Shown here piece after piece: positions 1 through 64,000 of a DNA stretch of 64,000 nt. Made by a program: the position numbers and the translations under genes. The DNA comes from Candidatus Thorarchaeota archaeon. Lineage in GTDB: Archaea > Asgardarchaeota > Thorarchaeia > Thorarchaeales > Thorarchaeaceae. The notes beneath the pieces were generated by a model, which did no database searches, was not told where the DNA came from, and worked only from the letters and a program-made list of their open reading frames with translations. Every line of letters begins with the position of its first letter. Positions within the stretch are counted from its first letter, which is position 1. The DNA is taken from positions 406,971-470,970 of the forward strand of contig SHMX01000003.1 in the NCBI GenBank assembly GCA_008080745.1, given 5' to 3'.

Positions 1-157
1 AGATGACTCCAACTCGGAGTCTATGGACCAGCTCCTCCTTTTTGATTGTTCTAATGATTTGAATAATTTTTTCCTGAACTGTGCGAATATATGGGCCCAT
101 TGAGCCTGTATTGTCAACCACGAAGGAAACATCGAGTTGACCGAGTTTATCTGACAT
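1..157 (-). CDS. von Willebrand factor A domain protein, N-terminal fragment
   Basis: Partial gene running off the left edge; only the first 52 residues are present. They begin MSDKLGQLDVSFVVDNTGSM. The DNTGSM stretch matches the MIDAS metal-binding motif (DxSxS type) at the start of a vWA fold, which binds a divalent cation and a protein ligand. There is no signal peptide, so this copy is probably cytosolic. The ATG at 157 is preceded on the minus strand by a GAGGAAG ribosome binding site. Partner and role cannot be judged from the fragment. Confidence 0.75.
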   Translation of the reverse strand, partial: MSDKLGQLDVSFVVDNTGSMGPYIRTVQEKIIQIIRTIKKEELVHRLRVGVI

Positions 158-318
158 TGTTTACTTCCTCTCTGTTATCTAAAAATTAGATAGTCGAAAA
201 TAGTCCAGCGTGAAACTAGATAAGTATGTTTACTCCAAAAAATGCTACAGTTTATGAGTCGGTTTTTGCATGTATATTGCATAGTTAGTCCATCATTATG
301 CTGTGAGGAGATGAAGAG

Positions 319-1008
319 ATGGAGAAAATCAAAGAACCATATATTCGAGACTTGTTGATACTACATGGTCTATTTGCAATCTTTACAATAGTAGCATTGA
401 TTTTGCCGCTTGGTGTGCAAATTGGACCTAGGTTATTCGTATTGGTGATTGCATATAATCTTATGATACCCATTGGAGGGTATTATTGGGGGCATAGGGA
501 CTGGATCGCATTATGGTCATTTTCATTTCTAGTCAGTTTGTTTATGATATTCCCCGATTGGTTCTTGGCAGCGGAGCTTGGTGTTCTGGTATTTCCGGCT
601 GATGGACTCTTCAAAATAGGTCCTGTATCAGGGTATATGGCAGGTCTCTGGACAATTCCAATTTTTATTATTGTCTTTATCGGGCGAGAGATTCAAAAGA
701 ATCACTCCTACATGAAGTCGTACCTTGTGGTAGCTATTCTTTCACTGGTAATCTTTTTCACTGCCGAAGCAACTATGTGGATGCTCCCGTCGTGGTATGC
801 TCAAAATGTAGCAATGATTGGTCCAGTTGCAATATACATCATAATTCCAGAGATAATACTTGGAATAACAGCTCATGTCGCATATGACATTATAATTGAG
901 AGGAGTGTATTTGCATACATTCTGGCTGCCTTTTCTGTAATGATCATTTATATGGGAACCATTTCTTTCTTCCACTTGTTAATCGAGAAAATTATTCTGG
1001 GAGTTTGA
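319..1008 (+). CDS. Multi-pass membrane protein of unknown function
   Basis: A 229-residue hydrophobic protein with six or seven predicted membrane spans (about residues 11-32, 37-54, 62-82, 105-122, 132-152, 163-187 and 196-220) joined by short polar loops. I see no catalytic motif and do not recognise the family. The ATG follows a GAGGAG-like sequence. The stop codon directly abuts the stop of nadE, which is on the other strand, so the two genes converge with no spacer. Spacing of helices would suit a small sensor or lipid-modifying enzyme, but that is only a guess. Confidence 0.6.
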   Translation: MEKIKEPYIRDLLILHGLFAIFTIVALILPLGVQIGPRLFVLVIAYNLMIPIGGYYWGHRDWIALWSFSFLVSLFMIFPDWFLAAELGVLVFPADGLFKIGPVSGYMAGLWTIPIFIIVFIGREIQKNHSYMKSYLVVAILSLVIFFTAEATMWMLPSWYAQNVAMIGPVAIYIIIPEIILGITAHVAYDIIIERSVFAYILAAFSVMIIYMGTISFFHLLIEKIILGV

Positions 1009-2676
1009 TTATTCCCGATACCAATTGACAATGGGCATCTTCCAGCCCATCCCAAAGGAGCGAGGTGTCACCCGAATACAGGGTGGCGCTTGCCATCGTT
1101 TATACTCAGATTTTCGTACTCGAGAATATACATCATCTACCACATCGGGAGGATAACCCATCTCAATTAGCTCTTGTTTTCCTCTACGATTCTCAACAAT
1201 CTCATCAACCATAGGACTAACAATGTCGAAATCAAACGGGTCATACTGGTCAAATTTCAACTCTGCAGATGGTTTCTTCCTTAGAGTACCTTCTGGGACG
1301 ATTTCTCTACCTTCGCGTTCATTAACATAGTGAGCCAATTTGTAGACCTCAAGTTTGCTAACATCTCCAATGACTCCGACACCACCCGTCATATCACCGT
1401 ATAGAGTACAGTAACCAAGTGCCAATTCTGTCTTGTTCCCCGTATTTAATACCAGTATTTTCAGAGCTTGTAATCGATTGGAGAAATCCATCAGGCAATT
1501 TGCTCTTGTCCGAGGCTGTATATTTTCATCTGCAACAGGATCGTCCTGATCTTTCGAAATACCATATGACTCCCGTATCTTTGCAAGCGGTTCCTCCAAT
1601 GTCTGATGATATGTATCTACAATATCCTGTATTGAAAATTTGAGAAAGCGAATTCCTAGATTTTCTGCTAATTTCTCTGCATCGGTCTTGCTATGTAGGC
1701 TTGAGTACTTGGAGGGCATGGACATACCAATGACATTATCCTTACCAAGAGCATCCACAGCAATACAAGCAGTAAGAGCGGAATCAATGCCTCCACTAAG
1801 TCCAAGTATACCTCGTTCAAATCCAGTCTTTCGGAAATAGTCCCGAACACCTAAGACCAGAGCATTGTACATCTCTGCTTCTTCGTGATATTCAGGGAGT
1901 GAAGTTGATGGTCCTATTCCTGTGGATATATCAAAGTCTACGAGAACTAAATCCTCCTCAAATTGTGCACAATATGCCATCACATTTCCTTCCGAATCTA
2001 CAGCAGTGCTAAGTCCACTAAATACGAGTTCATCTTGCCCCCCAACCAGGTTGATAAGAAAAATAGGGACCCGGTTGCTTTTTGCCTTTGTAACAAGTAA
2101 TTTAGTTCTTTCAAATCGTTTCTTGATATGAAATGGTGACGCGGAAATATTGATGATTAGCTGAGCGCCACGTTCTGCAAGAATATCGGTTACTTTGACA
2201 GGATACTTCGTATCCCATAGATCTTCACATATCTCCACACCCAATAAGATTTCAGAACCACCGATACTAACAGAGATTGGGGCAATATCGTCCATCTCCA
2301 TGGGCTCGAAATATCGTTCTTCATCAAAGACATCGTAAGTAGGTAGAAGTGTCTTTGCAACTGTTCCCACCAACTCTCCATCATTGAAAATGGCTGCAGA
2401 ATTGAATAACTTTTCATCCATGAAATCAACAAACCCAACAATCACTACCAGACCCTGAGTATGAGATCTGACCTTTTCCAGAGCATCTTTGTTTGTGGAT
2501 AGGAAAGACTGCTCATATAGCAGATCTTGAGGAGGATAGCCTGTGATGACAAGTTCTGGAAACACAACAATTTCAGCACCCTGAGTTTTTGCCCGCTCGA
2601 TAAACTCGATTATCCTGTGTGTATTACCTTCAATATCTCCGACAATCGAGTTGACTTGTGCCATTGCTATCTTCAA
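1009..2676 (-). CDS. nadE: Glutamine-dependent NAD+ synthetase
   Basis: Makes NAD+ from deamido-NAD+, ATP and glutamine in the last step of NAD synthesis, in the cytosol. Residues 1-265 form a nitrilase-type glutaminase with the catalytic triad E41, K108 and C150 (in VEICEDLW). Residues 270-555 form the synthetase with the SGGIDS pyrophosphatase P-loop at 294-299. At 555 residues it has the length of the two-domain bacterial and archaeal form, so ammonia is made in the same protein. Its 3' end abuts the converging membrane-protein gene. Nothing in the flanks suggests an operon. Confidence 0.95.
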   Translation of the reverse strand: MKIAMAQVNSIVGDIEGNTHRIIEFIERAKTQGAEIVVFPELVITGYPPQDLLYEQSFLSTNKDALEKVRSHTQGLVVIVGFVDFMDEKLFNSAAIFNDGELVGTVAKTLLPTYDVFDEERYFEPMEMDDIAPISVSIGGSEILLGVEICEDLWDTKYPVKVTDILAERGAQLIINISASPFHIKKRFERTKLLVTKAKSNRVPIFLINLVGGQDELVFSGLSTAVDSEGNVMAYCAQFEEDLVLVDFDISTGIGPSTSLPEYHEEAEMYNALVLGVRDYFRKTGFERGILGLSGGIDSALTACIAVDALGKDNVIGMSMPSKYSSLHSKTDAEKLAENLGIRFLKFSIQDIVDTYHQTLEEPLAKIRESYGISKDQDDPVADENIQPRTRANCLMDFSNRLQALKILVLNTGNKTELALGYCTLYGDMTGGVGVIGDVSKLEVYKLAHYVNEREGREIVPEGTLRKKPSAELKFDQYDPFDFDIVSPMVDEIVENRRGKQELIEMGYPPDVVDDVYSRVRKSEYKRWQAPPCIRVTPRSFGMGWKMPIVNWYRE

Positions 2677-2763
2677 GAGTCTGCACCAACGCGGAAGAGA
2701 ACATCTAATGAGAAAAGCCTTGTGGGACCTATTATTTCACACCGTAAATCCAAAACAGGGAGA

Positions 2764-3390
2764 TTAGGTATCAACTTTCATGAATTCCTTCAATAACCGC
2801 ACAGACTCCCTGTATTTTTCCATCGATTCTTTGAGAGCTTCTTCTGATGAGTTATCAAAATCATGGATAAGTAGCTTGAAAATCTCCATATGGGAGGAAA
2901 TACTATCTGGAAATCCGTGAATATGAAGGAGAGAAGTTGCGGAATGATTTCGAACTAGATAATCATGGTCAAGCATACCTTCAAAGAGTGCATCAATGGT
3001 CTCCGGGGTCTTGTATCGTTTTAGGCGCATAGCAGCTACAATTCTTGTGCTCCAATGAGCATCACTTCTCAGGATATCAGCAATAATCTCCACATACTTG
3101 GTGGTATTCTCAATTTGATTAAGAGAAGCGGCAGCTTCGATTTGCAGAAGGCCAAATTCATGAGTTAGTAATTGCTTCAAAACAGGAGCAGCACGTTTTG
3201 ATCGCATCTCTCCAAGACCTCGTGCCGCATAATGATTGCCCTCCTTGACGGCCTCGATAAGCATAGATTCCGCTTTTTCTCGTTCTTCGCCTTCCAATCT
3301 TGCGGCAGCTGTGGGGTCAATCCCATCATGCCACATCATGTAGGGATCTCCAAAGAAATTATTCATGAAATAGTCCCAGTCACTAGGCAT
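2764..3390 (-). CDS. HEAT-repeat protein
   Basis: A 208-residue, mainly helical protein. From about residue 30 there are repeated helix pairs of roughly 30 residues with the HEAT/PBS-lyase pattern, for example ARGLGEMRSKRAAPVLKQLL and RIVAAMRLKRYKTPETIDAL. Such repeats make curved solenoids that bind other proteins. There is no signal peptide or enzyme motif. It lies behind nadE's start on the same strand with an 87-base gap, so it may have its own promoter. Which partner it binds is not visible. Confidence 0.7.
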   Translation of the reverse strand: MPSDWDYFMNNFFGDPYMMWHDGIDPTAAARLEGEEREKAESMLIEAVKEGNHYAARGLGEMRSKRAAPVLKQLLTHEFGLLQIEAAASLNQIENTTKYVEIIADILRSDAHWSTRIVAAMRLKRYKTPETIDALFEGMLDHDYLVRNHSATSLLHIHGFPDSISSHMEIFKLLIHDFDNSSEEALKESMEKYRESVRLLKEFMKVDT

Positions 3391-3569
3391 AGTACTTTCT
3401 CCGTCTTGTTTTTCATAACATAATTTGAATATTAACTAAGTTCTTATATCAAAAATTACCTGCCTATAGAGAATCAAGGCAAAATCTGCTTCAATTTTCA
3501 GCCTAATTAATACGGATTACTTTGACCAAAAGCGTTTCAAGTGCAAGGAATGAAATTATACTGAAGGTA

Positions 3570-5429
3570 ATGACACATTATAGGTCCTATCTTGTCTTCC
3601 CATTAATTCTGATTCTATTAGTCCCTCTACCAAGTGTATGTTCGGATTCGGTTTTTCCCACCGACTTTGAAACTGAAACCATCCTTAGTGATATTTACGC
3701 GTCTGACAGAGCTAGAGAAGTATACGAGGCAGTTTCAGTAAGACTGTACAAGGAGTATGTTCGTGAACTTTCAGAGATCGGACCAAGACCAGTGGGTTCT
3801 GACAATAATATTGAAGCTAAAAAATGGATCATGAATAAATTAGAGGAAGTCAGTAACGGGAAAATTCAAACAGAAACACTAGGACCCAGTGATTCTGTAA
3901 TTGGGAAGTTGAGTGGCACATACAGTTCTAATGGACCATCAGTTGTGATTGGAGGACACTATGACTCTGTTGAGGGGGCTCCTGGTGCCAACGATGATGC
4001 CTCTGGAGTTGCTACAGCAATAGAATTAGCTAGGGTGTTATCAAGCTATACATGGCCTCTGGACATCTATTTCTGTGCATGGAATGCTGAAGAGATTGGT
4101 CTTATCGGTTCTGATGAGGTTGCCGATATATTTCGAGAGAGGGAGGTAGATGTTCTAATCTATTTCAATATCGATATGTTACTTTTTCCAGATGCAGTAG
4201 TACCTCAAAATCAGAAGGTGATACTTGGATATGACTCATCAGTCAGATATCACTCATCTGCCATGTGGGCAAACCTTGTTCAAGTTATGAACCACAATTA
4301 TGGAAATCTAGTTGCAACCAAGGTCCCCTCATCAGAGATACCATTCTGGACTAGATCAGACCACTATTCCTTCATTAGAAATGGTTATCGAAATGTTCTC
4401 AACATCTATGAGTCAGGAATTGCCAAGGACACCGCATATCACAAGCCATCAGATACTTGGGATAATCCAGCCTACGATTATGGTATTGCAGCAGAAGCTG
4501 TAGCTGCAATGGGATCGGCAATTGCTTTTGTTTTGGGTGGGACGCATCGTCAAAGAGTGCTAGAAAGGCATGAAGCGTTGATTGGAATGAACAGTGTAAA
4601 GCCAATTTTAGTAGAAATCACCACTGGTACAAATATCACCACTAAAACAATATGGGAAGGTCTAGGAGAGATAAATATCAATCTCATCGCACCAAATGGA
4701 CAGGAGATTCAAGCCAATCAATTGAATCACTTTACTGAAAGAGTTGAAGCCACATTTCCAGCCCCATTGATTGGAACGTATAAAGTACTTGTAAAGAATG
4801 AGCTTGGTAATGCAGTCAACTATGACATTGTATTGGAATACGATAGTGATATCGAAGGAAATGGTATTAGAGACAAAGATGAGATATGGAATAATGCATT
4901 TCACTCAGACTATGACAATGATGGTGTCAATGATGCAGAAGATCCGAATGAATATGTGGATTTGAGACAATTAGATTCAGATAACGACTCGATTTCAGAT
5001 TATGATGAAATTTATGTTTACGAAACCGATCACCTGTCCTCTGATACAGATAGTGATTCAATTCCAGATGCTTGGGAAATAAGTCGAGGACTTGATCCAA
5101 AGGAAAACGATGCCAAGTTGGATTTCGACTATGATGGGTTGGTAAACCAATATGAGTATCTCGCAGGAACAGACCCATTCCTTCGTGATTCTGATTTAGA
5201 TGGTATGTATGATGGCTGGGAATATTATTATGGATTAGATCCATTATTTGATGATTCACAAGAAGACCTGGATGATGATGGCTGGACAAATATCTATGAG
5301 CTTCATCATGGACATGACCCAACTGTTGCGGATAGTCCTTTTGTCACAATAGTACCCATCCTGCAAATCTATGGTATTCTAGGGATGCTGTTCGCGTTCC
5401 TCGTAGTTTTCCGCAGATTGAAATCATAG
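3570..5429 (+). CDS. Secreted, membrane-anchored M28-family zinc aminopeptidase with calcium-binding repeats
   Basis: An extracellular metallopeptidase of about 619 residues. A signal peptide (residues 1-25) leads into an M28 domain (about 45-320) with the two-zinc ligands visible as H130 (GGHYDSV), D142 (GANDDASG), the catalytic pair E174/E175 (WNAEEIG), D202 and H291. Residues about 430-590 carry thrombospondin-type-3-like acidic repeats (DSDNDS, DTDSDS and similar) that bind calcium. A single C-terminal membrane segment with a short basic tail (RRLKS) anchors it. I chose the ATG at 3570 because the signal peptide follows at once; an in-frame TTG at 3522 is the alternative. Confidence 0.9.
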   Translation: MTHYRSYLVFPLILILLVPLPSVCSDSVFPTDFETETILSDIYASDRAREVYEAVSVRLYKEYVRELSEIGPRPVGSDNNIEAKKWIMNKLEEVSNGKIQTETLGPSDSVIGKLSGTYSSNGPSVVIGGHYDSVEGAPGANDDASGVATAIELARVLSSYTWPLDIYFCAWNAEEIGLIGSDEVADIFREREVDVLIYFNIDMLLFPDAVVPQNQKVILGYDSSVRYHSSAMWANLVQVMNHNYGNLVATKVPSSEIPFWTRSDHYSFIRNGYRNVLNIYESGIAKDTAYHKPSDTWDNPAYDYGIAAEAVAAMGSAIAFVLGGTHRQRVLERHEALIGMNSVKPILVEITTGTNITTKTIWEGLGEININLIAPNGQEIQANQLNHFTERVEATFPAPLIGTYKVLVKNELGNAVNYDIVLEYDSDIEGNGIRDKDEIWNNAFHSDYDNDGVNDAEDPNEYVDLRQLDSDNDSISDYDEIYVYETDHLSSDTDSDSIPDAWEISRGLDPKENDAKLDFDYDGLVNQYEYLAGTDPFLRDSDLDGMYDGWEYYYGLDPLFDDSQEDLDDDGWTNIYELHHGHDPTVADSPFVTIVPILQIYGILGMLFAFLVVFRRLKS

Positions 5430-5442
5430 AATTCGAAAGAGT

Positions 5443-6291
5443 TCATATCTGAGGAGGACCCAGCTGAATACGTTCCCTGAGGTCTGGCAACTCCGCTCGT
5501 AATCCATGAATGTCTTCACACCACCAAGTAATTCCAAGATCTAGCCATGCCCTGAGCTTTGCTCTGTCAGCTTCTGGATTGTCACCTGTGGTTTCTCCAA
5601 AAACAACAACATCATAATTATCCAGATTTCCACGTTCAGCCCGGACTACATCAAGACAGTCTCTGAGATGTTCTGGTTGGAACACTTCAGGCCACTTTGA
5701 ATGAACAGGAGCTACACCGTTATATCGAGCCGCTCGTTTGAATGGTTTTTTGTAAGGCCAACTTCCTCCTACCCAAATTGGAATACCAGCTGTCTGAAAC
5801 GGCTTGGGAAGAAAGGTCACCTCATCCAACTTGTAATGATTACCTGAATAGGAAAACTTCTCACCCGACCAAAGGCCAGTCAGAATATCAAGACCTTCGT
5901 CCAATTTTTCCGCACGAATTTTTGCATCAGAGTCCTCACCAAAAATTTCGTATTCTATTTCTGGAGGTGATCCGATTCCAACACCAAGTATGAGTCTACC
6001 TTTTGATAAACGATCTAAAGTAATAGCTTCACGAGCTACTTTCCAAGGTCTTCTTCTTGGAAGAGGTGTAATCATCGGACCAAATCGGATTTCCGTCGTT
6101 TTGCAGGCAATAGCTGATAGAGCAATCCATGGGTCTATGAAAGGTATATGCATATCATTTCCAAATACGAGCATATGGTCCCACAGAAAGAAACCATCCC
6201 AACCCGCATCCTCTGCATCACATGCTAATTCTATAAATAGGTCTATATTACCAGACCAGCCAAAATTTGGAACACTAAGACCGAACTTCAT
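5443..6291 (-). CDS. LLM-class (luciferase-like) flavin or F420-dependent oxidoreductase
   Basis: A 282-residue TIM-barrel oxidoreductase of the bacterial luciferase-like superfamily. Typical features are the opening MKFGLSVPNFGW, the AGWDGFFLWDHML segment after helix 1, GPMITPLPRRRPWKVAREA and the LGVGIGSPPEIEYEIFGE segment. The WDHM and RRP segments resemble the F420-using subgroup, although the cofactor cannot be read with certainty. The substrate is unknown. It converges on the M28 peptidase gene with a 13-base gap and has no obvious operon partner. Confidence 0.88.
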   Translation of the reverse strand: MKFGLSVPNFGWSGNIDLFIELACDAEDAGWDGFFLWDHMLVFGNDMHIPFIDPWIALSAIACKTTEIRFGPMITPLPRRRPWKVAREAITLDRLSKGRLILGVGIGSPPEIEYEIFGEDSDAKIRAEKLDEGLDILTGLWSGEKFSYSGNHYKLDEVTFLPKPFQTAGIPIWVGGSWPYKKPFKRAARYNGVAPVHSKWPEVFQPEHLRDCLDVVRAERGNLDNYDVVVFGETTGDNPEADRAKLRAWLDLGITWWCEDIHGLRAELPDLRERIQLGPPQI

Positions 6292-6388
6292 TCGAACACC
6301 GGCCTAAAAGAAAGATTCACGTGTTCTATGAATCCATCTCTCAGAGTTCCCGAGTTATTAACGAAGTAGCTAAAGATATACAAGGCAC

Positions 6389-6796
6389 CTATTCAAAAAA
6401 CTCAACACCCATCTCCTTGTCATGTTCAGCTGCTTCCTTCTTCTCATTATTTTTGGCTTGCATATCTAATACCACAAATACAATGAATGCTGCAACAAGC
6501 ATGAACATTCCAACACCTATGATAATTGCTGAGAAAGTACGATCAGTCAATAGATGGTCGGGCATGTCTTCATAGAGCGTATAGTGCCAATAATCACCTC
6601 TAGATTTCTCACCAGTAATAGAAAGTGAATAATTTGACTCAGACTCGTACACAATATTATTGCTCATACTGTTATCAATCTGCCAGGCGTTATAGATGGA
6701 ATGCGCCAAAACAGAACCAGAAAGTAGAGTAAATAGAATTAGAACAAAAGATGAACTACTCACATTATGTCTCCTGAAGATTGATAATGCATTCAA
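6389..6796 (-). CDS. Small two-span membrane protein, unknown function
   Basis: A 135-residue protein. An N-terminal hydrophobic segment (about 15-32) could be a signal anchor. It is followed by a polar loop of about 55 residues that would face outside, a second membrane span (about 88-110) and a charged cytosolic tail rich in K and E. No family was recognised. It is divergent from the VIT1/CCC1 gene, and the near-symmetrical AT-rich element at 6845-6855 sits at a suitable distance to serve as its TATA box. Confidence 0.55.
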   Translation of the reverse strand: MNALSIFRRHNVSSSSFVLILFTLLSGSVLAHSIYNAWQIDNSMSNNIVYESESNYSLSITGEKSRGDYWHYTLYEDMPDHLLTDRTFSAIIIGVGMFMLVAAFIVFVVLDMQAKNNEKKEAAEHDKEMGVEFFE

Positions 6797-6861
6797 TCAT
6801 ATAGAAATTTTTGTCAGTAATTTAAACTGTCATTCCATAAAAGAGATATATATACTGCAAT

Positions 6862-7533
6862 ATGCCTCATTGGAGAACGATTTTGAGCCAGAAGAAAAAT
6901 CACAGTGATCTTTCATCTAGTAAATCAGAAGGTTTTTACGATAGAGTCATGTCACAGCTAGCGATTTCAGGGGGTACAGAAATCGCCAGAAGATATCTTG
7001 CAATGAATGCTTTTGATGGGGTACTTCCTGTTCTGGGAATAATAATGGGTGGTCTTGTTTCTCTTAATTTCCAAGCGCCCTTATTGATTTTTGAAACTTC
7101 CATCTTATCGATTTTTGCCACCTGTTTTGCTATGTTTGTATCTGGAATAACTTCCTCATATCTAACAGAGGGTGCAGAGAGAAAACGGGACCTTGAAGAA
7201 TTAGAACGATCACTTCTTAGTGGCTTACAAGGGAGTGCAATAGCCAAAGCATCTCGCACTACAACTATTGTTGTTTCATTGATAAATGGATTTTCTCCAT
7301 TTCTTGCGGGTTTAGCAACAGCAACGCCATTATTCATGGTTCAATTTGGGATACCTATTGATTTAGGATTCACATTGTCAGTAGTATCAGGAATGTTCAT
7401 CCTCTTTATACTAGGAGTATTCCTTGGAAAAGTATCGAGAACAAATATCATAATCTATGGGATAAAAACCCTAGCAGCTGGAATCATAGTGGTAATGATG
7501 ATCTGGTTATTTTCTTCAATGACGGTATATTGA
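6862..7533 (+). CDS. VIT1/CCC1-family membrane transporter (iron/manganese type)
   Basis: A 223-residue integral membrane protein with five likely spans. The segment ARRYLAMNAFDGVLPVLGII carries the family's hallmark FDG before the first transport helix, and there is an ER-rich cytoplasmic loop (ERKRDLEELERS) between spans two and three, as in archaeal CCC1-like proteins that move Fe2+ or Mn2+. The ion was not determined. The start is uncertain: the TATA-like GATATATATA at 6845-6855 is so close that a TTG at 6883 or ATG at 6949 could be the real start. Confidence 0.8.
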   Translation: MPHWRTILSQKKNHSDLSSSKSEGFYDRVMSQLAISGGTEIARRYLAMNAFDGVLPVLGIIMGGLVSLNFQAPLLIFETSILSIFATCFAMFVSGITSSYLTEGAERKRDLEELERSLLSGLQGSAIAKASRTTTIVVSLINGFSPFLAGLATATPLFMVQFGIPIDLGFTLSVVSGMFILFILGVFLGKVSRTNIIIYGIKTLAAGIIVVMMIWLFSSMTVY

Positions 7534-7537
7534 GGAT

Positions 7538-8209
7538 TTAGTAGATTAGGACGGCCATAGATAGTAGGAATATAGCTAGATAATAACTTGTCAATATAAT
7601 AGGTTCAGCAAATCGAAACTTATGATGAAATTCTCTAATTCCAATCAACGAATCGGATATCACGAAGGATATAGCACCAAGGAAAGGAACAAATCCAAGG
7701 TATAAATTTGATGAAACCCACAGAAAGAATGATGAAGCGAGAGTCAGGGATATTACAAATGCATAGACATTGACCGCCTTTAGCATCTCGGGAGGAGCAG
7801 GATCCTTGGATTTTGTGAGATATCTGTGATAGAAGAAGATATACATCATCATCAATCCGAGGGTAAAAATAAGTGAGATTAACGCAAGAATATTCAACCC
7901 GTGACCAATACCGTGTAAAATAAAATCTACAGAATAGAAAATGTGAGCGAACAAAAATAGACCCAACCCAAGGAGGATATTGATCTCCATACCAGCATCA
8001 CCCATAGCACAGAAGACCAGAGCTACTATGAGTAGGAGATAGAATAATTCAATGGATGGGCGATTAAGAAAGACAAAAATTGCAGCCAATATTGCGGGAA
8101 TTATTTTGATGATAGTTCTCCAAAGGGTGCTTTCTTCAGTGATGGACTTGATTGTCGTTGAAAGCACTGCGAAAATCCAAAATAATAAGGCATAAAGTAA
8201 GAGATCCAT
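7538..8209 (-). CDS. YhhN/TMEM86-family membrane protein (lysoplasmalogenase-like)
   Basis: About 223 residues with eight likely spans. Family marks are FCAMGDAG after the third span, LFAHIFYSVDF in the fourth, GAISFVISDSLIG near the seventh and SYYLAIFLL at the end. Animal TMEM86 members split the vinyl-ether bond of lysoplasmalogens. For an archaeon with ether lipids a role in lipid turnover is attractive but is inference. I use the ATG at 8209, because a TATA-like element at about 8247-8257 would place transcription start downstream of the GTG at 8233. Confidence 0.75.
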   Translation of the reverse strand: MDLLLYALLFWIFAVLSTTIKSITEESTLWRTIIKIIPAILAAIFVFLNRPSIELFYLLLIVALVFCAMGDAGMEINILLGLGLFLFAHIFYSVDFILHGIGHGLNILALISLIFTLGLMMMYIFFYHRYLTKSKDPAPPEMLKAVNVYAFVISLTLASSFFLWVSSNLYLGFVPFLGAISFVISDSLIGIREFHHKFRFAEPIILTSYYLAIFLLSMAVLIY

Positions 8210-8271
8210 GAATCCAAATTCTAAGAGCCTCACCTTAAGAGTATTGGAAAAATATAACTGTTAAACAACAA

Positions 8272-8285
8272 TTTTATAGTTAAAA
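8272..8285 (+). promoter_or_regulatory. Candidate TATA box for the longin-like gene
   Basis: TTTTATAGTTAAAA lies about 50-63 bases before the ATG at 8335, which would give a leader of about 30 bases. Archaeal TATA boxes sit about 25 bases before the transcript start. Judged by eye only. Confidence 0.35.
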
Positions 8286-8334
8286 CGAAAATCAAAAGAA
8301 TGATATTGTTCGAGGAGAATATTACACGGTAAAG

Positions 8335-8661
8335 ATGGCAAAAGATATCTTCGCTGTGATGATATTGGAAGAAGACACTGGTCAGCCTTTATACACCTAT
8401 TTCATAGATCCACAATTGAAGAGGAATCCGGGTCTTATTCCTCAGAAACTTAGAACCAAAGAAATTCGCATGGTTCATGTATTGGGAAAACATGTAGTCT
8501 TCACTGCACTTGTTGCACCAGAAACTACTGGTGTTAAAGAGAAATTAGAAAAGCTCAGAGAACGTATAGAAAAGGTATTCCCTGAAGGTCTGAAGAGAGG
8601 GAAGGGAAATTTCGCAGATATGGTGATTCTGGAAAATATCTCTCAAGAGGTCTTACTATAG
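8335..8661 (+). CDS. Small longin/roadblock-like domain protein
   Basis: A 108-residue cytosolic protein with the order of strands and helices expected of a longin-type fold: an opening hairpin (IFAVMILEEDTGQPLYTYFI), a middle strand pair (RMVHVLGKHVVFTALVA) and a long amphipathic helix (VKEKLEKLRERIEKVF). Such domains bind small GTPases in Asgard archaea and eukaryotes. The assignment rests on pattern and not on a signature motif. It converges on a coiled-coil gene and their 3' ends overlap by 19 bases, so the two are tightly linked but not co-transcribed. Confidence 0.5.
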   Translation: MAKDIFAVMILEEDTGQPLYTYFIDPQLKRNPGLIPQKLRTKEIRMVHVLGKHVVFTALVAPETTGVKEKLEKLRERIEKVFPEGLKRGKGNFADMVILENISQEVLL

Positions 8662-10247
8662 CTTTTCCATAGAGTTTCTATCTTGTCTTTCACACCATCC
8701 TTCAGATGTTGTGTCATCTGAAGTTTATCTAGACCCTCCTGAAACAGTTTGTCAATATTGTCCATTTCGAATATATTTCCTTCTTGAATAGCTCTATCAA
8801 GATGTGATGCGAACGCTGAATCCTCACTTCGCCATATCTCAATCTCAGACATTAGCTTGTCTTCCAATTTGCGACTAATGGATTGATATCCTAGGGTTGA
8901 ATCCAGTCGTTCATCAGGTACGGAATATGGTAACAGAATCTTTTTGGTGTTTCCACCGGATGTCAAGACAACACAATGAAGTGTCAACCTTGTTAGAGGA
9001 GCTACCTCAGGGATGTCTCGATTGTCAAGAGATTTGCCAGTGATACTTAGTAAATCACTCTGGAGTTGAATTATTTGTTCTCCCAATGCCTCATCAACTC
9101 TTTCAACAGACTCGGTAACTATTTTTTCAGTTTCTCTGAGATCGGCTAGTTTCGTTTCCATGTCCTGTTTGAATTGTTCTAATCTTTCTTGCTTTGCCTT
9201 TACATCTTCTTCGAATTCTAACTCGATATCAGCCCGTTTCTGTAAGTGTTCCTCTTCCAGTATTTTAGCTTCGTCCAGAACCCTTTGAGATTCTGCATCA
9301 AGATCATTTAGAATATCTGGAATGCTTTCTTGATATTCTTTGATGCTTTTTGAAAGTTCTTTAAACCGTTCAATACCTTCACGAACCTTGTGCCCCTTCT
9401 TGCTGATATCTACACGAGCGTCTTTAGTAAGGTTAACCATTACATCCAGCACTTTTTCAATATTAGATAGTTCCCGAGAAAAAGTAACAGATTTGCTACG
9501 GAGGCTCATCATATGACTCTCTCCAAGGGAATAGAGTTTCTCGTTCTTTTTCTTCTCCAGCTGTTCGATCTCGAGGTCTGTTTTTTCTTCCATACTCTCC
9601 AATTGAGGTTTATACCGACGTTGTTCGGTGGCAATGATGTTCTTTATAACAGATAATTGACCTCCAAGAATTTCATTAGCCAGCTTCCGAAGAGATTCCA
9701 ATTCATCAACTCGCATCTTGAGAGCGTCGCGTATTTCTTGAAACTTCTCACTAGCACTTAGAGCGTCCTGAGAGCTTATAGATCCCTCAATAAGGGGAAC
9801 TCTCTCTTCAATTGATGCAGTATTCACATAATCAGCTACTTCAACAAAAACTGCAGGATCAAGCATACCTGAAATCTTAGTGGTCTTCGTCGCGGGTTTA
9901 GCAATGGTAGAGATTATCTTGTCAGTAGCTTCTTTGACGGTTTCTGGTTCCGTCACCTTACTTCTAAGTATTCTACGTACCTCTGCGATATGAGAACCTT
10001 CACTATAACTTAGCTCTATTCCGCTTTCTCGGGAGGGGGCTAAAATAACCGATGTAGACGAGCTTGTCTGCACTATCCAAAATGGCAATCCTACAACACT
10101 TATACTCTCGATGGAGGATCCGCCCTTTTCATGCTCTGCTAGCATTAAGCTGGTCACATATGACCGTTCTCTCGGTAATTCTTTATCACCTGATGCCTCT
10201 TTCATATGGGCAAGACCAATCTTTAATTCTCGTACCAAGCGGACCAC
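8643..10247 (-). CDS. Large coiled-coil protein, unknown function
   Basis: 534 residues. The first 110 look globular with beta strands (SISVVGLPFWIVQTSS, TSVILAPSRE). About residues 185-395 are a long charged coiled coil rich in E, K, L and Q. The last 130 residues are again globular, with a strand pair (RLTLHCVVLTSGGNTKKILL) and amphipathic helices. There is no signal peptide or membrane span, so it is probably a cytosolic scaffold or tether. Start is a GTG with GATAGGTG overlapping it; an ATG at 10205 is possible. I do not recognise the family. Confidence 0.65.
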   Translation of the reverse strand: MVRLVRELKIGLAHMKEASGDKELPRERSYVTSLMLAEHEKGGSSIESISVVGLPFWIVQTSSSTSVILAPSRESGIELSYSEGSHIAEVRRILRSKVTEPETVKEATDKIISTIAKPATKTTKISGMLDPAVFVEVADYVNTASIEERVPLIEGSISSQDALSASEKFQEIRDALKMRVDELESLRKLANEILGGQLSVIKNIIATEQRRYKPQLESMEEKTDLEIEQLEKKKNEKLYSLGESHMMSLRSKSVTFSRELSNIEKVLDVMVNLTKDARVDISKKGHKVREGIERFKELSKSIKEYQESIPDILNDLDAESQRVLDEAKILEEEHLQKRADIELEFEEDVKAKQERLEQFKQDMETKLADLRETEKIVTESVERVDEALGEQIIQLQSDLLSITGKSLDNRDIPEVAPLTRLTLHCVVLTSGGNTKKILLPYSVPDERLDSTLGYQSISRKLEDKLMSEIEIWRSEDSAFASHLDRAIQEGNIFEMDNIDKLFQEGLDKLQMTQHLKDGVKDKIETLWKSYSKTS

Positions 10248-10399
10248 CTATCTTTGATAGAGATAGAAGTTATGCTAATTATGTCTTTCTTAAGAAAATC
10301 TGGAAATAGAATGGATAATTCAAACAAGATTATAAAAAATCAGATATGAAACAGATATAACCTTGATTACTATAAGAAAATCTATGAGAGGTTTCAAAG

Positions 10400-10858
10400 A
10401 TGGAGATGAAAGGATCAAGGAATAGTGCGATACTGTTCTTTGTTTCAGGAGTACTACTAATTATCCAAGCCGGTATAAGCGGATTTGGATTCGAAGATGG
10501 AATCGGTGCCCTGGCTGCGGGAGTTTTTGCCTTTGTCATGTTCTTGTTAATGTTTATGGCATACGTAGGGGGTCTGTCAGCTGTTATGGATACAACCACT
10601 GTTAGCACTGACAACTATGACGGGACAAAAACCATAACTACCTATTCAAGGGATACTGGACAACGAGTTCAGATGACCCCCTGCTGTGGAATATGTGGAG
10701 GAATTGCGGTAATCATAGTAGCTGCAATGTTTTCCGAGGGACTTGGAGAACTAGTTGTATTCTTGATTCCGGGATTCCTTGGTGGCTTGGTAGCTATACT
10801 TGCAGCAATCGTATTCGCTATTGAATACAAAGGCCCATGGACCAGGAGAGCATTTTAG
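10400..10858 (+). CDS. Small membrane protein with four spans
   Basis: 152 residues: two spans (about 10-28 and 33-58), a polar loop of about 35 residues with a CCGICGG motif at its end, then two more spans (about 96-114 and 118-140) and a basic end (WTRRAF). The double cysteine cluster at the membrane edge might be lipidated or bind metal, which is unproven. No family recognised; it stands alone on this strand. Confidence 0.5.
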   Translation: MEMKGSRNSAILFFVSGVLLIIQAGISGFGFEDGIGALAAGVFAFVMFLLMFMAYVGGLSAVMDTTTVSTDNYDGTKTITTYSRDTGQRVQMTPCCGICGGIAVIIVAAMFSEGLGELVVFLIPGFLGGLVAILAAIVFAIEYKGPWTRRAF

Positions 10859-10931
10859 CTTTCTCTACCGAATCAATGAAACAGAAAAAGAAAAGGGAAG
10901 GTGGTCAATAGACCACCAGATTCTATTGAAA

Positions 10932-11591
10932 TTAATCCATGCTCTTGACCCATTCGTAAACGGGTGCACAGAGTTCCTTCATTCGCTCCTTCTCAGGTGT
11001 ATCACCAACAGTTGGTTCCCAACCATCAGCTGGTTCAAACCACCAATCAGTCACTGTACCCTGGCGCTCATCTTCAGGCTTCCAGACAACTTTGACTGGC
11101 ATACCAAACTCTGCATCCCATGGGTCAATATTTCGTAGCTCGTTAGCAATGGCGGTCTTACATCCATCAACAACAACATAGGCAAGAACGAAGGGGAGTC
11201 GCTTCAAAGAAGACTTACCACTCCAGCCTGCGATGGTAAATGTGTGAACAATACCCTCTTGCTTTAGCTTGATCCATTCTGTCTTCTCAAGATTGTCATC
11301 AAGATTCCAGCAATTAACACGGGGCGGGAAGAATTTGTCACCACATTTGGGACATTTTGTTCCCCAGAATTCACCATCAATGAATCCTTTACCAAGCTTT
11401 GAGACCTCTGCATACTTCCAATAATATAATTGGTCATAGTGAAGATAGACTTTGAATTGCTCGGTCGTTGAATCATAGTCATAGCCCATAAATCCAATGC
11501 CAGTTTCTTTCACATTACCACGGAATTTGTTAGGATGCTTTACATCCCATTCCACTTTATCGGGAATTTCATGTAGTCTTGGATCAGTCAT
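10932..11591 (-). CDS. DUF35-type zinc-ribbon/OB-fold protein, thiolase partner
   Basis: 219 residues. A rubredoxin-like zinc ribbon (CPKCGDKFFPPRVNC) precedes an OB fold (GIVHTFTIAGWSG, LPFVLAYVVVDGCKT). DUF35 proteins bind acyl-CoA and bridge thiolase-fold enzymes to their partners, as in archaeal HMG-CoA synthesis and bacterial sterol side-chain aldolases. Only three of the usual four ribbon cysteines are visible. It starts four bases after the stop of the thiolase-fold gene, so the two are one operon and very likely one complex. The N-terminal extension of about 100 residues is unusual. Confidence 0.85.
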   Translation of the reverse strand: MTDPRLHEIPDKVEWDVKHPNKFRGNVKETGIGFMGYDYDSTTEQFKVYLHYDQLYYWKYAEVSKLGKGFIDGEFWGTKCPKCGDKFFPPRVNCWNLDDNLEKTEWIKLKQEGIVHTFTIAGWSGKSSLKRLPFVLAYVVVDGCKTAIANELRNIDPWDAEFGMPVKVVWKPEDERQGTVTDWWFEPADGWEPTVGDTPEKERMKELCAPVYEWVKSMD

Positions 11592-11594
11592 TGC

Positions 11595-12857
11595 TTATGG
11601 CCTCCTTAGAATGAAGTTTGAAATGCTAGTACCTGTACCAGCATGACTATTTACAAGACCGGTCTGAGCGTCTTTGACATAGGTCTTGGAACTCAAGTGT
11701 TTCTTTGGAGCAGTATCATTAAGATGATACATACATTCGATAGCGGACATGATTCCAGTAGCACCAACAGGATGCCCGTAGCCCATCAGACCTCCACCAG
11801 GATTAGTGGGTACTTCTCCATCCATGAAAGTCTGTTTCTCACGAATGAAGTCCTTCATGTCATCAGCGTCACACCAATGAAGTGCCTTGTATATCTGCAC
11901 CTCCGATGAGCTAAATGCATCATGAATCTCTGCTACATCAATCTCCTTCTTTGCTTTCTTGTACTCGATTCCTGCCATGTCGTAGGCAACCTCACCAGAA
12001 CGGCGACAGGCTGCGAATTCGGTCATGTCAGGATATCCTTTACCGTACATCTTGTCCCAGTTGGGGAATGCAAGTCGATCACCGGCACGAATGGTACAGC
12101 TACTCAGGCCAGCACCATCAATGACAACATAGTTGTTTGGTGCATGCTTTTTAGCCCACTCTTCACTGGTAATCAATGCAAAAGCGCCACCACGACTCAT
12201 CAGACAACAATCGTATCTCTTTAGCGGATAGCTAATCATTCTGCTGTCCATAATGTCTTCAACAGTAAGGTCTCGCTTGTACTTCTTGTACTCACCGCGA
12301 TACCATTGTGTCTTTGGATTGTCAGCTGCATAGTTTCGATTCTTGAGAGCTGCCAAAGCAAAATCTTCCTCAGTGAGATCATGCTCTTTCATAAACTTGT
12401 ACGCCATAGCAGCGTAATAGATGGGGTATATTCCCCCAGCAAGGGCTTCATATCGCGTATCAGAAGCAAGAGCGATGAACTCGGAGCCCTGAGATTGTGT
12501 TACATTATCCATTGTTTCCCAGCCAGCAACGCCAACCACATCAAAGAGGCCAGATTTGACTGCTAGAAAAGCTCCATAGAGAGCTGATCCACCAGTGTTG
12601 CCACCGTTTTCAATTCGCACATGGGGTAATCCTACTAATCCCAGATGATCATGCACAACCCACTCAGGACAGAGTTGTTTTCCAAAGTGAACTGAGAAAT
12701 GACTATAGACCATGAATTCAAGGTCAGTCATATGAAAATCAGGCACATCCCCCTGGGTTTCAACGATTGCATTTGCAATCATTCCTTCAGGAGTGATATG
12801 CATGGGATAGTCGAAAGGAGTTACAGCACCGCCTGCGATGCAAACTTTTCGGCTCAT
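11595..12857 (-). CDS. Thiolase-fold protein lacking the nucleophilic cysteine
   Basis: 420 residues of the SCP2/archaeal thiolase family: opening KVCIAGGAVTPF, HDAF with H312, and GGGLMGYGHPVGATG with H362. Active thiolases carry a cysteine in the pattern ENACASG; here the stretch is ENGGNTGG (83-90), with glycine at that place. The cysteine of the usual HDCF is alanine too. A Claisen thiolase is therefore doubtful. An aldolase of the Ltp2 type, which also lacks the cysteine and pairs with a DUF35 protein, fits better but is inference. The ATG at 12857 suits the family start; 12890 is an alternative. Confidence 0.85.
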   Translation of the reverse strand: MSRKVCIAGGAVTPFDYPMHITPEGMIANAIVETQGDVPDFHMTDLEFMVYSHFSVHFGKQLCPEWVVHDHLGLVGLPHVRIENGGNTGGSALYGAFLAVKSGLFDVVGVAGWETMDNVTQSQGSEFIALASDTRYEALAGGIYPIYYAAMAYKFMKEHDLTEEDFALAALKNRNYAADNPKTQWYRGEYKKYKRDLTVEDIMDSRMISYPLKRYDCCLMSRGGAFALITSEEWAKKHAPNNYVVIDGAGLSSCTIRAGDRLAFPNWDKMYGKGYPDMTEFAACRRSGEVAYDMAGIEYKKAKKEIDVAEIHDAFSSSEVQIYKALHWCDADDMKDFIREKQTFMDGEVPTNPGGGLMGYGHPVGATGIMSAIECMYHLNDTAPKKHLSSKTYVKDAQTGLVNSHAGTGTSISNFILRRP

Positions 12858-13076
12858 TATTATCACGTTATTCCTAAAATCGATGTCCATCAGGACAGTC
12901 GATACTGCGAAACAGCGTTTCTATCTGGTACTTAACAGCTTCGGCTAAAGGGATGAATAACGAATAATGGTTCGAAATAAGGACCTAGAACTAGCTAAAT
13001 TTCAGAGAATTACAATCTAAAATGAACCATAGAGTGGTTTTCTGAATAAGGATAGATGTGACACCACCTGAATAAT

Positions 13077-14255
13077 TCAACTTTTCCGTTTCCGGATAAG
13101 GTACACAATCACCCCAATAACTAATACTATACCTAGAATTGCCATTGGGTGAGAAAGAACAAGTGATATTAATACAGGTAGGAATTCCGATTGCGTACCA
13201 GTATTCGATGTGTATATGATATAATCCGGAAGAGTGGTTCTTTCACCGGGGTCTGGAATCTGAGGACCTAGTTTTAGCACACGAAAATCGGTTATTGAAA
13301 TCGATGAATTGAAAATCCAAGAGATGCCATCGTCATCAGTATCCAATATTCCTTCCCAAGAATATCCAGAATTGATTGGGTTATACGCATACACTTGATG
13401 TCCTCCCCCGTTATCACAAAGGAACATTCCATAATTTTGCATAGCTCGTGCAATTACTTTCCCAGCCTCCTCCATTTCTAAGTCATCTACATCAATAGAT
13501 GGGTTCAATTGAAGTCGAGCTCCCTCAGGGATAGCAAGAGGATCATTCGATATACCATCACTTGTAGTAGCAGGACGTACAGCGCCTCCAGATTTCACGT
13601 AAAACCAATCTGTTGAATATACAAGTGCATGCTCGATTAAACCTCGATCAATCTCATGAGGAAAGATTAATCCTGCAGCAAGAGCAAATCCTGAACCTCT
13701 AGCTCCCCAGCTATCTCTATAAATCCCGTCAGAATCCAAAGAAATTTTGTTACCCCAAGAGGCAGTCCACCCAGATGGTGTTTTTTCTGCTTGCCAGAAG
13801 TCGTACTCGATTCGAGTACCGTTGTCTATGATACACAGATGTCCATCATCCTCAGGATCGGGTAAAGCATTCTCAGGGATAGGAACATCTTTCATAGTAT
13901 CCCAGATAGCCCATTCATCAGTGATGTCAATATCTTGCTGTGGTGTGGATGAGTTCGCAAAGAACACAGGCACACTCCATTTATCGACCCCAACAAACAA
14001 TTCACCTTCACTCATGCTATCAAGCAGGTTATTTACTATCTCTTCGGAGTTAGGTTCAATCTCAGCATTATCAGGAATAGGTATATTGAAGGGGCTTGCA
14101 TCTGAGAATGGACGAATACTCCACGCATCAGCTGAGGTATGATTCTGAGAAGTCATACTGAATCTTATTGTGCTATCAGTCAAAACTGGTATGAAAAATA
14201 GAATTACCAAAATAAACAGCACCAGTGTGAGCTGAATAGTTCTGATGCGGGTCAT
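13077..14255 (-). CDS. Exported protein with C-terminal membrane anchor
   Basis: 392 residues: signal peptide (about 8-27), a large ectodomain, a membrane span (about 368-386) and a KRKS tail. The ectodomain contains SWGARGSGFALAAGLI, then DRGLIEHAL and IPEGARLQLNP. I recall a similar order in secreted actinobacterial proteins linked to polysaccharides, but cannot name the family or an activity. Many N-x-S/T sites fit an N-glycosylated archaeal surface protein. It opens a run of exported proteins (13-18 kb). Confidence 0.65.
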   Translation of the reverse strand: MTRIRTIQLTLVLFILVILFFIPVLTDSTIRFSMTSQNHTSADAWSIRPFSDASPFNIPIPDNAEIEPNSEEIVNNLLDSMSEGELFVGVDKWSVPVFFANSSTPQQDIDITDEWAIWDTMKDVPIPENALPDPEDDGHLCIIDNGTRIEYDFWQAEKTPSGWTASWGNKISLDSDGIYRDSWGARGSGFALAAGLIFPHEIDRGLIEHALVYSTDWFYVKSGGAVRPATTSDGISNDPLAIPEGARLQLNPSIDVDDLEMEEAGKVIARAMQNYGMFLCDNGGGHQVYAYNPINSGYSWEGILDTDDDGISWIFNSSISITDFRVLKLGPQIPDPGERTTLPDYIIYTSNTGTQSEFLPVLISLVLSHPMAILGIVLVIGVIVYLIRKRKS

Positions 14256-14386
14256 ATCCTAAACCTAGTAATGTATAATGACTTTAGTGAAATATATCCA
14301 TCGATTTTCAAAGAACAGAGATAGACTATCTTTACTTCATCGCACTAGTAAAAAATTTGAATAGGTTTTAGTATATCAAGGAGAAT

Positions 14387-14935
14387 ATGAAAGGTAGTGA
14401 GCTTCTACTTCTGATATCAAAAGCTAGAAATTGCTTTGATCAAGGGCTTGCTTTAAACAATCAAACAAAGATTATAGAGGCCCTTGAAATTGGACTTGAG
14501 ATTCGCAGATTTCTGGACTCAGCAGATAGTGAAACCTTAGAGAGACTCGCATCCGAAATCGATCAGTTCAGGCATCTAGACGGGGGATTGAATTCGTTCA
14601 TCTATAACTGCATGAAATTAACAGGTAAATTTGAAGACATGCTCCCATATTTAGAGAAGACCGTACAGTATTTACAGAATGACCAGAATCCAGATCTTTG
14701 GAGGCAACTTGGGCTGTTGTATATGGTTCAGAAGCAAGATTTGGACAAAGCTTGTGAGGCGTGGAAAAGGGCTATCAATTTGGATAATACCTTAGTTGGA
14801 AAATTTCCTGGTCTCAATGTTGTGTACGTATATGATGCTATGAAATCTCAAGGTAAAGATGTGACATACAAGATAATATATGCAGATTTAGAGTCAGGGG
14901 ATTTCTCAGTAGAACTGAGTGCAAATGGGAATTAG
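14387..14935 (+). CDS. TPR-like helical protein
   Basis: 182 residues, all helical. The segment PDLWRQLGLLYMVQKQDLDKACEAWKRAINL (given here as two helices, about 105-136) is a clear tetratricopeptide unit, and weaker copies lie before it. TPR arrays bind partner proteins. The C-terminal 30 residues look like strands. The start is supported by AAGGAG three bases before the ATG. It lies between two exported-protein genes on the other strand, but has no signal peptide itself. Confidence 0.6.
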   Translation: MKGSELLLLISKARNCFDQGLALNNQTKIIEALEIGLEIRRFLDSADSETLERLASEIDQFRHLDGGLNSFIYNCMKLTGKFEDMLPYLEKTVQYLQNDQNPDLWRQLGLLYMVQKQDLDKACEAWKRAINLDNTLVGKFPGLNVVYVYDAMKSQGKDVTYKIIYADLESGDFSVELSANGN

Positions 14936-14967
14936 GATTTTTCACAGACTGCTTCTGAAATAAACAT

Positions 14968-16425
14968 TCACCTTCGATAATGCCACCAGACTGCAACACA
15001 CAAGAAACCAAGTAATGTGATTCCTAAATATAGATTCGTAAAATCGTGTGATGATGGACTTACTGGTGAGGTAGTAGGAGAATAGGGAATATCTGTTGAA
15101 GCAAACGGACTATACTCATATGGACCAATATCAAACAGACCATTGTAAGGTCGAAGTGTTCCTTCTATGTCATATGTAGGAGCGTAACTATCAGTCCCCA
15201 CATCGATGGCTGAGCTGTCATTTACGTGATGATAATCATTTCCAAGATAATCAACAAAAAGAGTAGAAGGTGCATAGGAATAAGAATTGGTATCAAATGA
15301 GATATCCTGCCATTCGTTTAATGATAGTGCATCATCACCAGTCCACACAATTTCTTCCGACTCCAAATGATAGAAGATATTGTAATCTGAGGTGACAGAT
15401 GAGGTGGTATCAAGCTCCAAAGCATAATCTCCAGAATCGCCAGCAATAAGTATGTTATTGACCGCAATATTTCCTGTGCTTCCTTCAATCATCTGTAATG
15501 CACTTCTGCCATAGCCCTCTTCAAAAATCACGAGGTTATTTGCAAATGTATTATCTTTGCAACCGTATGCCGTTCCGTCATTCCCATCATCCCAACAAGC
15601 AATTCCTCCAGCGAGATTATCGAAAAGAAGGTTGTTTTGTACGATGGTATTTCTGACGCTAGCAAAATTGATTGCAGCCCCACCCCCTTCACCATTGTGA
15701 TATACGTAGTTATTCTCAACTATGCCACCTGAGATTATACCATCTCCACCCATAAGGGGATCCGCATTGAATTGAATTCCGCTGGCATGATTATCATGAA
15801 CAAGACAGTTTCTCACAACGGGATAGTCACCAGAATTACTAAGATAGATCCCATGTTCTTCACCTGAACCGTAGGTCTCACAGGAATCGATGGAGATATA
15901 GTCTGCAAAGTCGCTGAAGATACCCCATTTCCCGTTATTTCCAAAAGTCGAATTTGTAACTGACACGTGATCAGACCAGCTTATTCTTAGGCCTGAACGA
16001 GGAGCATTGAGAATAACTAGATTCTCGATGATAATATTATCAGCATGATCTACAAATATCGCATCACGATTATCAAAATCAGATGGTAGTCCAGCTCCGT
16101 TTAGAATTGCATCTTGACCAGTTAGAGTAATAGGAGATTGTTCAGTGCCAGAGATTTCAAAATGAATGGCAGAATCAAGTTGATATTCTCCAGGAAGAAG
16201 GAATAGCGTATCACCAGTTACTAGCTGACTTACTCCATAGGATGGAGTCTGCCAAGGTTGGTCCATAGTACCTGTATTAGTATCACTACCAGAGGGAGAT
16301 ACGTAATATATGGTATATTCTTGTGAATAGACTATACAGGATGCTCCATAATTACTTATCATTATGGTGCAGCCTAAAAGTATAATCAGACATGTCACTA
16401 GGTTGGGTCGGCTGGTGGGCATCAA
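14968..16425 (-). CDS. Exported right-handed beta-helix protein, membrane anchored
   Basis: 485 residues with a signal peptide (about 10-35), then a DUF1565-like opening (YYVSPSGSDTNTG) that marks the start of a parallel beta-helix. About ten rungs follow with the PbH1 pattern, for example IIIENLVILNAPRSGLRIS, HGIYLSNSG and NTIVQNNLLFDN. Proteins of this shape are polysaccharide lyases, binders or surface adhesins; catalytic residues cannot be picked out. A C-terminal span (about 462-480) and HYRR tail anchor it. Confidence 0.8.
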   Translation of the reverse strand: MMPTSRPNLVTCLIILLGCTIMISNYGASCIVYSQEYTIYYVSPSGSDTNTGTMDQPWQTPSYGVSQLVTGDTLFLLPGEYQLDSAIHFEISGTEQSPITLTGQDAILNGAGLPSDFDNRDAIFVDHADNIIIENLVILNAPRSGLRISWSDHVSVTNSTFGNNGKWGIFSDFADYISIDSCETYGSGEEHGIYLSNSGDYPVVRNCLVHDNHASGIQFNADPLMGGDGIISGGIVENNYVYHNGEGGGAAINFASVRNTIVQNNLLFDNLAGGIACWDDGNDGTAYGCKDNTFANNLVIFEEGYGRSALQMIEGSTGNIAVNNILIAGDSGDYALELDTTSSVTSDYNIFYHLESEEIVWTGDDALSLNEWQDISFDTNSYSYAPSTLFVDYLGNDYHHVNDSSAIDVGTDSYAPTYDIEGTLRPYNGLFDIGPYEYSPFASTDIPYSPTTSPVSPSSHDFTNLYLGITLLGFLCVAVWWHYRR

Positions 16426-16541
16426 ATTTCTCTATTTTCAAAACCTAATAGATTCATCGCTATTAAGAGTACATACTTTTCATTTTCACACACCAGATAT
16501 TCTTTCTGTAGCCATTTGACTAAATAATAATCAATTAATGG

Positions 16542-16553
16542 TAAATATTAAAT
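16542..16553 (+). promoter_or_regulatory. Candidate TATA box of the exported protein gene at 16617
   Basis: TAAATATTAAAT lies about 70 bases before the start codon. An AGGAGATG ribosome binding site lies nine bases before the ATG, so the transcript would have a leader of about 45 bases. Confidence 0.35.
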
Positions 16554-16616
16554 ACGTGTCTCAAAAGGGGGTTACAAATTCGTGTGGATTACATGAATTT
16601 AGGAGATGTAATTTAA

Positions 16617-17666
16617 ATGAGAAGAGAGATATTCATTATGGGTATTCTTTTTACAATGTGTTTTGCGATGGTTCTGATCACTCCATCGCCAGTTGCAGCA
16701 ACAGATCCACCAGGTGTAGGAAATACACCAGTGGATGTAACAACTTTATCAAGTTGGGATTATGGTATTCATAAAATTTATGAGGATTACACTTACTTCA
16801 GGATGTACTCATATTATGGAATATTCACTGAAACCTCATTTCAACATGAGGTGTTTTTAGGAGGACCAACCTTTACTTCGCTGAAATCTACCCATCCATA
16901 TGTGAAATCACAATCCCTTACAGTCCAGAGGATACTGTGTTATGTGCCCATGTTTTCGTTAGAGAGTGAAAATTGGTACTCTCACACCTTAGAAATTGAC
17001 TCAAGTTTTCAAGAAACATTAGAATTCGAATTGAGTGCAGGAATTGATATTGATGATGGTACTTGTAAAATATGGGGTGGAGGATCTATTGCCACAACAA
17101 CAACATCTGGTTTTGGATGGAGTGTCACAGCTGAAAATGGTCAAACAAGGATAATCTATGTGAGGTCTATATTCCTCAGAGTTTTTGGTTCAGTAACATA
17201 TGATCTTGGCTCCAAAGGAACTGAAACACATACATATGATGTCACAATTCTTCAAGAATGTGATCTGAATAACATCGTAGTTAGAGACCTTAGTTCAACC
17301 TACAACAAGCTTCCTGTGGGAGAAAAAACCTACTATGATTCTGCAAATGATGGTGACTCTCAACCAGACCTATATTATGGTATGGGAAACAAATGGGTAT
17401 CATATGAAGAAGCATCTTCAGTGAGTTTATTTGTAGGGTTAGAATTCAAAATTGGAGATGAAGATTTTGCATTTTTTGGAGAAGCAAAGTTCACTTGGAC
17501 CAATTCCCAGTTCATTTCTATAAAACATATATTTGATGAAAAAATTGAAGATGCGTTTTCATATTACTACATATATCAGAACAATTTCTTCAATGTTAAC
17601 ATTGAGCCATTTTATACTGGTTCGGGCGGAGGTTCAGGCACCGGTCCAGTCTTGACACCCTGGTAG
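16617..17666 (+). CDS. Secreted protein of unknown function
   Basis: 349 residues. A signal peptide (1-29) ends in AATDPP. The mature part is rich in aromatic residues, serine and threonine, and appears to be all beta, with alternating hydrophobic strands. The end is a flexible GSGGGSGTGP segment, with no membrane anchor, so unlike its neighbours it should be released. A pore-forming or lectin-like beta sheet protein is conceivable, but I see no diagnostic motif. The ribosome binding site AGGAGATG fixes the ATG. Confidence 0.6.
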   Translation: MRREIFIMGILFTMCFAMVLITPSPVAATDPPGVGNTPVDVTTLSSWDYGIHKIYEDYTYFRMYSYYGIFTETSFQHEVFLGGPTFTSLKSTHPYVKSQSLTVQRILCYVPMFSLESENWYSHTLEIDSSFQETLEFELSAGIDIDDGTCKIWGGGSIATTTTSGFGWSVTAENGQTRIIYVRSIFLRVFGSVTYDLGSKGTETHTYDVTILQECDLNNIVVRDLSSTYNKLPVGEKTYYDSANDGDSQPDLYYGMGNKWVSYEEASSVSLFVGLEFKIGDEDFAFFGEAKFTWTNSQFISIKHIFDEKIEDAFSYYYIYQNNFFNVNIEPFYTGSGGGSGTGPVLTPW

Positions 17667-17905
17667 AATAGATATCAGGCAAATCAAGTACTTGAACGAA
17701 TCTCGAAGGGTTGCAAACAGCTGGAAAAAAGTTGGATATTGTTGGACAAAAAAGATAGGAGCTTGTATAGGGTGATACAGGATGAAGTACTGGTTGCAAG
17801 ACATAGTATCCCTGACCATCACAGAGTCTGGCTCAGTACCGTTACCTGGGACACCAACGCTCTGATGTCCAAGATTGTCCATAAAACAATGAATGGCAAG
17901 AATGT

Positions 17906-17934
17906 AAACACACCTGTTGAGAATGGGTGTGTTT
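17906..17934 (+). terminator. Hairpin with T-rich tail
   Basis: AAACACACC pairs perfectly with GGTGTGTTT across an 11-base loop and is followed by CTTTATTTTATTTC. It looks like an intrinsic-type terminator 240 bases after the exported protein gene, so it may end a separate short transcript. Confidence 0.5.
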
Positions 17935-18069
17935 CTTTATTTTATTTCTTCAGAAGAGTATTAAAGAATCATTAGTTTCTGAATCAGCCTATCCCAACAA
18001 AAACATTCATCATATCTTCTAAAACGTTAGAAATTTTGAGTAAAGAATTGACTCGATTAACGATTCTGT

Positions 18070-18098
18070 ATCTACCTCTCATCAAATGAGAAGTAGAT
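18070..18098 (+). other. Strong inverted repeat upstream of the ankyrin gene
   Basis: ATCTAC-C-TCTCAT pairs with ATGAGA-A-GTAGAT around a CAA loop: 12 base pairs with one mismatch, then TTTTG. It could be a terminator on either strand or an RNA element. It is about 50 bases before the ankyrin gene's TATA box. Confidence 0.45.
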
Positions 18099-18146
18099 TT
18101 TGTGATAGATGAACAGAAATTACAAACTCAATAAAGATAAGTCATG

Positions 18147-18160
18147 TTTTATACTTTAAA
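18147..18160 (+). promoter_or_regulatory. Candidate TATA box, leaderless transcript
   Basis: TTTTATACTTTAAA (by eye within TTTTATACTTTAAAAC) is centred about 23 bases before the ATG at 18176. Transcription would start at or next to the start codon, which fits leaderless archaeal transcripts and the lack of a ribosome binding site. Confidence 0.5.
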
Positions 18161-18175
18161 ACAATCTCTATTGAG

Positions 18176-19090
18176 ATGAAAGATATGAACGAGTTTGATG
18201 AAATGCTCCTCTTAGCAGCAGAAACAGGACAAGCAGGAGTGATTGAGATTGCGTTGATGGAAGGTGCCTCATTGGACGTAACTGATGAATTCTTCAAAAA
18301 TACTGCATTACATATTGCAGCGAGTAAGGGATACTTAGACGTTGTAAAGGTGTTAGTAGAAAAGGGAGCTAAAATTCTGGTAAAAAATGGTACTGATTTC
18401 ACACCAATTCATTTAGCGGCTAGAGACGGTCACACTGAGATCGTGAGGTTTCTTCTTAAACAGGTCGACAAGATAGAGAGTCGTATACTCATGGATATCA
18501 TTAATGTAGCACAGATGTCGTATACAGGAAAACCTGAGATAGTGGAGATGCTTTACAAATATAGAGCATATGTTGCAGAGCCTTCAATATCTGATCTGAG
18601 TGATGTGGATACGGAATTGCTATTAGCCTCCTATTCGGGAGATGTAGCAAAGGTAAAGACATCACTGAATAATGGAGCAAACATTGAGGTTGTATGTGGT
18701 CGAGGTATGACTCCTTTGATTTGGGCGTCACTACGTGGGAAAATCGAGGTCGTCAAAGAGCTTGTTAAACAGGGTGCAGATATTAACTCTACAAATCGTG
18801 CTGGATGGACACCGCTCTTTCAAGCATCTGCCTGGGGACATCTAGATCTGGTGAAATTCCTTCTTGAAAACAATGCGGACCCAAACATGAAGACAGAATA
18901 TTCCGAGACTGCAATGATGTTTGCTGCACGAGAGGGGTACATTGAGATAGTGATGGCCCTTCTGGAGGCTGGAGCAGACCCACATATCGCAATGGAATGT
19001 GACGATGAAGAGAATGGAAGAACCGCTCTCATTTGGGCAAGAATCAAAGGTCATTCAGAAATCGTAGAATTGTTAGAGGAAAGGAGTTAA
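18176..19090 (+). CDS. Ankyrin-repeat protein
   Basis: 304 residues made almost wholly of ankyrin repeats, seven or eight of about 33 residues. Clear copies include NTALHIAASKGYLDVVKVLV, FTPIHLAARDGHTEIVRFLL, MTPLIWASLRGKIEVVKELV, WTPLFQASAWGHLDLVKFLL and ETAMMFAAREGYIEIVMALL. A degenerate middle section (about 105-145) separates two blocks. Ankyrin arrays bind proteins; the partner is unknown. There is no signal peptide. It is transcribed alone, from a likely leaderless start. Confidence 0.9.
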   Translation: MKDMNEFDEMLLLAAETGQAGVIEIALMEGASLDVTDEFFKNTALHIAASKGYLDVVKVLVEKGAKILVKNGTDFTPIHLAARDGHTEIVRFLLKQVDKIESRILMDIINVAQMSYTGKPEIVEMLYKYRAYVAEPSISDLSDVDTELLLASYSGDVAKVKTSLNNGANIEVVCGRGMTPLIWASLRGKIEVVKELVKQGADINSTNRAGWTPLFQASAWGHLDLVKFLLENNADPNMKTEYSETAMMFAAREGYIEIVMALLEAGADPHIAMECDDEENGRTALIWARIKGHSEIVELLEERS

Positions 19091-19100
19091 AAAAAAGAAC

Positions 19101-19667
19101 CTATTCATCAGAATCATATTCTTGAGAGAAGGTTTCAGCAATCCATTCTCTTGGGTCTTGTGCTTCTTTAGGACGGGCTCCTTCAGTTGGGTCAGATTCT
19201 CTTCTTTCTTTCATCTTTTTAGACAGGTCTCTTTTTCTGATAACTACTCCATCCTTGAGTTCCAGCTCAAATACTGTTTCAAAAGCCATTGCACGTTGAA
19301 AGCCCATATGGACATACATTCCCGAAATCATGTCTTTTCCCAACATGAGCGTACCTGTGAAGGGAACTCTCATATTCAAATGATATACATAATCAAAGAA
19401 ACTGTATTCATCTTTCTCTGTTGACGGTTCGACACCATTTACGACTTTAGCTTCTTTAAGGTTAATATGAAGCTTTGAGAGAAGTAGTATATTCTCTCGA
19501 ATGTCATATGTTAGAACAAAACCACGCCAACAGGCAGTACAACTTGAATAGGGTCTCAAATCAAAATCTGCGGGATCAAATAATCCTTCACCATTAATCC
19601 CAACCAGAGCATATTCAACTCCATCTAGAAGAAATGTATCAGCAATCTGACCGGTCATATCATTCAA
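19101..19667 (-). CDS. Conserved hypothetical protein (YSSCTACWRGF family)
   Basis: 188 residues. The order LDGVEYALVGINGEGLFDP, then LRPYSSCTACWRGFVLTYDI, then a short strand and LHINL is one I recall from uncharacterised bacterial proteins, where the same tryptophan and cysteine positions recur; I cannot name a function. The fold seems all beta up to residue 145, followed by a charged, probably disordered tail. It converges on the ankyrin gene with a 10-base gap. The bacterial resemblance hints at transfer, but codon use looks like its neighbours. Confidence 0.6.
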   Translation of the reverse strand: MNDMTGQIADTFLLDGVEYALVGINGEGLFDPADFDLRPYSSCTACWRGFVLTYDIRENILLLSKLHINLKEAKVVNGVEPSTEKDEYSFFDYVYHLNMRVPFTGTLMLGKDMISGMYVHMGFQRAMAFETVFELELKDGVVIRKRDLSKKMKERRESDPTEGARPKEAQDPREWIAETFSQEYDSDE

Positions 19668-19715
19668 CTAGTGATATCACCAAACTGTTTTTAATTTTTT
19701 TAGAGAATACTAAAA

Positions 19716-21866
19716 TCAGTTCTTAGGTATTATTAGTTTGAAGACTGTATCTTTTCCAGATTCCAGACTGATTTCCCACCCATGAGCTGCGGCAATCTTT
19801 AGTATTATCTGAAATCCTTTACCTCGCCCATGTTTACAGGAATACCCCTTATGTAATAAGACAGCCTGAATCTCTTGAGGGATAGGTGTACCATCATTCT
19901 TGAAGATAAGTTCATATTGATAAGGGGCATCTACGACGCGAATTTCGATTGAATTAGGTGAGCCATGTTCTACCGCGTTTAGTAACATGTTATGAACCAG
20001 CTGAACCATCCGCTCTCGGTCACATGAAATGGTAGGAAGGTCATCTCGTTCAAATAGAATATTTTTTGGAATTATATTGGATGAGATAGAATCGATAATT
20101 TCATTCAAATCCACCTCTGTTTTATTTCCAATTACCGCTCCAGCATCTGCCAGCTCTACAGACTTGTCCAGAATGCGAAGAGCATCATAGGATAGTGTTT
20201 CGATTCTATCAAGATATTCCTCGTCATATTCACCCTTGAGAAGTTGAGTCAGACCAACGATATTGCTAAAATAACCTCGAATATCATGTGCAATCATATG
20301 TGCAAAATCCCCAAGCTCCTCACGTTGTGCCCGAATACTGTGTTCAATTTCTTTTCGTTCCGTAATATCTTGAGCAAAACCAATGCTTCGAATTACGGTC
20401 CCCTCATCGTTTCTAACATGAAATCCACGAGCATGAATCCATCTCACTGTGCCAGATTTGATTATACGAAATTCTGTATCATATTTTTTGTCGTCTTCAA
20501 AATGTCTTCGTATCTCCAGCAAAATTCTCTCTCGATCATCAGGATGAATCACATTTAGGAATGTAGTATCATCTGTTTTTGCAGTTTCAGAATCAATTCC
20601 GAAAATCCTTTCAAATCCTGGACTCAGATAGATAGTATCGAAAGGGGGATTTAACTCGGTAATCCAGAATGCCTCATCAATATTATCAGCAAATTGTGTA
20701 AACCAGCTTTCAGTTTTCTGCAAGGAGTCTAGTAGTCTCTTTCGATCAGTGATATCCAATTGGGCTGCAAGGATTGCTGGTTGACCATCAAACGTAGTCA
20801 TTGTGACTCTGACGTCCATCCATCTCACTTGTTCTCGACTATTAATCAAGCGATACTGATATCGTTCGGGTACTGAAAGGCCTTTGTTTCGTTTCTCCAA
20901 TTGTTCTACGAGTCGTTCCCGGTCCTCAGAATGGATTGATTCTAGCATCTTTTTCCGGTCCAGTTCAAGCAAGTCATTCACTGAACAAGCCATAATCTCA
21001 GCCATAGCTTTGTTAGCGTATAGAACCTTCATATCGTTTATAGAAAAGATTATGATACCTTGAAGTGAATCATCGATAATTTGCTGATATTTTGTATCGC
21101 TTCTCTTGAGTTTCTGTTGAGATTCTTTCCATTCTGTGATATCTTGAACAATACCCAAGATGCTTTTTTCATCTCCATGAAGAGATAATGTGAGTGAATA
21201 CCATCTTGTGCCCTCCTCTATTTCTAGCTCATATTCTAGGTATCGTTGTTGTCCATCCTCCCGTACTTTTTTCTGAGCTTCAAGGAACATAGATTGAACA
21301 GGTTCTGGTGTGACCTCACTTACGTGTTTGCCAAGGAATTCTTCAGGAGGGAGTAGAGGAGAAATTTTAGGAGAATCATAGAACTCTATGTAATTGTCGT
21401 TTTCATCTATGATAAACACCATTGCATCAATCACCTCTGCAAGCTGTTTATACCGCTGTTGAGAAAGAATGAGATCCTGAAGTGCACGAGTATATTCAGC
21501 GGAATTGATGATAATATGTGCTAATTCAGCATATTGAACAGCAGGATCACCTTCTTTCTTAACATACTGGGTCGCACCTAAGTTGAGAGCCTTGATAGCT
21601 ACCTCCTCACGTGACATTCCAGTAAACACTATTATTGGGAGAATCTCATTTTTCTCACGTAAAATACGTAATAAGTCAAGTCCATTCATTGGGCTCATCT
21701 CATAATCTGTGACCAGCACATCGAAATCCATTGTATCAATAACCTCAATGGCTTTCTCTGCAGAATCTACGGTGGTCACTTCCAGCTCAGCGTGTTTTTG
21801 CAAGAATCGCCTAGCAATAACTAGTGTATCGGGATCATCATCAACAAAAAGCACCTGCAGGACCAT
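19716..21866 (-). CDS. Hybrid response regulator - multi-PAS - histidine kinase
   Basis: 716 residues, cytosolic. An N-terminal receiver (1-120) has the acid pocket D9-D11, the phosphate acceptor D54 (VTDYEM), and VFTGM and YVKKEG. Three PAS domains follow (about 140-250, 255-375, 380-500), each ending in a PAC-type DITE/DITD element. A dimerisation segment with the phosphohistidine (HMIAHDIRGYFSNIVG, about 515) and a HATPase (about 600-716, with NMLLNAVEHG and GRGKGFQI) complete it. The receiver at the front suggests it is itself a target of another kinase. No DNA-binding partner lies next to it. Confidence 0.92.
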   Translation of the reverse strand: MVLQVLFVDDDPDTLVIARRFLQKHAELEVTTVDSAEKAIEVIDTMDFDVLVTDYEMSPMNGLDLLRILREKNEILPIIVFTGMSREEVAIKALNLGATQYVKKEGDPAVQYAELAHIIINSAEYTRALQDLILSQQRYKQLAEVIDAMVFIIDENDNYIEFYDSPKISPLLPPEEFLGKHVSEVTPEPVQSMFLEAQKKVREDGQQRYLEYELEIEEGTRWYSLTLSLHGDEKSILGIVQDITEWKESQQKLKRSDTKYQQIIDDSLQGIIIFSINDMKVLYANKAMAEIMACSVNDLLELDRKKMLESIHSEDRERLVEQLEKRNKGLSVPERYQYRLINSREQVRWMDVRVTMTTFDGQPAILAAQLDITDRKRLLDSLQKTESWFTQFADNIDEAFWITELNPPFDTIYLSPGFERIFGIDSETAKTDDTTFLNVIHPDDRERILLEIRRHFEDDKKYDTEFRIIKSGTVRWIHARGFHVRNDEGTVIRSIGFAQDITERKEIEHSIRAQREELGDFAHMIAHDIRGYFSNIVGLTQLLKGEYDEEYLDRIETLSYDALRILDKSVELADAGAVIGNKTEVDLNEIIDSISSNIIPKNILFERDDLPTISCDRERMVQLVHNMLLNAVEHGSPNSIEIRVVDAPYQYELIFKNDGTPIPQEIQAVLLHKGYSCKHGRGKGFQIILKIAAAHGWEISLESGKDTVFKLIIPKN

Positions 21867-21987
21867 TACAATTCGCCCACTATATTTTATTTCAAAAATT
21901 TTTAATTCAGTTAATGCTACCTTTAGAGATATATAGTTATTAGCTGATTATATTTAGAATATAGTTGAGTAGAAGGTGAAAAATGCT

Positions 21988-22410
21988 ATGCCATTTTTTG
22001 AAAGTAGCGAACAATTACAAGATGTATTTCGAGAATTTTGGTCACGAGTGCAACTGGAAGATGAGGTAATGGAGAGGTTGGCCAAGTCAGGAATCATCGT
22101 TCGATTCGATATAGAACAGCCAGAAGTTCATGTCACTATTGATTTCAAAAATACAGGACCCGATGGGAAATTGGGTAATTTGAGCTTCGATTCTGATGTT
22201 GAACCAGATATAGCTGTATGGAGTACATCCGAGACCACAAACAAGTTTTGGCAAGGAAAGCTAAATACTACCATCGCCATGGCAAAGCGTCAGGTAAAGA
22301 TGGATGGTTCTATTCCGAAAGCTATGGGGCTCTTATCAAAGATTAAACCACTATTCAAGATCTTCCCACAGGTCCTGAAGGATCAAGGTCTTGATCATAT
22401 GGTGCTATAG
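21988..22410 (+). CDS. SCP2 sterol-binding domain protein
   Basis: 140 residues covering one SCP2-like lipid carrier domain: an acidic amphipathic front, a four-strand sheet (GIIVRFDI, VHVTIDF, PDIAVWS), then WQGKLNTTIAMAKRQVKMDG and the closing helices IPKAMGLLSKIKPLFKIFP. These proteins carry acyl chains or acyl-CoA in a hydrophobic tunnel. Start is the ATG at 21988, eight bases after GGTGA; a GTG at 21976 is in frame but lies within that site. It could serve the acyl-CoA enzymes elsewhere in the window, which is speculation. Confidence 0.8.
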   Translation: MPFFESSEQLQDVFREFWSRVQLEDEVMERLAKSGIIVRFDIEQPEVHVTIDFKNTGPDGKLGNLSFDSDVEPDIAVWSTSETTNKFWQGKLNTTIAMAKRQVKMDGSIPKAMGLLSKIKPLFKIFPQVLKDQGLDHMVL

Positions 22411-22539
22411 ACATATTCAAATTATTACTTATAGAACACAGGGAAGAATATTTGATGTAGGTGTAGTTCTCTAAGCTAATGCTTATTAGGGCTCACGCAA
22501 ATAATCAATATGATTCACTATTGTTAATTGGTGAGGATA

Positions 22540-22752
22540 ATGGCAGAAACAATAACAAAAGACATGAAAATCGCAGAGGTAGTAACGAAGTGGCCTGAAA
22601 CTGCTGGCACCTTCATGGAATGGGGACTTCATTGTTATGGATGTGCAGTGGCTAAATTCGAGAGTATCGAACAGGGCGCTGTAGCACATGGTATACCAGC
22701 AGAGAAACTGGTAGAAGCCCTAAATGAAGCTGTAGAGAGCAAGGAGAATTAA
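22540..22752 (+). CDS. DUF1858 redox-disulfide protein
   Basis: 70 residues. It matches the family often called hybrid-cluster-protein-associated redox disulfide: KDMKIAEVVTKWPETAGTF, then WGLHCYGCAVA with the CxxC pair, then an amphipathic helical end. The CYGC pair is probably a redox-active disulfide or metal site. Start is the ATG at 22540 behind GGTGAGG; the upstream TTG sits inside the ribosome binding site. A hybrid cluster protein is not present nearby. Confidence 0.85.
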   Translation: MAETITKDMKIAEVVTKWPETAGTFMEWGLHCYGCAVAKFESIEQGAVAHGIPAEKLVEALNEAVESKEN

Positions 22753-22772
22753 AAGCTAAGAGGCTGAAAGAG

Positions 22773-23621
22773 TTATCTCTTGTTAGGTCTACTTCGACCA
22801 TAAAGACGACCTGACTCTTCCTCAGTCATCTTAAAGCTGTGTTCAGAAGAGGGGAACGATCCCTCTCTGACATCAGATGCGTATTCTGAAACAGCATCTC
22901 TGATTATTTTTCTAATATTGGTATATTTTTTAAGAAATTTTGGTTTGAAGTCCTCAAAAAGGCCTAACATATCCCAAAGTACTAGAACCTGTCCATCGCA
23001 ATAAGGCCCTGCTCCAATTCCTATAGTGGGAATATCTATAGATTCCGTTATCATTTTTGCTGATTCAGAAGGAACAAGTTCAATCACTATTGAGAAAGCG
23101 CCAGCATCTTCCAATGCCTTTGCCTGTTCAATCAATTCCTCAGTAGCATCGGCAGTTCGTCCCTGAACACGGTACCCACCAAATTCATAAACACTCTGAG
23201 GTGTCAACCCGATGTGGGCCATTACAGGAATCCCAGCATCAACGACCGCCTTGACAGTCTTGATGATATGCGAACTACCACCCTCGATTTTCACAGCCTC
23301 AGCTCCCCCATCCTGTAGCATCCTGCTGCAATTATGTAGAGCCTGTTCAATGCTGACTTTGTAGGTCATAAAAGGCATATCACCAACAATAAAGGAGTTG
23401 GGTTTAGCACGAGCTACCGCTGCACAGTGATGAATTACATCTTCTAATCGAACAGGAATAGTACTCTCATACCCAAGAAGAGAATTACCTACCGAATCGC
23501 CTACTAATATGATATCAATACCAGCATCACTAAGAATAGAGGCTGTAGGAGCATCATAGGCAGTTAGCATAACGATTTTCTTGCCTTTCTCCTTCATCTG
23601 ACGGATACGATGGGTTGTCAT
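22773..23621 (-). CDS. panB: 3-methyl-2-oxobutanoate hydroxymethyltransferase
   Basis: Transfers a hydroxymethyl group from methylene-tetrahydrofolate (or the archaeal pterin) to 2-oxoisovalerate, giving ketopantoate for coenzyme A. About 282 residues, as usual. Visible marks are the metal ligands in VGDSVG and VGDMPFMTY, the GAEAVKIEGG segment, VMAHIGLTPQSV and the C-terminal GIGAGPYCDGQVLV. The catalytic glutamate lies in VIELVPSE. I use the ATG at 23621; the upstream TTG at 23630 is possible. No other pantothenate gene is in the window. Confidence 0.95.
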   Translation of the reverse strand: MTTHRIRQMKEKGKKIVMLTAYDAPTASILSDAGIDIILVGDSVGNSLLGYESTIPVRLEDVIHHCAAVARAKPNSFIVGDMPFMTYKVSIEQALHNCSRMLQDGGAEAVKIEGGSSHIIKTVKAVVDAGIPVMAHIGLTPQSVYEFGGYRVQGRTADATEELIEQAKALEDAGAFSIVIELVPSESAKMITESIDIPTIGIGAGPYCDGQVLVLWDMLGLFEDFKPKFLKKYTNIRKIIRDAVSEYASDVREGSFPSSEHSFKMTEEESGRLYGRSRPNKR

Positions 23622-23711
23622 TCTAGCCAAAGTAATTCTCCAAGATATAGTGAGTAAATGGGACTATATATAGAATTTCTATGGCACATACGTATTCTAT
23701 GATTATTGCGA

Positions 23712-25667
23712 TTATCTCTTTCTACTTACCATAAAGACATCAGAACGTGGGACAAATGCACCTTTTAGAAACCTACGAAGAAGTTCGATCATTGCCCCAC
23801 GTCGTATTCCTTGTTCCTTAGCAAATGTTGTAACTGGTATAGCCCCGGATTCTTCGGTCATCTCATGCAATTTGAGTATCCAGTCACGTGTAACAATCAC
23901 CCCCGCTTTTGCAACAAATACATCCTCATCATCAAGCCGAGTTCTTATTCGACTGGATAGGTCTGAATAATCTACTCTTAGACGTCTTGAAGTAATCATG
24001 AGGTCATAGCTGCCTTTAGTATCCAGGGCCCATCTCATCAGACTGAAGATAGTATCAATAGAGATTAGGGTACCGGTTGTACTTACTAAGGCATCCAGTG
24101 AAAGACTACTGATAATCTGGCGTACATCCGAAGGATCGAGCATTCTTTCTCTGGCTTCTTTCCCCGGGTCCAAGACACCTTTTGCTGTAAAGATTTGTTT
24201 GAGTTCACGTTTTAGTTTGGATACGGGAACCAGTCCACCATTGGAATTCATGACAGCATCAGAATCAATCTGAGCTAATAGAGCCTGAGCAATACCGACC
24301 GTTATATTGTATTTCTCAACTAGAGTAGTAGGGTCGACCGACTCACCAGAATCTAATGAACATGTAATCTTCGTTCTTGCCCAAGAGATTGAAAGGTGGT
24401 CTCCCGATTTGTTGGATACCGTTCTCATTCCAAATTCCTTGAGTAGAATATTTAGAGTAGGATTAGTTATACCCCATTCATCCTCAACGGAATCTATAGA
24501 TATTATTCCATCCTCAGATATTTCATCTAGTAGCCAACGGCGGAATACTGCTGTTGATATGTATTTTCCACGTCCGATAGTTCTGGCATTTTCATTATTG
24601 CGAAGAATAGTTTCTACGATTCTTGCATCAATACCTAGATTGTCAGCTTCTTGGTGTACTTCTATTCTTCCTGTAAGGGTCAGATTATCTAATACGCGTT
24701 CTTTTAGATAATCGTAAGTCACGATAATTCCATCATCATCTACAAAGAATTTCTTTCCTGTCCTTCGAACAATTTTCATGAGTGCATCTTGATCTATACA
24801 CAGTTGTTTTGCCTCGGTAACGGGATTCAGATAACCCTCTGATTCAAGAAGGCATTCCAAACGATTAGCGACAATATGAACAGGAAGTAGTCTATGATCT
24901 GTTGTCTGTATAACAGACCAACCAAACCTCCTCATTGCCTCTATGATATCACGTTCGGTAACAGCCAATCTCATTGCCTCCATACTAGGCTCAATAAACC
25001 CACTTTTTTCCATTGAACGTTCTAATGTGCTCCTTAGCCAATCAGTAGAAACAAGAAATCCATTCCCCATTTCGATAAGATTCCAACCCCATCTCTCAAC
25101 CAAACGAACAAGATCGAAACGCTTTACATGAAGACGCTGAGCCTCTGAAGTGACATTGATTCGTCCTTGAAGACCAATGACTTCTCTCATGCGCTCCTTA
25201 AATTCAGGTACCAATATGTAATCGCCATCTTCGGTCTGAACAACATCTAAACCCTCTCGGTTTGTGATGACCGCCACTAAATTTTCTATGATAACTTCAG
25301 AGATGTCCCACATTGCAGATTCTTTTGCAACATGAATTACATGATTATCTACAAGGAGATTATGAAGACGTCTAATAAGCAAGGTTGACGATACTACAGA
25401 AGATTTGCTAAAACTCAGTATTGCATTTTCTGCGTGTCGTGCTGTGTAGATAACAGAGAGAATAGATATGTCCTTTCTGTCAAGTCTAGAGGTGAGTTCG
25501 GATACGGATAATGTCATATTAGTAGTTAGTAACTGCTCCAGCTTTCTGATACGTCGATTTCTTATCCTCTGAATCCAGAAGAAAACACCACCAATAAGGA
25601 TAAGAAAAAGAATTGCTGCTAGTACAAGGGATAGGATAACATCATTACCCAGTATCTGCACTAGCAT
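23712..25667 (-). CDS. Membrane-anchored tandem winged-helix protein, UFL1/DDRGK1-like
   Basis: 651 residues. One N-terminal span (about 10-32) with a basic RIRNRRIRK stop is followed by cytosolic repeats. From about residue 95 on I count nine or ten units of about 56 residues with a shared pattern: L...L...G.I....A..L.I......ii...g..v.....G.iv. Each looks like a winged helix. The unit DVVQTEDGDYILVPE then MREVIGLQGRINV follows the order of human UFL1 (VVHTLDGKEYITP, MRDELHVRGGRVNI). In eukaryotes DDRGK1 anchors UFL1 at the ER; this protein seems to combine both. It follows the P-type ATPase by 12 bases. Start is the ATG at 25667. Homology is inferred by eye. Confidence 0.7.
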   Translation of the reverse strand: MLVQILGNDVILSLVLAAILFLILIGGVFFWIQRIRNRRIRKLEQLLTTNMTLSVSELTSRLDRKDISILSVIYTARHAENAILSFSKSSVVSSTLLIRRLHNLLVDNHVIHVAKESAMWDISEVIIENLVAVITNREGLDVVQTEDGDYILVPEFKERMREVIGLQGRINVTSEAQRLHVKRFDLVRLVERWGWNLIEMGNGFLVSTDWLRSTLERSMEKSGFIEPSMEAMRLAVTERDIIEAMRRFGWSVIQTTDHRLLPVHIVANRLECLLESEGYLNPVTEAKQLCIDQDALMKIVRRTGKKFFVDDDGIIVTYDYLKERVLDNLTLTGRIEVHQEADNLGIDARIVETILRNNENARTIGRGKYISTAVFRRWLLDEISEDGIISIDSVEDEWGITNPTLNILLKEFGMRTVSNKSGDHLSISWARTKITCSLDSGESVDPTTLVEKYNITVGIAQALLAQIDSDAVMNSNGGLVPVSKLKRELKQIFTAKGVLDPGKEARERMLDPSDVRQIISSLSLDALVSTTGTLISIDTIFSLMRWALDTKGSYDLMITSRRLRVDYSDLSSRIRTRLDDEDVFVAKAGVIVTRDWILKLHEMTEESGAIPVTTFAKEQGIRRGAMIELLRRFLKGAFVPRSDVFMVSRKR

Positions 25668-25679
25668 CTTTCTATCCAA

Positions 25680-28607
25680 CTACAAGGTTTCTCCTTTATC
25701 TCTCAGACTCTTTTTGTACAGTTCTAGACCAACAATGGTTGGGGCTGCAAATAGAATACATATGAGCCAATCCATCCAGCTCAAAGGTATGAAGTAAAAG
25801 TGCAGTCCAAATGGAGCAAGTATGGCTTGTGCGATTGGAACATACATGAGTAATAGATGAGCTAGATAGATGAGTCCAAGCAATATGACATAGCGAATGA
25901 TTCCAGGTTCCAGAATTCCCTTTGTAACTGGCATATTGATTCTTCTGATTAGAAGAACGAGAGAGCTCTCCAGTAGCAAAATGACAGTCAGTAACATGGT
26001 CCGAGCCTTTGCAAATGGGTCGATTTCCATAAATGGTTGATTATTGATTGGATTTATCGCTTCGTGATAGAAACCACCATAATTGTCAATATTCATTGGA
26101 ATAATTTGCCAAAGTGTCATGGTAAATAATGCAGCTGCACCAATAACCATTAGAACAACGTTCAATGTCATAAATTTAGCTATCGGGCGAGTAATGATCT
26201 CTTGGCTATCACGCGGTTTCTCTTCCATGGCTCGTGGTGATGTCTTATCAAAGACCAATGCCAAACCAGGGAAGGAATGGGTGGTAACGACAAGATACAG
26301 GCTCTGCCATTGAGAGAGAAAGTTAATGATGTCCGGCATCAGGAACATAGCACCGAAGAAGATAATACTCTCAAACAGATTAATAGCGATATAGAAGTAT
26401 ATCATCATTCTAATTTTATTGAAAAGTCCTCGGCCTTGATGAACACCAGTCACAATTGATGCAAAACTATCATCGGTAATAACCAGGTCAGCAGCTTCCT
26501 TAGCAACATCTGTACCAGTTATACCCATGGCAATTCCTGCATCACTCATGGCCAAGGCAAGAGCGTCATTTACTCCATCACCAGTCATTGCAACAACTTT
26601 TCCATCGTCTTGGTATCGTTCTACAATGACCTGTTTGTGTTCAGGGTTAACTCTAGCAAAAACATTGACACGGAGGAAATTATCATTACTAAGAGATTCT
26701 ATCTCTCCTCCTTCAATAGCTAAAGAGTCCGGTCCGTAGATGTTGAGATTACGAGCAATTGTTTTTGCTGTGGCTGCTGCGTCCCCTGTAATCATAATAA
26801 CATTGATACCAGCACTGTGACAGGCGTTTACAGCCTCTTTTACACCATCACGTGGTGGATCAACAATACAAGTAAAACCAAGATATACAAGATTGGATTC
26901 AACATCATCACGGTTTGTATCACTGCTGGCAGAGTTCATCTCCTTCTTAGCAAGAGAAATAACTCGATATCCCTCTTCAGCATATTTGGTTGTAATTTCT
27001 CTGATTTTTTCAATATCTGCCTGAGACATTTTTCGTTCGTTAGCGTTCCCTCCAATTTTGGTGCATCTTGGCAGCAAGACTTCGGTCGCACCCTTAACAA
27101 ATGCGACATATTTGCCATCTGCCTCACACACTTTGGACATACGTTTGAGTTCTGATTCGAACGGATACTCCGCAATGATTTTGTATTTCTCTTTTACCTC
27201 AGCTTCGTCAATTCCGCTTTTTCTGAAAAAGGTGAGTAGTGCAGCGTCCGTTGGATCTCCAAGGGGCTTCCAATCGATTCCTTGACCAGGTAGTTCCTTC
27301 TTTACTATCTCAGCATCATTATTGACACCCGCACATAATAGCATCTGATAGAGGCCTTTCCAAGCATATACATCACTTACAAGTACTGAGTCTGCTTCGC
27401 TAGGATTTTTCATGAATGATTCATCTTTCATCCTATACAATTCACCTTCAGGGACGTATCCTGCACCAGATATTGTATAGAGATTTTCAGAATCCCAAGC
27501 GATGGTGACGGTCATTTGATTCCGGGTCATGGTACCCGTCTTATCACTACAAATAATGCTTACACGACCTAAACTCTCAACAGCTGAGAGATCACGAATA
27601 ATGACTCCTTTCTTAGCCATTGCAAGCACTCCAGTAAGAAGAACAATGGTGGTAAGCAAAGGAATATTGATGGGCATGATAGTCATAGCTTTTGTAATCC
27701 CAGATGTCAATGCTGCAGTCAATGATGGTGCTTCAAGTCCGGGATATATGAAAGGTGCAATAATCAAGACCCATAGCACTGATGTAGCCATTAAGCCAAT
27801 CGAGGCAATTCCCAAAAATTTCGCTAGAAGGTTTACCTTCTTCCGTAATGGAATATCACCTGTGTTCAATGACTCTAGAGTACCTTGGATTTTACCAATC
27901 TCTGTATGCCCACCGGTTGTGGTTGCGACTGCTTTTGCAGTACCAGTAGCTACATAGGTGCCAAAGAAGACCATATTGCGCATATCAGTAAGAGGGACAT
28001 CCTCTGATACTTTTACATCGCTATTTTTGGTAACAGGAACACTTTCTCCTGTTAGAGAAGCCTCATTTGCTGTGAAATTAGAACATTGAATAATTCTTCC
28101 ATCAACAGGAATCTTATCACCCTGCTCTAAAATGAGAATATCACCAGGGACAATTTCATGTGGTTCAATCTTCATCTGATGCCCGTCACGGATGACTCTC
28201 GATTCGCCTGCAGAAAGTTTCTCCAACGCCTCAAGTTTCTTTTGTGCTCGAAATTGTTGAAAGATTGCAACAATGCAGTTGACTCCAACGACAGCCAGCC
28301 ATACAGCTGCTTGAGCAAGCTGATTGCTTTCAGTTGGTGGAGCTGTAACAGCGAGGATAATCAAAGCTATAGAGCTTAAAAGATAGATATTGATAAGCCA
28401 ATTCAGAATTGGAGCAAGGTACACCTTCCAAAAAGATCCCTTAATTTTAGGAATGATATTTGGACCATACTCTTTTTGCCGGTCCTTCACTTGTTGTGCA
28501 GAGAGTCCAGTATTAGGATCGGTGTCTAATTTTCGAAAAGTTTCATCGAGACTAAGAGCATGGAATTCTTCGCCATGACTGTTGGTGGATTTTTCCTCAG
28601 TAATCAT
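25680..28607 (-). CDS. P-type (P2-like) cation-transporting ATPase
   Basis: 975 residues, ten spans. It has the N-terminal cation-ATPase domain, the actuator LTGES, the phosphorylation motif CSDKTGTMT (D about 354), the nucleotide domain, and MTGDGVNDALAL. The fold order is that of calcium or proton pumps. Span four has PINIP where SERCA-type pumps have PEGLP, so the glutamate that binds calcium is absent and the ion is uncertain. The ATG at 28607 follows GAGGG at a good distance; an earlier ATG at 28646 is weaker. It is the first gene of an operon with the winged-helix protein. Confidence 0.92.
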   Translation of the reverse strand: MITEEKSTNSHGEEFHALSLDETFRKLDTDPNTGLSAQQVKDRQKEYGPNIIPKIKGSFWKVYLAPILNWLINIYLLSSIALIILAVTAPPTESNQLAQAAVWLAVVGVNCIVAIFQQFRAQKKLEALEKLSAGESRVIRDGHQMKIEPHEIVPGDILILEQGDKIPVDGRIIQCSNFTANEASLTGESVPVTKNSDVKVSEDVPLTDMRNMVFFGTYVATGTAKAVATTTGGHTEIGKIQGTLESLNTGDIPLRKKVNLLAKFLGIASIGLMATSVLWVLIIAPFIYPGLEAPSLTAALTSGITKAMTIMPINIPLLTTIVLLTGVLAMAKKGVIIRDLSAVESLGRVSIICSDKTGTMTRNQMTVTIAWDSENLYTISGAGYVPEGELYRMKDESFMKNPSEADSVLVSDVYAWKGLYQMLLCAGVNNDAEIVKKELPGQGIDWKPLGDPTDAALLTFFRKSGIDEAEVKEKYKIIAEYPFESELKRMSKVCEADGKYVAFVKGATEVLLPRCTKIGGNANERKMSQADIEKIREITTKYAEEGYRVISLAKKEMNSASSDTNRDDVESNLVYLGFTCIVDPPRDGVKEAVNACHSAGINVIMITGDAAATAKTIARNLNIYGPDSLAIEGGEIESLSNDNFLRVNVFARVNPEHKQVIVERYQDDGKVVAMTGDGVNDALALAMSDAGIAMGITGTDVAKEAADLVITDDSFASIVTGVHQGRGLFNKIRMMIYFYIAINLFESIIFFGAMFLMPDIINFLSQWQSLYLVVTTHSFPGLALVFDKTSPRAMEEKPRDSQEIITRPIAKFMTLNVVLMVIGAAALFTMTLWQIIPMNIDNYGGFYHEAINPINNQPFMEIDPFAKARTMLLTVILLLESSLVLLIRRINMPVTKGILEPGIIRYVILLGLIYLAHLLLMYVPIAQAILAPFGLHFYFIPLSWMDWLICILFAAPTIVGLELYKKSLRDKGETL

Positions 28608-28790
28608 CGCTGTCCCTCTTGGAGTGTGAATATTGGATATAATCACAGCAGATAAATGAAATTGTAATCAACTGATAAGTGTGCATTTCGTATCCGATAG
28701 AGAATGCTGCACCTTTTGAGTCTTTTCAGCTTGTTTCGATAAGTTCATGTAAGTTCTTTACCTGAGTGTTTCAAGATTGAGGTAAAACCA

Positions 28791-30758
28791 ATGTCAAATT
28801 ATTGGGATTATGAACAACCAATTGCACATTCTTCTTCGACAAGTGGAAAAAAAATAGCTGGTGCATTGATTATTGTAATGTTAGTACTGTCCACAGGAAT
28901 TGTAGTCCTGCTAGGTATGTTTGAAGGGTTTCAATTCACCAGAGAGTCAGATGTGAGAGTTGCTGTGCTTGATACTGGAATTGATGCAGATTTCACAATG
29001 CAGAGTTCAATTGTTGCAGAAAAGAGTTTCATAAACCCAGAAAATGGATACTCATATACTGATACAACAACAGATGATAGCAATCCTGAAGGTTCGCCTC
29101 ATGGAACAATTGTTGCAAAAGCAGTTCTAGAAGAATTCCCAGCCGCAAAAATCCTCAATGGAAAAATAATGAATAACGAAGGAACTGCTACGACATTGGG
29201 AGTTATTGCAGGGATAAAGTGGGCAATCGAGCAAAATTGCAGCGTAATTAATCTGAGTCTAGGCTCTAGTCCCTCGTATAATGATAGCTTGGAAGAAACT
29301 ATCAATTGGGCATTTAATCAGGGTATAGTTATTGTAGCATCAGGAGGTAACGAGGGTGAAGAGGGTCTTAGCGGAACAAGTATTTCTTCTCCAAGTGTGT
29401 TTGAAAGATGTGTTTCCGTTGCGGGCATGGATAGAGATGGCACCCCAGCCGGTTTTACCAGCCATGGTCCAACTGGTTCGTTCTATATGAAACCCGATAT
29501 TGCTGCCCCAGGATATGTTCAGTCAGGCTCATACATTTATTTCGGAACAAGTTTTGCATCTCCCAGAGTTGCAGGCGGTGTTGCGGATATTATCGATTAT
29601 TGTATCAACAATGAGATAGATTATTCACCGGGAATGATCATTGCTGCTCTATTAGAAGGAGCAAGACAATTAGAATATCCAGAGTACATTGTTGGAGCAG
29701 GAGCAATGAGTATTGCTCAGTCAAAACTGTTAATCTCGGATGCCAATGATGGGACCGGAATTCCAAACATTGCTTACGCACATCCTAGTTATTTGCCAAT
29801 TGAATATGAGAAATTATTCTATGGAGACAGGTATCAGTTCAAGATTCATCTCTTCTGTGGAGGGGTAGGAACATTTGATGTGGATGTATACAGTACAACT
29901 CCTGAAGTGTTTGATATCACCGAAACTGTGAACATCAATCAATCAACACTTGTAGATCTAATGATTGAGGCCCCTAGCTCAGGAAACCCTGAGATTGATG
30001 CAAATATCGGATTTTGGTCTTCTGATTTAGGAATGGCTAATTTATCCATTAGTTTCTCGTTAACAGACCCGGTTGCAAGAGTTGCCTTCGATAATACACA
30101 TACAACATGGGATATCGACACAAAATACGGCCAATTCAGAGAATTCTACAAAAAATTGGTAGGAAATTCAATATCAGTTGAACATATCACTGACAGAGCA
30201 GACATCACTCTGAGTAACTTTAATCGATACGATGGCATCATAATGTTAGACCCATGTGCATGGGATGTAGACGATTCAGATGCCACAAGCCGCTTTTTGT
30301 TCTCCATACCTTTCACACCAGACGAGATTCAAGTATATCAGGACTACTATGAGAATGGTGGCGGGTTATTCATTTCTGCTTTATCAAACGAAAGTTTGGA
30401 TATTTCAAGCCTCAATGACTTTCTGGATTGGGCAGGATTGGAACTAGCTAGCGATAAACTCCCAGGAGCAGATGCTGTTGCAGAGGTGTCAAATCTGGCG
30501 AATCATGATATAACAGATGGAGTAGACTCCTTCGATTTTGTGGGTGCACCATTTTCAGCATCAGGAACTGCAACCGTACTAGCAACCCTGCAGAGCAGAG
30601 CAGTCCTAGTGAGTAACACACATTCCTCAGGTGGAAGGATGGTGGTTACAGGTACCAATTTCTTCATTGATAATTGGGGAATGTTGGGAGAATATAATTC
30701 GAATGATAATGATATTTTAGCTCTACAAGTGATTCAATGGATAACGGGACTAATTTAG
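28791..30758 (+). CDS. Membrane-anchored subtilisin-like protease with GATase/ThuA-like C-terminal domain
   Basis: 655 residues. A signal anchor (about 20-43) precedes an S8 peptidase (about 55-320) with the triad D61 (DTGID), H104 (HGT) and S254 (GTSFASP), and the oxyanion asparagine near 187 (SGGNEG). A linker of beta strands (about 335-425) follows. The last 230 residues show strand-helix alternation with YDGIIMLDPC, YYENGGGLFISALS and RMVVTGTNFF, which suggests a type-1 glutamine amidotransferase or ThuA-like fold without an obvious active site. No propeptide is evident. The start follows GAGGT. Confidence 0.88.
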   Translation: MSNYWDYEQPIAHSSSTSGKKIAGALIIVMLVLSTGIVVLLGMFEGFQFTRESDVRVAVLDTGIDADFTMQSSIVAEKSFINPENGYSYTDTTTDDSNPEGSPHGTIVAKAVLEEFPAAKILNGKIMNNEGTATTLGVIAGIKWAIEQNCSVINLSLGSSPSYNDSLEETINWAFNQGIVIVASGGNEGEEGLSGTSISSPSVFERCVSVAGMDRDGTPAGFTSHGPTGSFYMKPDIAAPGYVQSGSYIYFGTSFASPRVAGGVADIIDYCINNEIDYSPGMIIAALLEGARQLEYPEYIVGAGAMSIAQSKLLISDANDGTGIPNIAYAHPSYLPIEYEKLFYGDRYQFKIHLFCGGVGTFDVDVYSTTPEVFDITETVNINQSTLVDLMIEAPSSGNPEIDANIGFWSSDLGMANLSISFSLTDPVARVAFDNTHTTWDIDTKYGQFREFYKKLVGNSISVEHITDRADITLSNFNRYDGIIMLDPCAWDVDDSDATSRFLFSIPFTPDEIQVYQDYYENGGGLFISALSNESLDISSLNDFLDWAGLELASDKLPGADAVAEVSNLANHDITDGVDSFDFVGAPFSASGTATVLATLQSRAVLVSNTHSSGGRMVVTGTNFFIDNWGMLGEYNSNDNDILALQVIQWITGLI

Positions 30759-30808
30759 TATAAAAGAATCAAGGTGTACCCGATAACACTATCCTTGCGC
30801 ACAGTCGG

Positions 30809-30821
30809 TACTTTAAAAAGG
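30809..30821 (+). promoter_or_regulatory. Candidate TATA box between subtilase and MFS genes
   Basis: TACTTTAAAAAGG is close to the archaeal TATA consensus. A transcript from it would start near 30840. That is 155 bases before the MFS start, so the product is either a long leader or a separate small RNA. Confidence 0.4.
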
Positions 30822-30839
30822 TAGTTTCCTTGTAAAACA

Positions 30840-30910
30840 TACAATCAAATTACCGAGTCGAAATCGGCATTGCTGACAGTAGGAGTATTTTACTTCGATT
30901 GTCAGCTTCA
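30840..30910 (+). ncRNA. Candidate small structured RNA or structured leader
   Basis: This stretch follows a TATA-like box. It holds a short hairpin (CCGA...TCGG at 30853-30867) and a longer one at 30872-30906: GCTGACA pairs with TGTCAGC, and inside it GGAGT pairs with ACTTC around ATTTT. A T-rich run follows. No known RNA family was recognised, and it could simply be the subtilase terminator or the MFS leader. Confidence 0.25.
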
Positions 30911-30997
30911 TATATTCTAATTCTTAGTATCAATCATCACATTTAACACTGGCTTCAAGTGACCTGTGATTCATAACCCAAAGAGTGGTTTTTTCCA

Positions 30998-32230
30998 GTG
31001 GCAAGAATTACAAAAGCATCTTATGCAGTTCTTGTAGCATGTACTGCTGCTCATCTCTTGAATCACATGTATACAGGTGCACTATCACCATTTCTACCTC
31101 TGATCCGTGATGAGCTGACTCTCAACTATACAGAAGTGGGTATTGTAACTAGTGCTGCAATCATCACTATGACCATATCACACCTTCTCGTGGGATTTTT
31201 GGGAGATAGAGGATGGAGAGATATTTTCATTCCATCAAGTGTAATTCTAGCATCCCTAGTCATACTATTAACCAGCTTTGCTAACACATTCATCTTCATC
31301 ACAGTATGTATGCTGTTGTTAGGGGTTGGAGCTTCGGGATATCATCCTAGTGCGTTTCCAGCATTGTCGGAAAAATTTCCCTGTGGGGCTAGAGCAAAGG
31401 CTACTGGTACCCAGGCCATAGGCGGGCTATTGGGAATGGCAATCATTCCAATTCTTGGAGCGGCTCTATTGGTAGTATTTGGTGATTGGAGAGAATCATT
31501 ATTTTTACTTGGTTTGATAGGTGTGGTATCCTTCTTTCCAATTGCAGGGCTTATGAGATACTCCAGTCAAGCTTGTACTGCAGAATTTGATGAGGAGGCG
31601 GAAGAAGACACTCGTCCAGAGGGATGGACGAGAGACTATGGTCTATCGATAGTTTCCATGGGTCTCCGGGGGATGCCTTTCAGATGCACCACATTGCTCA
31701 TGCCATTATATTTGGTTGAATCATACTCATATGAGCCAGTCTGGGCAGGTTCACTCACAACTATCATGCTTGTTGCAGGATTAGCAGGAGAAACCGTTTC
31801 AGCTCCATTATCCGATCGGGTTGGACGTCGTGTTCCATTTCTTATCCTTTCAGCAGGAGTAACTACCCTTTGTCTTGGTTTTCTCTACTTTCGACTTGAA
31901 CCAATTATGCTTCTTATCGTATTGATGGGAATTGGTTTCTTCTTCTTCCTTGGAGTTCCACCAAATACAGCATATCTCACAGAGGTTACTCCTCGAAATG
32001 CACAGGGACTTGCCTTCGGTTTCTTATTCTCAGTTGGAGCTCTTCCCGGTGCAATAGCACCAATTATTTTTGGAGCTATTGGAGATCTATATGGAATAGA
32101 TGCATCAATTCTGTTTTTGGTCCTGACCGCTGCACTTGCAACAATTGTTTCTCTATTTCTTAGAGATACGAAGACAGTGAAAAGAAGTGAAACTTTGGTT
32201 TGCACAGAAAGAACCACGACACCCATCTGA
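30998..32230 (+). CDS. Major facilitator superfamily transporter
   Basis: 410 residues with twelve likely spans split by a charged central loop (about 193-215, EFDEEAEEDTRPEG). The family motif between spans two and three is visible as GFLGDRGWRDIF, and its repeat in the second half as APLSDRVGRRVPF. The GYHPSAFPAL segment in span four recalls the fosmidomycin-resistance and sugar-acid branches, but the substrate cannot be told. Start is GTG; no strong ribosome binding site lies before it. Flanked by unrelated genes. Confidence 0.9.
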   Translation: MARITKASYAVLVACTAAHLLNHMYTGALSPFLPLIRDELTLNYTEVGIVTSAAIITMTISHLLVGFLGDRGWRDIFIPSSVILASLVILLTSFANTFIFITVCMLLLGVGASGYHPSAFPALSEKFPCGARAKATGTQAIGGLLGMAIIPILGAALLVVFGDWRESLFLLGLIGVVSFFPIAGLMRYSSQACTAEFDEEAEEDTRPEGWTRDYGLSIVSMGLRGMPFRCTTLLMPLYLVESYSYEPVWAGSLTTIMLVAGLAGETVSAPLSDRVGRRVPFLILSAGVTTLCLGFLYFRLEPIMLLIVLMGIGFFFFLGVPPNTAYLTEVTPRNAQGLAFGFLFSVGALPGAIAPIIFGAIGDLYGIDASILFLVLTAALATIVSLFLRDTKTVKRSETLVCTERTTTPI

Positions 32231-32371
32231 AATTTTTTCATTTTTTAAAAAAAATTTTCTTTCATTTTTTGAATACAACTGAAGTTTCTTTTTATTCAAA
32301 TTTGTTTCTAGAATACAAACGCGCAAAAAACTTTTTGAAAAGTTCTGCGTCAACAACGGAGATGTTGGGAA

Positions 32372-32581
32372 ATGGCAGAAAAACCCAAGCTAACAAAATC
32401 TGAAAAACTCAAAGAAATGCACAAGGAGTTCAAGACTGGTATTGGCGCATTGGCCAAGGCCAAATTGATCACCAAGGAAGAGAAAGCGGCTAAGATAGCT
32501 GAATACGATCAAGCTTTCAAAGATTTGATTAAAGAAGAAAAGGCAAAAGAAAAAGCCAAGGCGAAAAAAGCCAAGAAATAA
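32372..32581 (+). CDS. Small lysine-rich protein
   Basis: 69 residues, about one third lysine, two helices. The stretch ALAKAKLITKEEKAAKIAEY resembles a SHOCT-type helix pair, and the end is a run of KAKEKAKAKKAKK. It is strongly basic, with no cysteine or tryptophan. A nucleic-acid-binding or nucleoid role is possible; the sequence alone does not prove it. It has its own 140-base AT-rich upstream region and a strong terminator ten bases after the stop, so it is probably a single-gene transcript and perhaps abundant. Confidence 0.65.
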   Translation: MAEKPKLTKSEKLKEMHKEFKTGIGALAKAKLITKEEKAAKIAEYDQAFKDLIKEEKAKEKAKAKKAKK

Positions 32582-32590
32582 TAAAACAAC

Positions 32591-32629
32591 GAGTAGTAGT
32601 AGACTCTACTACTACTTCCTTTTCTTTTT
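32591..32629 (+). terminator. Intrinsic-type terminator of the lysine-rich protein gene
   Basis: AGTAGTAGTAG pairs perfectly with CTACTACTACT around an ACT loop, followed by TCCTTTTCTTTTT. It begins ten bases after the stop codon. Confidence 0.75.
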
Positions 32630-32685
32630 GGTACGATAGTTCACGAATAGATAAAACCATATTATAACTCCATTTTCAAGAATTA

Positions 32686-33546
32686 ATGATTGACTATCAC
32701 ATCCATCCAGACTACTCCTCAGACGCGAGAGGGACTATCGATGATTTTTGTCTTGCTGCGTTGGAGAAGGGTCTGAAAGAAATCTGTTTTACAACACATC
32801 TTGATAGTGATATTAGACGGGATGATGCATTTGTTATGGTGGATGGAGAGAAAACCGATGTCAGGTCAGATGATTGGTTAGTTCATTATGAATCTGCAGT
32901 GCGAGCAGCAGATGAAAAATACAGTAAACAAGGGTTACGTGTGAGACTTGGAGTGGAAGTAGACTACTATCCGAATGTTGAAGAAAATCTACCGGAACAG
33001 TTTTTCAAAACAGATTTTGATGTGATTTTGGGTTCTGTGCATTTGTTTGAAGAATATGCTATATCGGTTGAAAAAGAGTCACTCGAAGTATTTCAAAAAT
33101 ATAGTATGGAAGAGCTAGGGGAGAGATATTACAATTTTCTAATCGATTGTGTTGATACAGGTCGCTTCGATATTCTGGCCCATATAGATCTGTATAGAAG
33201 ATATGGGCAGCAATATTATGGAGAAGAAATCTTAGACCTTTGGAAACCGCATATTGATAGACTCTCAGATACGATGAAATCTAAGAATGTGGCTTTTGAG
33301 GTTAATACATCTTCATGGCGAAAGGGACTAGCTGATCCCATGCCAAACTGCAAGCTCATCCGTGCACTTGTTGAAAGAGGAATCAAAACCATTACTATCG
33401 GTTCTGATGCACATTGGCCAGCAATGATTGGGACAGGAATTCGAAGAGTATACGAGTACCTACAAAATTGTGGAATTGAAAGTATTTCTCTCTTTGAGAA
33501 ACGAAGACCTAGACCAGTTCCGATTAGACCACTAACTACCCAATAA
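32686..33546 (+). CDS. PHP-family phosphatase (histidinol-phosphatase type)
   Basis: 286 residues of the polymerase/histidinol phosphatase fold. Metal ligands can be read in order: DYHIHPDYSSD (H5, H7), TTHLD, GVEVDYY, GSVH, LAHIDL and SDAHWP. The length and the HIHPDYSSDA opening fit HisK-type histidinol-phosphate phosphatase, the eighth step of histidine synthesis. No other his gene is nearby, so related PHP activities remain possible. Its last codons form one arm of a terminator hairpin. Confidence 0.85.
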   Translation: MIDYHIHPDYSSDARGTIDDFCLAALEKGLKEICFTTHLDSDIRRDDAFVMVDGEKTDVRSDDWLVHYESAVRAADEKYSKQGLRVRLGVEVDYYPNVEENLPEQFFKTDFDVILGSVHLFEEYAISVEKESLEVFQKYSMEELGERYYNFLIDCVDTGRFDILAHIDLYRRYGQQYYGEEILDLWKPHIDRLSDTMKSKNVAFEVNTSSWRKGLADPMPNCKLIRALVERGIKTITIGSDAHWPAMIGTGIRRVYEYLQNCGIESISLFEKRRPRPVPIRPLTTQ

Positions 33547-33566
33547 GAGAAATAAGGTAGTTAGTG
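33530..33566 (+). terminator. Hairpin overlapping the stop of the PHP gene
   Basis: CACTAACTACC pairs perfectly over 11 bases with GGTAGTTAGTG across a 15-base loop. The left arm is inside the coding region. The T tail is weak, so it may be an mRNA 3' end stabiliser instead. Confidence 0.45.
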
Positions 33567-33588
33567 TCATATCTGAGCAGGTGGATAT

Positions 33589-34014
33589 ATGAATAACAAA
33601 AAATCATTCATACTCTGCATTGTAGCTGGTGCATTACTCCTACTTGCTAATGCAGTGGGTAGCCTGGGTATCTTCGCACTTCTTGGTCAAGTGTCAACAA
33701 TTCCTGAATTAGAACCAATCGTACCAATTATCACAATGATTCTATGGGTGCTGAATATTATCGCAAACCTCGGTGGTATTGGTGTCATTATTGGAGGATA
33801 CCTATTAACCACTGCAAAAGTTGGGACTGGAAAATTCATCATCGGCATAGCAGCTGGAATGGGATTGATTGGAATGATAATTGGTATCATTCAAATTATC
33901 TATGTGTCGGGCTTTGGTGCCGCTCTGGATTTCTTCGGTGCAGTTTTATATTCAGTTGGTGGATTTGGGGCAATTCTTTCGATAGTAGCTCGCCGAATGG
34001 CATCTACAGAATAG
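33589..34014 (+). CDS. Small membrane protein with four spans
   Basis: 141 residues, almost entirely hydrophobic, with four spans (about 7-30, 45-67, 80-104, 112-134) and many glycines within the helices. There are no charged residues that would suggest transport of ions. I do not recognise the family. It begins 42 bases after the PHP gene, with GAGCAGGTGG as ribosome binding site, and ends in a hairpin. Confidence 0.55.
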   Translation: MNNKKSFILCIVAGALLLLANAVGSLGIFALLGQVSTIPELEPIVPIITMILWVLNIIANLGGIGVIIGGYLLTTAKVGTGKFIIGIAAGMGLIGMIIGIIQIIYVSGFGAALDFFGAVLYSVGGFGAILSIVARRMASTE

Positions 34015-34032
34015 TCAGTTCAAAATGCTTAT

Positions 34033-34055
34033 TGGAGTCATTTCATGTGACTCCA
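34033..34055 (+). terminator. Hairpin between membrane-protein and TPR genes
   Basis: TGGAGTCA pairs with TGACTCCA over 8 bases around TTTCATG. It lies 18 bases after the membrane-protein stop and 11 bases before the TPR start, so it could also affect translation of the TPR gene. There is no good T tail. Confidence 0.35.
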
Positions 34056-34065
34056 TGAGATTATT

Positions 34066-34701
34066 ATGAGCAAAGAGAAAGAATCACGATTAGCTCATGC
34101 AATTGAACTTATCAATGGAAATTCTATTGATCAGGCAATAATCGAGTTGCAGAAATTAGTTAAAGATTATCCGGAATTTCTTGAGGGCTGGTATAATCTT
34201 GGATATTCATTATCAGTAGTGAATAGAAATGAAGCAGCTCTGAAAGCATACGAAGAAGCTCTTTCCATCGACAACCAAATATTCGAGATTTGGTTTAACA
34301 AAGGAACATTACATTATGAGATTCGGGAGTTCAAAAAAGCAATCGAATGTCTAGAGAAAGCAGTTGAGATCAAGGATGACGATGCAGAGGCATGGAATAA
34401 TCTAGGTACTGCATATTCACGGCTGGGAAATGGTGAGAAAGCTATTGAAGCATATACGAGAGCTGTTGCGCTAAGACCGGATTATGCTGAGGCACTCTAT
34501 AACAAAGCTAATGCACACTTTATTGAGGGGCACCATGAACGGGCAGTGGCTTTTGCTGAACTTGCCATGCAACTGAAACCATCGCTCACATCTAAGATTA
34601 AGGAGTGGTTACACATATCAAGAGAGCACCTTGCCGCAGTTGAAGCAGAGAGTGAATTTGAGAAGAAAGCATCAAAGCTCAAAGATGCTATTGAAGAATA
34701 A
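34066..34701 (+). CDS. TPR-repeat protein
   Basis: 211 residues. Four or five canonical tetratricopeptide repeats fill residues 5-165, such as EGWYNLGYSLSVVNRNEAAL, EAWNNLGTAYSRLGNGEKAI and EALYNKANAHFIEGHHERAV. The end is a charged helix. TPR proteins scaffold complexes. The next gene also carries TPR-like helices, but on a membrane anchor, and lies 58 bases on, so the two may act together. Confidence 0.88.
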   Translation: MSKEKESRLAHAIELINGNSIDQAIIELQKLVKDYPEFLEGWYNLGYSLSVVNRNEAALKAYEEALSIDNQIFEIWFNKGTLHYEIREFKKAIECLEKAVEIKDDDAEAWNNLGTAYSRLGNGEKAIEAYTRAVALRPDYAEALYNKANAHFIEGHHERAVAFAELAMQLKPSLTSKIKEWLHISREHLAAVEAESEFEKKASKLKDAIEE

Positions 34702-34759
34702 AATCACGCGATTCAGCAAACCTAAAAGAGAAAGATGCACAGAAAAATAAGTGGTCACA

Positions 34760-35293
34760 ATGGAAGAGGACTATACTCCCCGTAAAACGGGATCTCGAGT
34801 GAAACTTTCAATTATATCCGCTGTGTTAGTATTGCTATCTGGTGTAGCTTTAGCATGGTTATCGGGACGAGGCTTCATTTTTGGAGACCCCGGACTGTAC
34901 ATAGGTTTCTCTATCACTGTTTCTTCAGGAATCATTTGTTGTATAGCTCTCTGTCAACAGCGACAATATGCTGGCAATATTACAGATTATCATGAAATGG
35001 AAATCATCTTTGAACATGCTATGATGTTATACGAAGAGGAGGAGTATGAAAAAGCTCTCAAAAAATTCGATGTCTTGATTGGTCCAAAGAAAGATCACAA
35101 ACGTGCCCTCTTCTATGCAGCTAAATGTTCAGAGGCTCTCGATGATTGGCTAGCAGTAAAACGATTCATCAAACACTATCTTGAACTCGTCCCGAAAGAT
35201 CGCGAAGCATGGGAGCTTTTATCTCGTGCTCATAAGAAGCTGTTTGAATTTGAAAAGGCAGCTGAGGCAGAAGAGAAAGCCAAGGAACTCTAG
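34760..35293 (+). CDS. Membrane-anchored TPR-like protein
   Basis: 177 residues: a short basic N-terminus, two membrane spans (about 16-36 and 45-68), then a cytosolic domain with two TPR-like helix pairs (MLYEEEEYEKALKKFDVLIG and AWELLSRAHKKLFEFEKAAE). Start is the ATG at 34760 behind GTGGT; a GTG at 34751 is less likely. It could hold the preceding soluble TPR protein, or another partner, at the membrane. No enzyme motif is seen. Confidence 0.65.
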   Translation: MEEDYTPRKTGSRVKLSIISAVLVLLSGVALAWLSGRGFIFGDPGLYIGFSITVSSGIICCIALCQQRQYAGNITDYHEMEIIFEHAMMLYEEEEYEKALKKFDVLIGPKKDHKRALFYAAKCSEALDDWLAVKRFIKHYLELVPKDREAWELLSRAHKKLFEFEKAAEAEEKAKEL

Positions 35294-35587
35294 AAGAATT
35301 GAGCGTATGTTGCTAACCTTCATCAATAAGGTGCTAAAAAGTTAGAATTGTTAAAGAGATAATTCATCAAACATTCCCAGAAGTCATGTCTTAATCTGAA
35401 TAAAAACACATGATGGAACATTCGATACTTAGAAAAGCAACGAAACTATCAGAAAATAATCAAATTAGGTATCAACAGGGGTTCACAACAGTAAGGTTGG
35501 GTAAATCCTCAAAGACCTGGATTTTGTTATACTTGGTAAAGCATAAGAGGTAGTGAATCTGACGAGTAATAACGAGGAGGCAGTAAA
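35294..35587 (+). other. Intergenic stretch before the GH36 gene
   Basis: About 290 bases, AT-rich, with no tRNA-like cloverleaf, no long frame and no strong hairpin. It should contain the alpha-galactosidase promoter, although no single TATA box stands out. The only clear site is a strong GAGGAGG at 35574-35580. Confidence 0.5.
35574..35580 (+). promoter_or_regulatory. Strong ribosome binding site that questions the GH36 start
   Basis: GAGGAGG is seven bases before an in-frame CTG (35588) but 34 bases before the first conventional start, TTG at 35615. No ATG or GTG in frame fits the site. Either CTG is used or the site belongs to something else. Confidence 0.5.
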
Positions 35588-35614
35588 CTGACTTCTGAGG
35601 ACCATTGGTGTAAA

Positions 35615-37885
35615 TTGGATATATCAGAGGATGCAATTAGAATATCCACGAGACTAGTGGGTATAATATACAACATTCGATTAGGCACCTTTGACTACTC
35701 ATCCCCTGCTGGAAAGACTAAATATTTCTCAAAAGCTAAGATAATGGTCCACACTGAAACAGAAGTATATGACTCGTCAAAACTCACCTATCGGTCATTT
35801 AGCTCCCTAGATTTTGAAGATGAGAAACGTTCAGGTAGAGCTGTTGTACTTCGACTACATGATCCAACTAAACCCTTAGAGCTGAACATCAGGTTTAGTT
35901 TTCTTAAGAATTTCTCTGGATTTACAGTGATAGCACAAATTAGGAACAAGGGTGAAGAAGAGATAAGAATTCAATCGATTGAGCCACTATTCGTATCTGT
36001 GAGGGAATCCTCCCAAATTTACACAGGATCAAATGGTTCAGAACTAATGTTTTTACGTCAGGGTTTTCAATCTTGGGACTTGACTCAAGCATCTCAAGTG
36101 GAAGAGGGAGAGAATATCAGTCATTTTTATTCGGTTCTGACAAACAAGAATACAAACAAAGCGTTGATTTTAGGATTTGCGACTCATGCTCAACACCTGA
36201 CCGAAGTTCGTTTTTATGGTAGGGAATCCATTGAAAATCGCCTAGCACAGATTATTGCTACAAGTTTGGCAGATAATGTTGTATTACAGAAACACGAAAC
36301 TATGGTCTCCGAGGAGTTGGTTTGCATTGCTACTGAGATACCCCAGGAGGGATTAGACGAATATATCAACCTTACAGCCAGAAGAATGGATGCAATAAAG
36401 TGGAAAGAAACACCTGTTGGATGGTGTAGTTGGTATTTCTACTATACCATGCCCGATGAAAATGAGATAATGAATAATGCCCAGTTCCTGAAAGAATATT
36501 TTGCCAAGAAGATAGACTGGATTCAGTTAGATGATGGCTATCAGAAAACTGTTGGAGACTGGACGGAAAATGACCGCTTTAAGCAGGGACTAGATAAATT
36601 AGCGGGCCGGATTCATCAAAAGGGATACAAAGCAGGGCTATGGGTCGCACCGTTTATTGCAACACAACATTCAACGATTTTCAAAGAGAATCCAGACTGG
36701 TTTCTTCGAGATTCTGATGATAATCCCATACCCGTAGATGAAAATCCTCTATGGTTAGGAAAATACTACGCTTTCGATCTCTCAAATCCAACAGTCATAA
36801 AGCATATCCAAGAAACATTTTCACGTCTGAAATCCTATGGGTTCGAGTACTGGAAAATTGATTTCCTTTACTATGCAACAAAGAGAGGAAAACAATACGA
36901 TCCAAACATGACAAGAGCTAAGGCTTTTCGAGATGGAATGAAAGCTATTCGCGACAGTGTTGGTGATGACTTGATTCTGGGATGTGGAGCCCCCATAGGC
37001 CCCTGTATAGGATTCACCAATATGATGCGTATTGGGACAGACATAGCTCCTACATGGAGATATGATTGGGGAGGTGGTGTCTACGAAGCATCAATCAACA
37101 CCATAACAAGAGCTCATCAACATAACAAGTTCTGGATAAATGATCCCGACTGTATTCTGGTACGTCAGGAAGATAACGAACTTAGTCTCGATGAGGTTTT
37201 GATGTGGGTCTCAGTGGTTGCACTGAGTGGAGGAGCAGTAATACTTAGTGATCGAATGGAAGACGTTGCACCAGAGAGACTTACACTGATTGACAAGATA
37301 TTACCACCCTACCACATGAGTGCACTTGCTTTGGATGCATTAGTTGAACCCGAACCAAGAGTATTCTATCTTCCAATCACAACCCCTATTGGAGACTGGG
37401 TGATACTGGCAGTTCTTAACCTCAGTGAAAAAGAGATTGACGTTTCTGTAAAGTTCGATGATATTGGATTGTCAGAAGAAAATCCGCAACATATCTTTGA
37501 TTTCTGGAATAAAGAATATGAAGGTCTCTGGGAGATTAGTGTGGAGGTGGACAAACTCCCCCCACACTCGCACAAGTTATTGTTGATTAAACCAGAATCC
37601 AACATCCCATCGATACTAAGTACATCAATGCATTATACTCAGGGTGCTATAGAGCTGAAAGATATGAGATGGAATCCAGCATCAAGAGAGTTAGAAGTGA
37701 CTGTAACCAGAGATGAGAAGGATAAGGAGAGTATCTTCATTGTTTTTGGAAAGAAGTGGAGTCCAAAATCAGCTTATATCGGAAAGGAGCGAGTAAGATT
37801 CAATCAGATTGCTCCAGAGGTAATATCCGTTGAGGGAAAGTTCAAACGAGGTACCACAGTTAAGGTCGCTTTCACAGAAAATTAG
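35615..37885 (+). CDS. Alpha-galactosidase, glycoside hydrolase family 36
   Basis: 756 residues, no signal peptide, so cytosolic. An N-terminal beta-sandwich (about 1-250) precedes the TIM barrel (about 255-590) and a C-terminal beta domain. Barrel marks are GWCSWYFYY, WIQLDDGYQ, GLWVAPF, the nucleophile D416 (YWKIDFLYYA) and the acid/base D476 (RIGTDIAP), as in retaining GH36 enzymes. It would remove alpha-galactose from oligosaccharides taken up from outside. The start may be CTG at 35588 because of the strong ribosome binding site. Its 3' end overlaps the converging FAH gene by four bases. Confidence 0.92.
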   Translation: MDISEDAIRISTRLVGIIYNIRLGTFDYSSPAGKTKYFSKAKIMVHTETEVYDSSKLTYRSFSSLDFEDEKRSGRAVVLRLHDPTKPLELNIRFSFLKNFSGFTVIAQIRNKGEEEIRIQSIEPLFVSVRESSQIYTGSNGSELMFLRQGFQSWDLTQASQVEEGENISHFYSVLTNKNTNKALILGFATHAQHLTEVRFYGRESIENRLAQIIATSLADNVVLQKHETMVSEELVCIATEIPQEGLDEYINLTARRMDAIKWKETPVGWCSWYFYYTMPDENEIMNNAQFLKEYFAKKIDWIQLDDGYQKTVGDWTENDRFKQGLDKLAGRIHQKGYKAGLWVAPFIATQHSTIFKENPDWFLRDSDDNPIPVDENPLWLGKYYAFDLSNPTVIKHIQETFSRLKSYGFEYWKIDFLYYATKRGKQYDPNMTRAKAFRDGMKAIRDSVGDDLILGCGAPIGPCIGFTNMMRIGTDIAPTWRYDWGGGVYEASINTITRAHQHNKFWINDPDCILVRQEDNELSLDEVLMWVSVVALSGGAVILSDRMEDVAPERLTLIDKILPPYHMSALALDALVEPEPRVFYLPITTPIGDWVILAVLNLSEKEIDVSVKFDDIGLSEENPQHIFDFWNKEYEGLWEISVEVDKLPPHSHKLLLIKPESNIPSILSTSMHYTQGAIELKDMRWNPASRELEVTVTRDEKDKESIFIVFGKKWSPKSAYIGKERVRFNQIAPEVISVEGKFKRGTTVKVAFTEN

Positions 37886-38784
37886 GCAATACTATTTCGC
37901 AGATAACCAATCTTTTCGATGTAGAGTTCCACCTCATCTCCTGGCTTGAGAAACTCGGGGGGGTCTCTTGCAAAACCAACACCAGCAGGGGTCCCTGTAG
38001 CAATTACATCACCAGGTTCCAGTGTGAAAGATTTGGAAAGAAAGGAAACAATCTCCTTTGTCCCATAGAGAAGATTCGAGGTATTTGATTCTTGTTTTAA
38101 CACTCCGTTGACCTTAGTATGCATCTTGAGACCTGAACCATCTCCCAGTTCATCTGTGGTAACAATACGAGGACCCATTGGACATAGACCATCCAATGAT
38201 TTCCCTCTCACCCATTGCCCCTCGGTATGTTGGAGGTCTCTAGCGCTGAGATCATTTAGGATAGTATATCCAGCTACATATTCTAACGCGTCTGATTCTT
38301 CTACATTCTTACATAATCTCCCAATTATGACTCCAAGTTCAACTTCCCAATCCAGCTGGTTTGTCACCTCCGGGATATTCACCACTGTGTTAGGTCCCAT
38401 CACACAGGATGGGAACTTTGCAAAGATTACTGGAAAATCTGGCACATCCCGTCCGGTCTCTTCAATATGGTCTCGATAGTTCAACCCCAATGCTATAATT
38501 TTCCCAGGCCGTTTTATTGGAGCTTCATAGGATATACTAGATTTCTTATACAACATGGGCTTTTCATCGCTGGAAGTTTTGTGATAACTTGCTAGAATCT
38601 GGCTTACCACTTCAACACCAGAATCCCACCATAATAGATCCATGATAGTGTGAGGGAAACTGTGACCATGGATATGATACTGTCTACCAAATCGAGATGC
38701 CGCTTCAGGAATATCTAGGATTCCTTCATCTAATTCAACACCAATAGAGGGTACTCCTAATCGAGAATATGTAACAAGGCGCAT
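37882..38784 (-). CDS. Fumarylacetoacetate hydrolase family protein
   Basis: 300 residues. The FAH fold is read from KIIALGLNYRDHIEETG, PVIFAKFPSCVMGPN, DWEVELGVIIGR (metal-binding E-x-E pair), NDLSARDLQ and GDVIATGTPAGVG. Family members cleave or decarboxylate acyl pyruvates and related 2-oxo acids, and some are oxaloacetate decarboxylases. The N-terminal 80 residues form the usual extra domain. The substrate is unknown. It is divergent from the small zinc-ribbon gene. Confidence 0.9.
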   Translation of the reverse strand: MRLVTYSRLGVPSIGVELDEGILDIPEAASRFGRQYHIHGHSFPHTIMDLLWWDSGVEVVSQILASYHKTSSDEKPMLYKKSSISYEAPIKRPGKIIALGLNYRDHIEETGRDVPDFPVIFAKFPSCVMGPNTVVNIPEVTNQLDWEVELGVIIGRLCKNVEESDALEYVAGYTILNDLSARDLQHTEGQWVRGKSLDGLCPMGPRIVTTDELGDGSGLKMHTKVNGVLKQESNTSNLLYGTKEIVSFLSKSFTLEPGDVIATGTPAGVGFARDPPEFLKPGDEVELYIEKIGYLRNSIA

Positions 38785-38847
38785 ACTAGATGGATACCAA
38801 ACAGTTCATTTATCCCTAATGGTTATGAAATCCATAGGGTGAATTGA

Positions 38848-39177
38848 TTGTCTGAAGAACCAACCTTGGATGAATTACCCGAAGAAGTCTTCGTTGCTCT
38901 TGGAAGGAGAGGGATGGAAGGCATCCCACTGAAGGAATGTGCATATGAGTGTAAAGATGGAGAGATTGAACTTGTTAAAAAGACGAGTACCCTTGCTGAG
39001 ATAAAGGGAAAGGGGGAGGAAAAAATCATTGAGGATTATCTCGTTAAATGCAGCAATTGTAATCGAGAATTCACCATCCACTGTGAAAGCAGATACTTTG
39101 ATGGGGAACGATTCGATACTAAGGTGAACATAATAGACCAGACAGGTAAAGATCTAGGCTGGCTTGGAAGCTATTAG
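38848..39177 (+). CDS. Small protein with a single CxxC zinc-knuckle-like pair
   Basis: 109 residues. KCSNC at about residue 72, together with CAYEC (about 31-35) and a later cysteine (about 83), could form a four-cysteine zinc site. The front is acidic, the end mostly strands. Start is a TTG six bases after GGTGA. It lies ten bases before the leuB-like gene on the same strand and probably heads that operon. Function unknown; a small regulator or chaperone of the dehydratase would be a guess. Confidence 0.6.
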   Translation: MSEEPTLDELPEEVFVALGRRGMEGIPLKECAYECKDGEIELVKKTSTLAEIKGKGEEKIIEDYLVKCSNCNREFTIHCESRYFDGERFDTKVNIIDQTGKDLGWLGSY

Positions 39178-39187
39178 GTGACAAAAA

Positions 39188-40330
39188 GTGGCACGTGAGT
39201 ACAAAATTGCAGTATTGCCAGGTGATGGTATTGGTAGAGAAGTGATTCCAGCAGCGGTAAAAACTATCTCAGCAGCTTTAGATATCGTTGGAGGGCCAGA
39301 CATTTCGTTTCATTCTCACGAGTGTGGAGGAGAGTATTATCTCAAACATGGTAGAGAATGGGCCGAAGATACAGAATCTTTCGTGAAGGAAGAAGCTGAC
39401 GCAATATTTCTTGGAGCAATTGGTGCGATGGACAAAGATGGGAAATCAGTTCGACTACCTGATGGAAACCTAGCTGGCTATAATGTTGTTATTGGTCTGC
39501 GTTCCACCTTGGATCTCTATGCAAATGTTCGCCCAGTAAAGCTTTACGAGGGTGTACCAACACCTCTTGCCAATAAGACTCATGCTGACATCGATATGAC
39601 CATAATTAGAGAGAATACCGAAGGACTCTATGCTCCAATAAGAGGGGGTATTGAAAGAGGTGGAGAAAAAGAATTAGCTGTGGATGTACGAATGATTACC
39701 AGAAAGGGTACAGAACGGATTGTAAGATACGCTTTTGATACTGCAAAAGACAGGAGGGGAGCTCCCGAGAATGGAATCAAACGTGTAACTTGTGTGGATA
39801 AGAGCAACCTTCTAGCGGGATGTCAACTATTTAGACAGATTTTTCGAGAGGTTGCATCAGAGTATCCTTCGATCAACCAGGATTTTGCGTATGTAGATGC
39901 ATGGACTCAATGGTGTCTGAGAAAACCTGAATATTACGATGTAGTTGTTGCACCAAACGAGTTTGGGGATATTATAACGGATCTTGGTGGGGCAATACAG
40001 GGTGGCATGGGTATGGCACCAGCAGGTAATATCGGAGAACTAAAAGCGGTCTTTGAACCAGTACATGGTTCCGCACCTAAACATTATGGAAAGAATATCG
40101 CTAATCCAGTTGCTTCCATTCTTGCAGGTATGTTGATGTTCAGGTGGATAGGGAAGACCAAATCAGATGAAAAGGCATTACAAGTTTCAAAACTAATGGA
40201 AGAGGCGGTAGAGTCGGTTCTCAAAGAAGGAAAAATCAGAACATATGATTTGTGTGTTAATCAATGGGACTCGATATCACCAGTATCCACCGATAGAATG
40301 GCCGAGGCCATCATAGAGAAGATGGAGTAA
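39188..40330 (+). CDS. leuB: Isopropylmalate/homoisocitrate-type dehydrogenase
   Basis: 380 residues of the beta-decarboxylating dehydrogenase family, NAD(P)- and metal-dependent. Marks are [37 protein letters not shown], the metal-binding [15 protein letters not shown], and EPVHGSAPK before the nucleotide site. RENTEGLY occurs in archaeal LeuB and homoisocitrate enzymes alike, so the substrate is not settled by sequence. It precedes the two dehydratase subunits, which fits leucine synthesis or a related chain-extension path. Start is GTG behind AGGTGA. Confidence 0.85.
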
Positions 40331-40335
40331 CGATT

Positions 40336-41601
40336 ATGGGAAAGACTATCGCTGAAAAAATACTGGGAGCTCATACGAAACAAGGTGAAGCTAGTGCCGG
40401 AGAAACAATAGAGGCATCAGTAGATCTTCTTATGGTACATGAAGTATTAGGATCTAGAATAATTCCAATCCTAGATGAAATGTGTGTTGAAGAAGTGTGG
40501 GACCCCAACCGAATACTTGTTGTTAATGACCATTGGGCTCCTGCTGCGGATATAGATAGTGCGGAAATACACAGAAGGAACCGAGATTTTGTTAGAAAAC
40601 ATGGAATCAAGCACTTTTGTGATGTGGATTGTGGTATCTGTCATCAGGTACTTCCAGAGATGGGTTTGGTAAAACCAGGAGATCTCGTAATTGGAAGTGA
40701 TTCTCATTCAACAACTTACGGAGCATTCAATGCTTTTTCTACAGGTCTAGCTGCAACGGATAGTGCAATTATCATTGCAACCGGAAGATGCTGGTTCAAA
40801 GTTCCCTATACCATCAAAATAACGGTAGAAGGCACGATTCCAGAATGGACTATGAGTAAAGATCTCATACTCAAGATAATCTCAGACCTTGGTTCCTCAT
40901 ATGCCACATATCAATCAATGGAATTCCATGGCTCAACCATTGATAGGATGAGTGTTGGATCACGCATGACTATCAGCAATATGACAGTAGAGATGGGAGC
41001 AAAATGTTCACCTATGCTGGTTAACAATCACGTAGAAGCTTGGATGAAAGAGAGAGCTCCTCATATTGAATGGAAACCAATCATTCCAGACAGTGATGCA
41101 GAATATGTGGAAGAGATAGAATACGATCTAGTTAGTGATGTACTAGAACCTATAGTTGCTCTTCCTCATAGTCCAGAAAATGGTAGACCGATTGATGAAG
41201 TTGATGAGATAGAAGTCGATCAGTGTTTCATAGGGTCTTGCACCAATGGCAGATTGGAAGATTTAGCTATAGCAGCCAAGTTACTGAAAGGAAAGAAAAT
41301 AGCCTCCAATACCAGACTAATCGTGACTCCTGCAAGCAGAGAAACCTATCTACAAGCTCTGAAAGCAGGATATGTTGAGATATTTCTGGAGGCAGGTGGT
41401 ATTGTGACTAATTCCACGTGCGGAGCATGTGTTGGGGGTCATCTTGGTGTTCTAGGAAAAGGAGAAATTGCAATATCCAGTACTAATCGAAATTTCAGAG
41501 GGCGAATGGGTCATCTGGAATCTGAGATATACTTAGCATCTCCTGCAACTGTAGCTGCCAGTGCGATAAAGGGAAAAATAACTGACCCCAGGAGGATATG
41601 A
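40336..41601 (+). CDS. leuC: 3-isopropylmalate dehydratase large subunit (aconitase family)
   Basis: 421 residues, the length of archaeal LeuC/homoaconitase large subunits. The three cysteines for the [4Fe-4S] cluster are C302 (GSCTNG), C362 and C365 (STCGAC). Other marks are VNDHWAP, SDSHSTTYGA and SSTNRNFRGRMG. With the small subunit it shifts the hydroxyl of isopropylmalate or a homologue. It follows the dehydrogenase by five bases and precedes the small subunit by one base, so translation is probably coupled. Confidence 0.93.
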   Translation: MGKTIAEKILGAHTKQGEASAGETIEASVDLLMVHEVLGSRIIPILDEMCVEEVWDPNRILVVNDHWAPAADIDSAEIHRRNRDFVRKHGIKHFCDVDCGICHQVLPEMGLVKPGDLVIGSDSHSTTYGAFNAFSTGLAATDSAIIIATGRCWFKVPYTIKITVEGTIPEWTMSKDLILKIISDLGSSYATYQSMEFHGSTIDRMSVGSRMTISNMTVEMGAKCSPMLVNNHVEAWMKERAPHIEWKPIIPDSDAEYVEEIEYDLVSDVLEPIVALPHSPENGRPIDEVDEIEVDQCFIGSCTNGRLEDLAIAAKLLKGKKIASNTRLIVTPASRETYLQALKAGYVEIFLEAGGIVTNSTCGACVGGHLGVLGKGEIAISSTNRNFRGRMGHLESEIYLASPATVAASAIKGKITDPRRI

Positions 41602-41602
41602 G

Positions 41603-42115
41603 ATGAAGCCTTTAGAGAAGATTGCAGGTCGAGCATGGGTTTTTGGCGACAACATCAATACGGATCAGATAATCCAGGGACAATATCTTACTCTCTTAGA
41701 TTACAAGAAGATGGCAGAACATACGCTTGAGATTCCCAGACCCGAATTTGTTGATCGAGTCCAAGAAGGGGATATCATCGTTGCAGGAGATAATTTCGGT
41801 AGTGGTTCATCCCGAGAAGAAGCCCCACAAGTTATAAAAGAAGTGGGAATTCGAGCAATAATCGCTGAATCTTTCGCACGAATTTTTTACAGAAATACTT
41901 TCAACATAGGCATCCCCGCAATTCAAATCCCATCCATTTGTGATTATGTAGATGATGGAGATAGAGTTGTGATAGACATCGAATTGGGCAGAGTTACTAT
42001 TCCTTCGAAACAGAAAACCTTTGAAACGCCCCCTCTTCCAGAGGTAGTCCGGGAGATTCTTTTTACAGGAGGAGCAGTAGAATGGTTTCGCAAACGCACA
42101 GATCGGTCGTGTTAG
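41603..42115 (+). CDS. leuD: 3-isopropylmalate dehydratase small subunit
   Basis: 170 residues forming the swivel domain: WVFGDNINTDQII, then GSGSSREEAP and ARIFYRNTFNIGIP. The loop that sets substrate choice reads YLTL (28-31), whereas characterised archaeal enzymes have YLVY/M for isopropylmalate or YLRT for homoaconitate. This gene therefore leaves the true substrate open. A GGAGG ribosome binding site overlaps the end of leuC. Confidence 0.9.
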   Translation: MKPLEKIAGRAWVFGDNINTDQIIQGQYLTLLDYKKMAEHTLEIPRPEFVDRVQEGDIIVAGDNFGSGSSREEAPQVIKEVGIRAIIAESFARIFYRNTFNIGIPAIQIPSICDYVDDGDRVVIDIELGRVTIPSKQKTFETPPLPEVVREILFTGGAVEWFRKRTDRSC

Positions 42116-42182
42116 CCACACAGAAGCTTTAAGCAGGTCTGTGTTATCAGGAAGACAGGACAACTGTCGTAGGTGCAGTTAC

Positions 42183-43967
42183 ATGAATGTAATGGTATTT
42201 CTATTAATCTCACTCATTGTCCATTCGATCCCGATTCCATACCGGCCAGGTATGCTCAGGATTGGAAGTCTGCTCAAATGGCTTCCAATGCGGTTGGTTT
42301 GGGGAACGATTGCTTGGGCAGTGATTTGTGTTTTGGCTATGACAACATTGCCATGGGCCATAATTGGACTGATCATGAGCTATGGCTTGCTTCTTCTTAT
42401 CTCAAGTGGATTCAGACCGATGGATCTTGATCAGATGTTGGACGGTATACGGGTTCCTTTTACCTGTCTTGGTCTTCTCATTATCCTCTTTGTGCCAATT
42501 TTCTCAGGTGCAATATCATGGACTTCTGATGTTTCCAATGCAGAATTTTTCGATGATATGATTATAGAAACGGATGAGCTACTTTTCGAGAATCCCATTC
42601 CAGATAATATGGTCAGATTGGTGACCTCGGAATATGCAAGTTATGTTGCTTATCAGCGAATCTCACCCTTTGGGTCAAATGTAGATGTTGCTTCTGCACA
42701 TATAACAACATATCAGGGAAGGCTTGTCTGGGTATGTACAATCATATCGACTAACGTACTGGCTGAGAACTTCATCAAGGGTTTCATTATTGTTGATGCC
42801 AACGATCCACAAAATATCGAACCGATTCTGGTCAATGGAACAACTTTACCTGTAGGAGAGGGTCTCTTCTGGGATAAGAATATCCAATTTAGCAACTATC
42901 TAGAAGACATGACAATGGCATACCAATATGCCTATCCAACCTGGACTCCTTCAGGAGAGATGGTTTATGTTCAGACACGAACTCCATTGGGATTTGATTT
43001 TGTTGAACGTGCTATTGGGCCTAGAATCTACTTTGAAAATGGAACCTCTAAAGCATACGATAGTATAGCGGATACCCCGGATTGGGTCACTCAAGCCTAT
43101 GCTGAAGAATGGCTAGAACGGCAAGTAACACGGTGGGGTGGCTATCGGAGAGCGGATAGTTTTGATCTGTTTGCAGGAGGATTCCTGTGGGTTGTACCAC
43201 CTTCAAATGATCGATTGGAGATGACTGAAGATACACGATATATTGTAAATCCAGATACATCTCGTGTTGAGGCATTTATCGCAGTACATCCAATTACCAA
43301 TTCAAGATCATTGGCAGGTGTGTTTCGTGCAACAAAAGACACAGTCTATTACCACGATCTTAGTGCCTTCAGTTATGTTAGTGGAGATGCAGCAACAGCA
43401 AATGTAGTTGGACAGCTCCCACCACCAGCAGAAGGTTTCTACTATGGAGCTATGCCACTGCTCTATCCCGTGCAAATAAATTCGACCTTCACCAAATGGA
43501 CATGGTATAGTCCAATATATTGGGCAAGAGGGTACTACGATGACGATACGGATGACTTCTATATATCAGATATGAGGTTACATGCCTTAGCAATGGTGGA
43601 TGCTTCAAATGTTGACAAATATGTCATTAGAGAATTGCAGGGGTCGCTAAGTGGAGAAGACCTCGTACGAGCTACAAGAGAAGAGTTCATTGGATTATTT
43701 GGAGGCGTCATAGAGGAAGAAACTGACCAAGACTTCACAATTACAGCGAATGTAACCAGTATTATCTCCTATGTTGATGATGGAGATACCCATATTGTAT
43801 TGGGTACAGATAATGCTACGTATCCCTATATTGAAGGCACCAAATTATGGATGAATCTTACTGATTGGTACGAACTGTTAAATCTCCAAGTGGGTGATAA
43901 CTTCACAGCAACGTTGAGGGAGTTTGGTGATCAATTCAGAATCGTCGCCATAGCTAAGAATTCGTAA
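42183..43967 (+). CDS. Membrane protein with large extracellular domain, unknown
   Basis: 594 residues. Four hydrophobic segments in the first 120 (about 3-18, 38-57, 59-77 and 95-115) are followed by an ectodomain of about 470 residues with many aromatic and acidic residues, such as YDDDTDDFY, and several N-x-S/T sites. The end looks like an OB-like beta domain (FTITANVTSIISY ... FRIVAIAKN). No family recognised. Start is the ATG at 42183, seven bases after AGGTG. It begins 67 bases after leuD and ends in a G/C hairpin. Confidence 0.6.
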   Translation: MNVMVFLLISLIVHSIPIPYRPGMLRIGSLLKWLPMRLVWGTIAWAVICVLAMTTLPWAIIGLIMSYGLLLLISSGFRPMDLDQMLDGIRVPFTCLGLLIILFVPIFSGAISWTSDVSNAEFFDDMIIETDELLFENPIPDNMVRLVTSEYASYVAYQRISPFGSNVDVASAHITTYQGRLVWVCTIISTNVLAENFIKGFIIVDANDPQNIEPILVNGTTLPVGEGLFWDKNIQFSNYLEDMTMAYQYAYPTWTPSGEMVYVQTRTPLGFDFVERAIGPRIYFENGTSKAYDSIADTPDWVTQAYAEEWLERQVTRWGGYRRADSFDLFAGGFLWVVPPSNDRLEMTEDTRYIVNPDTSRVEAFIAVHPITNSRSLAGVFRATKDTVYYHDLSAFSYVSGDAATANVVGQLPPPAEGFYYGAMPLLYPVQINSTFTKWTWYSPIYWARGYYDDDTDDFYISDMRLHALAMVDASNVDKYVIRELQGSLSGEDLVRATREEFIGLFGGVIEEETDQDFTITANVTSIISYVDDGDTHIVLGTDNATYPYIEGTKLWMNLTDWYELLNLQVGDNFTATLREFGDQFRIVAIAKNS

Positions 43968-43975
43968 GCAGCAAA

Positions 43976-44010
43976 GGAGGGGGGCTTTCCCTCCCTCTCG
44001 CTTCTTTTAT
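43976..44010 (+). terminator. Terminator between converging genes
   Basis: GGAGGG pairs with CCCTCC around a seven-base loop, followed by CTCTCGCTTCTTTTATTTCT. It starts nine bases after the membrane-protein stop. The converging longin gene ends at 44013. Confidence 0.65.
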
Positions 44011-44012
44011 TT

Positions 44013-44567
44013 CTAGGATTTTCCTAAGACTCGCTCTTTCATAGATTGATATTTTTTCTTGATGACAGACCACACACTACGATTCTTTGATTCGTTCGCT
44101 AAAGATGCCATGGGACACTTATCACCAAGAGGACATTGATCTTCGAATCCATCATGATCATGCAGAGCAGATGGTAGTGCAGTAGTGAGTAGATCGTTTT
44201 TGAATTCATTCATGATATCTGATGAAATATGAGACCAATCGCGTTCCCGATATTTTTCCTGCATAAGAACAGACTGGACTTCCTCAAAGACTTTCTCTGC
44301 TAGAGTAGAATCATCCTCAGACAGGCCTATAACAATGGAATGACCTTGGGGAGTAGTTTTTGAGAATCGCATCTCAGTATCGCCCATTCGTACGGACTCC
44401 AGCCGGAGACCCTCTGATAGAGTTGGGGGTATGGTTTCAATGGCTGAAAGAAATCCTGATAACAATTCGGGATTTTTGAAAGCGGCTTTGCAAAAGTGGC
44501 CATAACATTTACTATAGATTGGTAGGCCTGATTCAGTGTAGACCATTAGATATTCAAGACGAGTCAT
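44013..44567 (-). CDS. Longin-like domain protein with cysteine-containing tail
   Basis: 184 residues. Residues 1-105 have the longin order: strands LEYLMVYTESGLPIYSKCYG, a helix (ELLSGFLSAIETI), strands (LRLESVRMGDTEMRFSKTT, HSIVIGLSE) and a helix (LAEKVFEEVQSVL). Such stand-alone domains are common in Asgard archaea and bind small GTPases. The tail holds QCPLGDKCPM, which may bind metal, and ends in a basic amphipathic stretch that could touch membrane. A GAGGAG site precedes the ATG. Confidence 0.7.
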   Translation of the reverse strand: MTRLEYLMVYTESGLPIYSKCYGHFCKAAFKNPELLSGFLSAIETIPPTLSEGLRLESVRMGDTEMRFSKTTPQGHSIVIGLSEDDSTLAEKVFEEVQSVLMQEKYRERDWSHISSDIMNEFKNDLLTTALPSALHDHDGFEDQCPLGDKCPMASLANESKNRSVWSVIKKKYQSMKERVLGKS

Positions 44568-44632
44568 AATATCTCCTCAGATATGCAATATTAGAAAGTA
44601 GCTAACTATAAAGAAATAGTTTTTGTAAGAGA

Positions 44633-44646
44633 GGGGGAGGACCCCC
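44633..44646 (-). terminator. Terminator of the acyl-CoA dehydrogenase gene
   Basis: On the minus strand GGGGG-TCCT-CCCCC is followed by TCTCTTACAAAAACT. It lies nine bases after the stop codon. Confidence 0.5.
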
Positions 44647-44654
44647 AAATCTTA

Positions 44655-45824
44655 CTATTTTGGATAAAATTGCTTGAATACTTCGCGTTGAATAAGAAAC
44701 CTCAGAATCTCTGCAGTTCCACCACCGATAGTCATTAATCGTGCATCTCTGAGAAAACGTTCTACTGGATATTCAGTAGTGTAACCAGATCCACCAAGTA
44801 TCTGAAGTGCATCGTTTGTGATTTCAATTGCAGCTTCAGTAGTATAGAGTTTTGCAATAGATGCTTCACGAGTAATAGGTTCACCCCTATCGTACTTGCG
44901 AGCAGCCGCAAGAGTCAAAGCTCTACCAGCTTCAAGTTTCATTGACATATTTGCAATCTTGAAGCTTACTCCTTCAAACATTCTAATAGGTCTTCCAAAC
45001 TGTTCACGCTCATTAGCATGTTTTACAGATACTTCGTATGGAGTGCGTCCATATCCAATAGCCTCACCAGCTATTGCTGTACGTTCACTATCCAATTCAT
45101 CCATCAAAATTTTGAATCCATCTCCGGTTTCCCCTAGGAGTTTATCAGGACCAACTCGAACATCCTCCATCTTTAGCCAAGAAACACGAGCAGATTTCAT
45201 CCCTAGTAGGTCATGGTCCTTGACAATACTGAAACCATCTGCTTCCGTATCTACAATAAAAGCAGACATCCCCTTCTTGGAATTGACAGAGGGGTCTGTG
45301 ATTGCAAAACAAACCATATAGTCAGCTTGGCTTCCGTTAGTGATGAATCGTTTCTCTCCATTTATAACCCATTCATCTCCGTCCTTAACAGCCTGAGTCT
45401 TCATCCCAGCTGTATCAGAGCCAACATCAGGTTCGGTGATGCCTATACAACCGATTTTCTCTCCCTCCACAATCGGTTTTAGATATTTGATTTTTTGTTC
45501 TTCAGTACCAAACTTGCTTACTGGCATACCATAGAGGGTAGTAGATGCCATTCTGGCCATGTCGAGACCACCATTTACTGCACTAATCTCCTCAGCCACG
45601 ATTATCTCATAAGAGAGTCCCTTATGGGAGCCACCAACTGATTCTTCATGCAGTACACCCATGTATCCTGCAGACCCAATCTTTCTCAAGATATCCTTTG
45701 GATATGGGCCATGGTCAATTTCATCTGCAATGGGGCCAATTTCACGTTCGCAGAATTCACGTACTTCTTCACGAAACTTGATTTCATCATCAGTCCAGAG
45801 AGCCGTATTTAGATAGTCTGTCAT
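44655..45824 (-). CDS. Acyl-CoA dehydrogenase
   Basis: 389 residues, the usual length. FAD enzyme that desaturates acyl-CoA and passes electrons to an electron-transfer flavoprotein. Marks are ITEPDVGSDTAGMKT, RFITNGSQADYM, LGMKSARVS and LGGSGYTTEYPVERFLRDAR. The C-terminal glutamate of the short- and medium-chain enzymes is replaced (IGGGTAEI), while E247 in ELDSERTAIAG matches the base used by isovaleryl-CoA and long-chain enzymes. A branched or longer substrate is thus more likely. The regulator gene just upstream may control it. Confidence 0.93.
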   Translation of the reverse strand: MTDYLNTALWTDDEIKFREEVREFCEREIGPIADEIDHGPYPKDILRKIGSAGYMGVLHEESVGGSHKGLSYEIIVAEEISAVNGGLDMARMASTTLYGMPVSKFGTEEQKIKYLKPIVEGEKIGCIGITEPDVGSDTAGMKTQAVKDGDEWVINGEKRFITNGSQADYMVCFAITDPSVNSKKGMSAFIVDTEADGFSIVKDHDLLGMKSARVSWLKMEDVRVGPDKLLGETGDGFKILMDELDSERTAIAGEAIGYGRTPYEVSVKHANEREQFGRPIRMFEGVSFKIANMSMKLEAGRALTLAAARKYDRGEPITREASIAKLYTTEAAIEITNDALQILGGSGYTTEYPVERFLRDARLMTIGGGTAEILRFLIQREVFKQFYPK

Positions 45825-45883
45825 GCTGATAACCAGTCTTCTCCACGGAATAAGACCCTTAAATTAGTAGCTGAGGATGATAA

Positions 45884-46228
45884 TTAGGTTTCTTTCATAT
45901 CTTCCCGCATAGCTTCAAAAGCCAATTTTTTCGCTGCCTCTCGTTTTAATACTATCTCTTCAGCCTGAATACGAATCTCCTCGAACAACTGACGGCGTCC
46001 AGAGATCGATTTCTCGACAAAAGCTGCAACCGCTTCTGAGCGACTCCGGAAGATTTCAAGTTCTACCAGAGCATCTAGAATCTCTACTATATCAGAACTC
46101 ATACGGGTCATTACGGAAATCTCTCGTTTCTTGAGTCCAAATCCTTCTGATGAAAAGCGTGATCGTAGTTCCTCCATCCAGGTGATCCCCGAACTCTCTG
46201 ATTCTGTAACTGATTCTTCCTCGGACAA
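45884..46228 (-). CDS. Ribbon-helix-helix-like regulator
   Basis: 114 residues. A flexible acidic front (1-35) is followed by EISVMTRMSSDIVEILDALV and a second helix (SRSEAVAAFVEKSI), the order of a ribbon-helix-helix DNA-binding dimer, then a charged helix to the end. The start is TTG. It lies 60 bases upstream of the acyl-CoA dehydrogenase gene on the same strand, and a perfect palindrome lies 79 bases before its start, which suits an autoregulatory operator. Confidence 0.7.
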   Translation of the reverse strand: MSEEESVTESESSGITWMEELRSRFSSEGFGLKKREISVMTRMSSDIVEILDALVELEIFRSRSEAVAAFVEKSISGRRQLFEEIRIQAEEIVLKREAAKKLAFEAMREDMKET

Positions 46229-46306
46229 TGAAACTCAGCTCATTTTTTCTATTGTAAGAACGCATCTAAGGTTTATGTATGCCACCAAAGAGTTAATATT
46301 TGTATT

Positions 46307-46323
46307 ATGTAATAGTATTACAT
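46307..46323 (-). promoter_or_regulatory. Palindromic candidate operator
   Basis: ATGTAAT-AGT-ATTACAT is a perfect inverted repeat with seven-base arms. It is upstream of the ribbon-helix-helix gene, whose dimers normally bind such sites. Assignment is by position and symmetry only. Confidence 0.4.
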
Positions 46324-46365
46324 GATACTGGAGATTAACTTCGGTCCCTAGTTGAATTGTGCAAA

Positions 46366-46395
46366 GGAAGTGTCCATCAAAATATGGACACCTCC
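46366..46395 (-). terminator. Strong hairpin after the DUF35 gene
   Basis: GGA-GTGTCCAT pairs with ATGGACAC-TCC (11 pairs, one mismatch) around a six-base loop, ten bases after the stop at 46405. It probably ends the GTPase-to-DUF35 transcript. Confidence 0.55.
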
Positions 46396-46404
46396 ACTAT
46401 ATTC

Positions 46405-46725
46405 TCATTTTTCAGTGAAGTGAAACAGACCATCACTACCCTTCTGGATTATCACAGAACAGCCAACCTCAAGAGAGGATATTGCATCCTTATCCCCATG
46501 ACATAGGATTGTCGCACCACTAGAGGTTTCAATTAGAGCTAAAATGAGGGGTGGTTCAAAGCCTTCAGGAGGCATTTGGGAGATTGTATAGCTAAGGATT
46601 GTTCCTTCAGATCCCAAAGGAATCTCTTCTATAATATCAATGGCTGGGCCACAATAAGGACAGAAACTCCTTGCAGGATAAATTGTTCTATTACATTCAG
46701 AGCATCGTGAGGCTATTTCTGTCAT
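46405..46725 (-). CDS. DUF35-type zinc-ribbon/OB-fold acyl-CoA-binding protein
   Basis: 106 residues. All four ribbon cysteines are present (CSECNRTIYPARSFCPYC), followed by an OB fold (GSEGTILSYTISQMP, PLILALIETSSGATILCH). This is the minimal length of the family that channels acyl-CoA between thiolase-fold enzymes. Start is the ATG at 46725 directly after GGGG; a longer frame to 46794 would add a hydrophobic leader that the family does not have. There is no thiolase next to it; the nearest are at 59 kb and 12 kb. Confidence 0.88.
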   Translation of the reverse strand: MTEIASRCSECNRTIYPARSFCPYCGPAIDIIEEIPLGSEGTILSYTISQMPPEGFEPPLILALIETSSGATILCHGDKDAISSLEVGCSVIIQKGSDGLFHFTEK

Positions 46726-46790
46726 ATAATCCCCATTCTCAATGAAAACGCAACTACTGAAAAGCATTACGAGTAAGTGAAATATTAGAA

Positions 46791-47141
46791 TCAAGCAGAA
46801 GGTCTAGTCTTCAAGGTGCGAATAACAGATTTGAGATGTTTCTTGATGAATTTTCGAAATTTAGGATCTTCAGATAGATAGATCATGGTGGAATCTTGCA
46901 TTCCATCAATGTTACCATCGACTTCAACTGCATCACCCAGTTCGATTAAATCCCGTTTGAATATACCTTCAATTGCATGAGGAGAGAATCCTTCCTTTTT
47001 AAAGACTGGAAAGATTTGTCCTTTAGTTCCAGCGCCTTTTAGTTTTAGAAGAGAAAGAATTAGAAGCCAATGATGCCATGCAAGAGTATAGTTTTCTAAA
47101 AATCTCATGACTTCGGAGAGTGAGCGTGTCACGGTTTTCAC
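46791..47141 (-). CDS. Small basic helical protein, last member of the GTPase operon
   Basis: 116 residues. The helix order and the strand pair near residue 70-92 suggest a winged-helix-like fold (KGAGTKGQIFPVFKKEGFSP, DLIELGDAVEVDGNIDG). The end is strongly basic (KKHLKSVIRTLKTRPSA). Start is a GTG one base after the stop of the coiled-coil gene, so the two are translationally coupled. No family recognised. Confidence 0.6.
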   Translation of the reverse strand: MKTVTRSLSEVMRFLENYTLAWHHWLLILSLLKLKGAGTKGQIFPVFKKEGFSPHAIEGIFKRDLIELGDAVEVDGNIDGMQDSTMIYLSEDPKFRKFIKKHLKSVIRTLKTRPSA

Positions 47142-47142
47142 C

Positions 47143-48540
47143 TCACTCTTCAGCAGAAGAATCAGATTCTTCTCCTACTTCGTCTGTTTTGGATTCACCA
47201 TCCGAATCATCAGGTGTTTCTTGTATAGCATCCTTGATACTCTTTGGACGAATCTTATCATCCTTAATTTCAACAAGACCTATGTCAACAAATTTCTGAA
47301 GATTTCGTTTCAATAATACAGTTGGTACTCCCAGAGCTTGAGAGATATGTTGTAGAGGCAGCCAAGAATATTCTTTATCAGCAATAAGGAAGTATGCTTT
47401 GAATGCAGGTTCGTCTTCAGCTACTTGATAGAGCATATCCCAACGCGCTTTTAGTTCCTCAATCTGCTTATTTAGAGCAACTAATTCTGCCTCATGGGTA
47501 TCATTAAGGCCCCGCTTGGAAGAGAGTTCATCACTCATGGAAATAATTTTCCACTCAAGCTCTCCAACTTTTTCATTAAGACCTGCAATTTGTTGTTGAT
47601 AAGTTTGAATAGTTTCATCTTTCTGTTCGATTCGTTCTTCCAATTCAGAGATGGTACCAGTTAAACTAGCTACTTCCTTCATTTTCTCTTCATAGTCACT
47701 TGTTATATCTTTGGCATCTTCAAGAGAAGCGATTAACTCTTTTTGCTGTTTCAATTCAGATTCAGCTTCTCGAAGAGAACCCTTAAGGACAGAGATTTCA
47801 TGTCCACGACCCTCCATTTGACCAGAGAGTTCAGAATAAAGATCTCTGAGTCGGTCCATATCACTTTCCATTTCGTCAATGATCTCTTCTTTCATTCGTA
47901 AGCGCTCTTCCATCTCCTTGGATTTTGCTCGCCATCTCCTTGCAGAAGACCTTTCTTGTTCCAGTTGTACGTCAAGCTCATTGACTCGGGCATATAATTG
48001 AATAATTTTACCTTGAAGAGAACTTGTGGATCTGCCCACATTACGGATTGCTCCGCGGGATGCCTTTTCTAAGATATCTTTTGCAGATTCCTGTCCTTCT
48101 TGAATAGTATCGTAAATTGGTCCAAGCAATTTTCCTGGATCTAAACCGGTTTCTAGTTCATCTTGTACTGTCTTAATTGCCTTTGTTGCAAAAACTCCCA
48201 ATCCCATTGATTGGAATTTTTTCTTTAGAGATTGCATCATAGTGCTTACTTGTTCCTGAACAAAGGGATCTGTGGCTTTGACCGTGTCCTCGATCGAGGC
48301 AAGAATATCAACGATTCTAAATTCGATTCGTTGGAAAGTTTCATCAATGATTGATGCTTCTTGCTCTTGAGTTACGGAATCATCGGGCTCCTTCTCATCG
48401 GTTTCTTCGGGTATAGGAAACGGAATGGTTTCTGTGGAACCCCCGATACTCCTTTTCATGGCTGCTTCCATGAGTCGTTTTGTTTCAGCTTCCAAATCTG
48501 GAATATCTGTTAGCTCAGAATCTCCGTTTTCTTCAGGCAA
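47143..48540 (-). CDS. Coiled-coil protein with C-terminal winged-helix domain
   Basis: 465 residues. The first 65 are acidic and probably disordered. About 66-170 form helices (FQRIEFRIVDILASIED), and residues 175-365 are a long coiled coil with heptads (LYARVNELDVQLEQE, MKEEIIDEMESDMDRLRDLY). Residues 375-440 look like a winged helix (SWLPLQHISQALGVPTVLLK, LVEIKDDKIRPKS). The end is acidic. Start is TTG with GAGGTG before it. It may be a tether or scaffold working with the longin-Arf GTPase two genes upstream. Confidence 0.75.
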   Translation of the reverse strand: MPEENGDSELTDIPDLEAETKRLMEAAMKRSIGGSTETIPFPIPEETDEKEPDDSVTQEQEASIIDETFQRIEFRIVDILASIEDTVKATDPFVQEQVSTMMQSLKKKFQSMGLGVFATKAIKTVQDELETGLDPGKLLGPIYDTIQEGQESAKDILEKASRGAIRNVGRSTSSLQGKIIQLYARVNELDVQLEQERSSARRWRAKSKEMEERLRMKEEIIDEMESDMDRLRDLYSELSGQMEGRGHEISVLKGSLREAESELKQQKELIASLEDAKDITSDYEEKMKEVASLTGTISELEERIEQKDETIQTYQQQIAGLNEKVGELEWKIISMSDELSSKRGLNDTHEAELVALNKQIEELKARWDMLYQVAEDEPAFKAYFLIADKEYSWLPLQHISQALGVPTVLLKRNLQKFVDIGLVEIKDDKIRPKSIKDAIQETPDDSDGESKTDEVGEESDSSAEE

Positions 48541-48551
48541 CTATTAGCACC

Positions 48552-48920
48552 TCAAACTGCGACTCCAGGATGACCTAGTGCTATAAGCTGGGAAGAAGTT
48601 TCACGAATACCATCAGTGATTTTCGCAGCTTCTTGAATTCTATTCATGAGCTCTTTTCTGAATTGAATTGCTGTCAGTTCGCCACTATCGAGTCGTCGAG
48701 TGAGTTCACTCCGCTCTCTCTGAAGTTCTTCACGTCTGGCAACCAAACGCTGATATTCAGCAATTAGCTGGGTTATCTTCTCCTTTGATTCAGGAGTCTG
48801 TTCAACTTCTGACTTTTTGGGAGTGCGTTCTGGAGCTTCGACTCTCATTATTTCGCGACCTCGTACAACGGTCTTCTTTTCTTTCTTTTCTTTACGTCTC
48901 CATCTGTCGAATAATCCCAT
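48552..48920 (-). CDS. Short coiled-coil protein
   Basis: 122 residues. A basic front (FDRWRRKEKKEKK) is followed by a disordered segment and a helical hairpin (about 50-115; EKITQLIAEYQRLVARREEL, QIRKELMNRI-like helix). The basic aromatic N-terminus might lie on membrane. The ATG at 48920 follows GAGGTGG by eight bases; the GTG upstream is part of that site. Third gene of the GTPase operon, 11 bases from the next gene. Confidence 0.7.
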   Translation of the reverse strand: MGLFDRWRRKEKKEKKTVVRGREIMRVEAPERTPKKSEVEQTPESKEKITQLIAEYQRLVARREELQRERSELTRRLDSGELTAIQFRKELMNRIQEAAKITDGIRETSSQLIALGHPGVAV

Positions 48921-48934
48921 TTGGATTTCCACCT

Positions 48935-49495
48935 CTATTTCATAAATTCTTCTACTTCTTTAAGTCGTGATTCCAATTTCTCTCGCATCTGACTCGCGAC
49001 CTCTGCTTTTTCATAGTACTCATCAGCACTAGCAGGATCGGTCATGGCCATCTCTTCAAATTCGGATTCCTTCTCAAAGAGTCTTGCTATCTTTAGCTTC
49101 AATTCATCAGTAACCCGCTCTAGTTCCTCACGAGATTGGGTTTCTGAGGTATCTTCTTCGGTCGTGGATTCATCCTCAATTGAGTCAGTAATAACAACAC
49201 TCGACTTACCTAGCTCGGATTCCTCCATGCCCATAATGTGAACCTTGATTCCCTGATTCAATCGTTTTTCAAGGGTTTCAAGTCTGCTCATAATGCCATC
49301 CATTGTATCATGCAATTTCTTGATGGCTACTGTCTGACGATTTATCGTCTTGAATATCTCATCTGCAAATTTTTCGAATTCTAATCCGTATGTGAAACTA
49401 TCGAGGGATTTTTTGATGCGGTCAATTTCATCTATTAGTCGTACTCGTTCCTCTTCGCTAATGATACTCTTGGTTATATCACTCATATCTACCAT
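48935..49495 (-). CDS. Coiled-coil partner protein of the GTPase operon
   Basis: 186 residues, mainly helical: helix bundle at 12-75 (RVRLIDEIDRIKKSLDSF, IFKTINRQTVAIKKLHDTM), a short strand segment, an acidic linker (EDESTTEEDTSE) and a C-terminal coiled coil. Its ATG directly follows the TAA of the GTPase gene, with no space, so expression is coupled. A second ATG three codons on is possible. Effector or regulator of the GTPase is an attractive idea without proof. Confidence 0.7.
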   Translation of the reverse strand: MVDMSDITKSIISEEERVRLIDEIDRIKKSLDSFTYGLEFEKFADEIFKTINRQTVAIKKLHDTMDGIMSRLETLEKRLNQGIKVHIMGMEESELGKSSVVITDSIEDESTTEEDTSETQSREELERVTDELKLKIARLFEKESEFEEMAMTDPASADEYYEKAEVASQMREKLESRLKEVEEFMK

Positions 49496-50377
49496 TTAGT
49501 CCACCTCGATATCTCCCACTATATGAAAATCAATCTCTTCAAAAGCCAGCATCCTAAGAAGTTCTAGCCATCTGTCACGAAAATCACGTTTATTTGCCTG
49601 CATACCGTATGCAGGGACTCCAAGCCGTTTGGAAACCTCCTCAGGAGATAGTGCTCCTTTCAGGTCCTGCTTATTCGCGACAGCAATTATTCTTGCATAA
49701 GGAAGCTCCGCTCTTAAGACCGGATACGCTACACGTTTGGTCCATGATATATTATCCTTCGTGGAGTCACTTACAATGACGACCATGCTCCCTGAACGAA
49801 TAATCTTCCCCCATTCCTGTACAAAACGATCCTGACCACCGAGATCAAACATGCTGAAAACATATGGATCAAAATTTCCGCGTAATAATGCTTTATCACC
49901 GAAAAAGGTTGGTACATAATCCTGTGGTGGTCCTTGTGAGGGAAGAGTAGCTAGTTCTAGTAAAGTTGTTTTGCCTGTACCACCATGACCTGCCAGACAG
50001 ACTTTCACAGGAATTCGTCCTACTATCTTACGAAAGTGAGAACCAAAGGATGAGAAATCAGTTGATTTCCAAGCCCCACTCTCCAGCAAATCTTGATAGT
50101 CCTCCATGAATTTTGAAACTAGGCCCATAAGTGCCTCATGGACCTTTCTAATGGAGGCTTGTCGGTCCATTGTAACTATAAATTGGGTGTCGTGACTATT
50201 CATGTACATGTATCTATAACGTTCAATCTCCAGATTGTCTATTTTCCATTCTTGGAGCTTTTTCGCAGAGGAAGACACTAACATCATAACTGCGTTTGAA
50301 TCTAAATCGATGTTTGGGATGATTATATCTTCAAATAGTGTTTCGCCATCTCGGAATATGTGGATTTCACGAATCAT
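49496..50377 (-). CDS. Arf-like small GTPase with N-terminal longin-like domain
   Basis: 293 residues. Residues 1-115 fit a longin fold (IREIHIFRDGETLFEDIII, QFIVTMDRQASIRKVHEAL). Residues 122-290 are a GTPase with the P-loop GHGGTGKT (130-137), switch I threonine in YVPTFFGD (T157), DLGGQ (178-182, with the catalytic-type glutamine) and NKQD (235-238), the Arf/SRP-receptor-beta type. The usual SAK motif is replaced by QANKRD. No N-terminal lipid anchor site is obvious. It heads a five-gene operon with coiled-coil proteins. Longin and Arf partners are normally separate proteins; here they are fused. Confidence 0.88.
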   Translation of the reverse strand: MIREIHIFRDGETLFEDIIIPNIDLDSNAVMMLVSSSAKKLQEWKIDNLEIERYRYMYMNSHDTQFIVTMDRQASIRKVHEALMGLVSKFMEDYQDLLESGAWKSTDFSSFGSHFRKIVGRIPVKVCLAGHGGTGKTTLLELATLPSQGPPQDYVPTFFGDKALLRGNFDPYVFSMFDLGGQDRFVQEWGKIIRSGSMVVIVSDSTKDNISWTKRVAYPVLRAELPYARIIAVANKQDLKGALSPEEVSKRLGVPAYGMQANKRDFRDRWLELLRMLAFEEIDFHIVGDIEVD

Positions 50378-50574
50378 CTAGTAGTCACTCCGGCACCCGC
50401 ATTGCATGATGACACACAGCTGCTCATCTAGGTCCCTAAACAAATCTACTCCAAATAGGAATTTGAGGGTATGTTGTTTATCATTCATTATTGGGATTTT
50501 GAACATTTTTTGTATCACCGTGCTGAATCGTAATATTCTAACATTTCTCATTAATCATAATAAAGATAGGAGAA

Positions 50575-50594
50575 AGGGAGGATAAACCCCCTCT
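50575..50594 (-). terminator. Candidate terminator after the giant surface-protein gene
   Basis: On the minus strand a G-rich arm pairs with a CC-TCCC arm around TTTAT (six pairs with one bulge), followed by TTCTCCTATCTTTATT. It lies about 22 bases after the stop at 50616. Confidence 0.4.
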
Positions 50595-50615
50595 CAACTA
50601 TCTCAGTGGTAGGTT

Positions 50616-53600
50616 TTATTCTTCTAATTCGTCCTCCTCAGGTTCATCTAAGTCAGACTCTTCAGTATCGATTTCTGCAGAGGCTTCGTCCTCAGCTTCA
50701 CTAGCGGTATCCTCTTCTTCGGACTCGGACACATCAGTGTCGGACTCGCTATCCTCGCTGGATACTTCTTCCTCGGCTGGTTCTTCTACCTCTTCGACTT
50801 CTTCTTCGGGAGTCTCTTCAATACCTTCCTCAGAAACCTCGGGTTCGGTAATGCTTTCATCTTCAGCTTCAATCTCAGCTTCACCCTCTATCGAGTCAGT
50901 TTCAGCATCATCTTCAGGAAGTTCAGCTTCTTCGTCACCCAAGTCATCCTCTGTAGACTCTGTTTCTTCGACTTCATCAATGTCCTCAGGAAGATCATCA
51001 GACTCAATATCTACCTCGTCAACCGTGATGGCATCAAGTTCTGCACTAAGTTCCTCCTCAATTGAGGGGCCAGTGTCAACAAAGTCTGTGCCTTCAGTTC
51101 CAATCTCGTCAAGTGCATCTAGTTCACCTAGAAGATCATCGGTCTCATCTGTGAGAAGATCTTCATAGGGCTCTTCGATGAACTCATCGATTACTGGAGC
51201 GGTAATGTCGAGATCAGCCAATCCAGGAGCTAGGATATCTGATACAACCATGCCCATGGTGGCAATACCTTCGACACTAGCAGGCTTACCATTCTCGATG
51301 TCACTGATTGCTCGGTTAATCTGTTTGATGTGGAATGGAACTCTCCATCTCTGAATAGCTACTACTGCCAAGCCTATTACAATGAATAGACCAGTCATTA
51401 CACCGATAGTTGTCAGAGTTGAAACTGGTACTCTAAAGCCAGTACCCAGAATGTCAACGGTTGGTTCAGAAACAGTCACACGAAGTGTGGATGTCTTATT
51501 CTGATACATCGGAGCGGATGCAGAGATACTTAGTTCATATGGAGCTGATTGGATAACACCAATCTGAGCTGTAGTCAATTGAATTGAGTAATGTGTTCCA
51601 TTGAAGGTGAAGTCATCCAGATCAAAGGAGGTTACTGGAGTTGTCAGAGTCATCTCAAGACCAGATATTGTTGGAGTCATTGGTACATCTGATGATATAT
51701 CCAAGAACTGCCAAGTAAGGAGGAAGTTCATCCCGTCCTCTACAACCCGATCCTGTCCCGTCAATGAAGTGTCTGCATATATAATGAGAGTTGGATGGAT
51801 GGTTATTGAGGTGTAGTTCTGCAGTGTTGCAGTGATGTTCAATGTGAACATACCAGGAATCTTACTGATTGGCATTAATGACGGATTGAAGTTCATCAGA
51901 TAGGTTCCACTGGAGGATCGATAGGTTGCGGTGAATGGTTCACCAGCGTACATCATTGTGATGCTAGCTCCTGCAAGAGCACCAGTGAGGTCAACCTGAA
52001 GATCTGCTACTTCGAACTCCAGAATCACATCAATACCTGTCACACCATATGTTGTAGTGTATATGTCCTCATTAGGTGTAAGAGAGGTGTCAACTGTTGC
52101 TATGGTAACAGGGATAACCAAATCAGGTATAGTATAGTTCTCGTTATCTACCCGGACAATCAAGTTGTAACTGCCAGCGGGCACTTGAGAGGTATCTACT
52201 GTCACTGCATAATCGTTTGGAGATGGTAAGAAGGTCAAAGCATATTGAGTTGTGTAGCCACTCCAAATATAGTAGACATAGACATTCTCTAGAGTTTCAG
52301 TAACCAAGTAGATTCGGTTGACTTCAACCTGAAGGTCGAAAGTCTCGGACCACTTGTAAGTGGGAGAATCCTGAGTTGGTGCCACCTTTATACATTCACC
52401 CTCAATTGGGTCAATGTATAATGATGTCATGTTCACGTTGTCAACATAGTTAGGCAATGTGTATGTGAAGGTTAGATTGTAGGCACCATAAGAGGCAGCA
52501 AACCAATCATCTGATGTTAGCTGAATCTCAAAAGTTCCATCACCATTATTGGTCATGACCCATGAGTAATCATCCATAGTGATTGTGACCTCAGCACCTA
52601 ACCAAATGAAACCACCATGTAAGTCATCGTAGAGAGATGCTGTGATGGTGAAATCATCTGTCCAATTCACATGTCCAATCGGATCAATCACCAGTGAAGC
52701 ATCTGTCTCTTGGACCAATACTATAACAGTAGTCAGTTGATGGCTTGCATATCCAGACTTCTCCATTGTGATTTGTATCACATAGACCGAACCTTGCACA
52801 TTAGCATTCATATTCAGAGCCTTGGTATCAACCGTAAAGGTGTACCAACCACCACCAAGATTGTACATTGTTGCAATCTCAGTGGAGGGGCTAAGTAATT
52901 GATACAGTTGACTATCAGGGTTGTCAATTGTTCCGCCATCCAGAGTGTTATTCCAATAGAAGGTAACATTGAACACATCTGCATAGAATTGTTCAAAGTA
53001 TTGACTATCTAGGACTATCTCATTCGGTACGGAATTAATTCTGACAAATACAGTTGTGATCGCAGTGGTTGCATCAGCCATTGTTGCAGTGATGGTAATT
53101 GCATAGAGGTCATCCTCCATAGGTACCGCATCAAATGCATTCAGAGTGGTATTGTATATTCCACCAGCGTATGGATCTAGAGTACCTGATTGGTCAACCA
53201 CGAACTCCATGTACCAATTGTATGCCACTGTAGCCCCAAGCACTGGGTCATTATCACGGGACTGATCCATTAAAGTAATCTCGATATCGAAGGTGTGAGT
53301 CCAATATGCCTCTAATGGGCTCTCAGCTGAACCATATTCAGTCTGAATGAACAATGGAATCCTAACAGTGATATTCAGAAATACTTGGGCATCCTCGTGA
53401 TTAGTCAATGACATAGTGATATCTAAACAGTAATCTCCAGACTCGATCAGAGTATTGACTTGGAATCGGTAGGTACCAGCCCCAAGATACTCAACTGTGA
53501 CGGATTTGCTCCAATTATGCACATAGCTTGCACCAGCAAGCCCTGTACCATCAGTTCTATTGAATACGAGGTCAAAGTGAAGAGATTCACCCCAATCAAC

Positions 53601-56600
53601 AACTACATCTCCACTACCGACTGGTTCAGGATTTAGGTCAGTCTGTGCTGCAGAAACTACAAAATAGCTATCAGTCATCCAAGCAAACTCGTAGTTATTC
53701 TTACTGCATGTCACGTTGATATGCCAATTTCCAACAGGGAGAAGATCTTTTGAGAAATCATATTCATAGACTCCTATTGTCTGTGACATGATAGAGGTCT
53801 CAGTGAGATAGACTTGTCCAGTATCATTGTTAATCCAATACACAGTCACTGATATTCCTGTAAGGCCAGGATCAGTTGAGTTGGTACTGAATTGATATTC
53901 AAATGTGAACGAGTCAGCTGCTGGAGACCATTCATAATTTGATGGACCTGTTAATACTACCTCCATTGGTACCTCGTCTATGACAAGGTCGACAATAATT
54001 GTCTGTCCAACGTAATTCTGTTTATTCAAGGTCACAGTAAGAGTGTAACTACCTACATTTAATCCATGAATTGCAGATGATGGTAGATCGTAGAAGACTC
54101 CATTCTCAGATAAGAATCCTGATCTTAGCAGAGTCGTACCACGCTTAATTGTCCATGAGTAGACCGAAAGATCTGTGACATTCACGTCATTGGTTATATC
54201 TTCAAGCCAGAAACTGTGGTCGGTATGTGTTTTGTAATAGTCGTTTATCAAATAGGTATCAAATGCATCTTGTGTTGTCTGTGCATTTAGAACTGTCAGG
54301 TAGATAGTCAGTTCTGTTGGGTCATCATAATTTGCTGGATTGGCATGTGCCCAGACTTTGATGACATAAGGTGTATCCGATGCATTTAGCATCCAGTAAT
54401 CAGTGTCAACAATCATTGTGAAATTGATTGCATCTTCTTTGATGACCCAATCATATGCACTTTGATTCCACGTACCAGTTGCCACAGGTGTTATACCCAT
54501 GTATACAGTGTAATTCACCCAGTAGATATCACTTGAAGGACTAATAGCACTTGTAGTTGTACCATCAAGGTCTCGATCAAAGAAACCAACAGTCCATGAG
54601 GCATTCTGACCCCATCGAACATTAAGGAAATATGTCGTCGAATTCAGCTCTGTGTAACTATCAGCATAAGTTGGTGAGGCAATGGTCACGTTATTCCAGA
54701 ACCACCAATCCTTATCACAAGTCGCATATTGAAGTGTTGCACTCTCCTCACCTGCAATAACTGATAGATTATATCCTACAGAATATGGTGTACTCATGTT
54801 AGCATGAATGAAAAAGAATGTAACATGACCTGTACTATTGGTAGTACCTTGAGCAACCAGGCCTCCACCGACTAAAGTCACATTCACTTGAGCTCCCTGT
54901 ACAAAGGTAGTAGGACTTGTTCGAACGTTCACGATCAAACGAGAAATTGGAATTTCAATCACTTGTTCGTAATATCCCTGTAAGTCTACGATTGATTCAG
55001 TATTATTTCTAGCCAGTGGGGTTTCATCATAGTCATCAGCAATCCAAGCATCAATATTCCAAGTACCATTTACAACTCTGTAGAAGGTATAATTACCATT
55101 CTCATCGCTGTATTCAGTAATCTTGTAGACATCTTGGTCAACTGAGTTGTTGACAGTGATGGTAGCTCCTTCAATCATCTGTTCATCCCATGAGGGGAGA
55201 TTGATTGTGAAGGTTACAAGCGGAATTTCCCAATAATATTCAGGAGTTCCACCAAATTCAGTATCAGAGATAGACCAGTTAGCAAATTCGAGAATATTGT
55301 CATAATTGTAAGATTCTACGGGTCCAGTATATCTTGCAAAGAAACTGTAGTCGTCTACTGGAATTCGGTAGAAATTCGCCCAACCAGTACTGTTGACTTC
55401 AGAAGTGAAGACATAGTTACTAGTCCCGTCATTGGAACCATCAGTGATATTTGATGCTCTAATATAGAGGGTCTCATCAGCAGTCTTTGCAATGGTATCA
55501 CCCATCAAATCTTCAGCATGAATGTCAAAGCTACCCATAGGCATGACAATAGTTACCGGAGTTACTGAACCAGTGATATCGTGGTTTGAATCGTTTCTAA
55601 CCCAGACAGCTGTATAATCAGTAAAACCACCTAGCCAGTTCTTTGCGTCAATACTAGTTTGAATCTCATAAGTTGCATTGTCGAGACCCTCGAACACAAC
55701 TAGACCATTAGAATCAGTTGTATCTGTTCGGGTTCCACCCTGGTCGTCTGTCCAAAGAACGTGTGTGTTTGGATCATGTAGACTTACAGCAACGCCCTCT
55801 ACTGGAATACCATCAACATCAACAACAGTGATATCAAATTCAAACAGGTGTACTTCATCACCATATTCTGCAACTAACCTAGCTTGGTCAACATCAGAAT
55901 GATAGGATGGAACCATCCATCCATATCCAGTATCGGAAGTTGGATTATAGGGTGCAGAAGTAGAAAATCTGCCTAGGTTGACAATACTAATGCTTGCATT
56001 GGAATTGATATGATACAGAGTCATTGAGGACGATACCGGCCTGAATGCAGCACAGCCACCTGCAGGAATCTGAAGCTGGCCATCGTTGTAGCCGTCAATA
56101 TCCACCAGTGCGTTTTCTTGAGCCACAATCATAAACTTGTAAGAGTTAATACCCCACATTTTGAAGTCGGTGCCAAATCGATCTCCAGTAATAGTAGGCA
56201 TCCAATCTCCAGCATCTCTTGCATTCGCTGGGTCATATACTCCTTCAACCATCAACATTGCTCCAGAATCACCACGGATGTGAGTCACATCTTCAGGATT
56301 AGTATCTGAGGCAACACCATGAGCAATTAGAGAAGAGCTGTTTGCCGCAACAGTGATAGTAGTCCATGAGGACCATCCAGATCCAGCATTGCGACGCCAG
56401 TCAACATCAACGGTAGAGTCTCCAAGATTTGTTACTCGTATCCAATCATTACCATTACCCATGTCAATGATGTAGAACTCCTCTCCAGCTAATTGACCAT
56501 CTACTGTGGAATAGCATCCCCATATGTCTCGTGCAAATGCCGAATCAACGTCGCCTGCACGGAAAGATAGAAGATTGGTTGAATTAACCATTGAAATAAC

Positions 56601-57698
56601 GTTGTAGTCAACTTGTCGCTTTGCTATGTACTCACCTGCATCTAATACAGCAGGCCATTCTGTAACTGCAGAGCCATTATAGAATTCCCAAAGGGTGAAA
56701 TCATCAGCAGCGCCAGTTGAATCCCATGCATAAACTTCAGTGTTATCTTCCATTGCCTGAGCCCAATAAGTGCCCTCGTTTCGGTCATCAAATCCTTCAA
56801 CTCCACCGAGGATAAACTCATGACCCACACCATAACCAAGCTGGTCGACTCCGGGGAACCAATCGTTAATAGAAGGATTACTTCCTTCATCACCTTGACC
56901 CATATGTACTGATATTGGATAATTAGAATAAATGGCATAGAACCCATGGAAAAGCGAGTAAGAATAGGTACTTGGTTCGTATCGGGCTGCTTCAAGTTTG
57001 TCTAATGTTCCACTTGGAACATTACTTGGATATACGCTACCAGATGAACCAGACCAACGAGCATCAAGATTTCGTGGATCATCCCATGAGTCTGTTGTGT
57101 CGTCCCACATCTCGATATAGTAATTGTTACTATCGTGATATGAAATCATGCTGATTAATGAGAAAGTGTAACTCTTGTAGACGAAGGGATAGTAATCAGG
57201 ATAACTAACTGTACCAACATCAATCTTGGCATAATAGACATAGTAGTTCCAATCAAGTGTACCTTGAGTCATGTTGACTGAGAATGTAACTGTTGCTGAT
57301 TCAATAAACTCAGCTGAATAATAAGTCACATTCCAGACCTGGAAAGGTAACTGTGTCCATGTTTCAGAGCTGTTGTCATAGTAGAGTGCTCGGATGGATC
57401 CATCATAGCAGTGACCATTCTCAAAAGTCAGGTCGATATGTACCGGAACCAGAGTTCTGTCAGAAATACCTGGTTCTGTGAAATTGAAATACCTACGATA
57501 GATGTATGTCGAGTTCCACCAGTTTGCTAGATCCTGTATTCCAGCAATCTCCATCTCTCCCTCTTGCATAAGCAACGGTGAATCCATTATGTAATCATCA
57601 GCAGAAGCTGTATTTGAAATAGGAGTACCATTACTTGCTGGAAGGATGAGGAGTACTGCTAGAAAAATCATAATTGATAGTTTTAGTTTGGTATCCAT
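50616..57698 (-). CDS. Giant Ig-like surface protein with membrane anchor and acidic tail
   Basis: 2360 residues. A signal peptide (about 1-25) precedes a DUF2341-like domain (about 55-160, WWNSTYIYRRYFNF) and regions that resemble carboxypeptidase-regulatory beta domains (VDVDGIPVEGVAVSLHDPN). More than ten Ig-like units of about 100 residues follow, many with a shared GLAGASV...W and Y-F-x-V-x-T pattern. One span (about 2095-2115) leads to a conserved-looking basic and helical segment and an acidic tail of about 180 residues. Dozens of N-x-S/T sites fit glycosylation. The tail could reach a cytosolic partner. Its ATG abuts the stop of the preceding gene. Confidence 0.85.
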   Translation of the reverse strand: MDTKLKLSIMIFLAVLLILPASNGTPISNTASADDYIMDSPLLMQEGEMEIAGIQDLANWWNSTYIYRRYFNFTEPGISDRTLVPVHIDLTFENGHCYDGSIRALYYDNSSETWTQLPFQVWNVTYYSAEFIESATVTFSVNMTQGTLDWNYYVYYAKIDVGTVSYPDYYPFVYKSYTFSLISMISYHDSNNYYIEMWDDTTDSWDDPRNLDARWSGSSGSVYPSNVPSGTLDKLEAARYEPSTYSYSLFHGFYAIYSNYPISVHMGQGDEGSNPSINDWFPGVDQLGYGVGHEFILGGVEGFDDRNEGTYWAQAMEDNTEVYAWDSTGAADDFTLWEFYNGSAVTEWPAVLDAGEYIAKRQVDYNVISMVNSTNLLSFRAGDVDSAFARDIWGCYSTVDGQLAGEEFYIIDMGNGNDWIRVTNLGDSTVDVDWRRNAGSGWSSWTTITVAANSSSLIAHGVASDTNPEDVTHIRGDSGAMLMVEGVYDPANARDAGDWMPTITGDRFGTDFKMWGINSYKFMIVAQENALVDIDGYNDGQLQIPAGGCAAFRPVSSSMTLYHINSNASISIVNLGRFSTSAPYNPTSDTGYGWMVPSYHSDVDQARLVAEYGDEVHLFEFDITVVDVDGIPVEGVAVSLHDPNTHVLWTDDQGGTRTDTTDSNGLVVFEGLDNATYEIQTSIDAKNWLGGFTDYTAVWVRNDSNHDITGSVTPVTIVMPMGSFDIHAEDLMGDTIAKTADETLYIRASNITDGSNDGTSNYVFTSEVNSTGWANFYRIPVDDYSFFARYTGPVESYNYDNILEFANWSISDTEFGGTPEYYWEIPLVTFTINLPSWDEQMIEGATITVNNSVDQDVYKITEYSDENGNYTFYRVVNGTWNIDAWIADDYDETPLARNNTESIVDLQGYYEQVIEIPISRLIVNVRTSPTTFVQGAQVNVTLVGGGLVAQGTTNSTGHVTFFFIHANMSTPYSVGYNLSVIAGEESATLQYATCDKDWWFWNNVTIASPTYADSYTELNSTTYFLNVRWGQNASWTVGFFDRDLDGTTTSAISPSSDIYWVNYTVYMGITPVATGTWNQSAYDWVIKEDAINFTMIVDTDYWMLNASDTPYVIKVWAHANPANYDDPTELTIYLTVLNAQTTQDAFDTYLINDYYKTHTDHSFWLEDITNDVNVTDLSVYSWTIKRGTTLLRSGFLSENGVFYDLPSSAIHGLNVGSYTLTVTLNKQNYVGQTIIVDLVIDEVPMEVVLTGPSNYEWSPAADSFTFEYQFSTNSTDPGLTGISVTVYWINNDTGQVYLTETSIMSQTIGVYEYDFSKDLLPVGNWHINVTCSKNNYEFAWMTDSYFVVSAAQTDLNPEPVGSGDVVVDWGESLHFDLVFNRTDGTGLAGASYVHNWSKSVTVEYLGAGTYRFQVNTLIESGDYCLDITMSLTNHEDAQVFLNITVRIPLFIQTEYGSAESPLEAYWTHTFDIEITLMDQSRDNDPVLGATVAYNWYMEFVVDQSGTLDPYAGGIYNTTLNAFDAVPMEDDLYAITITATMADATTAITTVFVRINSVPNEIVLDSQYFEQFYADVFNVTFYWNNTLDGGTIDNPDSQLYQLLSPSTEIATMYNLGGGWYTFTVDTKALNMNANVQGSVYVIQITMEKSGYASHQLTTVIVLVQETDASLVIDPIGHVNWTDDFTITASLYDDLHGGFIWLGAEVTITMDDYSWVMTNNGDGTFEIQLTSDDWFAASYGAYNLTFTYTLPNYVDNVNMTSLYIDPIEGECIKVAPTQDSPTYKWSETFDLQVEVNRIYLVTETLENVYVYYIWSGYTTQYALTFLPSPNDYAVTVDTSQVPAGSYNLIVRVDNENYTIPDLVIPVTIATVDTSLTPNEDIYTTTYGVTGIDVILEFEVADLQVDLTGALAGASITMMYAGEPFTATYRSSSGTYLMNFNPSLMPISKIPGMFTLNITATLQNYTSITIHPTLIIYADTSLTGQDRVVEDGMNFLLTWQFLDISSDVPMTPTISGLEMTLTTPVTSFDLDDFTFNGTHYSIQLTTAQIGVIQSAPYELSISASAPMYQNKTSTLRVTVSEPTVDILGTGFRVPVSTLTTIGVMTGLFIVIGLAVVAIQRWRVPFHIKQINRAISDIENGKPASVEGIATMGMVVSDILAPGLADLDITAPVIDEFIEEPYEDLLTDETDDLLGELDALDEIGTEGTDFVDTGPSIEEELSAELDAITVDEVDIESDDLPEDIDEVEETESTEDDLGDEEAELPEDDAETDSIEGEAEIEAEDESITEPEVSEEGIEETPEEEVEEVEEPAEEEVSSEDSESDTDVSESEEEDTASEAEDEASAEIDTEESDLDEPEEDELEE

Positions 57699-58907
57699 TT
57701 ACTCAACCCCCGCGACCATTTTGGTGGCCTGTGATGGATGGAACTGTCTAAGTACCTCCAAATAGTGCAACGCTTGACGACTTGGAATCTCTTCTGTATT
57801 GTACAAGGTTACAGTTCGATCAATTAGCCACTCAGGATAGACCGTGATAACTTCAGGACTGCTCTTTAGCAGAACATGTTGTCTACCTTCTTCATCATTT
57901 ACGGTAATAACAATACCAGCTTTTTCTAGTTCTTTTAGCAATTTGCGCAGGCTTCCCTGAGTTATGTCCAGCATACCAAGAAGATCTTCACCAACTTGTG
58001 GACCCGCTCTGAGAATCTGAAGCAGGTCATAGACCTGAAAATCAAGTAGATACTTTGCTAATTCCTCAGCCTCTGCCCAAATAGTTTCTGAGAGGTCTTT
58101 CCGAAGTTTAGCGACATATTCGCGATGATAGCGCTTTGTAGTCTCCAAGAACTGTTTTGCAACAGTTGTTGGGATTTTACCAGCTTGTACTTTCCTTAAG
58201 GTCTCTACAGGTGTCTTCCTGAGAATAAGGATTGCACGTGTGAGATAGACAACCTCTGAGGCAAGTCCCTCAACCCAACCTGTCGCAATGATACCCATCT
58301 TGACTAAAGGGCGTAGAACCATGTCCACATCGATTTTCTTACCCACCTCTTCAAAGATCATTTGTTCCAGGTCCGCGTTTTGTACGGTACCGTTTCGAAT
58401 CAGGGTCTGAAGAAGAGACCTACGTACAGGGTCACTTAGAATAGACGCTTGTCGTTGCTCTGGCGTCATCTGAGTGTACCGTGAAATCTGTTTGTATAAC
58501 TTAGGAACCATCTTGACATACTCATCGTCCTCCAAATTCAAGAAGATCTGAGTGGCCATCTCAGGAAGAGCATCCTTGTACACATCTGGGTCCTCATCTG
58601 GACCAAGTACCAAGAACACCATAGATGGTTGTCCCTTCAAGTGCATGTTGAGCCCGCCGTAATATACTGCGAGCTTAAACTCATCAAAAGCAAGTGAATT
58701 AAATCCGGGCTTCTGTGACTCCTCGGTTTCACCAAGAGTTGCAATACCATAGACCCGCATGGACGTAGTTGGGTCTAGACCGATTTGTAGACTCTTTGGC
58801 GTCTTGGAGGTAACCACAGGTCCCAGTTCATCATCCCATTTTAGAACCGCGAGTCCTTCTGGCATCGTTTTTTCTCCATTGTGATATCCGACAATATATG
58901 GAGTCAT
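57699..58907 (-). CDS. Longin-like plus winged-helix cytosolic protein, operon partner of the giant protein
   Basis: 402 residues. Residues 15-145 have longin order: LAVLKWDDELGPVVTSKTP, VYGIATLG, FKLAVYYGGLNMHLKG, PSMVFLVLG and helices to about 145. Residues 155-225 and 295-370 look like winged helices (DPVRRSLLQTLIRNGTVQNA; VGEDLLGMLDITQGSLRKLL), separated by charged helices. The start may also be the ATG at 58865, which has a better GGAG site. It lies one base before the giant gene, which implies joint production. It may bind a GTPase or the acidic tail, which is inference. Confidence 0.75.
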   Translation of the reverse strand: MTPYIVGYHNGEKTMPEGLAVLKWDDELGPVVTSKTPKSLQIGLDPTTSMRVYGIATLGETEESQKPGFNSLAFDEFKLAVYYGGLNMHLKGQPSMVFLVLGPDEDPDVYKDALPEMATQIFLNLEDDEYVKMVPKLYKQISRYTQMTPEQRQASILSDPVRRSLLQTLIRNGTVQNADLEQMIFEEVGKKIDVDMVLRPLVKMGIIATGWVEGLASEVVYLTRAILILRKTPVETLRKVQAGKIPTTVAKQFLETTKRYHREYVAKLRKDLSETIWAEAEELAKYLLDFQVYDLLQILRAGPQVGEDLLGMLDITQGSLRKLLKELEKAGIVITVNDEEGRQHVLLKSSPEVITVYPEWLIDRTVTLYNTEEIPSRQALHYLEVLRQFHPSQATKMVAGVE

Positions 58908-58946
58908 CTCTCGATAGAACTAAGGCCTATTACGATAGCTGACCCC

Positions 58947-58956
58947 TTTAATTAAA
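58947..58956 (-). promoter_or_regulatory. Candidate TATA box of the two-gene surface-protein operon
   Basis: The palindromic TTTAATTAAA lies about 40 bases before the start at 58907. Transcription would begin near 58927, with a short leader. Confidence 0.35.
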
Positions 58957-59101
58957 CCACAATTCTTTGTCCCTAGTGAATTATGAAGTGGTCTAACTGT
59001 TGTTCGTTCTGTGTTTCTTGAACAAATATTCCCTAATAAGAAAAATTCGTACGGATATTACAAAATGGAAATATGCTGATACTTTTACTAGATTATGGTA
59101 A

Positions 59102-60268
59102 CTAATTTTTACTCAGAAGTGTTACTAACATGTTATTTCCAAAGCCGCCAATGTTATGGGTAAGTCCAATCTCAGGATCATCTACTTGAAGAGATGTAGG
59201 ATACAATCCACGAAGTTGTAGAACGACATCTCTGATCTGTGCAATACCAGTAGCTCCAGTTGGATGACCACGAGCTTTGAGACCCCCACTTGGATTGACG
59301 GGCATGGCTCCACCAACCTCTGACGTTCCGTTTTTAATAGAGTCGATTGCCGCCCCTCTATCAGCCAGACCAAGGTCCTCCATGTTGACTAGTTCAAGAA
59401 TAGAGAATGCATCATGAATCTCACAGACATCAACGTTCTCGGGTTCGATTCCAGCCATGGTAAAGGCGAGATTGGCAGCATGAATCGTGGCATAGAAAGA
59501 TGTTAGTGAGAGACGATGTTGAACAGCATGGTAATCAGTTCCATGTCCAATACCTATCACTCTGATTGCCTGATCTTTCAATCCTAATTGACGGACCATA
59601 CTATCAGATGCAATAACAGCTGCAGCCGCCCCATCTGAAGTAGGACAACTATCATAGAGAGTTAGAGGATCTGCAATAATACGACTGGAGCTTACTTTCT
59701 CCACAGTCACTTCCTTCTGGAAGTGTGCGAGAGGATTCTTCGCCCCATTTCGATGTGCTTTAACAGGGACTAAGGATAGTTCATCACGAGTTAACCCATA
59801 ATCGTGCATGTATCGCCTTGCGACCATAGCACCTAGAGCTGCTGGTGTTGCTCCATAGCGAGTTTCGTTATCATAAGACATCATCTTTGCGAGAATTTTT
59901 GATGCAATACCACGTTTAACAGCGGACATCTTCTCAACACCGATCACCAATACCAATTCAGCAAGCCCGGATGCCACCATTGCATAACCGGTTTCAAACG
60001 CGCTGGATCCAGAAGATGGGCCAGTCTCAACGCGAGTGGCTCCCGCAGGAACAAGACCTAGCCTGTCAGCAAGCAAGGTGGATAGATGACCCTTTCCAGT
60101 GAATTCATCGGGATTTTGAGAGCCTACGATAATTCGATCAAAGGGATACTCCAGAGTCTGGGAATCCTCCAGTGCCTCGAAGGCGGCTTGTGTTGCCAAA
60201 TCCGTAATTCCTTCTTCAAGCACCCCAAAAGGAGTCATTCCAACGCCAATTACATTCACATCAGGCAT
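59102..60268 (-). CDS. Second thiolase-fold protein lacking the nucleophilic cysteine
   Basis: 388 residues of the archaeal thiolase family: DVNVIGVGMTPFG, ALGAMVARRYMHDYG, HDAFSILE, NPSGGLKARGHPTGATG and LTHNIGGFGNNM. Where active enzymes have ACASG, this one has GPSSGS (proline at the cysteine position). The usual HDCF and CGHP cysteines are alanine and arginine. It may thus be an aldolase, a carboxyl-transfer accessory or an inactive subunit. It follows the biotin carrier gene by 13 bases. Start is the ATG at 60268, nine bases after AAAGGT; other starts are in frame up to 60289. Confidence 0.85.
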   Translation of the reverse strand: MPDVNVIGVGMTPFGVLEEGITDLATQAAFEALEDSQTLEYPFDRIIVGSQNPDEFTGKGHLSTLLADRLGLVPAGATRVETGPSSGSSAFETGYAMVASGLAELVLVIGVEKMSAVKRGIASKILAKMMSYDNETRYGATPAALGAMVARRYMHDYGLTRDELSLVPVKAHRNGAKNPLAHFQKEVTVEKVSSSRIIADPLTLYDSCPTSDGAAAAVIASDSMVRQLGLKDQAIRVIGIGHGTDYHAVQHRLSLTSFYATIHAANLAFTMAGIEPENVDVCEIHDAFSILELVNMEDLGLADRGAAIDSIKNGTSEVGGAMPVNPSGGLKARGHPTGATGIAQIRDVVLQLRGLYPTSLQVDDPEIGLTHNIGGFGNNMLVTLLSKN

Positions 60269-60281
60269 ATGCATCCGACCT

Positions 60282-60806
60282 TTACTCAATCAGTATTAGC
60301 AAATCAGTAGGGGTGACCATTGAACCAATCTCAATGTTTACCTCTTTGACTACACCGTCCATTGGAGCCTTGAGTTCATTAAACATTTTCATGGCTTCTA
60401 AGATACAAACTGTCTGACCCCCTGAAACTGAATCTCCCGGAGATACATGAACCTCCGTGATTTTTCCAGGCATGGGAGGATAGACACCACCCTCAGCCTT
60501 TGGTCCGCCTTTAGATGCTGTGGGCGTGGGGGTAACACTCTCCTGACTTTTCAATCGACCCCATTCGAGCTCCCGAGACTCTCCATTGATCTCCAATTCT
60601 ATCTTGGACCCAGACCGCTTCATTATATCAATCTTGTAGTCGGAGGTGGTATCATTTGCGGTCCATGTTCCATCCTCATTTTTTATAGTCTTGATACTGT
60701 AACTCTGTTCACCGATCTTAACAATGAGGAGTCCTCCTTCATCAAGAGTCTTCACATCGACTTCGTATTTCCTATCATCTATCTTTGCTTCGTACTTTGG
60801 ACTCAT
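60282..60806 (-). CDS. Biotin carboxyl carrier protein
   Basis: 174 residues. The C-terminal 75 are a biotinyl domain with EAMKM and the biotin-carrying K140, and MPGKITEVHVSPGDSV in front. The first 95 residues form a beta domain like that of bacterial acyl-CoA and pyruvate carboxylase carriers, joined by a Pro/Ser/Thr linker. The ATG overlaps the TGA of pycB, and GGGGGG lies six bases before it. It carries the carboxyl group between a biotin carboxylase, which is not in the window, and the carboxyltransferase encoded upstream. Confidence 0.93.
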   Translation of the reverse strand: MSPKYEAKIDDRKYEVDVKTLDEGGLLIVKIGEQSYSIKTIKNEDGTWTANDTTSDYKIDIMKRSGSKIELEINGESRELEWGRLKSQESVTPTPTASKGGPKAEGGVYPPMPGKITEVHVSPGDSVSGGQTVCILEAMKMFNELKAPMDGVVKEVNIEIGSMVTPTDLLILIE

Positions 60807-62386
60807 CATGGACCCCCCTGTTGTCGCGTTTTCATCAATCGTTTTCGCCCCACAGAACTCCAGCGAGAGGTTGCTCGTTCCCACTGTCCAGTTAATGTGA
60901 CCACTCGGCTATCATGCAGGTCTTCCCGAGCATCTTGACTCCATGCACTACCCAGACCAAAGGAAGTGAGTGCTCCTCCGGCCTGTCTACTGCTATGTAG
61001 AACGGCCGCTATCAGGGCAATCTCGTGTTCTTCTGTAATCTCGCCCATCGTGGTTCTAGCTGCTTTTCTCTTCAAGAAGTCTAGAGCATACTGTGGAAAG
61101 AGTGCATACGAGACCAAATCTCGACGGTCGTGAGGAATATCCTTGAGTGCCTCTTTCGCCGTTGGTAATTCTGGTTCAAGCAGACTTGCAGGTCGTTCTG
61201 TGAGGGGCTCTTCATCTCCAATAATCAGCTTCTTGATCTCGGGGTCAATGGGTGCGGGAGGCCGACCATAGTATCCTCTCACATATTGCTTGACCTCGTG
61301 TGGGACCATCTTGTACCGTTCTCCTGTGATGACATTCAGGGTGGCCTGGGTGCCAACTATCTGACTGGAAGGTGTGACCAGAGGCGGGTAGCCAAGGTCA
61401 GCCCGTACGCGTGGAACCTCTTCCAGAACCTCATCATATCGATCCAGTGCGCCCTGTTCTCTAAGCTGATTGTCCAGATTAGATAACATACCACCAGGAA
61501 TCTGAAAGACCAACACCTGTGGATTCACGCCCTGTAGACTTCCCTCGAACTGTGCATACTTTCTTCGGATATCTCTGAAATAAGACGCAATATCCGCCAG
61601 AAGGTTGACATCCAACTTTGTGTCCCGCGTATTTCCCTTCATGCTCTCAACAATGGACTCGGTAGCTGGCTGTGATGTTGCTCCAGACAATGATGAGATA
61701 GCACAATCAACCACATCAACCCCAACCTCAGCTGCCTTCAGATATGCCATAGACGCCATACCACTGGTATAATGGGAATGCAATTGTATCGGAATCGATA
61801 TCTCCTCTTTCAGCCGAGTCACTAACTCTCCAGCTGCCTTTGGCGTGATCAAACCAGCCATGTCCTTTATACAGATAGAATCGGCCTCTAGAGAATACAA
61901 CTCTTTTGCGGTCTCAACGAACTTCTCAATAGTATGCACCGGAGAGGTGGTATAACTGATACTGGCCTGCGTGTGTCCGCCCTCTCGATTTACAAACTTC
62001 ATCGCCGCCTCCATGTTCCTGACATCGTTCAGGGCATCAAATATCCTGAAGATATCTATCCCTGCCTTCACCGCCTCCTCTACAAAGACCTCTAATACAT
62101 CATCTGGGTATTGCTTGTATCCCACAACATTAGAGCCACGAAGAAGCATCTGAAAAGGGGTCTTAGGCATAGCGTCTTTGAGTAGTTCGACTCGTTCCCA
62201 GGGATCTTCGTCCAAGAAACGCATCATGCTATCGAAAGTAGCCCCACCCCACATCTCAAGGGAGTGGTACCCGACCTTATCGATCTTCTCACAGATCGGA
62301 AGCATATGTTCGGTACGCATTCGAGTAGCGATAAGAGACTGATGTGCATCCCGAAGGGTAGTATCGGTAATGAGTAATTTCTTCAT
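60806..62386 (-). CDS. pycB: Pyruvate carboxylase subunit B / oxaloacetate decarboxylase alpha-type carboxyltransferase
   Basis: 526 residues. A DRE-TIM barrel (about 1-300) has TDTTLRDAHQSLIATRM, LEMWGGATFD, the carbamylated-lysine region ICIKDMAGL, metal-binding LHSHYTSG and AISSLSGATSQP. The following helical domain is typical of PycB/OadA (QIPGGMLSNLDNQL, TPSSQIVGTQA). The last 75 residues (EITEEHEIALIAAVL, SSVGRKRLMKTRQ) resemble the OadG/gamma type C-terminus. It moves carboxyl between biotin and pyruvate. The base composition is visibly more GC-rich than its neighbours. Confidence 0.92.
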   Translation of the reverse strand: MKKLLITDTTLRDAHQSLIATRMRTEHMLPICEKIDKVGYHSLEMWGGATFDSMMRFLDEDPWERVELLKDAMPKTPFQMLLRGSNVVGYKQYPDDVLEVFVEEAVKAGIDIFRIFDALNDVRNMEAAMKFVNREGGHTQASISYTTSPVHTIEKFVETAKELYSLEADSICIKDMAGLITPKAAGELVTRLKEEISIPIQLHSHYTSGMASMAYLKAAEVGVDVVDCAISSLSGATSQPATESIVESMKGNTRDTKLDVNLLADIASYFRDIRRKYAQFEGSLQGVNPQVLVFQIPGGMLSNLDNQLREQGALDRYDEVLEEVPRVRADLGYPPLVTPSSQIVGTQATLNVITGERYKMVPHEVKQYVRGYYGRPPAPIDPEIKKLIIGDEEPLTERPASLLEPELPTAKEALKDIPHDRRDLVSYALFPQYALDFLKRKAARTTMGEITEEHEIALIAAVLHSSRQAGGALTSFGLGSAWSQDAREDLHDSRVVTLTGQWERATSRWSSVGRKRLMKTRQQGGP

Positions 62387-62419
62387 TGCAGACCGAGATT
62401 CTCTGAAATGGAAGTCTAT

Positions 62420-63559
62420 TTAGTCATTCTGTTCAGGATTCTGAGAATCATCAAGGGATTTCTTGAATCTCCAGATGGCAACTTCAGACCTGCTGATTCT
62501 AAGTTCCTCCCAGATTTTGAAGCGAATCTCAGATCTTCCGTAATCCTGTTTGATGAGACTTTGAATTAATTCCTTCTCAGACTCACTCATATATCCTGCT
62601 TCACTTGATACTTGGGTCATTCTCGATAAGTGATTCAGTTTCTTCTGACGGCCAGATGCAAATTTGAATAGTGGTAGATGTGCAGCTTTAGGGATATCCT
62701 CAACACGATGAATGAGAACTCTGGAATCAGAGAATTTTGTTGAAAACCCTAGAGAGTCTAGTACTCTTGAGTAGAATTCTCCCTCTGAGGTTGTACTAAT
62801 CTCTGCCAGCATAGATGTTACTGTGCCATCACCATCTGAAACACCTTGAATAAAACAAATTCGAAAATCTTTAGGAGCATCTATAATCCACTCTGCATCA
62901 ATGTTAGATTTACTTCCTTTGAGTTGAAATCCAAGACAACTTCGTTTTATCCAGTTTAATATTGGAGAAGATTCACTAATCCAATTCATTGTATAGGATT
63001 CTCTTATTGAGTCATCCCATTCGTAAAGGGAGATAGAATCAGCTATTTGGTGGGCATTAATTCCAATCCGGCCTAAACAATAACAAAATCCATCGCCAAA
63101 GTTTTTACTCCAATCATAGGTCTTTGACAAGTTCAAAGCAACCCTCTCGACTACACTCTTTCTTTGAAAATAGCCATCGGAACAAATAACTCCAAGAACA
63201 TATCCTAATGCGTTAGATTTTGATATCTTTCCAAAACTTCGTGTCCAATCTCTCATCTGCTTTGTTTCAACCGATGATATCTGAGATAATACATATCTAA
63301 CAGCATCATGATATTTCACTCTAAATGGAACCTTAATCCAGTTAGTAAAGCTCTTACCTTTAGTCGAGATCGGAAGCCACATCCAATTATGGGGAGTGGG
63401 GAATCTTGGAATCTCACTTGCGAGTCGAGGAAGTCTAGGTAATTGACATTTGATCCAGTTGTCTACATTCTTCCGATGAGTACACGATATACGAGCAATA
63501 TCCCTTCTGAGACCTCCTTCTTGGATATGAGAAAGAAACCTATAGAATTGTTTAGCCAT
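62420..63559 (-). CDS. Free-standing LAGLIDADG homing-endonuclease-like protein
   Basis: 379 residues. Two LAGLIDADG helices are visible: ALGYVLGVICSDG (117-129) and FIQGVSDGDG (236-245), each with the acidic residue that binds the metal. The N-terminal 110 residues have three copies of a short HTH-like pattern ending in WI (DNWIKCQLPRLPR, TNWIKVPFR, RDWTRSFG), and the C-terminus repeats it (EVAIWRFKK). This suggests a DNA-binding front. It is not inside another gene or an intein. It could be a mobile endonuclease or a domesticated regulator. Confidence 0.8.
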   Translation of the reverse strand: MAKQFYRFLSHIQEGGLRRDIARISCTHRKNVDNWIKCQLPRLPRLASEIPRFPTPHNWMWLPISTKGKSFTNWIKVPFRVKYHDAVRYVLSQISSVETKQMRDWTRSFGKISKSNALGYVLGVICSDGYFQRKSVVERVALNLSKTYDWSKNFGDGFCYCLGRIGINAHQIADSISLYEWDDSIRESYTMNWISESSPILNWIKRSCLGFQLKGSKSNIDAEWIIDAPKDFRICFIQGVSDGDGTVTSMLAEISTTSEGEFYSRVLDSLGFSTKFSDSRVLIHRVEDIPKAAHLPLFKFASGRQKKLNHLSRMTQVSSEAGYMSESEKELIQSLIKQDYGRSEIRFKIWEELRISRSEVAIWRFKKSLDDSQNPEQND

Positions 63560-63591
63560 GTCTTCGTGTTTTTTATAGCCATCAAGACGTT

Positions 63592-63990
63592 TTAATTCGG
63601 GGTAAAGAATTGTTGCAATTTCTGTTCCATATCTTCAAATGTTACTGCTCCATTCAACGAATTAATTATTCGTTCATAGTATTTAGACCCCTGTTCTAGA
63701 GAGATGGCTTGACCCAGATATCGGTAAATCTGAGGAAGTTTCTGATAATGAATCCATCCTTCTGCTTTATTCCTTGATAATCCTAATTCTCTTGAGAAAG
63801 ATCTTAGTTCTTCAGGGGTGATACTAGGATTTGTGGTTTTCATTTCGAGTATTTTCAGATATGATTCAGCATCTTCAATCAGTTTGGTAAATTCAGGATG
63901 TGACTTCAAACCAGGATATCTTTCCTCAATTGTTTCTCTAAGATGCTTGAAGGAATGAAACTCAGTTCCAACAGCTGAGGGATAAGCCAT
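63592..63990 (-). CDS. Small HTH-like companion of the LAGLIDADG protein
   Basis: 132 residues, helical. The centre (RELGLSRNKAEGWIHYQKLP) has the same HTH-then-WI pattern as the N-terminus of the next gene, 32 bases downstream on the same strand. No LAGLIDADG helix is present. It might be a truncated paralogue, or a DNA-binding partner. The ATG at 63990 lies ten bases from the window edge, so whether more genes precede it is unknown. Confidence 0.55.
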   Translation of the reverse strand: MAYPSAVGTEFHSFKHLRETIEERYPGLKSHPEFTKLIEDAESYLKILEMKTTNPSITPEELRSFSRELGLSRNKAEGWIHYQKLPQIYRYLGQAISLEQGSKYYERIINSLNGAVTFEDMEQKLQQFFTPN

Positions 63991-64000
63991 ACTAATTTCT

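Follow-up and report, generated by a model that had tools for sequence, protein, structure and literature searches.

A membrane-anchored tandem winged-helix protein related to UFL1 in an Asgard archaeal lineage without detectable UFM1

We analysed a 64,000-nucleotide stretch of a Candidatus Thorarchaeota archaeon contig (hereafter the window), in which three minus-strand genes follow one another, coding for a P-type ATPase, a putative membrane-anchored tandem winged-helix (WH) protein and PanB (Table 1). The WH gene starts with an ATG at 25667 and ends with a stop codon at 23712-23714, while the ATPase stop codon lies at 25680-25682, and these coordinates confirm the gap of 12 bases given in the preliminary description of the locus. 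An in-frame TTG at 25679, upstream of this ATG, is less likely to be the start of the WH gene, because the frame of the nearest relative opens just one codon before the same MLVQ. The nearest named relative of the protein, 68% identical, was found in a metagenome-assembled genome labelled Candidatus Lokiarchaeota archaeon isolate RBin_111. The ATPase is nearest by sequence to the Ca2+ pumps LMCA1, SPCA and SERCA. Ca2+ pumps carry the motif PEGLP in M4 and usually N..TD in M6; in the window ATPase the M4 motif reads PINIP and the M6 region is without the usual N..TD, as read from its sequence. Divergent from the ATPase in direction lies a putative subtilisin-like protease (28791-30758, plus strand) with an N-terminal membrane span by inspection, the place of which is conserved across the family.

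Table 1 Features of the ATPase-WH-panB locus, with positions in the window and residues of the WH protein.
Feature	Length or residues	Positions	Strand	Remarks
P-type ATPase	975 aa	25680..28607	minus	lies upstream; 12 bases separate it from the WH start
Membrane-anchored tandem WH protein	651 aa	23712..25667	minus	stop included
Single N-terminal membrane span	10-31	25575..25640	minus	hydrophobicity and charge from sequence; one helix 8-51 in the model
U0, putative degenerate unit	35-93	25389..25565	minus	fails shuffle test; pLDDT <50; unproven
U1, winged helix	94-153	25209..25388	minus	alignment of the second half with the beginning of the UFL1 portion of the composite winged helix
U2, winged helix	154-207	25047..25208	minus	aligned with the first complete winged helix of UFL1
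U3, winged helix	208-262	24882..25046	minus	HMM shuffle test and model
U4, winged helix	263-317	24717..24881	minus	HMM shuffle test and model
U5, winged helix	318-371	24555..24716	minus	HMM shuffle test and model
U6, winged helix	372-426	24390..24554	minus	HMM shuffle test and model
U7, winged helix	427-481	24225..24389	minus	HMM shuffle test and model
U8, winged helix	482-536	24060..24224	minus	HMM shuffle test, model and C-terminal slice search
U9, winged helix by model only	537-593	23889..24059	minus	fails sequence shuffle test
U10, winged helix	594-651	23715..23888	minus	shuffle test and model; basic in all members
panB (ketopantoate hydroxymethyltransferase)		22773..23630	minus	downstream neighbour; directly adjacent to the ATPase in genomes without the WH gene

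The membrane span of the WH protein is followed by the strongly basic stretch RIRNRRIRK, which, by the positive-inside rule, suggests that the repeats face the cytoplasm. The repeat units comprise 54-60 aa each (about 55 aa). In a leave-one-unit-out test, in which the HMM for a given unit was trained on the remaining units of the family members and scored against 1000 shuffles of that unit, U1-U8 and U10 each outscored all 1000 shuffles, and U9 and the putative U0 did not. The full-length AlphaFold model, computed from an alignment of two sequences only (mean pLDDT 73.9), has a helix-helix-helix-hairpin in each of ten units between residues 93 and 646, including U9. The pLDDT is about 80-90 from residue 210 onwards, and residues 39-124, at less than 50, are unreliable. 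A second model of U1-U2, for which the other unit pairs (aligned as non-overlapping pairs) served as alignment, gave two winged helices with a pLDDT of 88.7. The window protein is accordingly predicted from sequence and models to consist of ten winged-helix units, an eleventh, N-terminal unit (U0) being unproven. Repeat statistics, the span and the model hence agree with the architecture described previously, i.e., one N-terminal span followed by tandem units, and ten is the better figure for what had been given as nine or ten units of about 56 residues.

Among solved proteins, the closest relative of the window protein is UFL1. The Pfam model E3_UFM1_ligase (PF09743) matched the whole protein with 25.7 bits (curated cut-off 23.2, E 1.1e-5) and matched 11 out of 12 family members at E <=1, not all of them above the cut-off, with a best E of 6e-12. 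On the raw genome of the window the same model reached just 17.5 bits for one fragment, with no match at E 0.001, and the whole-protein score was taken as the valid one. When the N-terminal thirds were compared with PF09743, nine out of ten members matched, each weakly and all in one register, which places the second half of U1 together with U2 on the first 80-150 positions of PF09743. Furthermore, searching the family profile against all 177,635 PDB sequences returned the human DDRGK1-UFL1 chimera 8b9x as the sole significant match (E 1.3e-7), the runner-up being eS25 (E 0.15), and the single window sequence, used instead of the profile, gave no match in the PDB. Profiles of the N-terminal slice (residues 35-262, E 9e-8) and the C-terminal slice (427-651, E 7e-6) retrieved UFL1 chains first, and the profile of the middle slice (263-481) did not. 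The human UFL1 strings VVHTLDGkEYI and MRDELHVRgGRVNI, which one unit pair had been described to follow closely, belong to chain 8b9x and align there where claimed.

The fold searches point in the same direction. With the full model, Foldseek placed ribosome-bound UFL1 at the top (E 2e-13 to 6e-11) and the chimera second (1e-8, TM 0.63 on 8b9x_A), the first unrelated fold being SelB (E 1e-3), and with the U1-U2 model UFL1 and the chimera were again on top (9e-5), with a narrower margin to SelB (8e-4). The winged-helix tandems of the SelB C-terminus and of ESCRT-II are likewise tandem WH folds, yet as weaker structural matches their E-values for the full model are many orders of magnitude weaker than those of UFL1, and neither has a sequence-profile match. 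Considering that the PF09743, PDB profile and fold searches agree and that none points to another winged-helix family, we take the kinship to UFL1 as real. Because U1-U2 and U8-U10 both resemble one and the same UFL1 stretch, so that the register is not unique, this link is best described as kinship of the repeat class, and unit-by-unit orthology is not claimed.

UFL1 (PF09743) and the window protein thus share a predicted tandem winged-helix solenoid and differ in size and equipment, with a partial and five full units in UFL1 compared to ten units here. The window protein has its own membrane span, and its UFL1 matches start at UFL1 residue 26 (8ohd_A 26-90). The N-terminal helix of UFL1 (residues 1-25) has no counterpart, as the window chain instead runs on into U1 and the span, and neither has the C-terminal helical region with its PTC loop, as the chain ends after U10, with winged helices up to residue 646. 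In UFL1, the C-terminal helical region makes tRNA-site contacts on the ribosome.

DDRGK1 combines an N-terminal ER anchor with a winged helix and holds the tandem-WH protein UFL1 at the ER for UFM1 ligation. DDRGK1 (UFBP1, PF09756) resembles the window protein in having an N-terminal span and then winged helices toward the cytoplasm, an orientation that is predicted for the latter, and U0 occupies the position where a DDRGK1 winged helix would lie. However, the Pfam DDRGK model, which also matches in E. coli and other control genomes, had no match in the window protein at E up to 10 and none among the 12 family members, and the DDRGK1 part of 8b9x reached 3-4 bits against the family and N-terminal slice profiles, away from U0. 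Moreover, the window protein has no long helical region, and for U0, which is not aligned and modelled with low confidence, a winged helix is unproven. We rejected a DDRGK1 domain in this protein because the profile does not match and DDRGK1 aligns with the N-terminal slice at 4 bits and not at U0, and as far as its sequence tells, the likeness to DDRGK1 is probably one of topology only, kinship by sequence not being shown. Of the UFL1/DDRGK1 likeness claimed in the preliminary description, the UFL1 part therefore stands, with matching profiles, modelled winged helices and UFL1 as the top fold, whereas the DDRGK1 part is reduced to topology. The further claim that the window protein is a one-protein version of the UFL1-DDRGK1 scaffold is not supported, considering the missing DDRGK match and the low-confidence U0; another Asgard protein, described below, fits it better.

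Profile searches for UFM1 gave no match in 228 Asgard genomes and those for UFC1 none in the family of the window protein, bearing in mind that very divergent members can escape profiles. Whereas the preliminary description had noted the absence of both from the window, searches of its whole genome were negative as well, and the UQ_con profile had no match in this genome, the controls likewise giving none. UFC1-like E2 matches were obtained in 16 out of 228 Asgard genomes (L146, L147 and others), none of them in the family of the window. Considering the lack of UFM1 and UFC1 matches and of both the N-terminal helix and the C-terminal helical region of UFL1, the window protein is, by its sequence, presumably not a UFM1 ligase as known. 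Alternatively, it might be a true E3-like ligase for an unrecognised ubiquitin-like modifier, a reading favoured by its relationship with the minimal E3 part of UFL1 and by the UFC1-like E2 matches in other Asgard genomes; we regard it as very improbable, since the UFM1 and UFC1 searches were negative as stated and the UFL1 match starts only after the N-terminal helix of UFL1.

A related protein fits the idea of a single-chain scaffold better. In most genomes of a large Asgard family, probably lokiarchaeal (group f20), we found a soluble tandem-WH protein of ~790 aa (L090:6649-9011 (-), L096:6658-9027 (+), L098:7198-9549 (+), plus orthologues), whose N-terminus is rich in cysteines, with zinc ribbons as judged by inspection. 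Some five winged helices follow, then an appendage-like region, and the protein ends in Vps28-C. One and the same chain has matches to UFL1 (E 1.6e-20) and to DDRGK (E 4e-15). Against the human chimera, the f20 profile aligned without interruption (columns 139-339 on chain 14-220, 54.7 bits, E 5.8e-14), beginning in the DDRGK1 winged helix, crossing the composite one and reaching into UFL1, compared to 26.1 bits for DDRGK1 alone and 22.5 bits for UFL1 alone. In the human complex, a partial winged helix of DDRGK1 and a partial winged helix of UFL1 complete one another (PMC9627666), and a split as the origin of the eukaryotic pair would lead one to expect a single archaeal chain spanning both. 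Judged by its sequence, the f20 protein may correspond, in one chain, to the eukaryotic heterodimer; as a finding it is arguably stronger than the window protein itself. Like the latter it is an Asgard tandem-WH protein related to UFL1, found by the profile of the window family with an E of about 1e-9, but it is soluble, has about five winged helices and extra domains, and its UFL1 and DDRGK matches are much stronger. HMM-HMM comparison was discarded as a route to orthology between both proteins, since several shifted registers scored alike (E 3e-7 to 1e-3), with none of them unique. Also rejected was the presence of f20-type proteins inside the window family, as the profile found mostly the appendage region (positions 430-650) and not the WH part.

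The Vps28-C domain raises the question of a part in membrane trafficking, i.e., a WH scaffold of the ESCRT-II kind or similar. ESCRT-II subunits are winged-helix pairs, ESCRT-II is among the weak fold matches of the window protein, its lokiarchaeal-type relative ends in Vps28-C, and many Asgard proteins join Vps28-C with an appendage domain (PMC10936438; the main text of that description does not mention UFL1). With the full model, however, the ESCRT-II matches lie about eleven orders of magnitude below UFL1, the EAP30 profile matched one out of 12 members below significance (E 0.024), and no ESCRT gene was found adjoining the WH gene, so that we consider an ESCRT-like function unlikely.

Strong matches to the WH protein were found in 13 genomes from six genera, all within one taxonomic family. 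In 13 out of 13 genomes the WH gene is located directly downstream of the orthologous ATPase, with panB next wherever the contig continues, whereas in 16 other genomes of the family panB comes directly after the same ATPase (about 62-68% identical) and the WH gene is missing, i.e., a clean presence or absence between ATPase and panB (loci L130-L145 versus L078-L088). In a tree of ATPase and PanB (FastTree, midpoint root, some nodes weak), genomes with the WH gene occur scattered in both deep branches, and the site never differs. The simplest account is that the gene was present once ancestrally and was lost about six times; repeated insertion at the same point is less simple.

This pattern bears directly on the ATPase, which had been put forward as a meaningful partner in one operon with the WH gene. 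Its place next to the WH gene is conserved in all 13 genomes having the latter; the partnership is not supported, as the 16 relatives retain ATPase and panB without it at the same site. The ATPase does not need the WH protein and is probably not its partner, and the partnership was rejected as the main reading; the neighbourhood is explained more simply as inherited gene order than as a functional pair. A regulatory or anchoring subunit of the upstream pump, which the invariable downstream position of the WH gene and the short distance in the window would suit, is for the same reason improbable, all the more since the flanking genes are conserved too, so that a shared order is expected, and since the divergence of the WH protein greatly outpaces that of the ATPase (31-40% versus about 64% identity between genera). 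The repeated clean losses of the WH gene are a warning against inferring function from the neighbouring pump.

Loss of the WH gene beside a retained ATPase also argues against a membrane-tethered transcription regulator, whose winged helices would bind DNA at the membrane and control, e.g., the ATPase operon. The winged helix is a common DNA-binding fold, single units weakly match HTH families and U10 is basic in all members, but, averaged, U1-U9 range from acidic to near neutral, and no DNA-binding protein tops any profile or fold search, which leaves such a regulator with little likelihood. Overall, regulator, trafficking scaffold, pump subunit and ligase are all ranked below a docking scaffold.

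UFL1-DDRGK1 holds 60S ribosomes at the ER. By analogy, we favour with moderate confidence the reading of the window protein as a docking scaffold that is tethered to the membrane, works independently of UFM1 and is built as a single-chain WH solenoid related to UFL1. Topology, scaffold function and partner are what we infer from the features given above: the N-terminal span would hold the protein in the cell membrane, the ten winged helices would reach into the cytoplasm and offer other proteins a long binding surface that is mostly acidic, and a large cytoplasmic partner complex would be held at the membrane without UFM1 conjugation, as UFL1-DDRGK1 does with 60S. The ligand may be the ribosome, with ribosome or translocon as our favoured guess; the analogy is with UFL1, where almost all ribosome contacts of the winged helices are with ribosomal proteins rather than rRNA (PMC10937380), and a UFM1-independent ancestral role has been proposed earlier (PMC10183829). 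The docking scaffold is supported by the acidic or near-neutral U1-U9, the kinship to UFL1 and the lack of UFM1 matches in the lineage, and weakened by the non-unique register, the missing ribosome-contacting C-terminal region of UFL1 and the dispensability of the gene, which was lost about six times.

The Asgard origin of UFL1 and DDRGK1 has already been published (EMBO J 2023). In a literature search outside subscription papers and preprints, we found no description of a membrane-anchored ten-unit version, of the continuity of DDRGK1 and UFL1 in a single chain or of the loss pattern of the WH gene. The presence of a UFL1-related protein in a lineage without detectable UFM1, which sets it apart from UFL1, suggests that the scaffold existed before the UFM1 tagging pathway that it now serves in eukaryotes; in the assembly of this pathway, the E3 scaffold thus seems to predate the tag. 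The window protein offers a concrete case for testing the first role of this scaffold, be it the holding of ribosomes at the membrane or another one. The unbroken alignment of the f20 protein over the DDRGK1-UFL1 junction, taken together with the window protein, points to a simple way in which the composite winged helix may have originated. More tentatively, and with doubt prevailing, we suggest that the Asgard DDRGK1-UFL1 scaffold is one polypeptide, that the eukaryotic heterodimer and its composite winged helix came from a split inside one unit, and that the window protein is a membrane-anchored branch docking ribosomes or translocons without UFM1. Two other Asgard tandem-WH proteins of the window family (L089:10179-12047 (G193) and L016 (G206)) have a C-terminal appendage-like and zinc-ribbon-like part, and the protein of G193 begins with hydrophobic spans; they may connect the window type with the lokiarchaeal one.

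Follow-up and report, generated by a model that had tools for sequence, protein, structure and literature searches.

The window analyzed here, a stretch of 64,000 nucleotides on contig C3 of the Thorarchaeota genome that we denote G000, carries on its minus strand a gene for a cytosolic protein with one longin domain and two winged helices (hereafter LWH), a gene for a giant surface protein, and a gene cluster that encodes a small GTPase and coiled-coil proteins. The features of the locus are:

57699..58907, minus strand: LWH gene (gene A), cytosolic longin-winged helix-winged helix protein, 402 codons
58470..58865, minus strand: longin domain of LWH, aa 15-146 (beta-beta-alpha-beta-beta-beta-alpha in the AlphaFold2 model; Foldseek)
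58215..58463, minus strand: winged helix 1 of LWH, aa 149-231 (AlphaFold2; near-neutral charge)
57840..58040, minus strand: winged helix 2 of LWH, aa 290-356 (AlphaFold2, with weak Pfam HTH/ArsR/MarR matches)
50616..57698, minus strand: giant single-span surface protein (gene B), 2360 aa
57624..57698, minus strand: signal peptide of the giant, approximately aa 1-25 (hydropathy, sequence)
55839..57551, minus strand: conserved N-terminal region of the giant, aa 50-620
51444..55841, minus strand: repeated beta-sandwich / Ig-like stalk of the giant, aa 620-2085
51354..51422, minus strand: single transmembrane span of the giant, aa 2093-2115 (span ends approximate)
51201..51353, minus strand: conserved juxtamembrane segment of the giant, aa 2116-2166, candidate LWH docking site
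50619..51200, minus strand: acidic, poorly conserved tail of the giant, aa 2167-2360
49496..50377, minus strand: longin-Arf GTPase, 293 aa (longin aa 1-119, GTPase aa 120-293)
48935..49495, minus strand: coiled-coil protein, 186 aa, same gene cluster (synteny)
48552..48932, minus strand: coiled-coil protein, 126 aa
47143..48540, minus strand: coiled-coil protein, 465 aa, with a C-terminal winged-helix-like segment

The original prediction had set the stop of a 402-residue gene against the ATG of a 2360-residue gene, and its junction coordinates were right: the minus strand reads GAG TAA followed directly by ATG GAT, with zero bases between the two genes. The length of 402 residues holds for the open reading frame, but translation probably begins at codon 15 (position 58865), which would yield a protein of 388 aa. 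This start is favored because the orthologues are mostly 388 aa long and M15-P16 is nearly invariant among 47 sequences, and because a GGAG motif stands 8 nt before it and the model gives residues 1-9 a pLDDT below 50. Besides M15-P16, the conserved residues of LWH include G29, P37 and E105-D106-P107.

Searches of LWH against the PDB with phmmer and hmmsearch matched chiefly winged-helix regulators, and hence a fold search was needed. The AlphaFold2 model, built from the 47-sequence alignment, had a mean pLDDT of 91.2 and a pTM of 0.85, and its predicted order of domains is longin (aa 18-125 in the model), winged helix 1, a helical linker, winged helix 2 and C-terminal helices; the longin and winged-helix assignment made earlier is borne out by the model, with two winged helices rather than one. 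When the model was compared with the PDB by Foldseek, places 1 to 9 were all occupied by chains of the GATOR1 or SEA complexes (E values of 1e-4 to 1e-3), and archaeal transcription factors and a Lokiarchaeal longin ranked below them. The Foldseek rows give the complex and not the subunit; we take the longin-winged helix chains of these complexes to be NPRL2, NPRL3 and their yeast counterparts. The TM-scores against these chains were low (0.21-0.29) because the domains are oriented differently, so that the likeness of LWH to GATOR1/SEA is one of domain order and longin fold, not of whole-chain superposition.

NPRL2 and NPRL3 (GATOR1, SEACIT) likewise have an N-terminal longin domain followed by winged helices, and they work near small GTPases; as GATOR1 subunits they pair with each other and with DEPDC5 and have GAP activity on RagA. 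LWH differs from them in several respects. The NPR2 profile PF06218 found nothing above the cut-off in any of 59 genomes and left LWH unmatched, and LWH as a member of the NPR2 family was rejected on the result of this search. The arginine finger of NPRL2 presumably sits in the beta4-beta5 loop of the longin domain; in that loop of LWH (aa 84-95, gapped) no conserved arginine was found among the 47 sequences. Finally, the partners of LWH are a surface protein and an Arf-type GTPase, whereas a Rag-type GTPase stands on the NPRL2/NPRL3 side. An 'NPRL2-like longin domain' is listed among the Asgard eukaryotic signature proteins (PMC9834061), and that class probably holds LWH. The part of the paper that gives this listing makes no mention of a surface protein, a fusion or a GTPase neighborhood.

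A signal peptide, a single span and a very acidic tail had been predicted for the giant, and all of them were seen (by hydropathy, and with a net charge of -97 over the 194 residues of the tail). The extracellular part contains 48 N-x-S/T sequons, and the first ~120 aa of the conserved N-terminal region recur in giants of other Asgard families. Profile self-comparison of the ectodomain between aa 600 and 2050 gave many significant pairs of ~60-90 columns, with a best E value of 1e-10. The many Ig-like units of the original prediction are supported by these repeats and by beta-sandwich matches in Pfam (CarboxypepD_reg at 9e-6, SdrD_B and bMG3), but they are not proven, since all the Pfam matches of the window giant lie under the curated cut-offs. 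In paired giants of other loci, Laminin_G_3 and Invasin_D3 were found above the cut-off and Big_1 below it. The internal repeats, together with the Pfam domains of the window giant and of its paired or fused homologues, point to an adhesin-like ectodomain, and the window giant and the homologous pairs alike have the repeated domains and the secreted, membrane-anchored chain of Ig-like/lectin adhesins.

Past the acidic tail, the giants of loci L035, L036, L041, L043 and L046 share a terminal motif (about LTKRELIEQLP..I..SMSEDEL.KLSK.EL..LL), and the window giant is without this motif of other Thorarchaeota giants. The L043 giant (4553-11890) has a helix-hairpin-helix-like insertion (ISDISGVGPTLAERLEEAGYGSL...) within its acidic tail.

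Homologues of LWH were located in 52 of 59 relatives and in 143 of the 180 phylum genomes that are at least 80% complete. In the Thorarchaeota family a giant lies directly downstream of LWH in 18 of 21 orthologous loci, and with one exception among these 18 the gap between the genes is -20 to +3 nt; in the remaining three loci (L047, L049 and L050), which are without a giant, the GTPase gene directly follows LWH instead. Long orthologous matches to the N-terminal region of the giant all adjoin LWH where the contig is readable (in G024 they are split over contigs). The pair is also found in six or more other families (f2, f3, f5, f12, f25 and f26), and in f2, f25 and f26 a giant adjoins LWH in every sampled main-clade locus. 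The order of the two genes is swapped between families, the giant of f2 being usually upstream of LWH with stop and start overlapping by one base, and tandem duplicated pairs are present in several genomes. Giants account for 44 of the 169 LWH-adjacent ORFs versus 8 of the 672 non-adjacent ORFs of the same loci; the pairing exceeds chance. Separation of the homologues in most relatives, which the original prediction had named as telling against it, was not observed for the orthologues, which are mostly adjacent and are fused in five genomes; giant-less longin-winged helix paralogues do exist, and one Thorarchaeota clade (10 rows) has neither a giant nor a GTPase as neighbor, which indicates that LWH has other uses. 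On the LWH tree the label of giant adjacency is clustered, yet ~8 changes are required, so that adjacency was lost or regained several times. A one-to-one stoichiometry of LWH and giant was rejected, because some loci have two giants per LWH (LWH-giant-giant in L099, giant-LWH-giant in L098).

An LWH match inside a 2655-aa open frame first revealed that the two genes can be fused. Thirteen fusion ORFs, verified by reading frame and HMM, were found in five genomes of two genera (four each in G132 and G146, three in G135, and one each in G134 and G147), and six of the 13 extend over the full length, with both signal peptide and stop codon. One fused receptor is ORF 8688-16634 of locus L124, with aa 2195-2648 as its C-terminal part. 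Each consists of a lectin/Ig-like ectodomain, one span, the juxtamembrane segment and a C-terminal LWH, which is complete and begins ~105-110 residues past the span. Along the fused ectodomain, Laminin_G_3 (2e-61) and DUF2341 (9e-21) each match in three stretches. The LWH start, MP.GL, is altered in most fusions (KPLGL, RPIGL, VPQGL), and with the methionine replaced, translation of LWH on its own could not begin at this point. Since LWH follows the span and the juxtamembrane segment in one chain, its side of the membrane is fixed, and by homology so is the topology of the split pair. Tethering of LWH to the giant is thus well supported, and the fusions are the strongest argument that the two proteins would also be in contact where they are made separately. 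Four of the fused receptors, of ~2650 aa, lie in tandem in G132:C9:438000-470000, and G146 has at least four, a lineage-specific receptor expansion.

According to the original prediction, the cytosolic protein may bind the acidic tail of the surface protein or link it to GTPases. The fusions favor the joining, but conservation points to another docking part. Among 12 full-length orthologues the best-conserved 60-aa block of the giant is aa 2101-2160, that is, the span and the juxtamembrane segment, with 55% identity, so that the segment that had looked conserved in the single sequence is indeed so, proline 2121 being one of the conserved residues; past aa 2220 the tail has 20-23% identity, and for this poor conservation it was rejected as the main docking site. 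The piece between span and LWH in the fusions equals the juxtamembrane segment of the split f2 giants (hhalign, 1.8e-28). The f1 segment is connected to the f2 and fused segments via intermediate families (7e-8 and 1.5e-11); the direct f1-f2 profile match is weak (E value of 0.001, probability 21%). It is likely, judging from these alignments, that the juxtamembrane segment rather than the acidic tail docks LWH.

That the motif is exclusive to LWH-paired giants was rejected, because other giants, away from LWH, have a weaker form of it; it may therefore not be specific. Within G000 the weaker form was seen in C1:9692 (3397 aa), C1:40143 (5022 aa) and C6:137124 (2633 aa); the first two have no adjoining LWH and might share one in trans. 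The motif also occurs in short proteins (G000:C1:75690-75836; L079 10964-11374; L092 10280-10870; L081 6239-6760; L084 5605-6159). These proteins, of ~140-196 aa in the loci and some with an N-terminal span, lie a few kb from the giant-less LWH-GTPase pair; they are perhaps a minimal membrane anchor.

A connection of the cytosolic protein to GTPases, another element of the original prediction, gains support from the fusions and from the longin-Arf GTPase encoded next to the pair. The P-loop, DxGGQ and NKQD motifs of the window GTPase are intact, and the P-loop GK, the switch-II Gln and NKQD are invariant across 27 GTPase sequences. The protein matches PF00025 (1.5e-12), Arf1 chains are its top PDB profile matches, and its top fold match is 8oum (GerdArfR1, an Asgard Arf GTPase). 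At its N-terminus it has a longin topology (E2-9 E12-18 H27-39 E46-51 E54-61 E64-71 H76-100), and the amphipathic, myristoylated N-terminal helix of classical Arf proteins was not found there. It is of the same type as the Asgard ArfR GTPases such as GerdArfR1 and as the longin-GTPase fusions described in MK-D1 (PMC10933270). In MK-D1, small GTPase genes generally do not share operons with genes for longin or roadblock proteins, and the general absence of such operons makes it difficult to pair GTPases with regulators (PMC10933270); at the LWH loci, in contrast, the GTPase-longin neighborhood is conserved.

The GTPase gene lies downstream of the giant in all 11 Thorarchaeota loci that are readable that far, directly after LWH in f4, f6, f11 and f27, and in a giant-LWH-GTPase trio in f5 (L053); a further, separate Thorarchaeota paralogue of LWH has a gene that overlaps that of a related GTPase. 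In f2 the GTPase is usually outside the LWH-giant operon. In the window, the giant and the GTPase gene are 238 bp apart, and a terminator-like hairpin with a T-rich tail is located just 3' of the giant stop (50572-50595, minus strand), so that the GTPase may be transcribed apart from the giant. The 126-aa coiled-coil gene accompanies LWH and GTPase in f1, f4, f5, f11 and f27, usually close behind.

These results suggest that the giant, LWH and the nearby small GTPase form a receptor linking the cell surface to GTPases. We consider it probable that the two abutting genes specify a single transmembrane adhesion receptor in two halves, with LWH as the adaptor for the longin-Arf GTPase. The giant half would expose its lectin/Ig-like ectodomain outside the cell and cross the membrane once, and cytosolic LWH would dock on the conserved juxtamembrane helix, the two being one chain in some lineages. 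The longin domain of LWH, held at the membrane, would be a platform for the longin-Arf GTPase of the same cluster, and further coiled-coil proteins may join this assembly. Once the ectodomain binds its target, which may be a surface, a partner cell or a glycan, the state of the GTPase would change; in the alternative direction, the GTPase would determine through its state where the adhesin lies or how it is anchored.

Eukaryotic longin-Arf pairs serve in delivery at membranes, and LWH with its GTPase might instead be a trafficking or insertion module for the giants, with no signalling by the ectodomain. Giants require export, some loci have one LWH with two giants, and the SRPRB profile matches 20 of the 27 GTPases. 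The SRalpha longin (SRX)-SRbeta pair indeed resembles the cluster in joining a longin domain and an Arf-like GTPase at a membrane; it differs in having no adhesin, and its sequence link to the LWH cluster consists of those SRPRB matches. We regard this explanation as unlikely, since covalent fusion to one giant class marks LWH as a permanent subunit in fixed stoichiometry, not as a delivery factor that is used repeatedly, and other giants in the same genome are without an adjoining LWH.

It is distinctly unlikely that LWH binds DNA to regulate the surface-protein gene and that the fusions are membrane transcription factors like ToxR and CadC. Two winged helices, the weak Pfam and PDB matches to ArsR/MarR regulators and the archaeal transcription-factor chains in the Foldseek list would fit this role, but those chains rank below GATOR1/SEA, which gave the best fold matches, and the winged helices, with mean charges of -1.7 and -0.2 (near zero or negative), are unlike typical DNA binders. 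ToxR and CadC carry an OmpR-type winged helix N-terminal to the span, whereas that of the fusions is C-terminal to it and MarR/ArsR-like; moreover, a regulator would leave the longin domain and the neighboring GTPase unexplained, and the fusion to a very large surface chain speaks against it. That the gene order reflects translational coupling for dosage with no physical contact, which is all that stop-start abutment by itself would show, is very improbable and is largely refuted by the 13 fusions, together with the order swaps and the recurrence in at least seven families.

The adhesion receptor coupled to a GTPase that we favor would share its working principle with the plexins and integrins of eukaryotes, adhesion receptors that are coupled to small GTPases: a single-pass receptor combines a beta-sandwich ectodomain with a GTPase-linked module in the cytosol. 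Homology is not claimed, and the cytosolic module is a different one, longin-winged helix-winged helix. The parts are of known kinds, and for their combination, the pairing of LWH with a surface protein, no description was found in the open-access literature, to which the search was confined. A broader reading, to which we give a little less than an even chance, is that single-pass adhesion receptors of this kind make up a previously undescribed class present throughout the Asgard archaea, in which an NPRL2/3-like longin-winged helix-winged helix module controls a longin-Arf GTPase.

Asgard archaea are the closest prokaryotic relatives of eukaryotes, and they are rich in eukaryote-like GTPases and longin proteins, for which the matching of regulator to GTPase and the cellular site are open. 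The cluster offers a matched set of surface protein, longin-winged helix adaptor and longin-Arf GTPase, the topology of which is established by natural fusions, and it makes surface-to-GTPase signalling in archaea, before eukaryotes, a testable idea. NPRL2 and NPRL3 are subunits of human nutrient signalling, and the longin-winged helix architecture, used in eukaryotic nutrient sensing, acquires here a membrane-receptor setting. If the proposal is true, there is a prokaryotic pathway from a transmembrane receptor to a small GTPase that predates or parallels the eukaryotic ones, and GATOR1-type longin-winged helix proteins began, or also served, as subunits of plasma-membrane receptors.

At the far end of the cluster, a 184-aa protein (44013-44567, minus strand) gave a weak match to the first longin domain of Fuz/MON1/HPS1 and is retained at this place in several Thorarchaeota. 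On the other side of the pair, a 379-aa ORF 5' of carboxylase genes (62420-63559, minus strand) looks like a homing-endonuclease-type protein.
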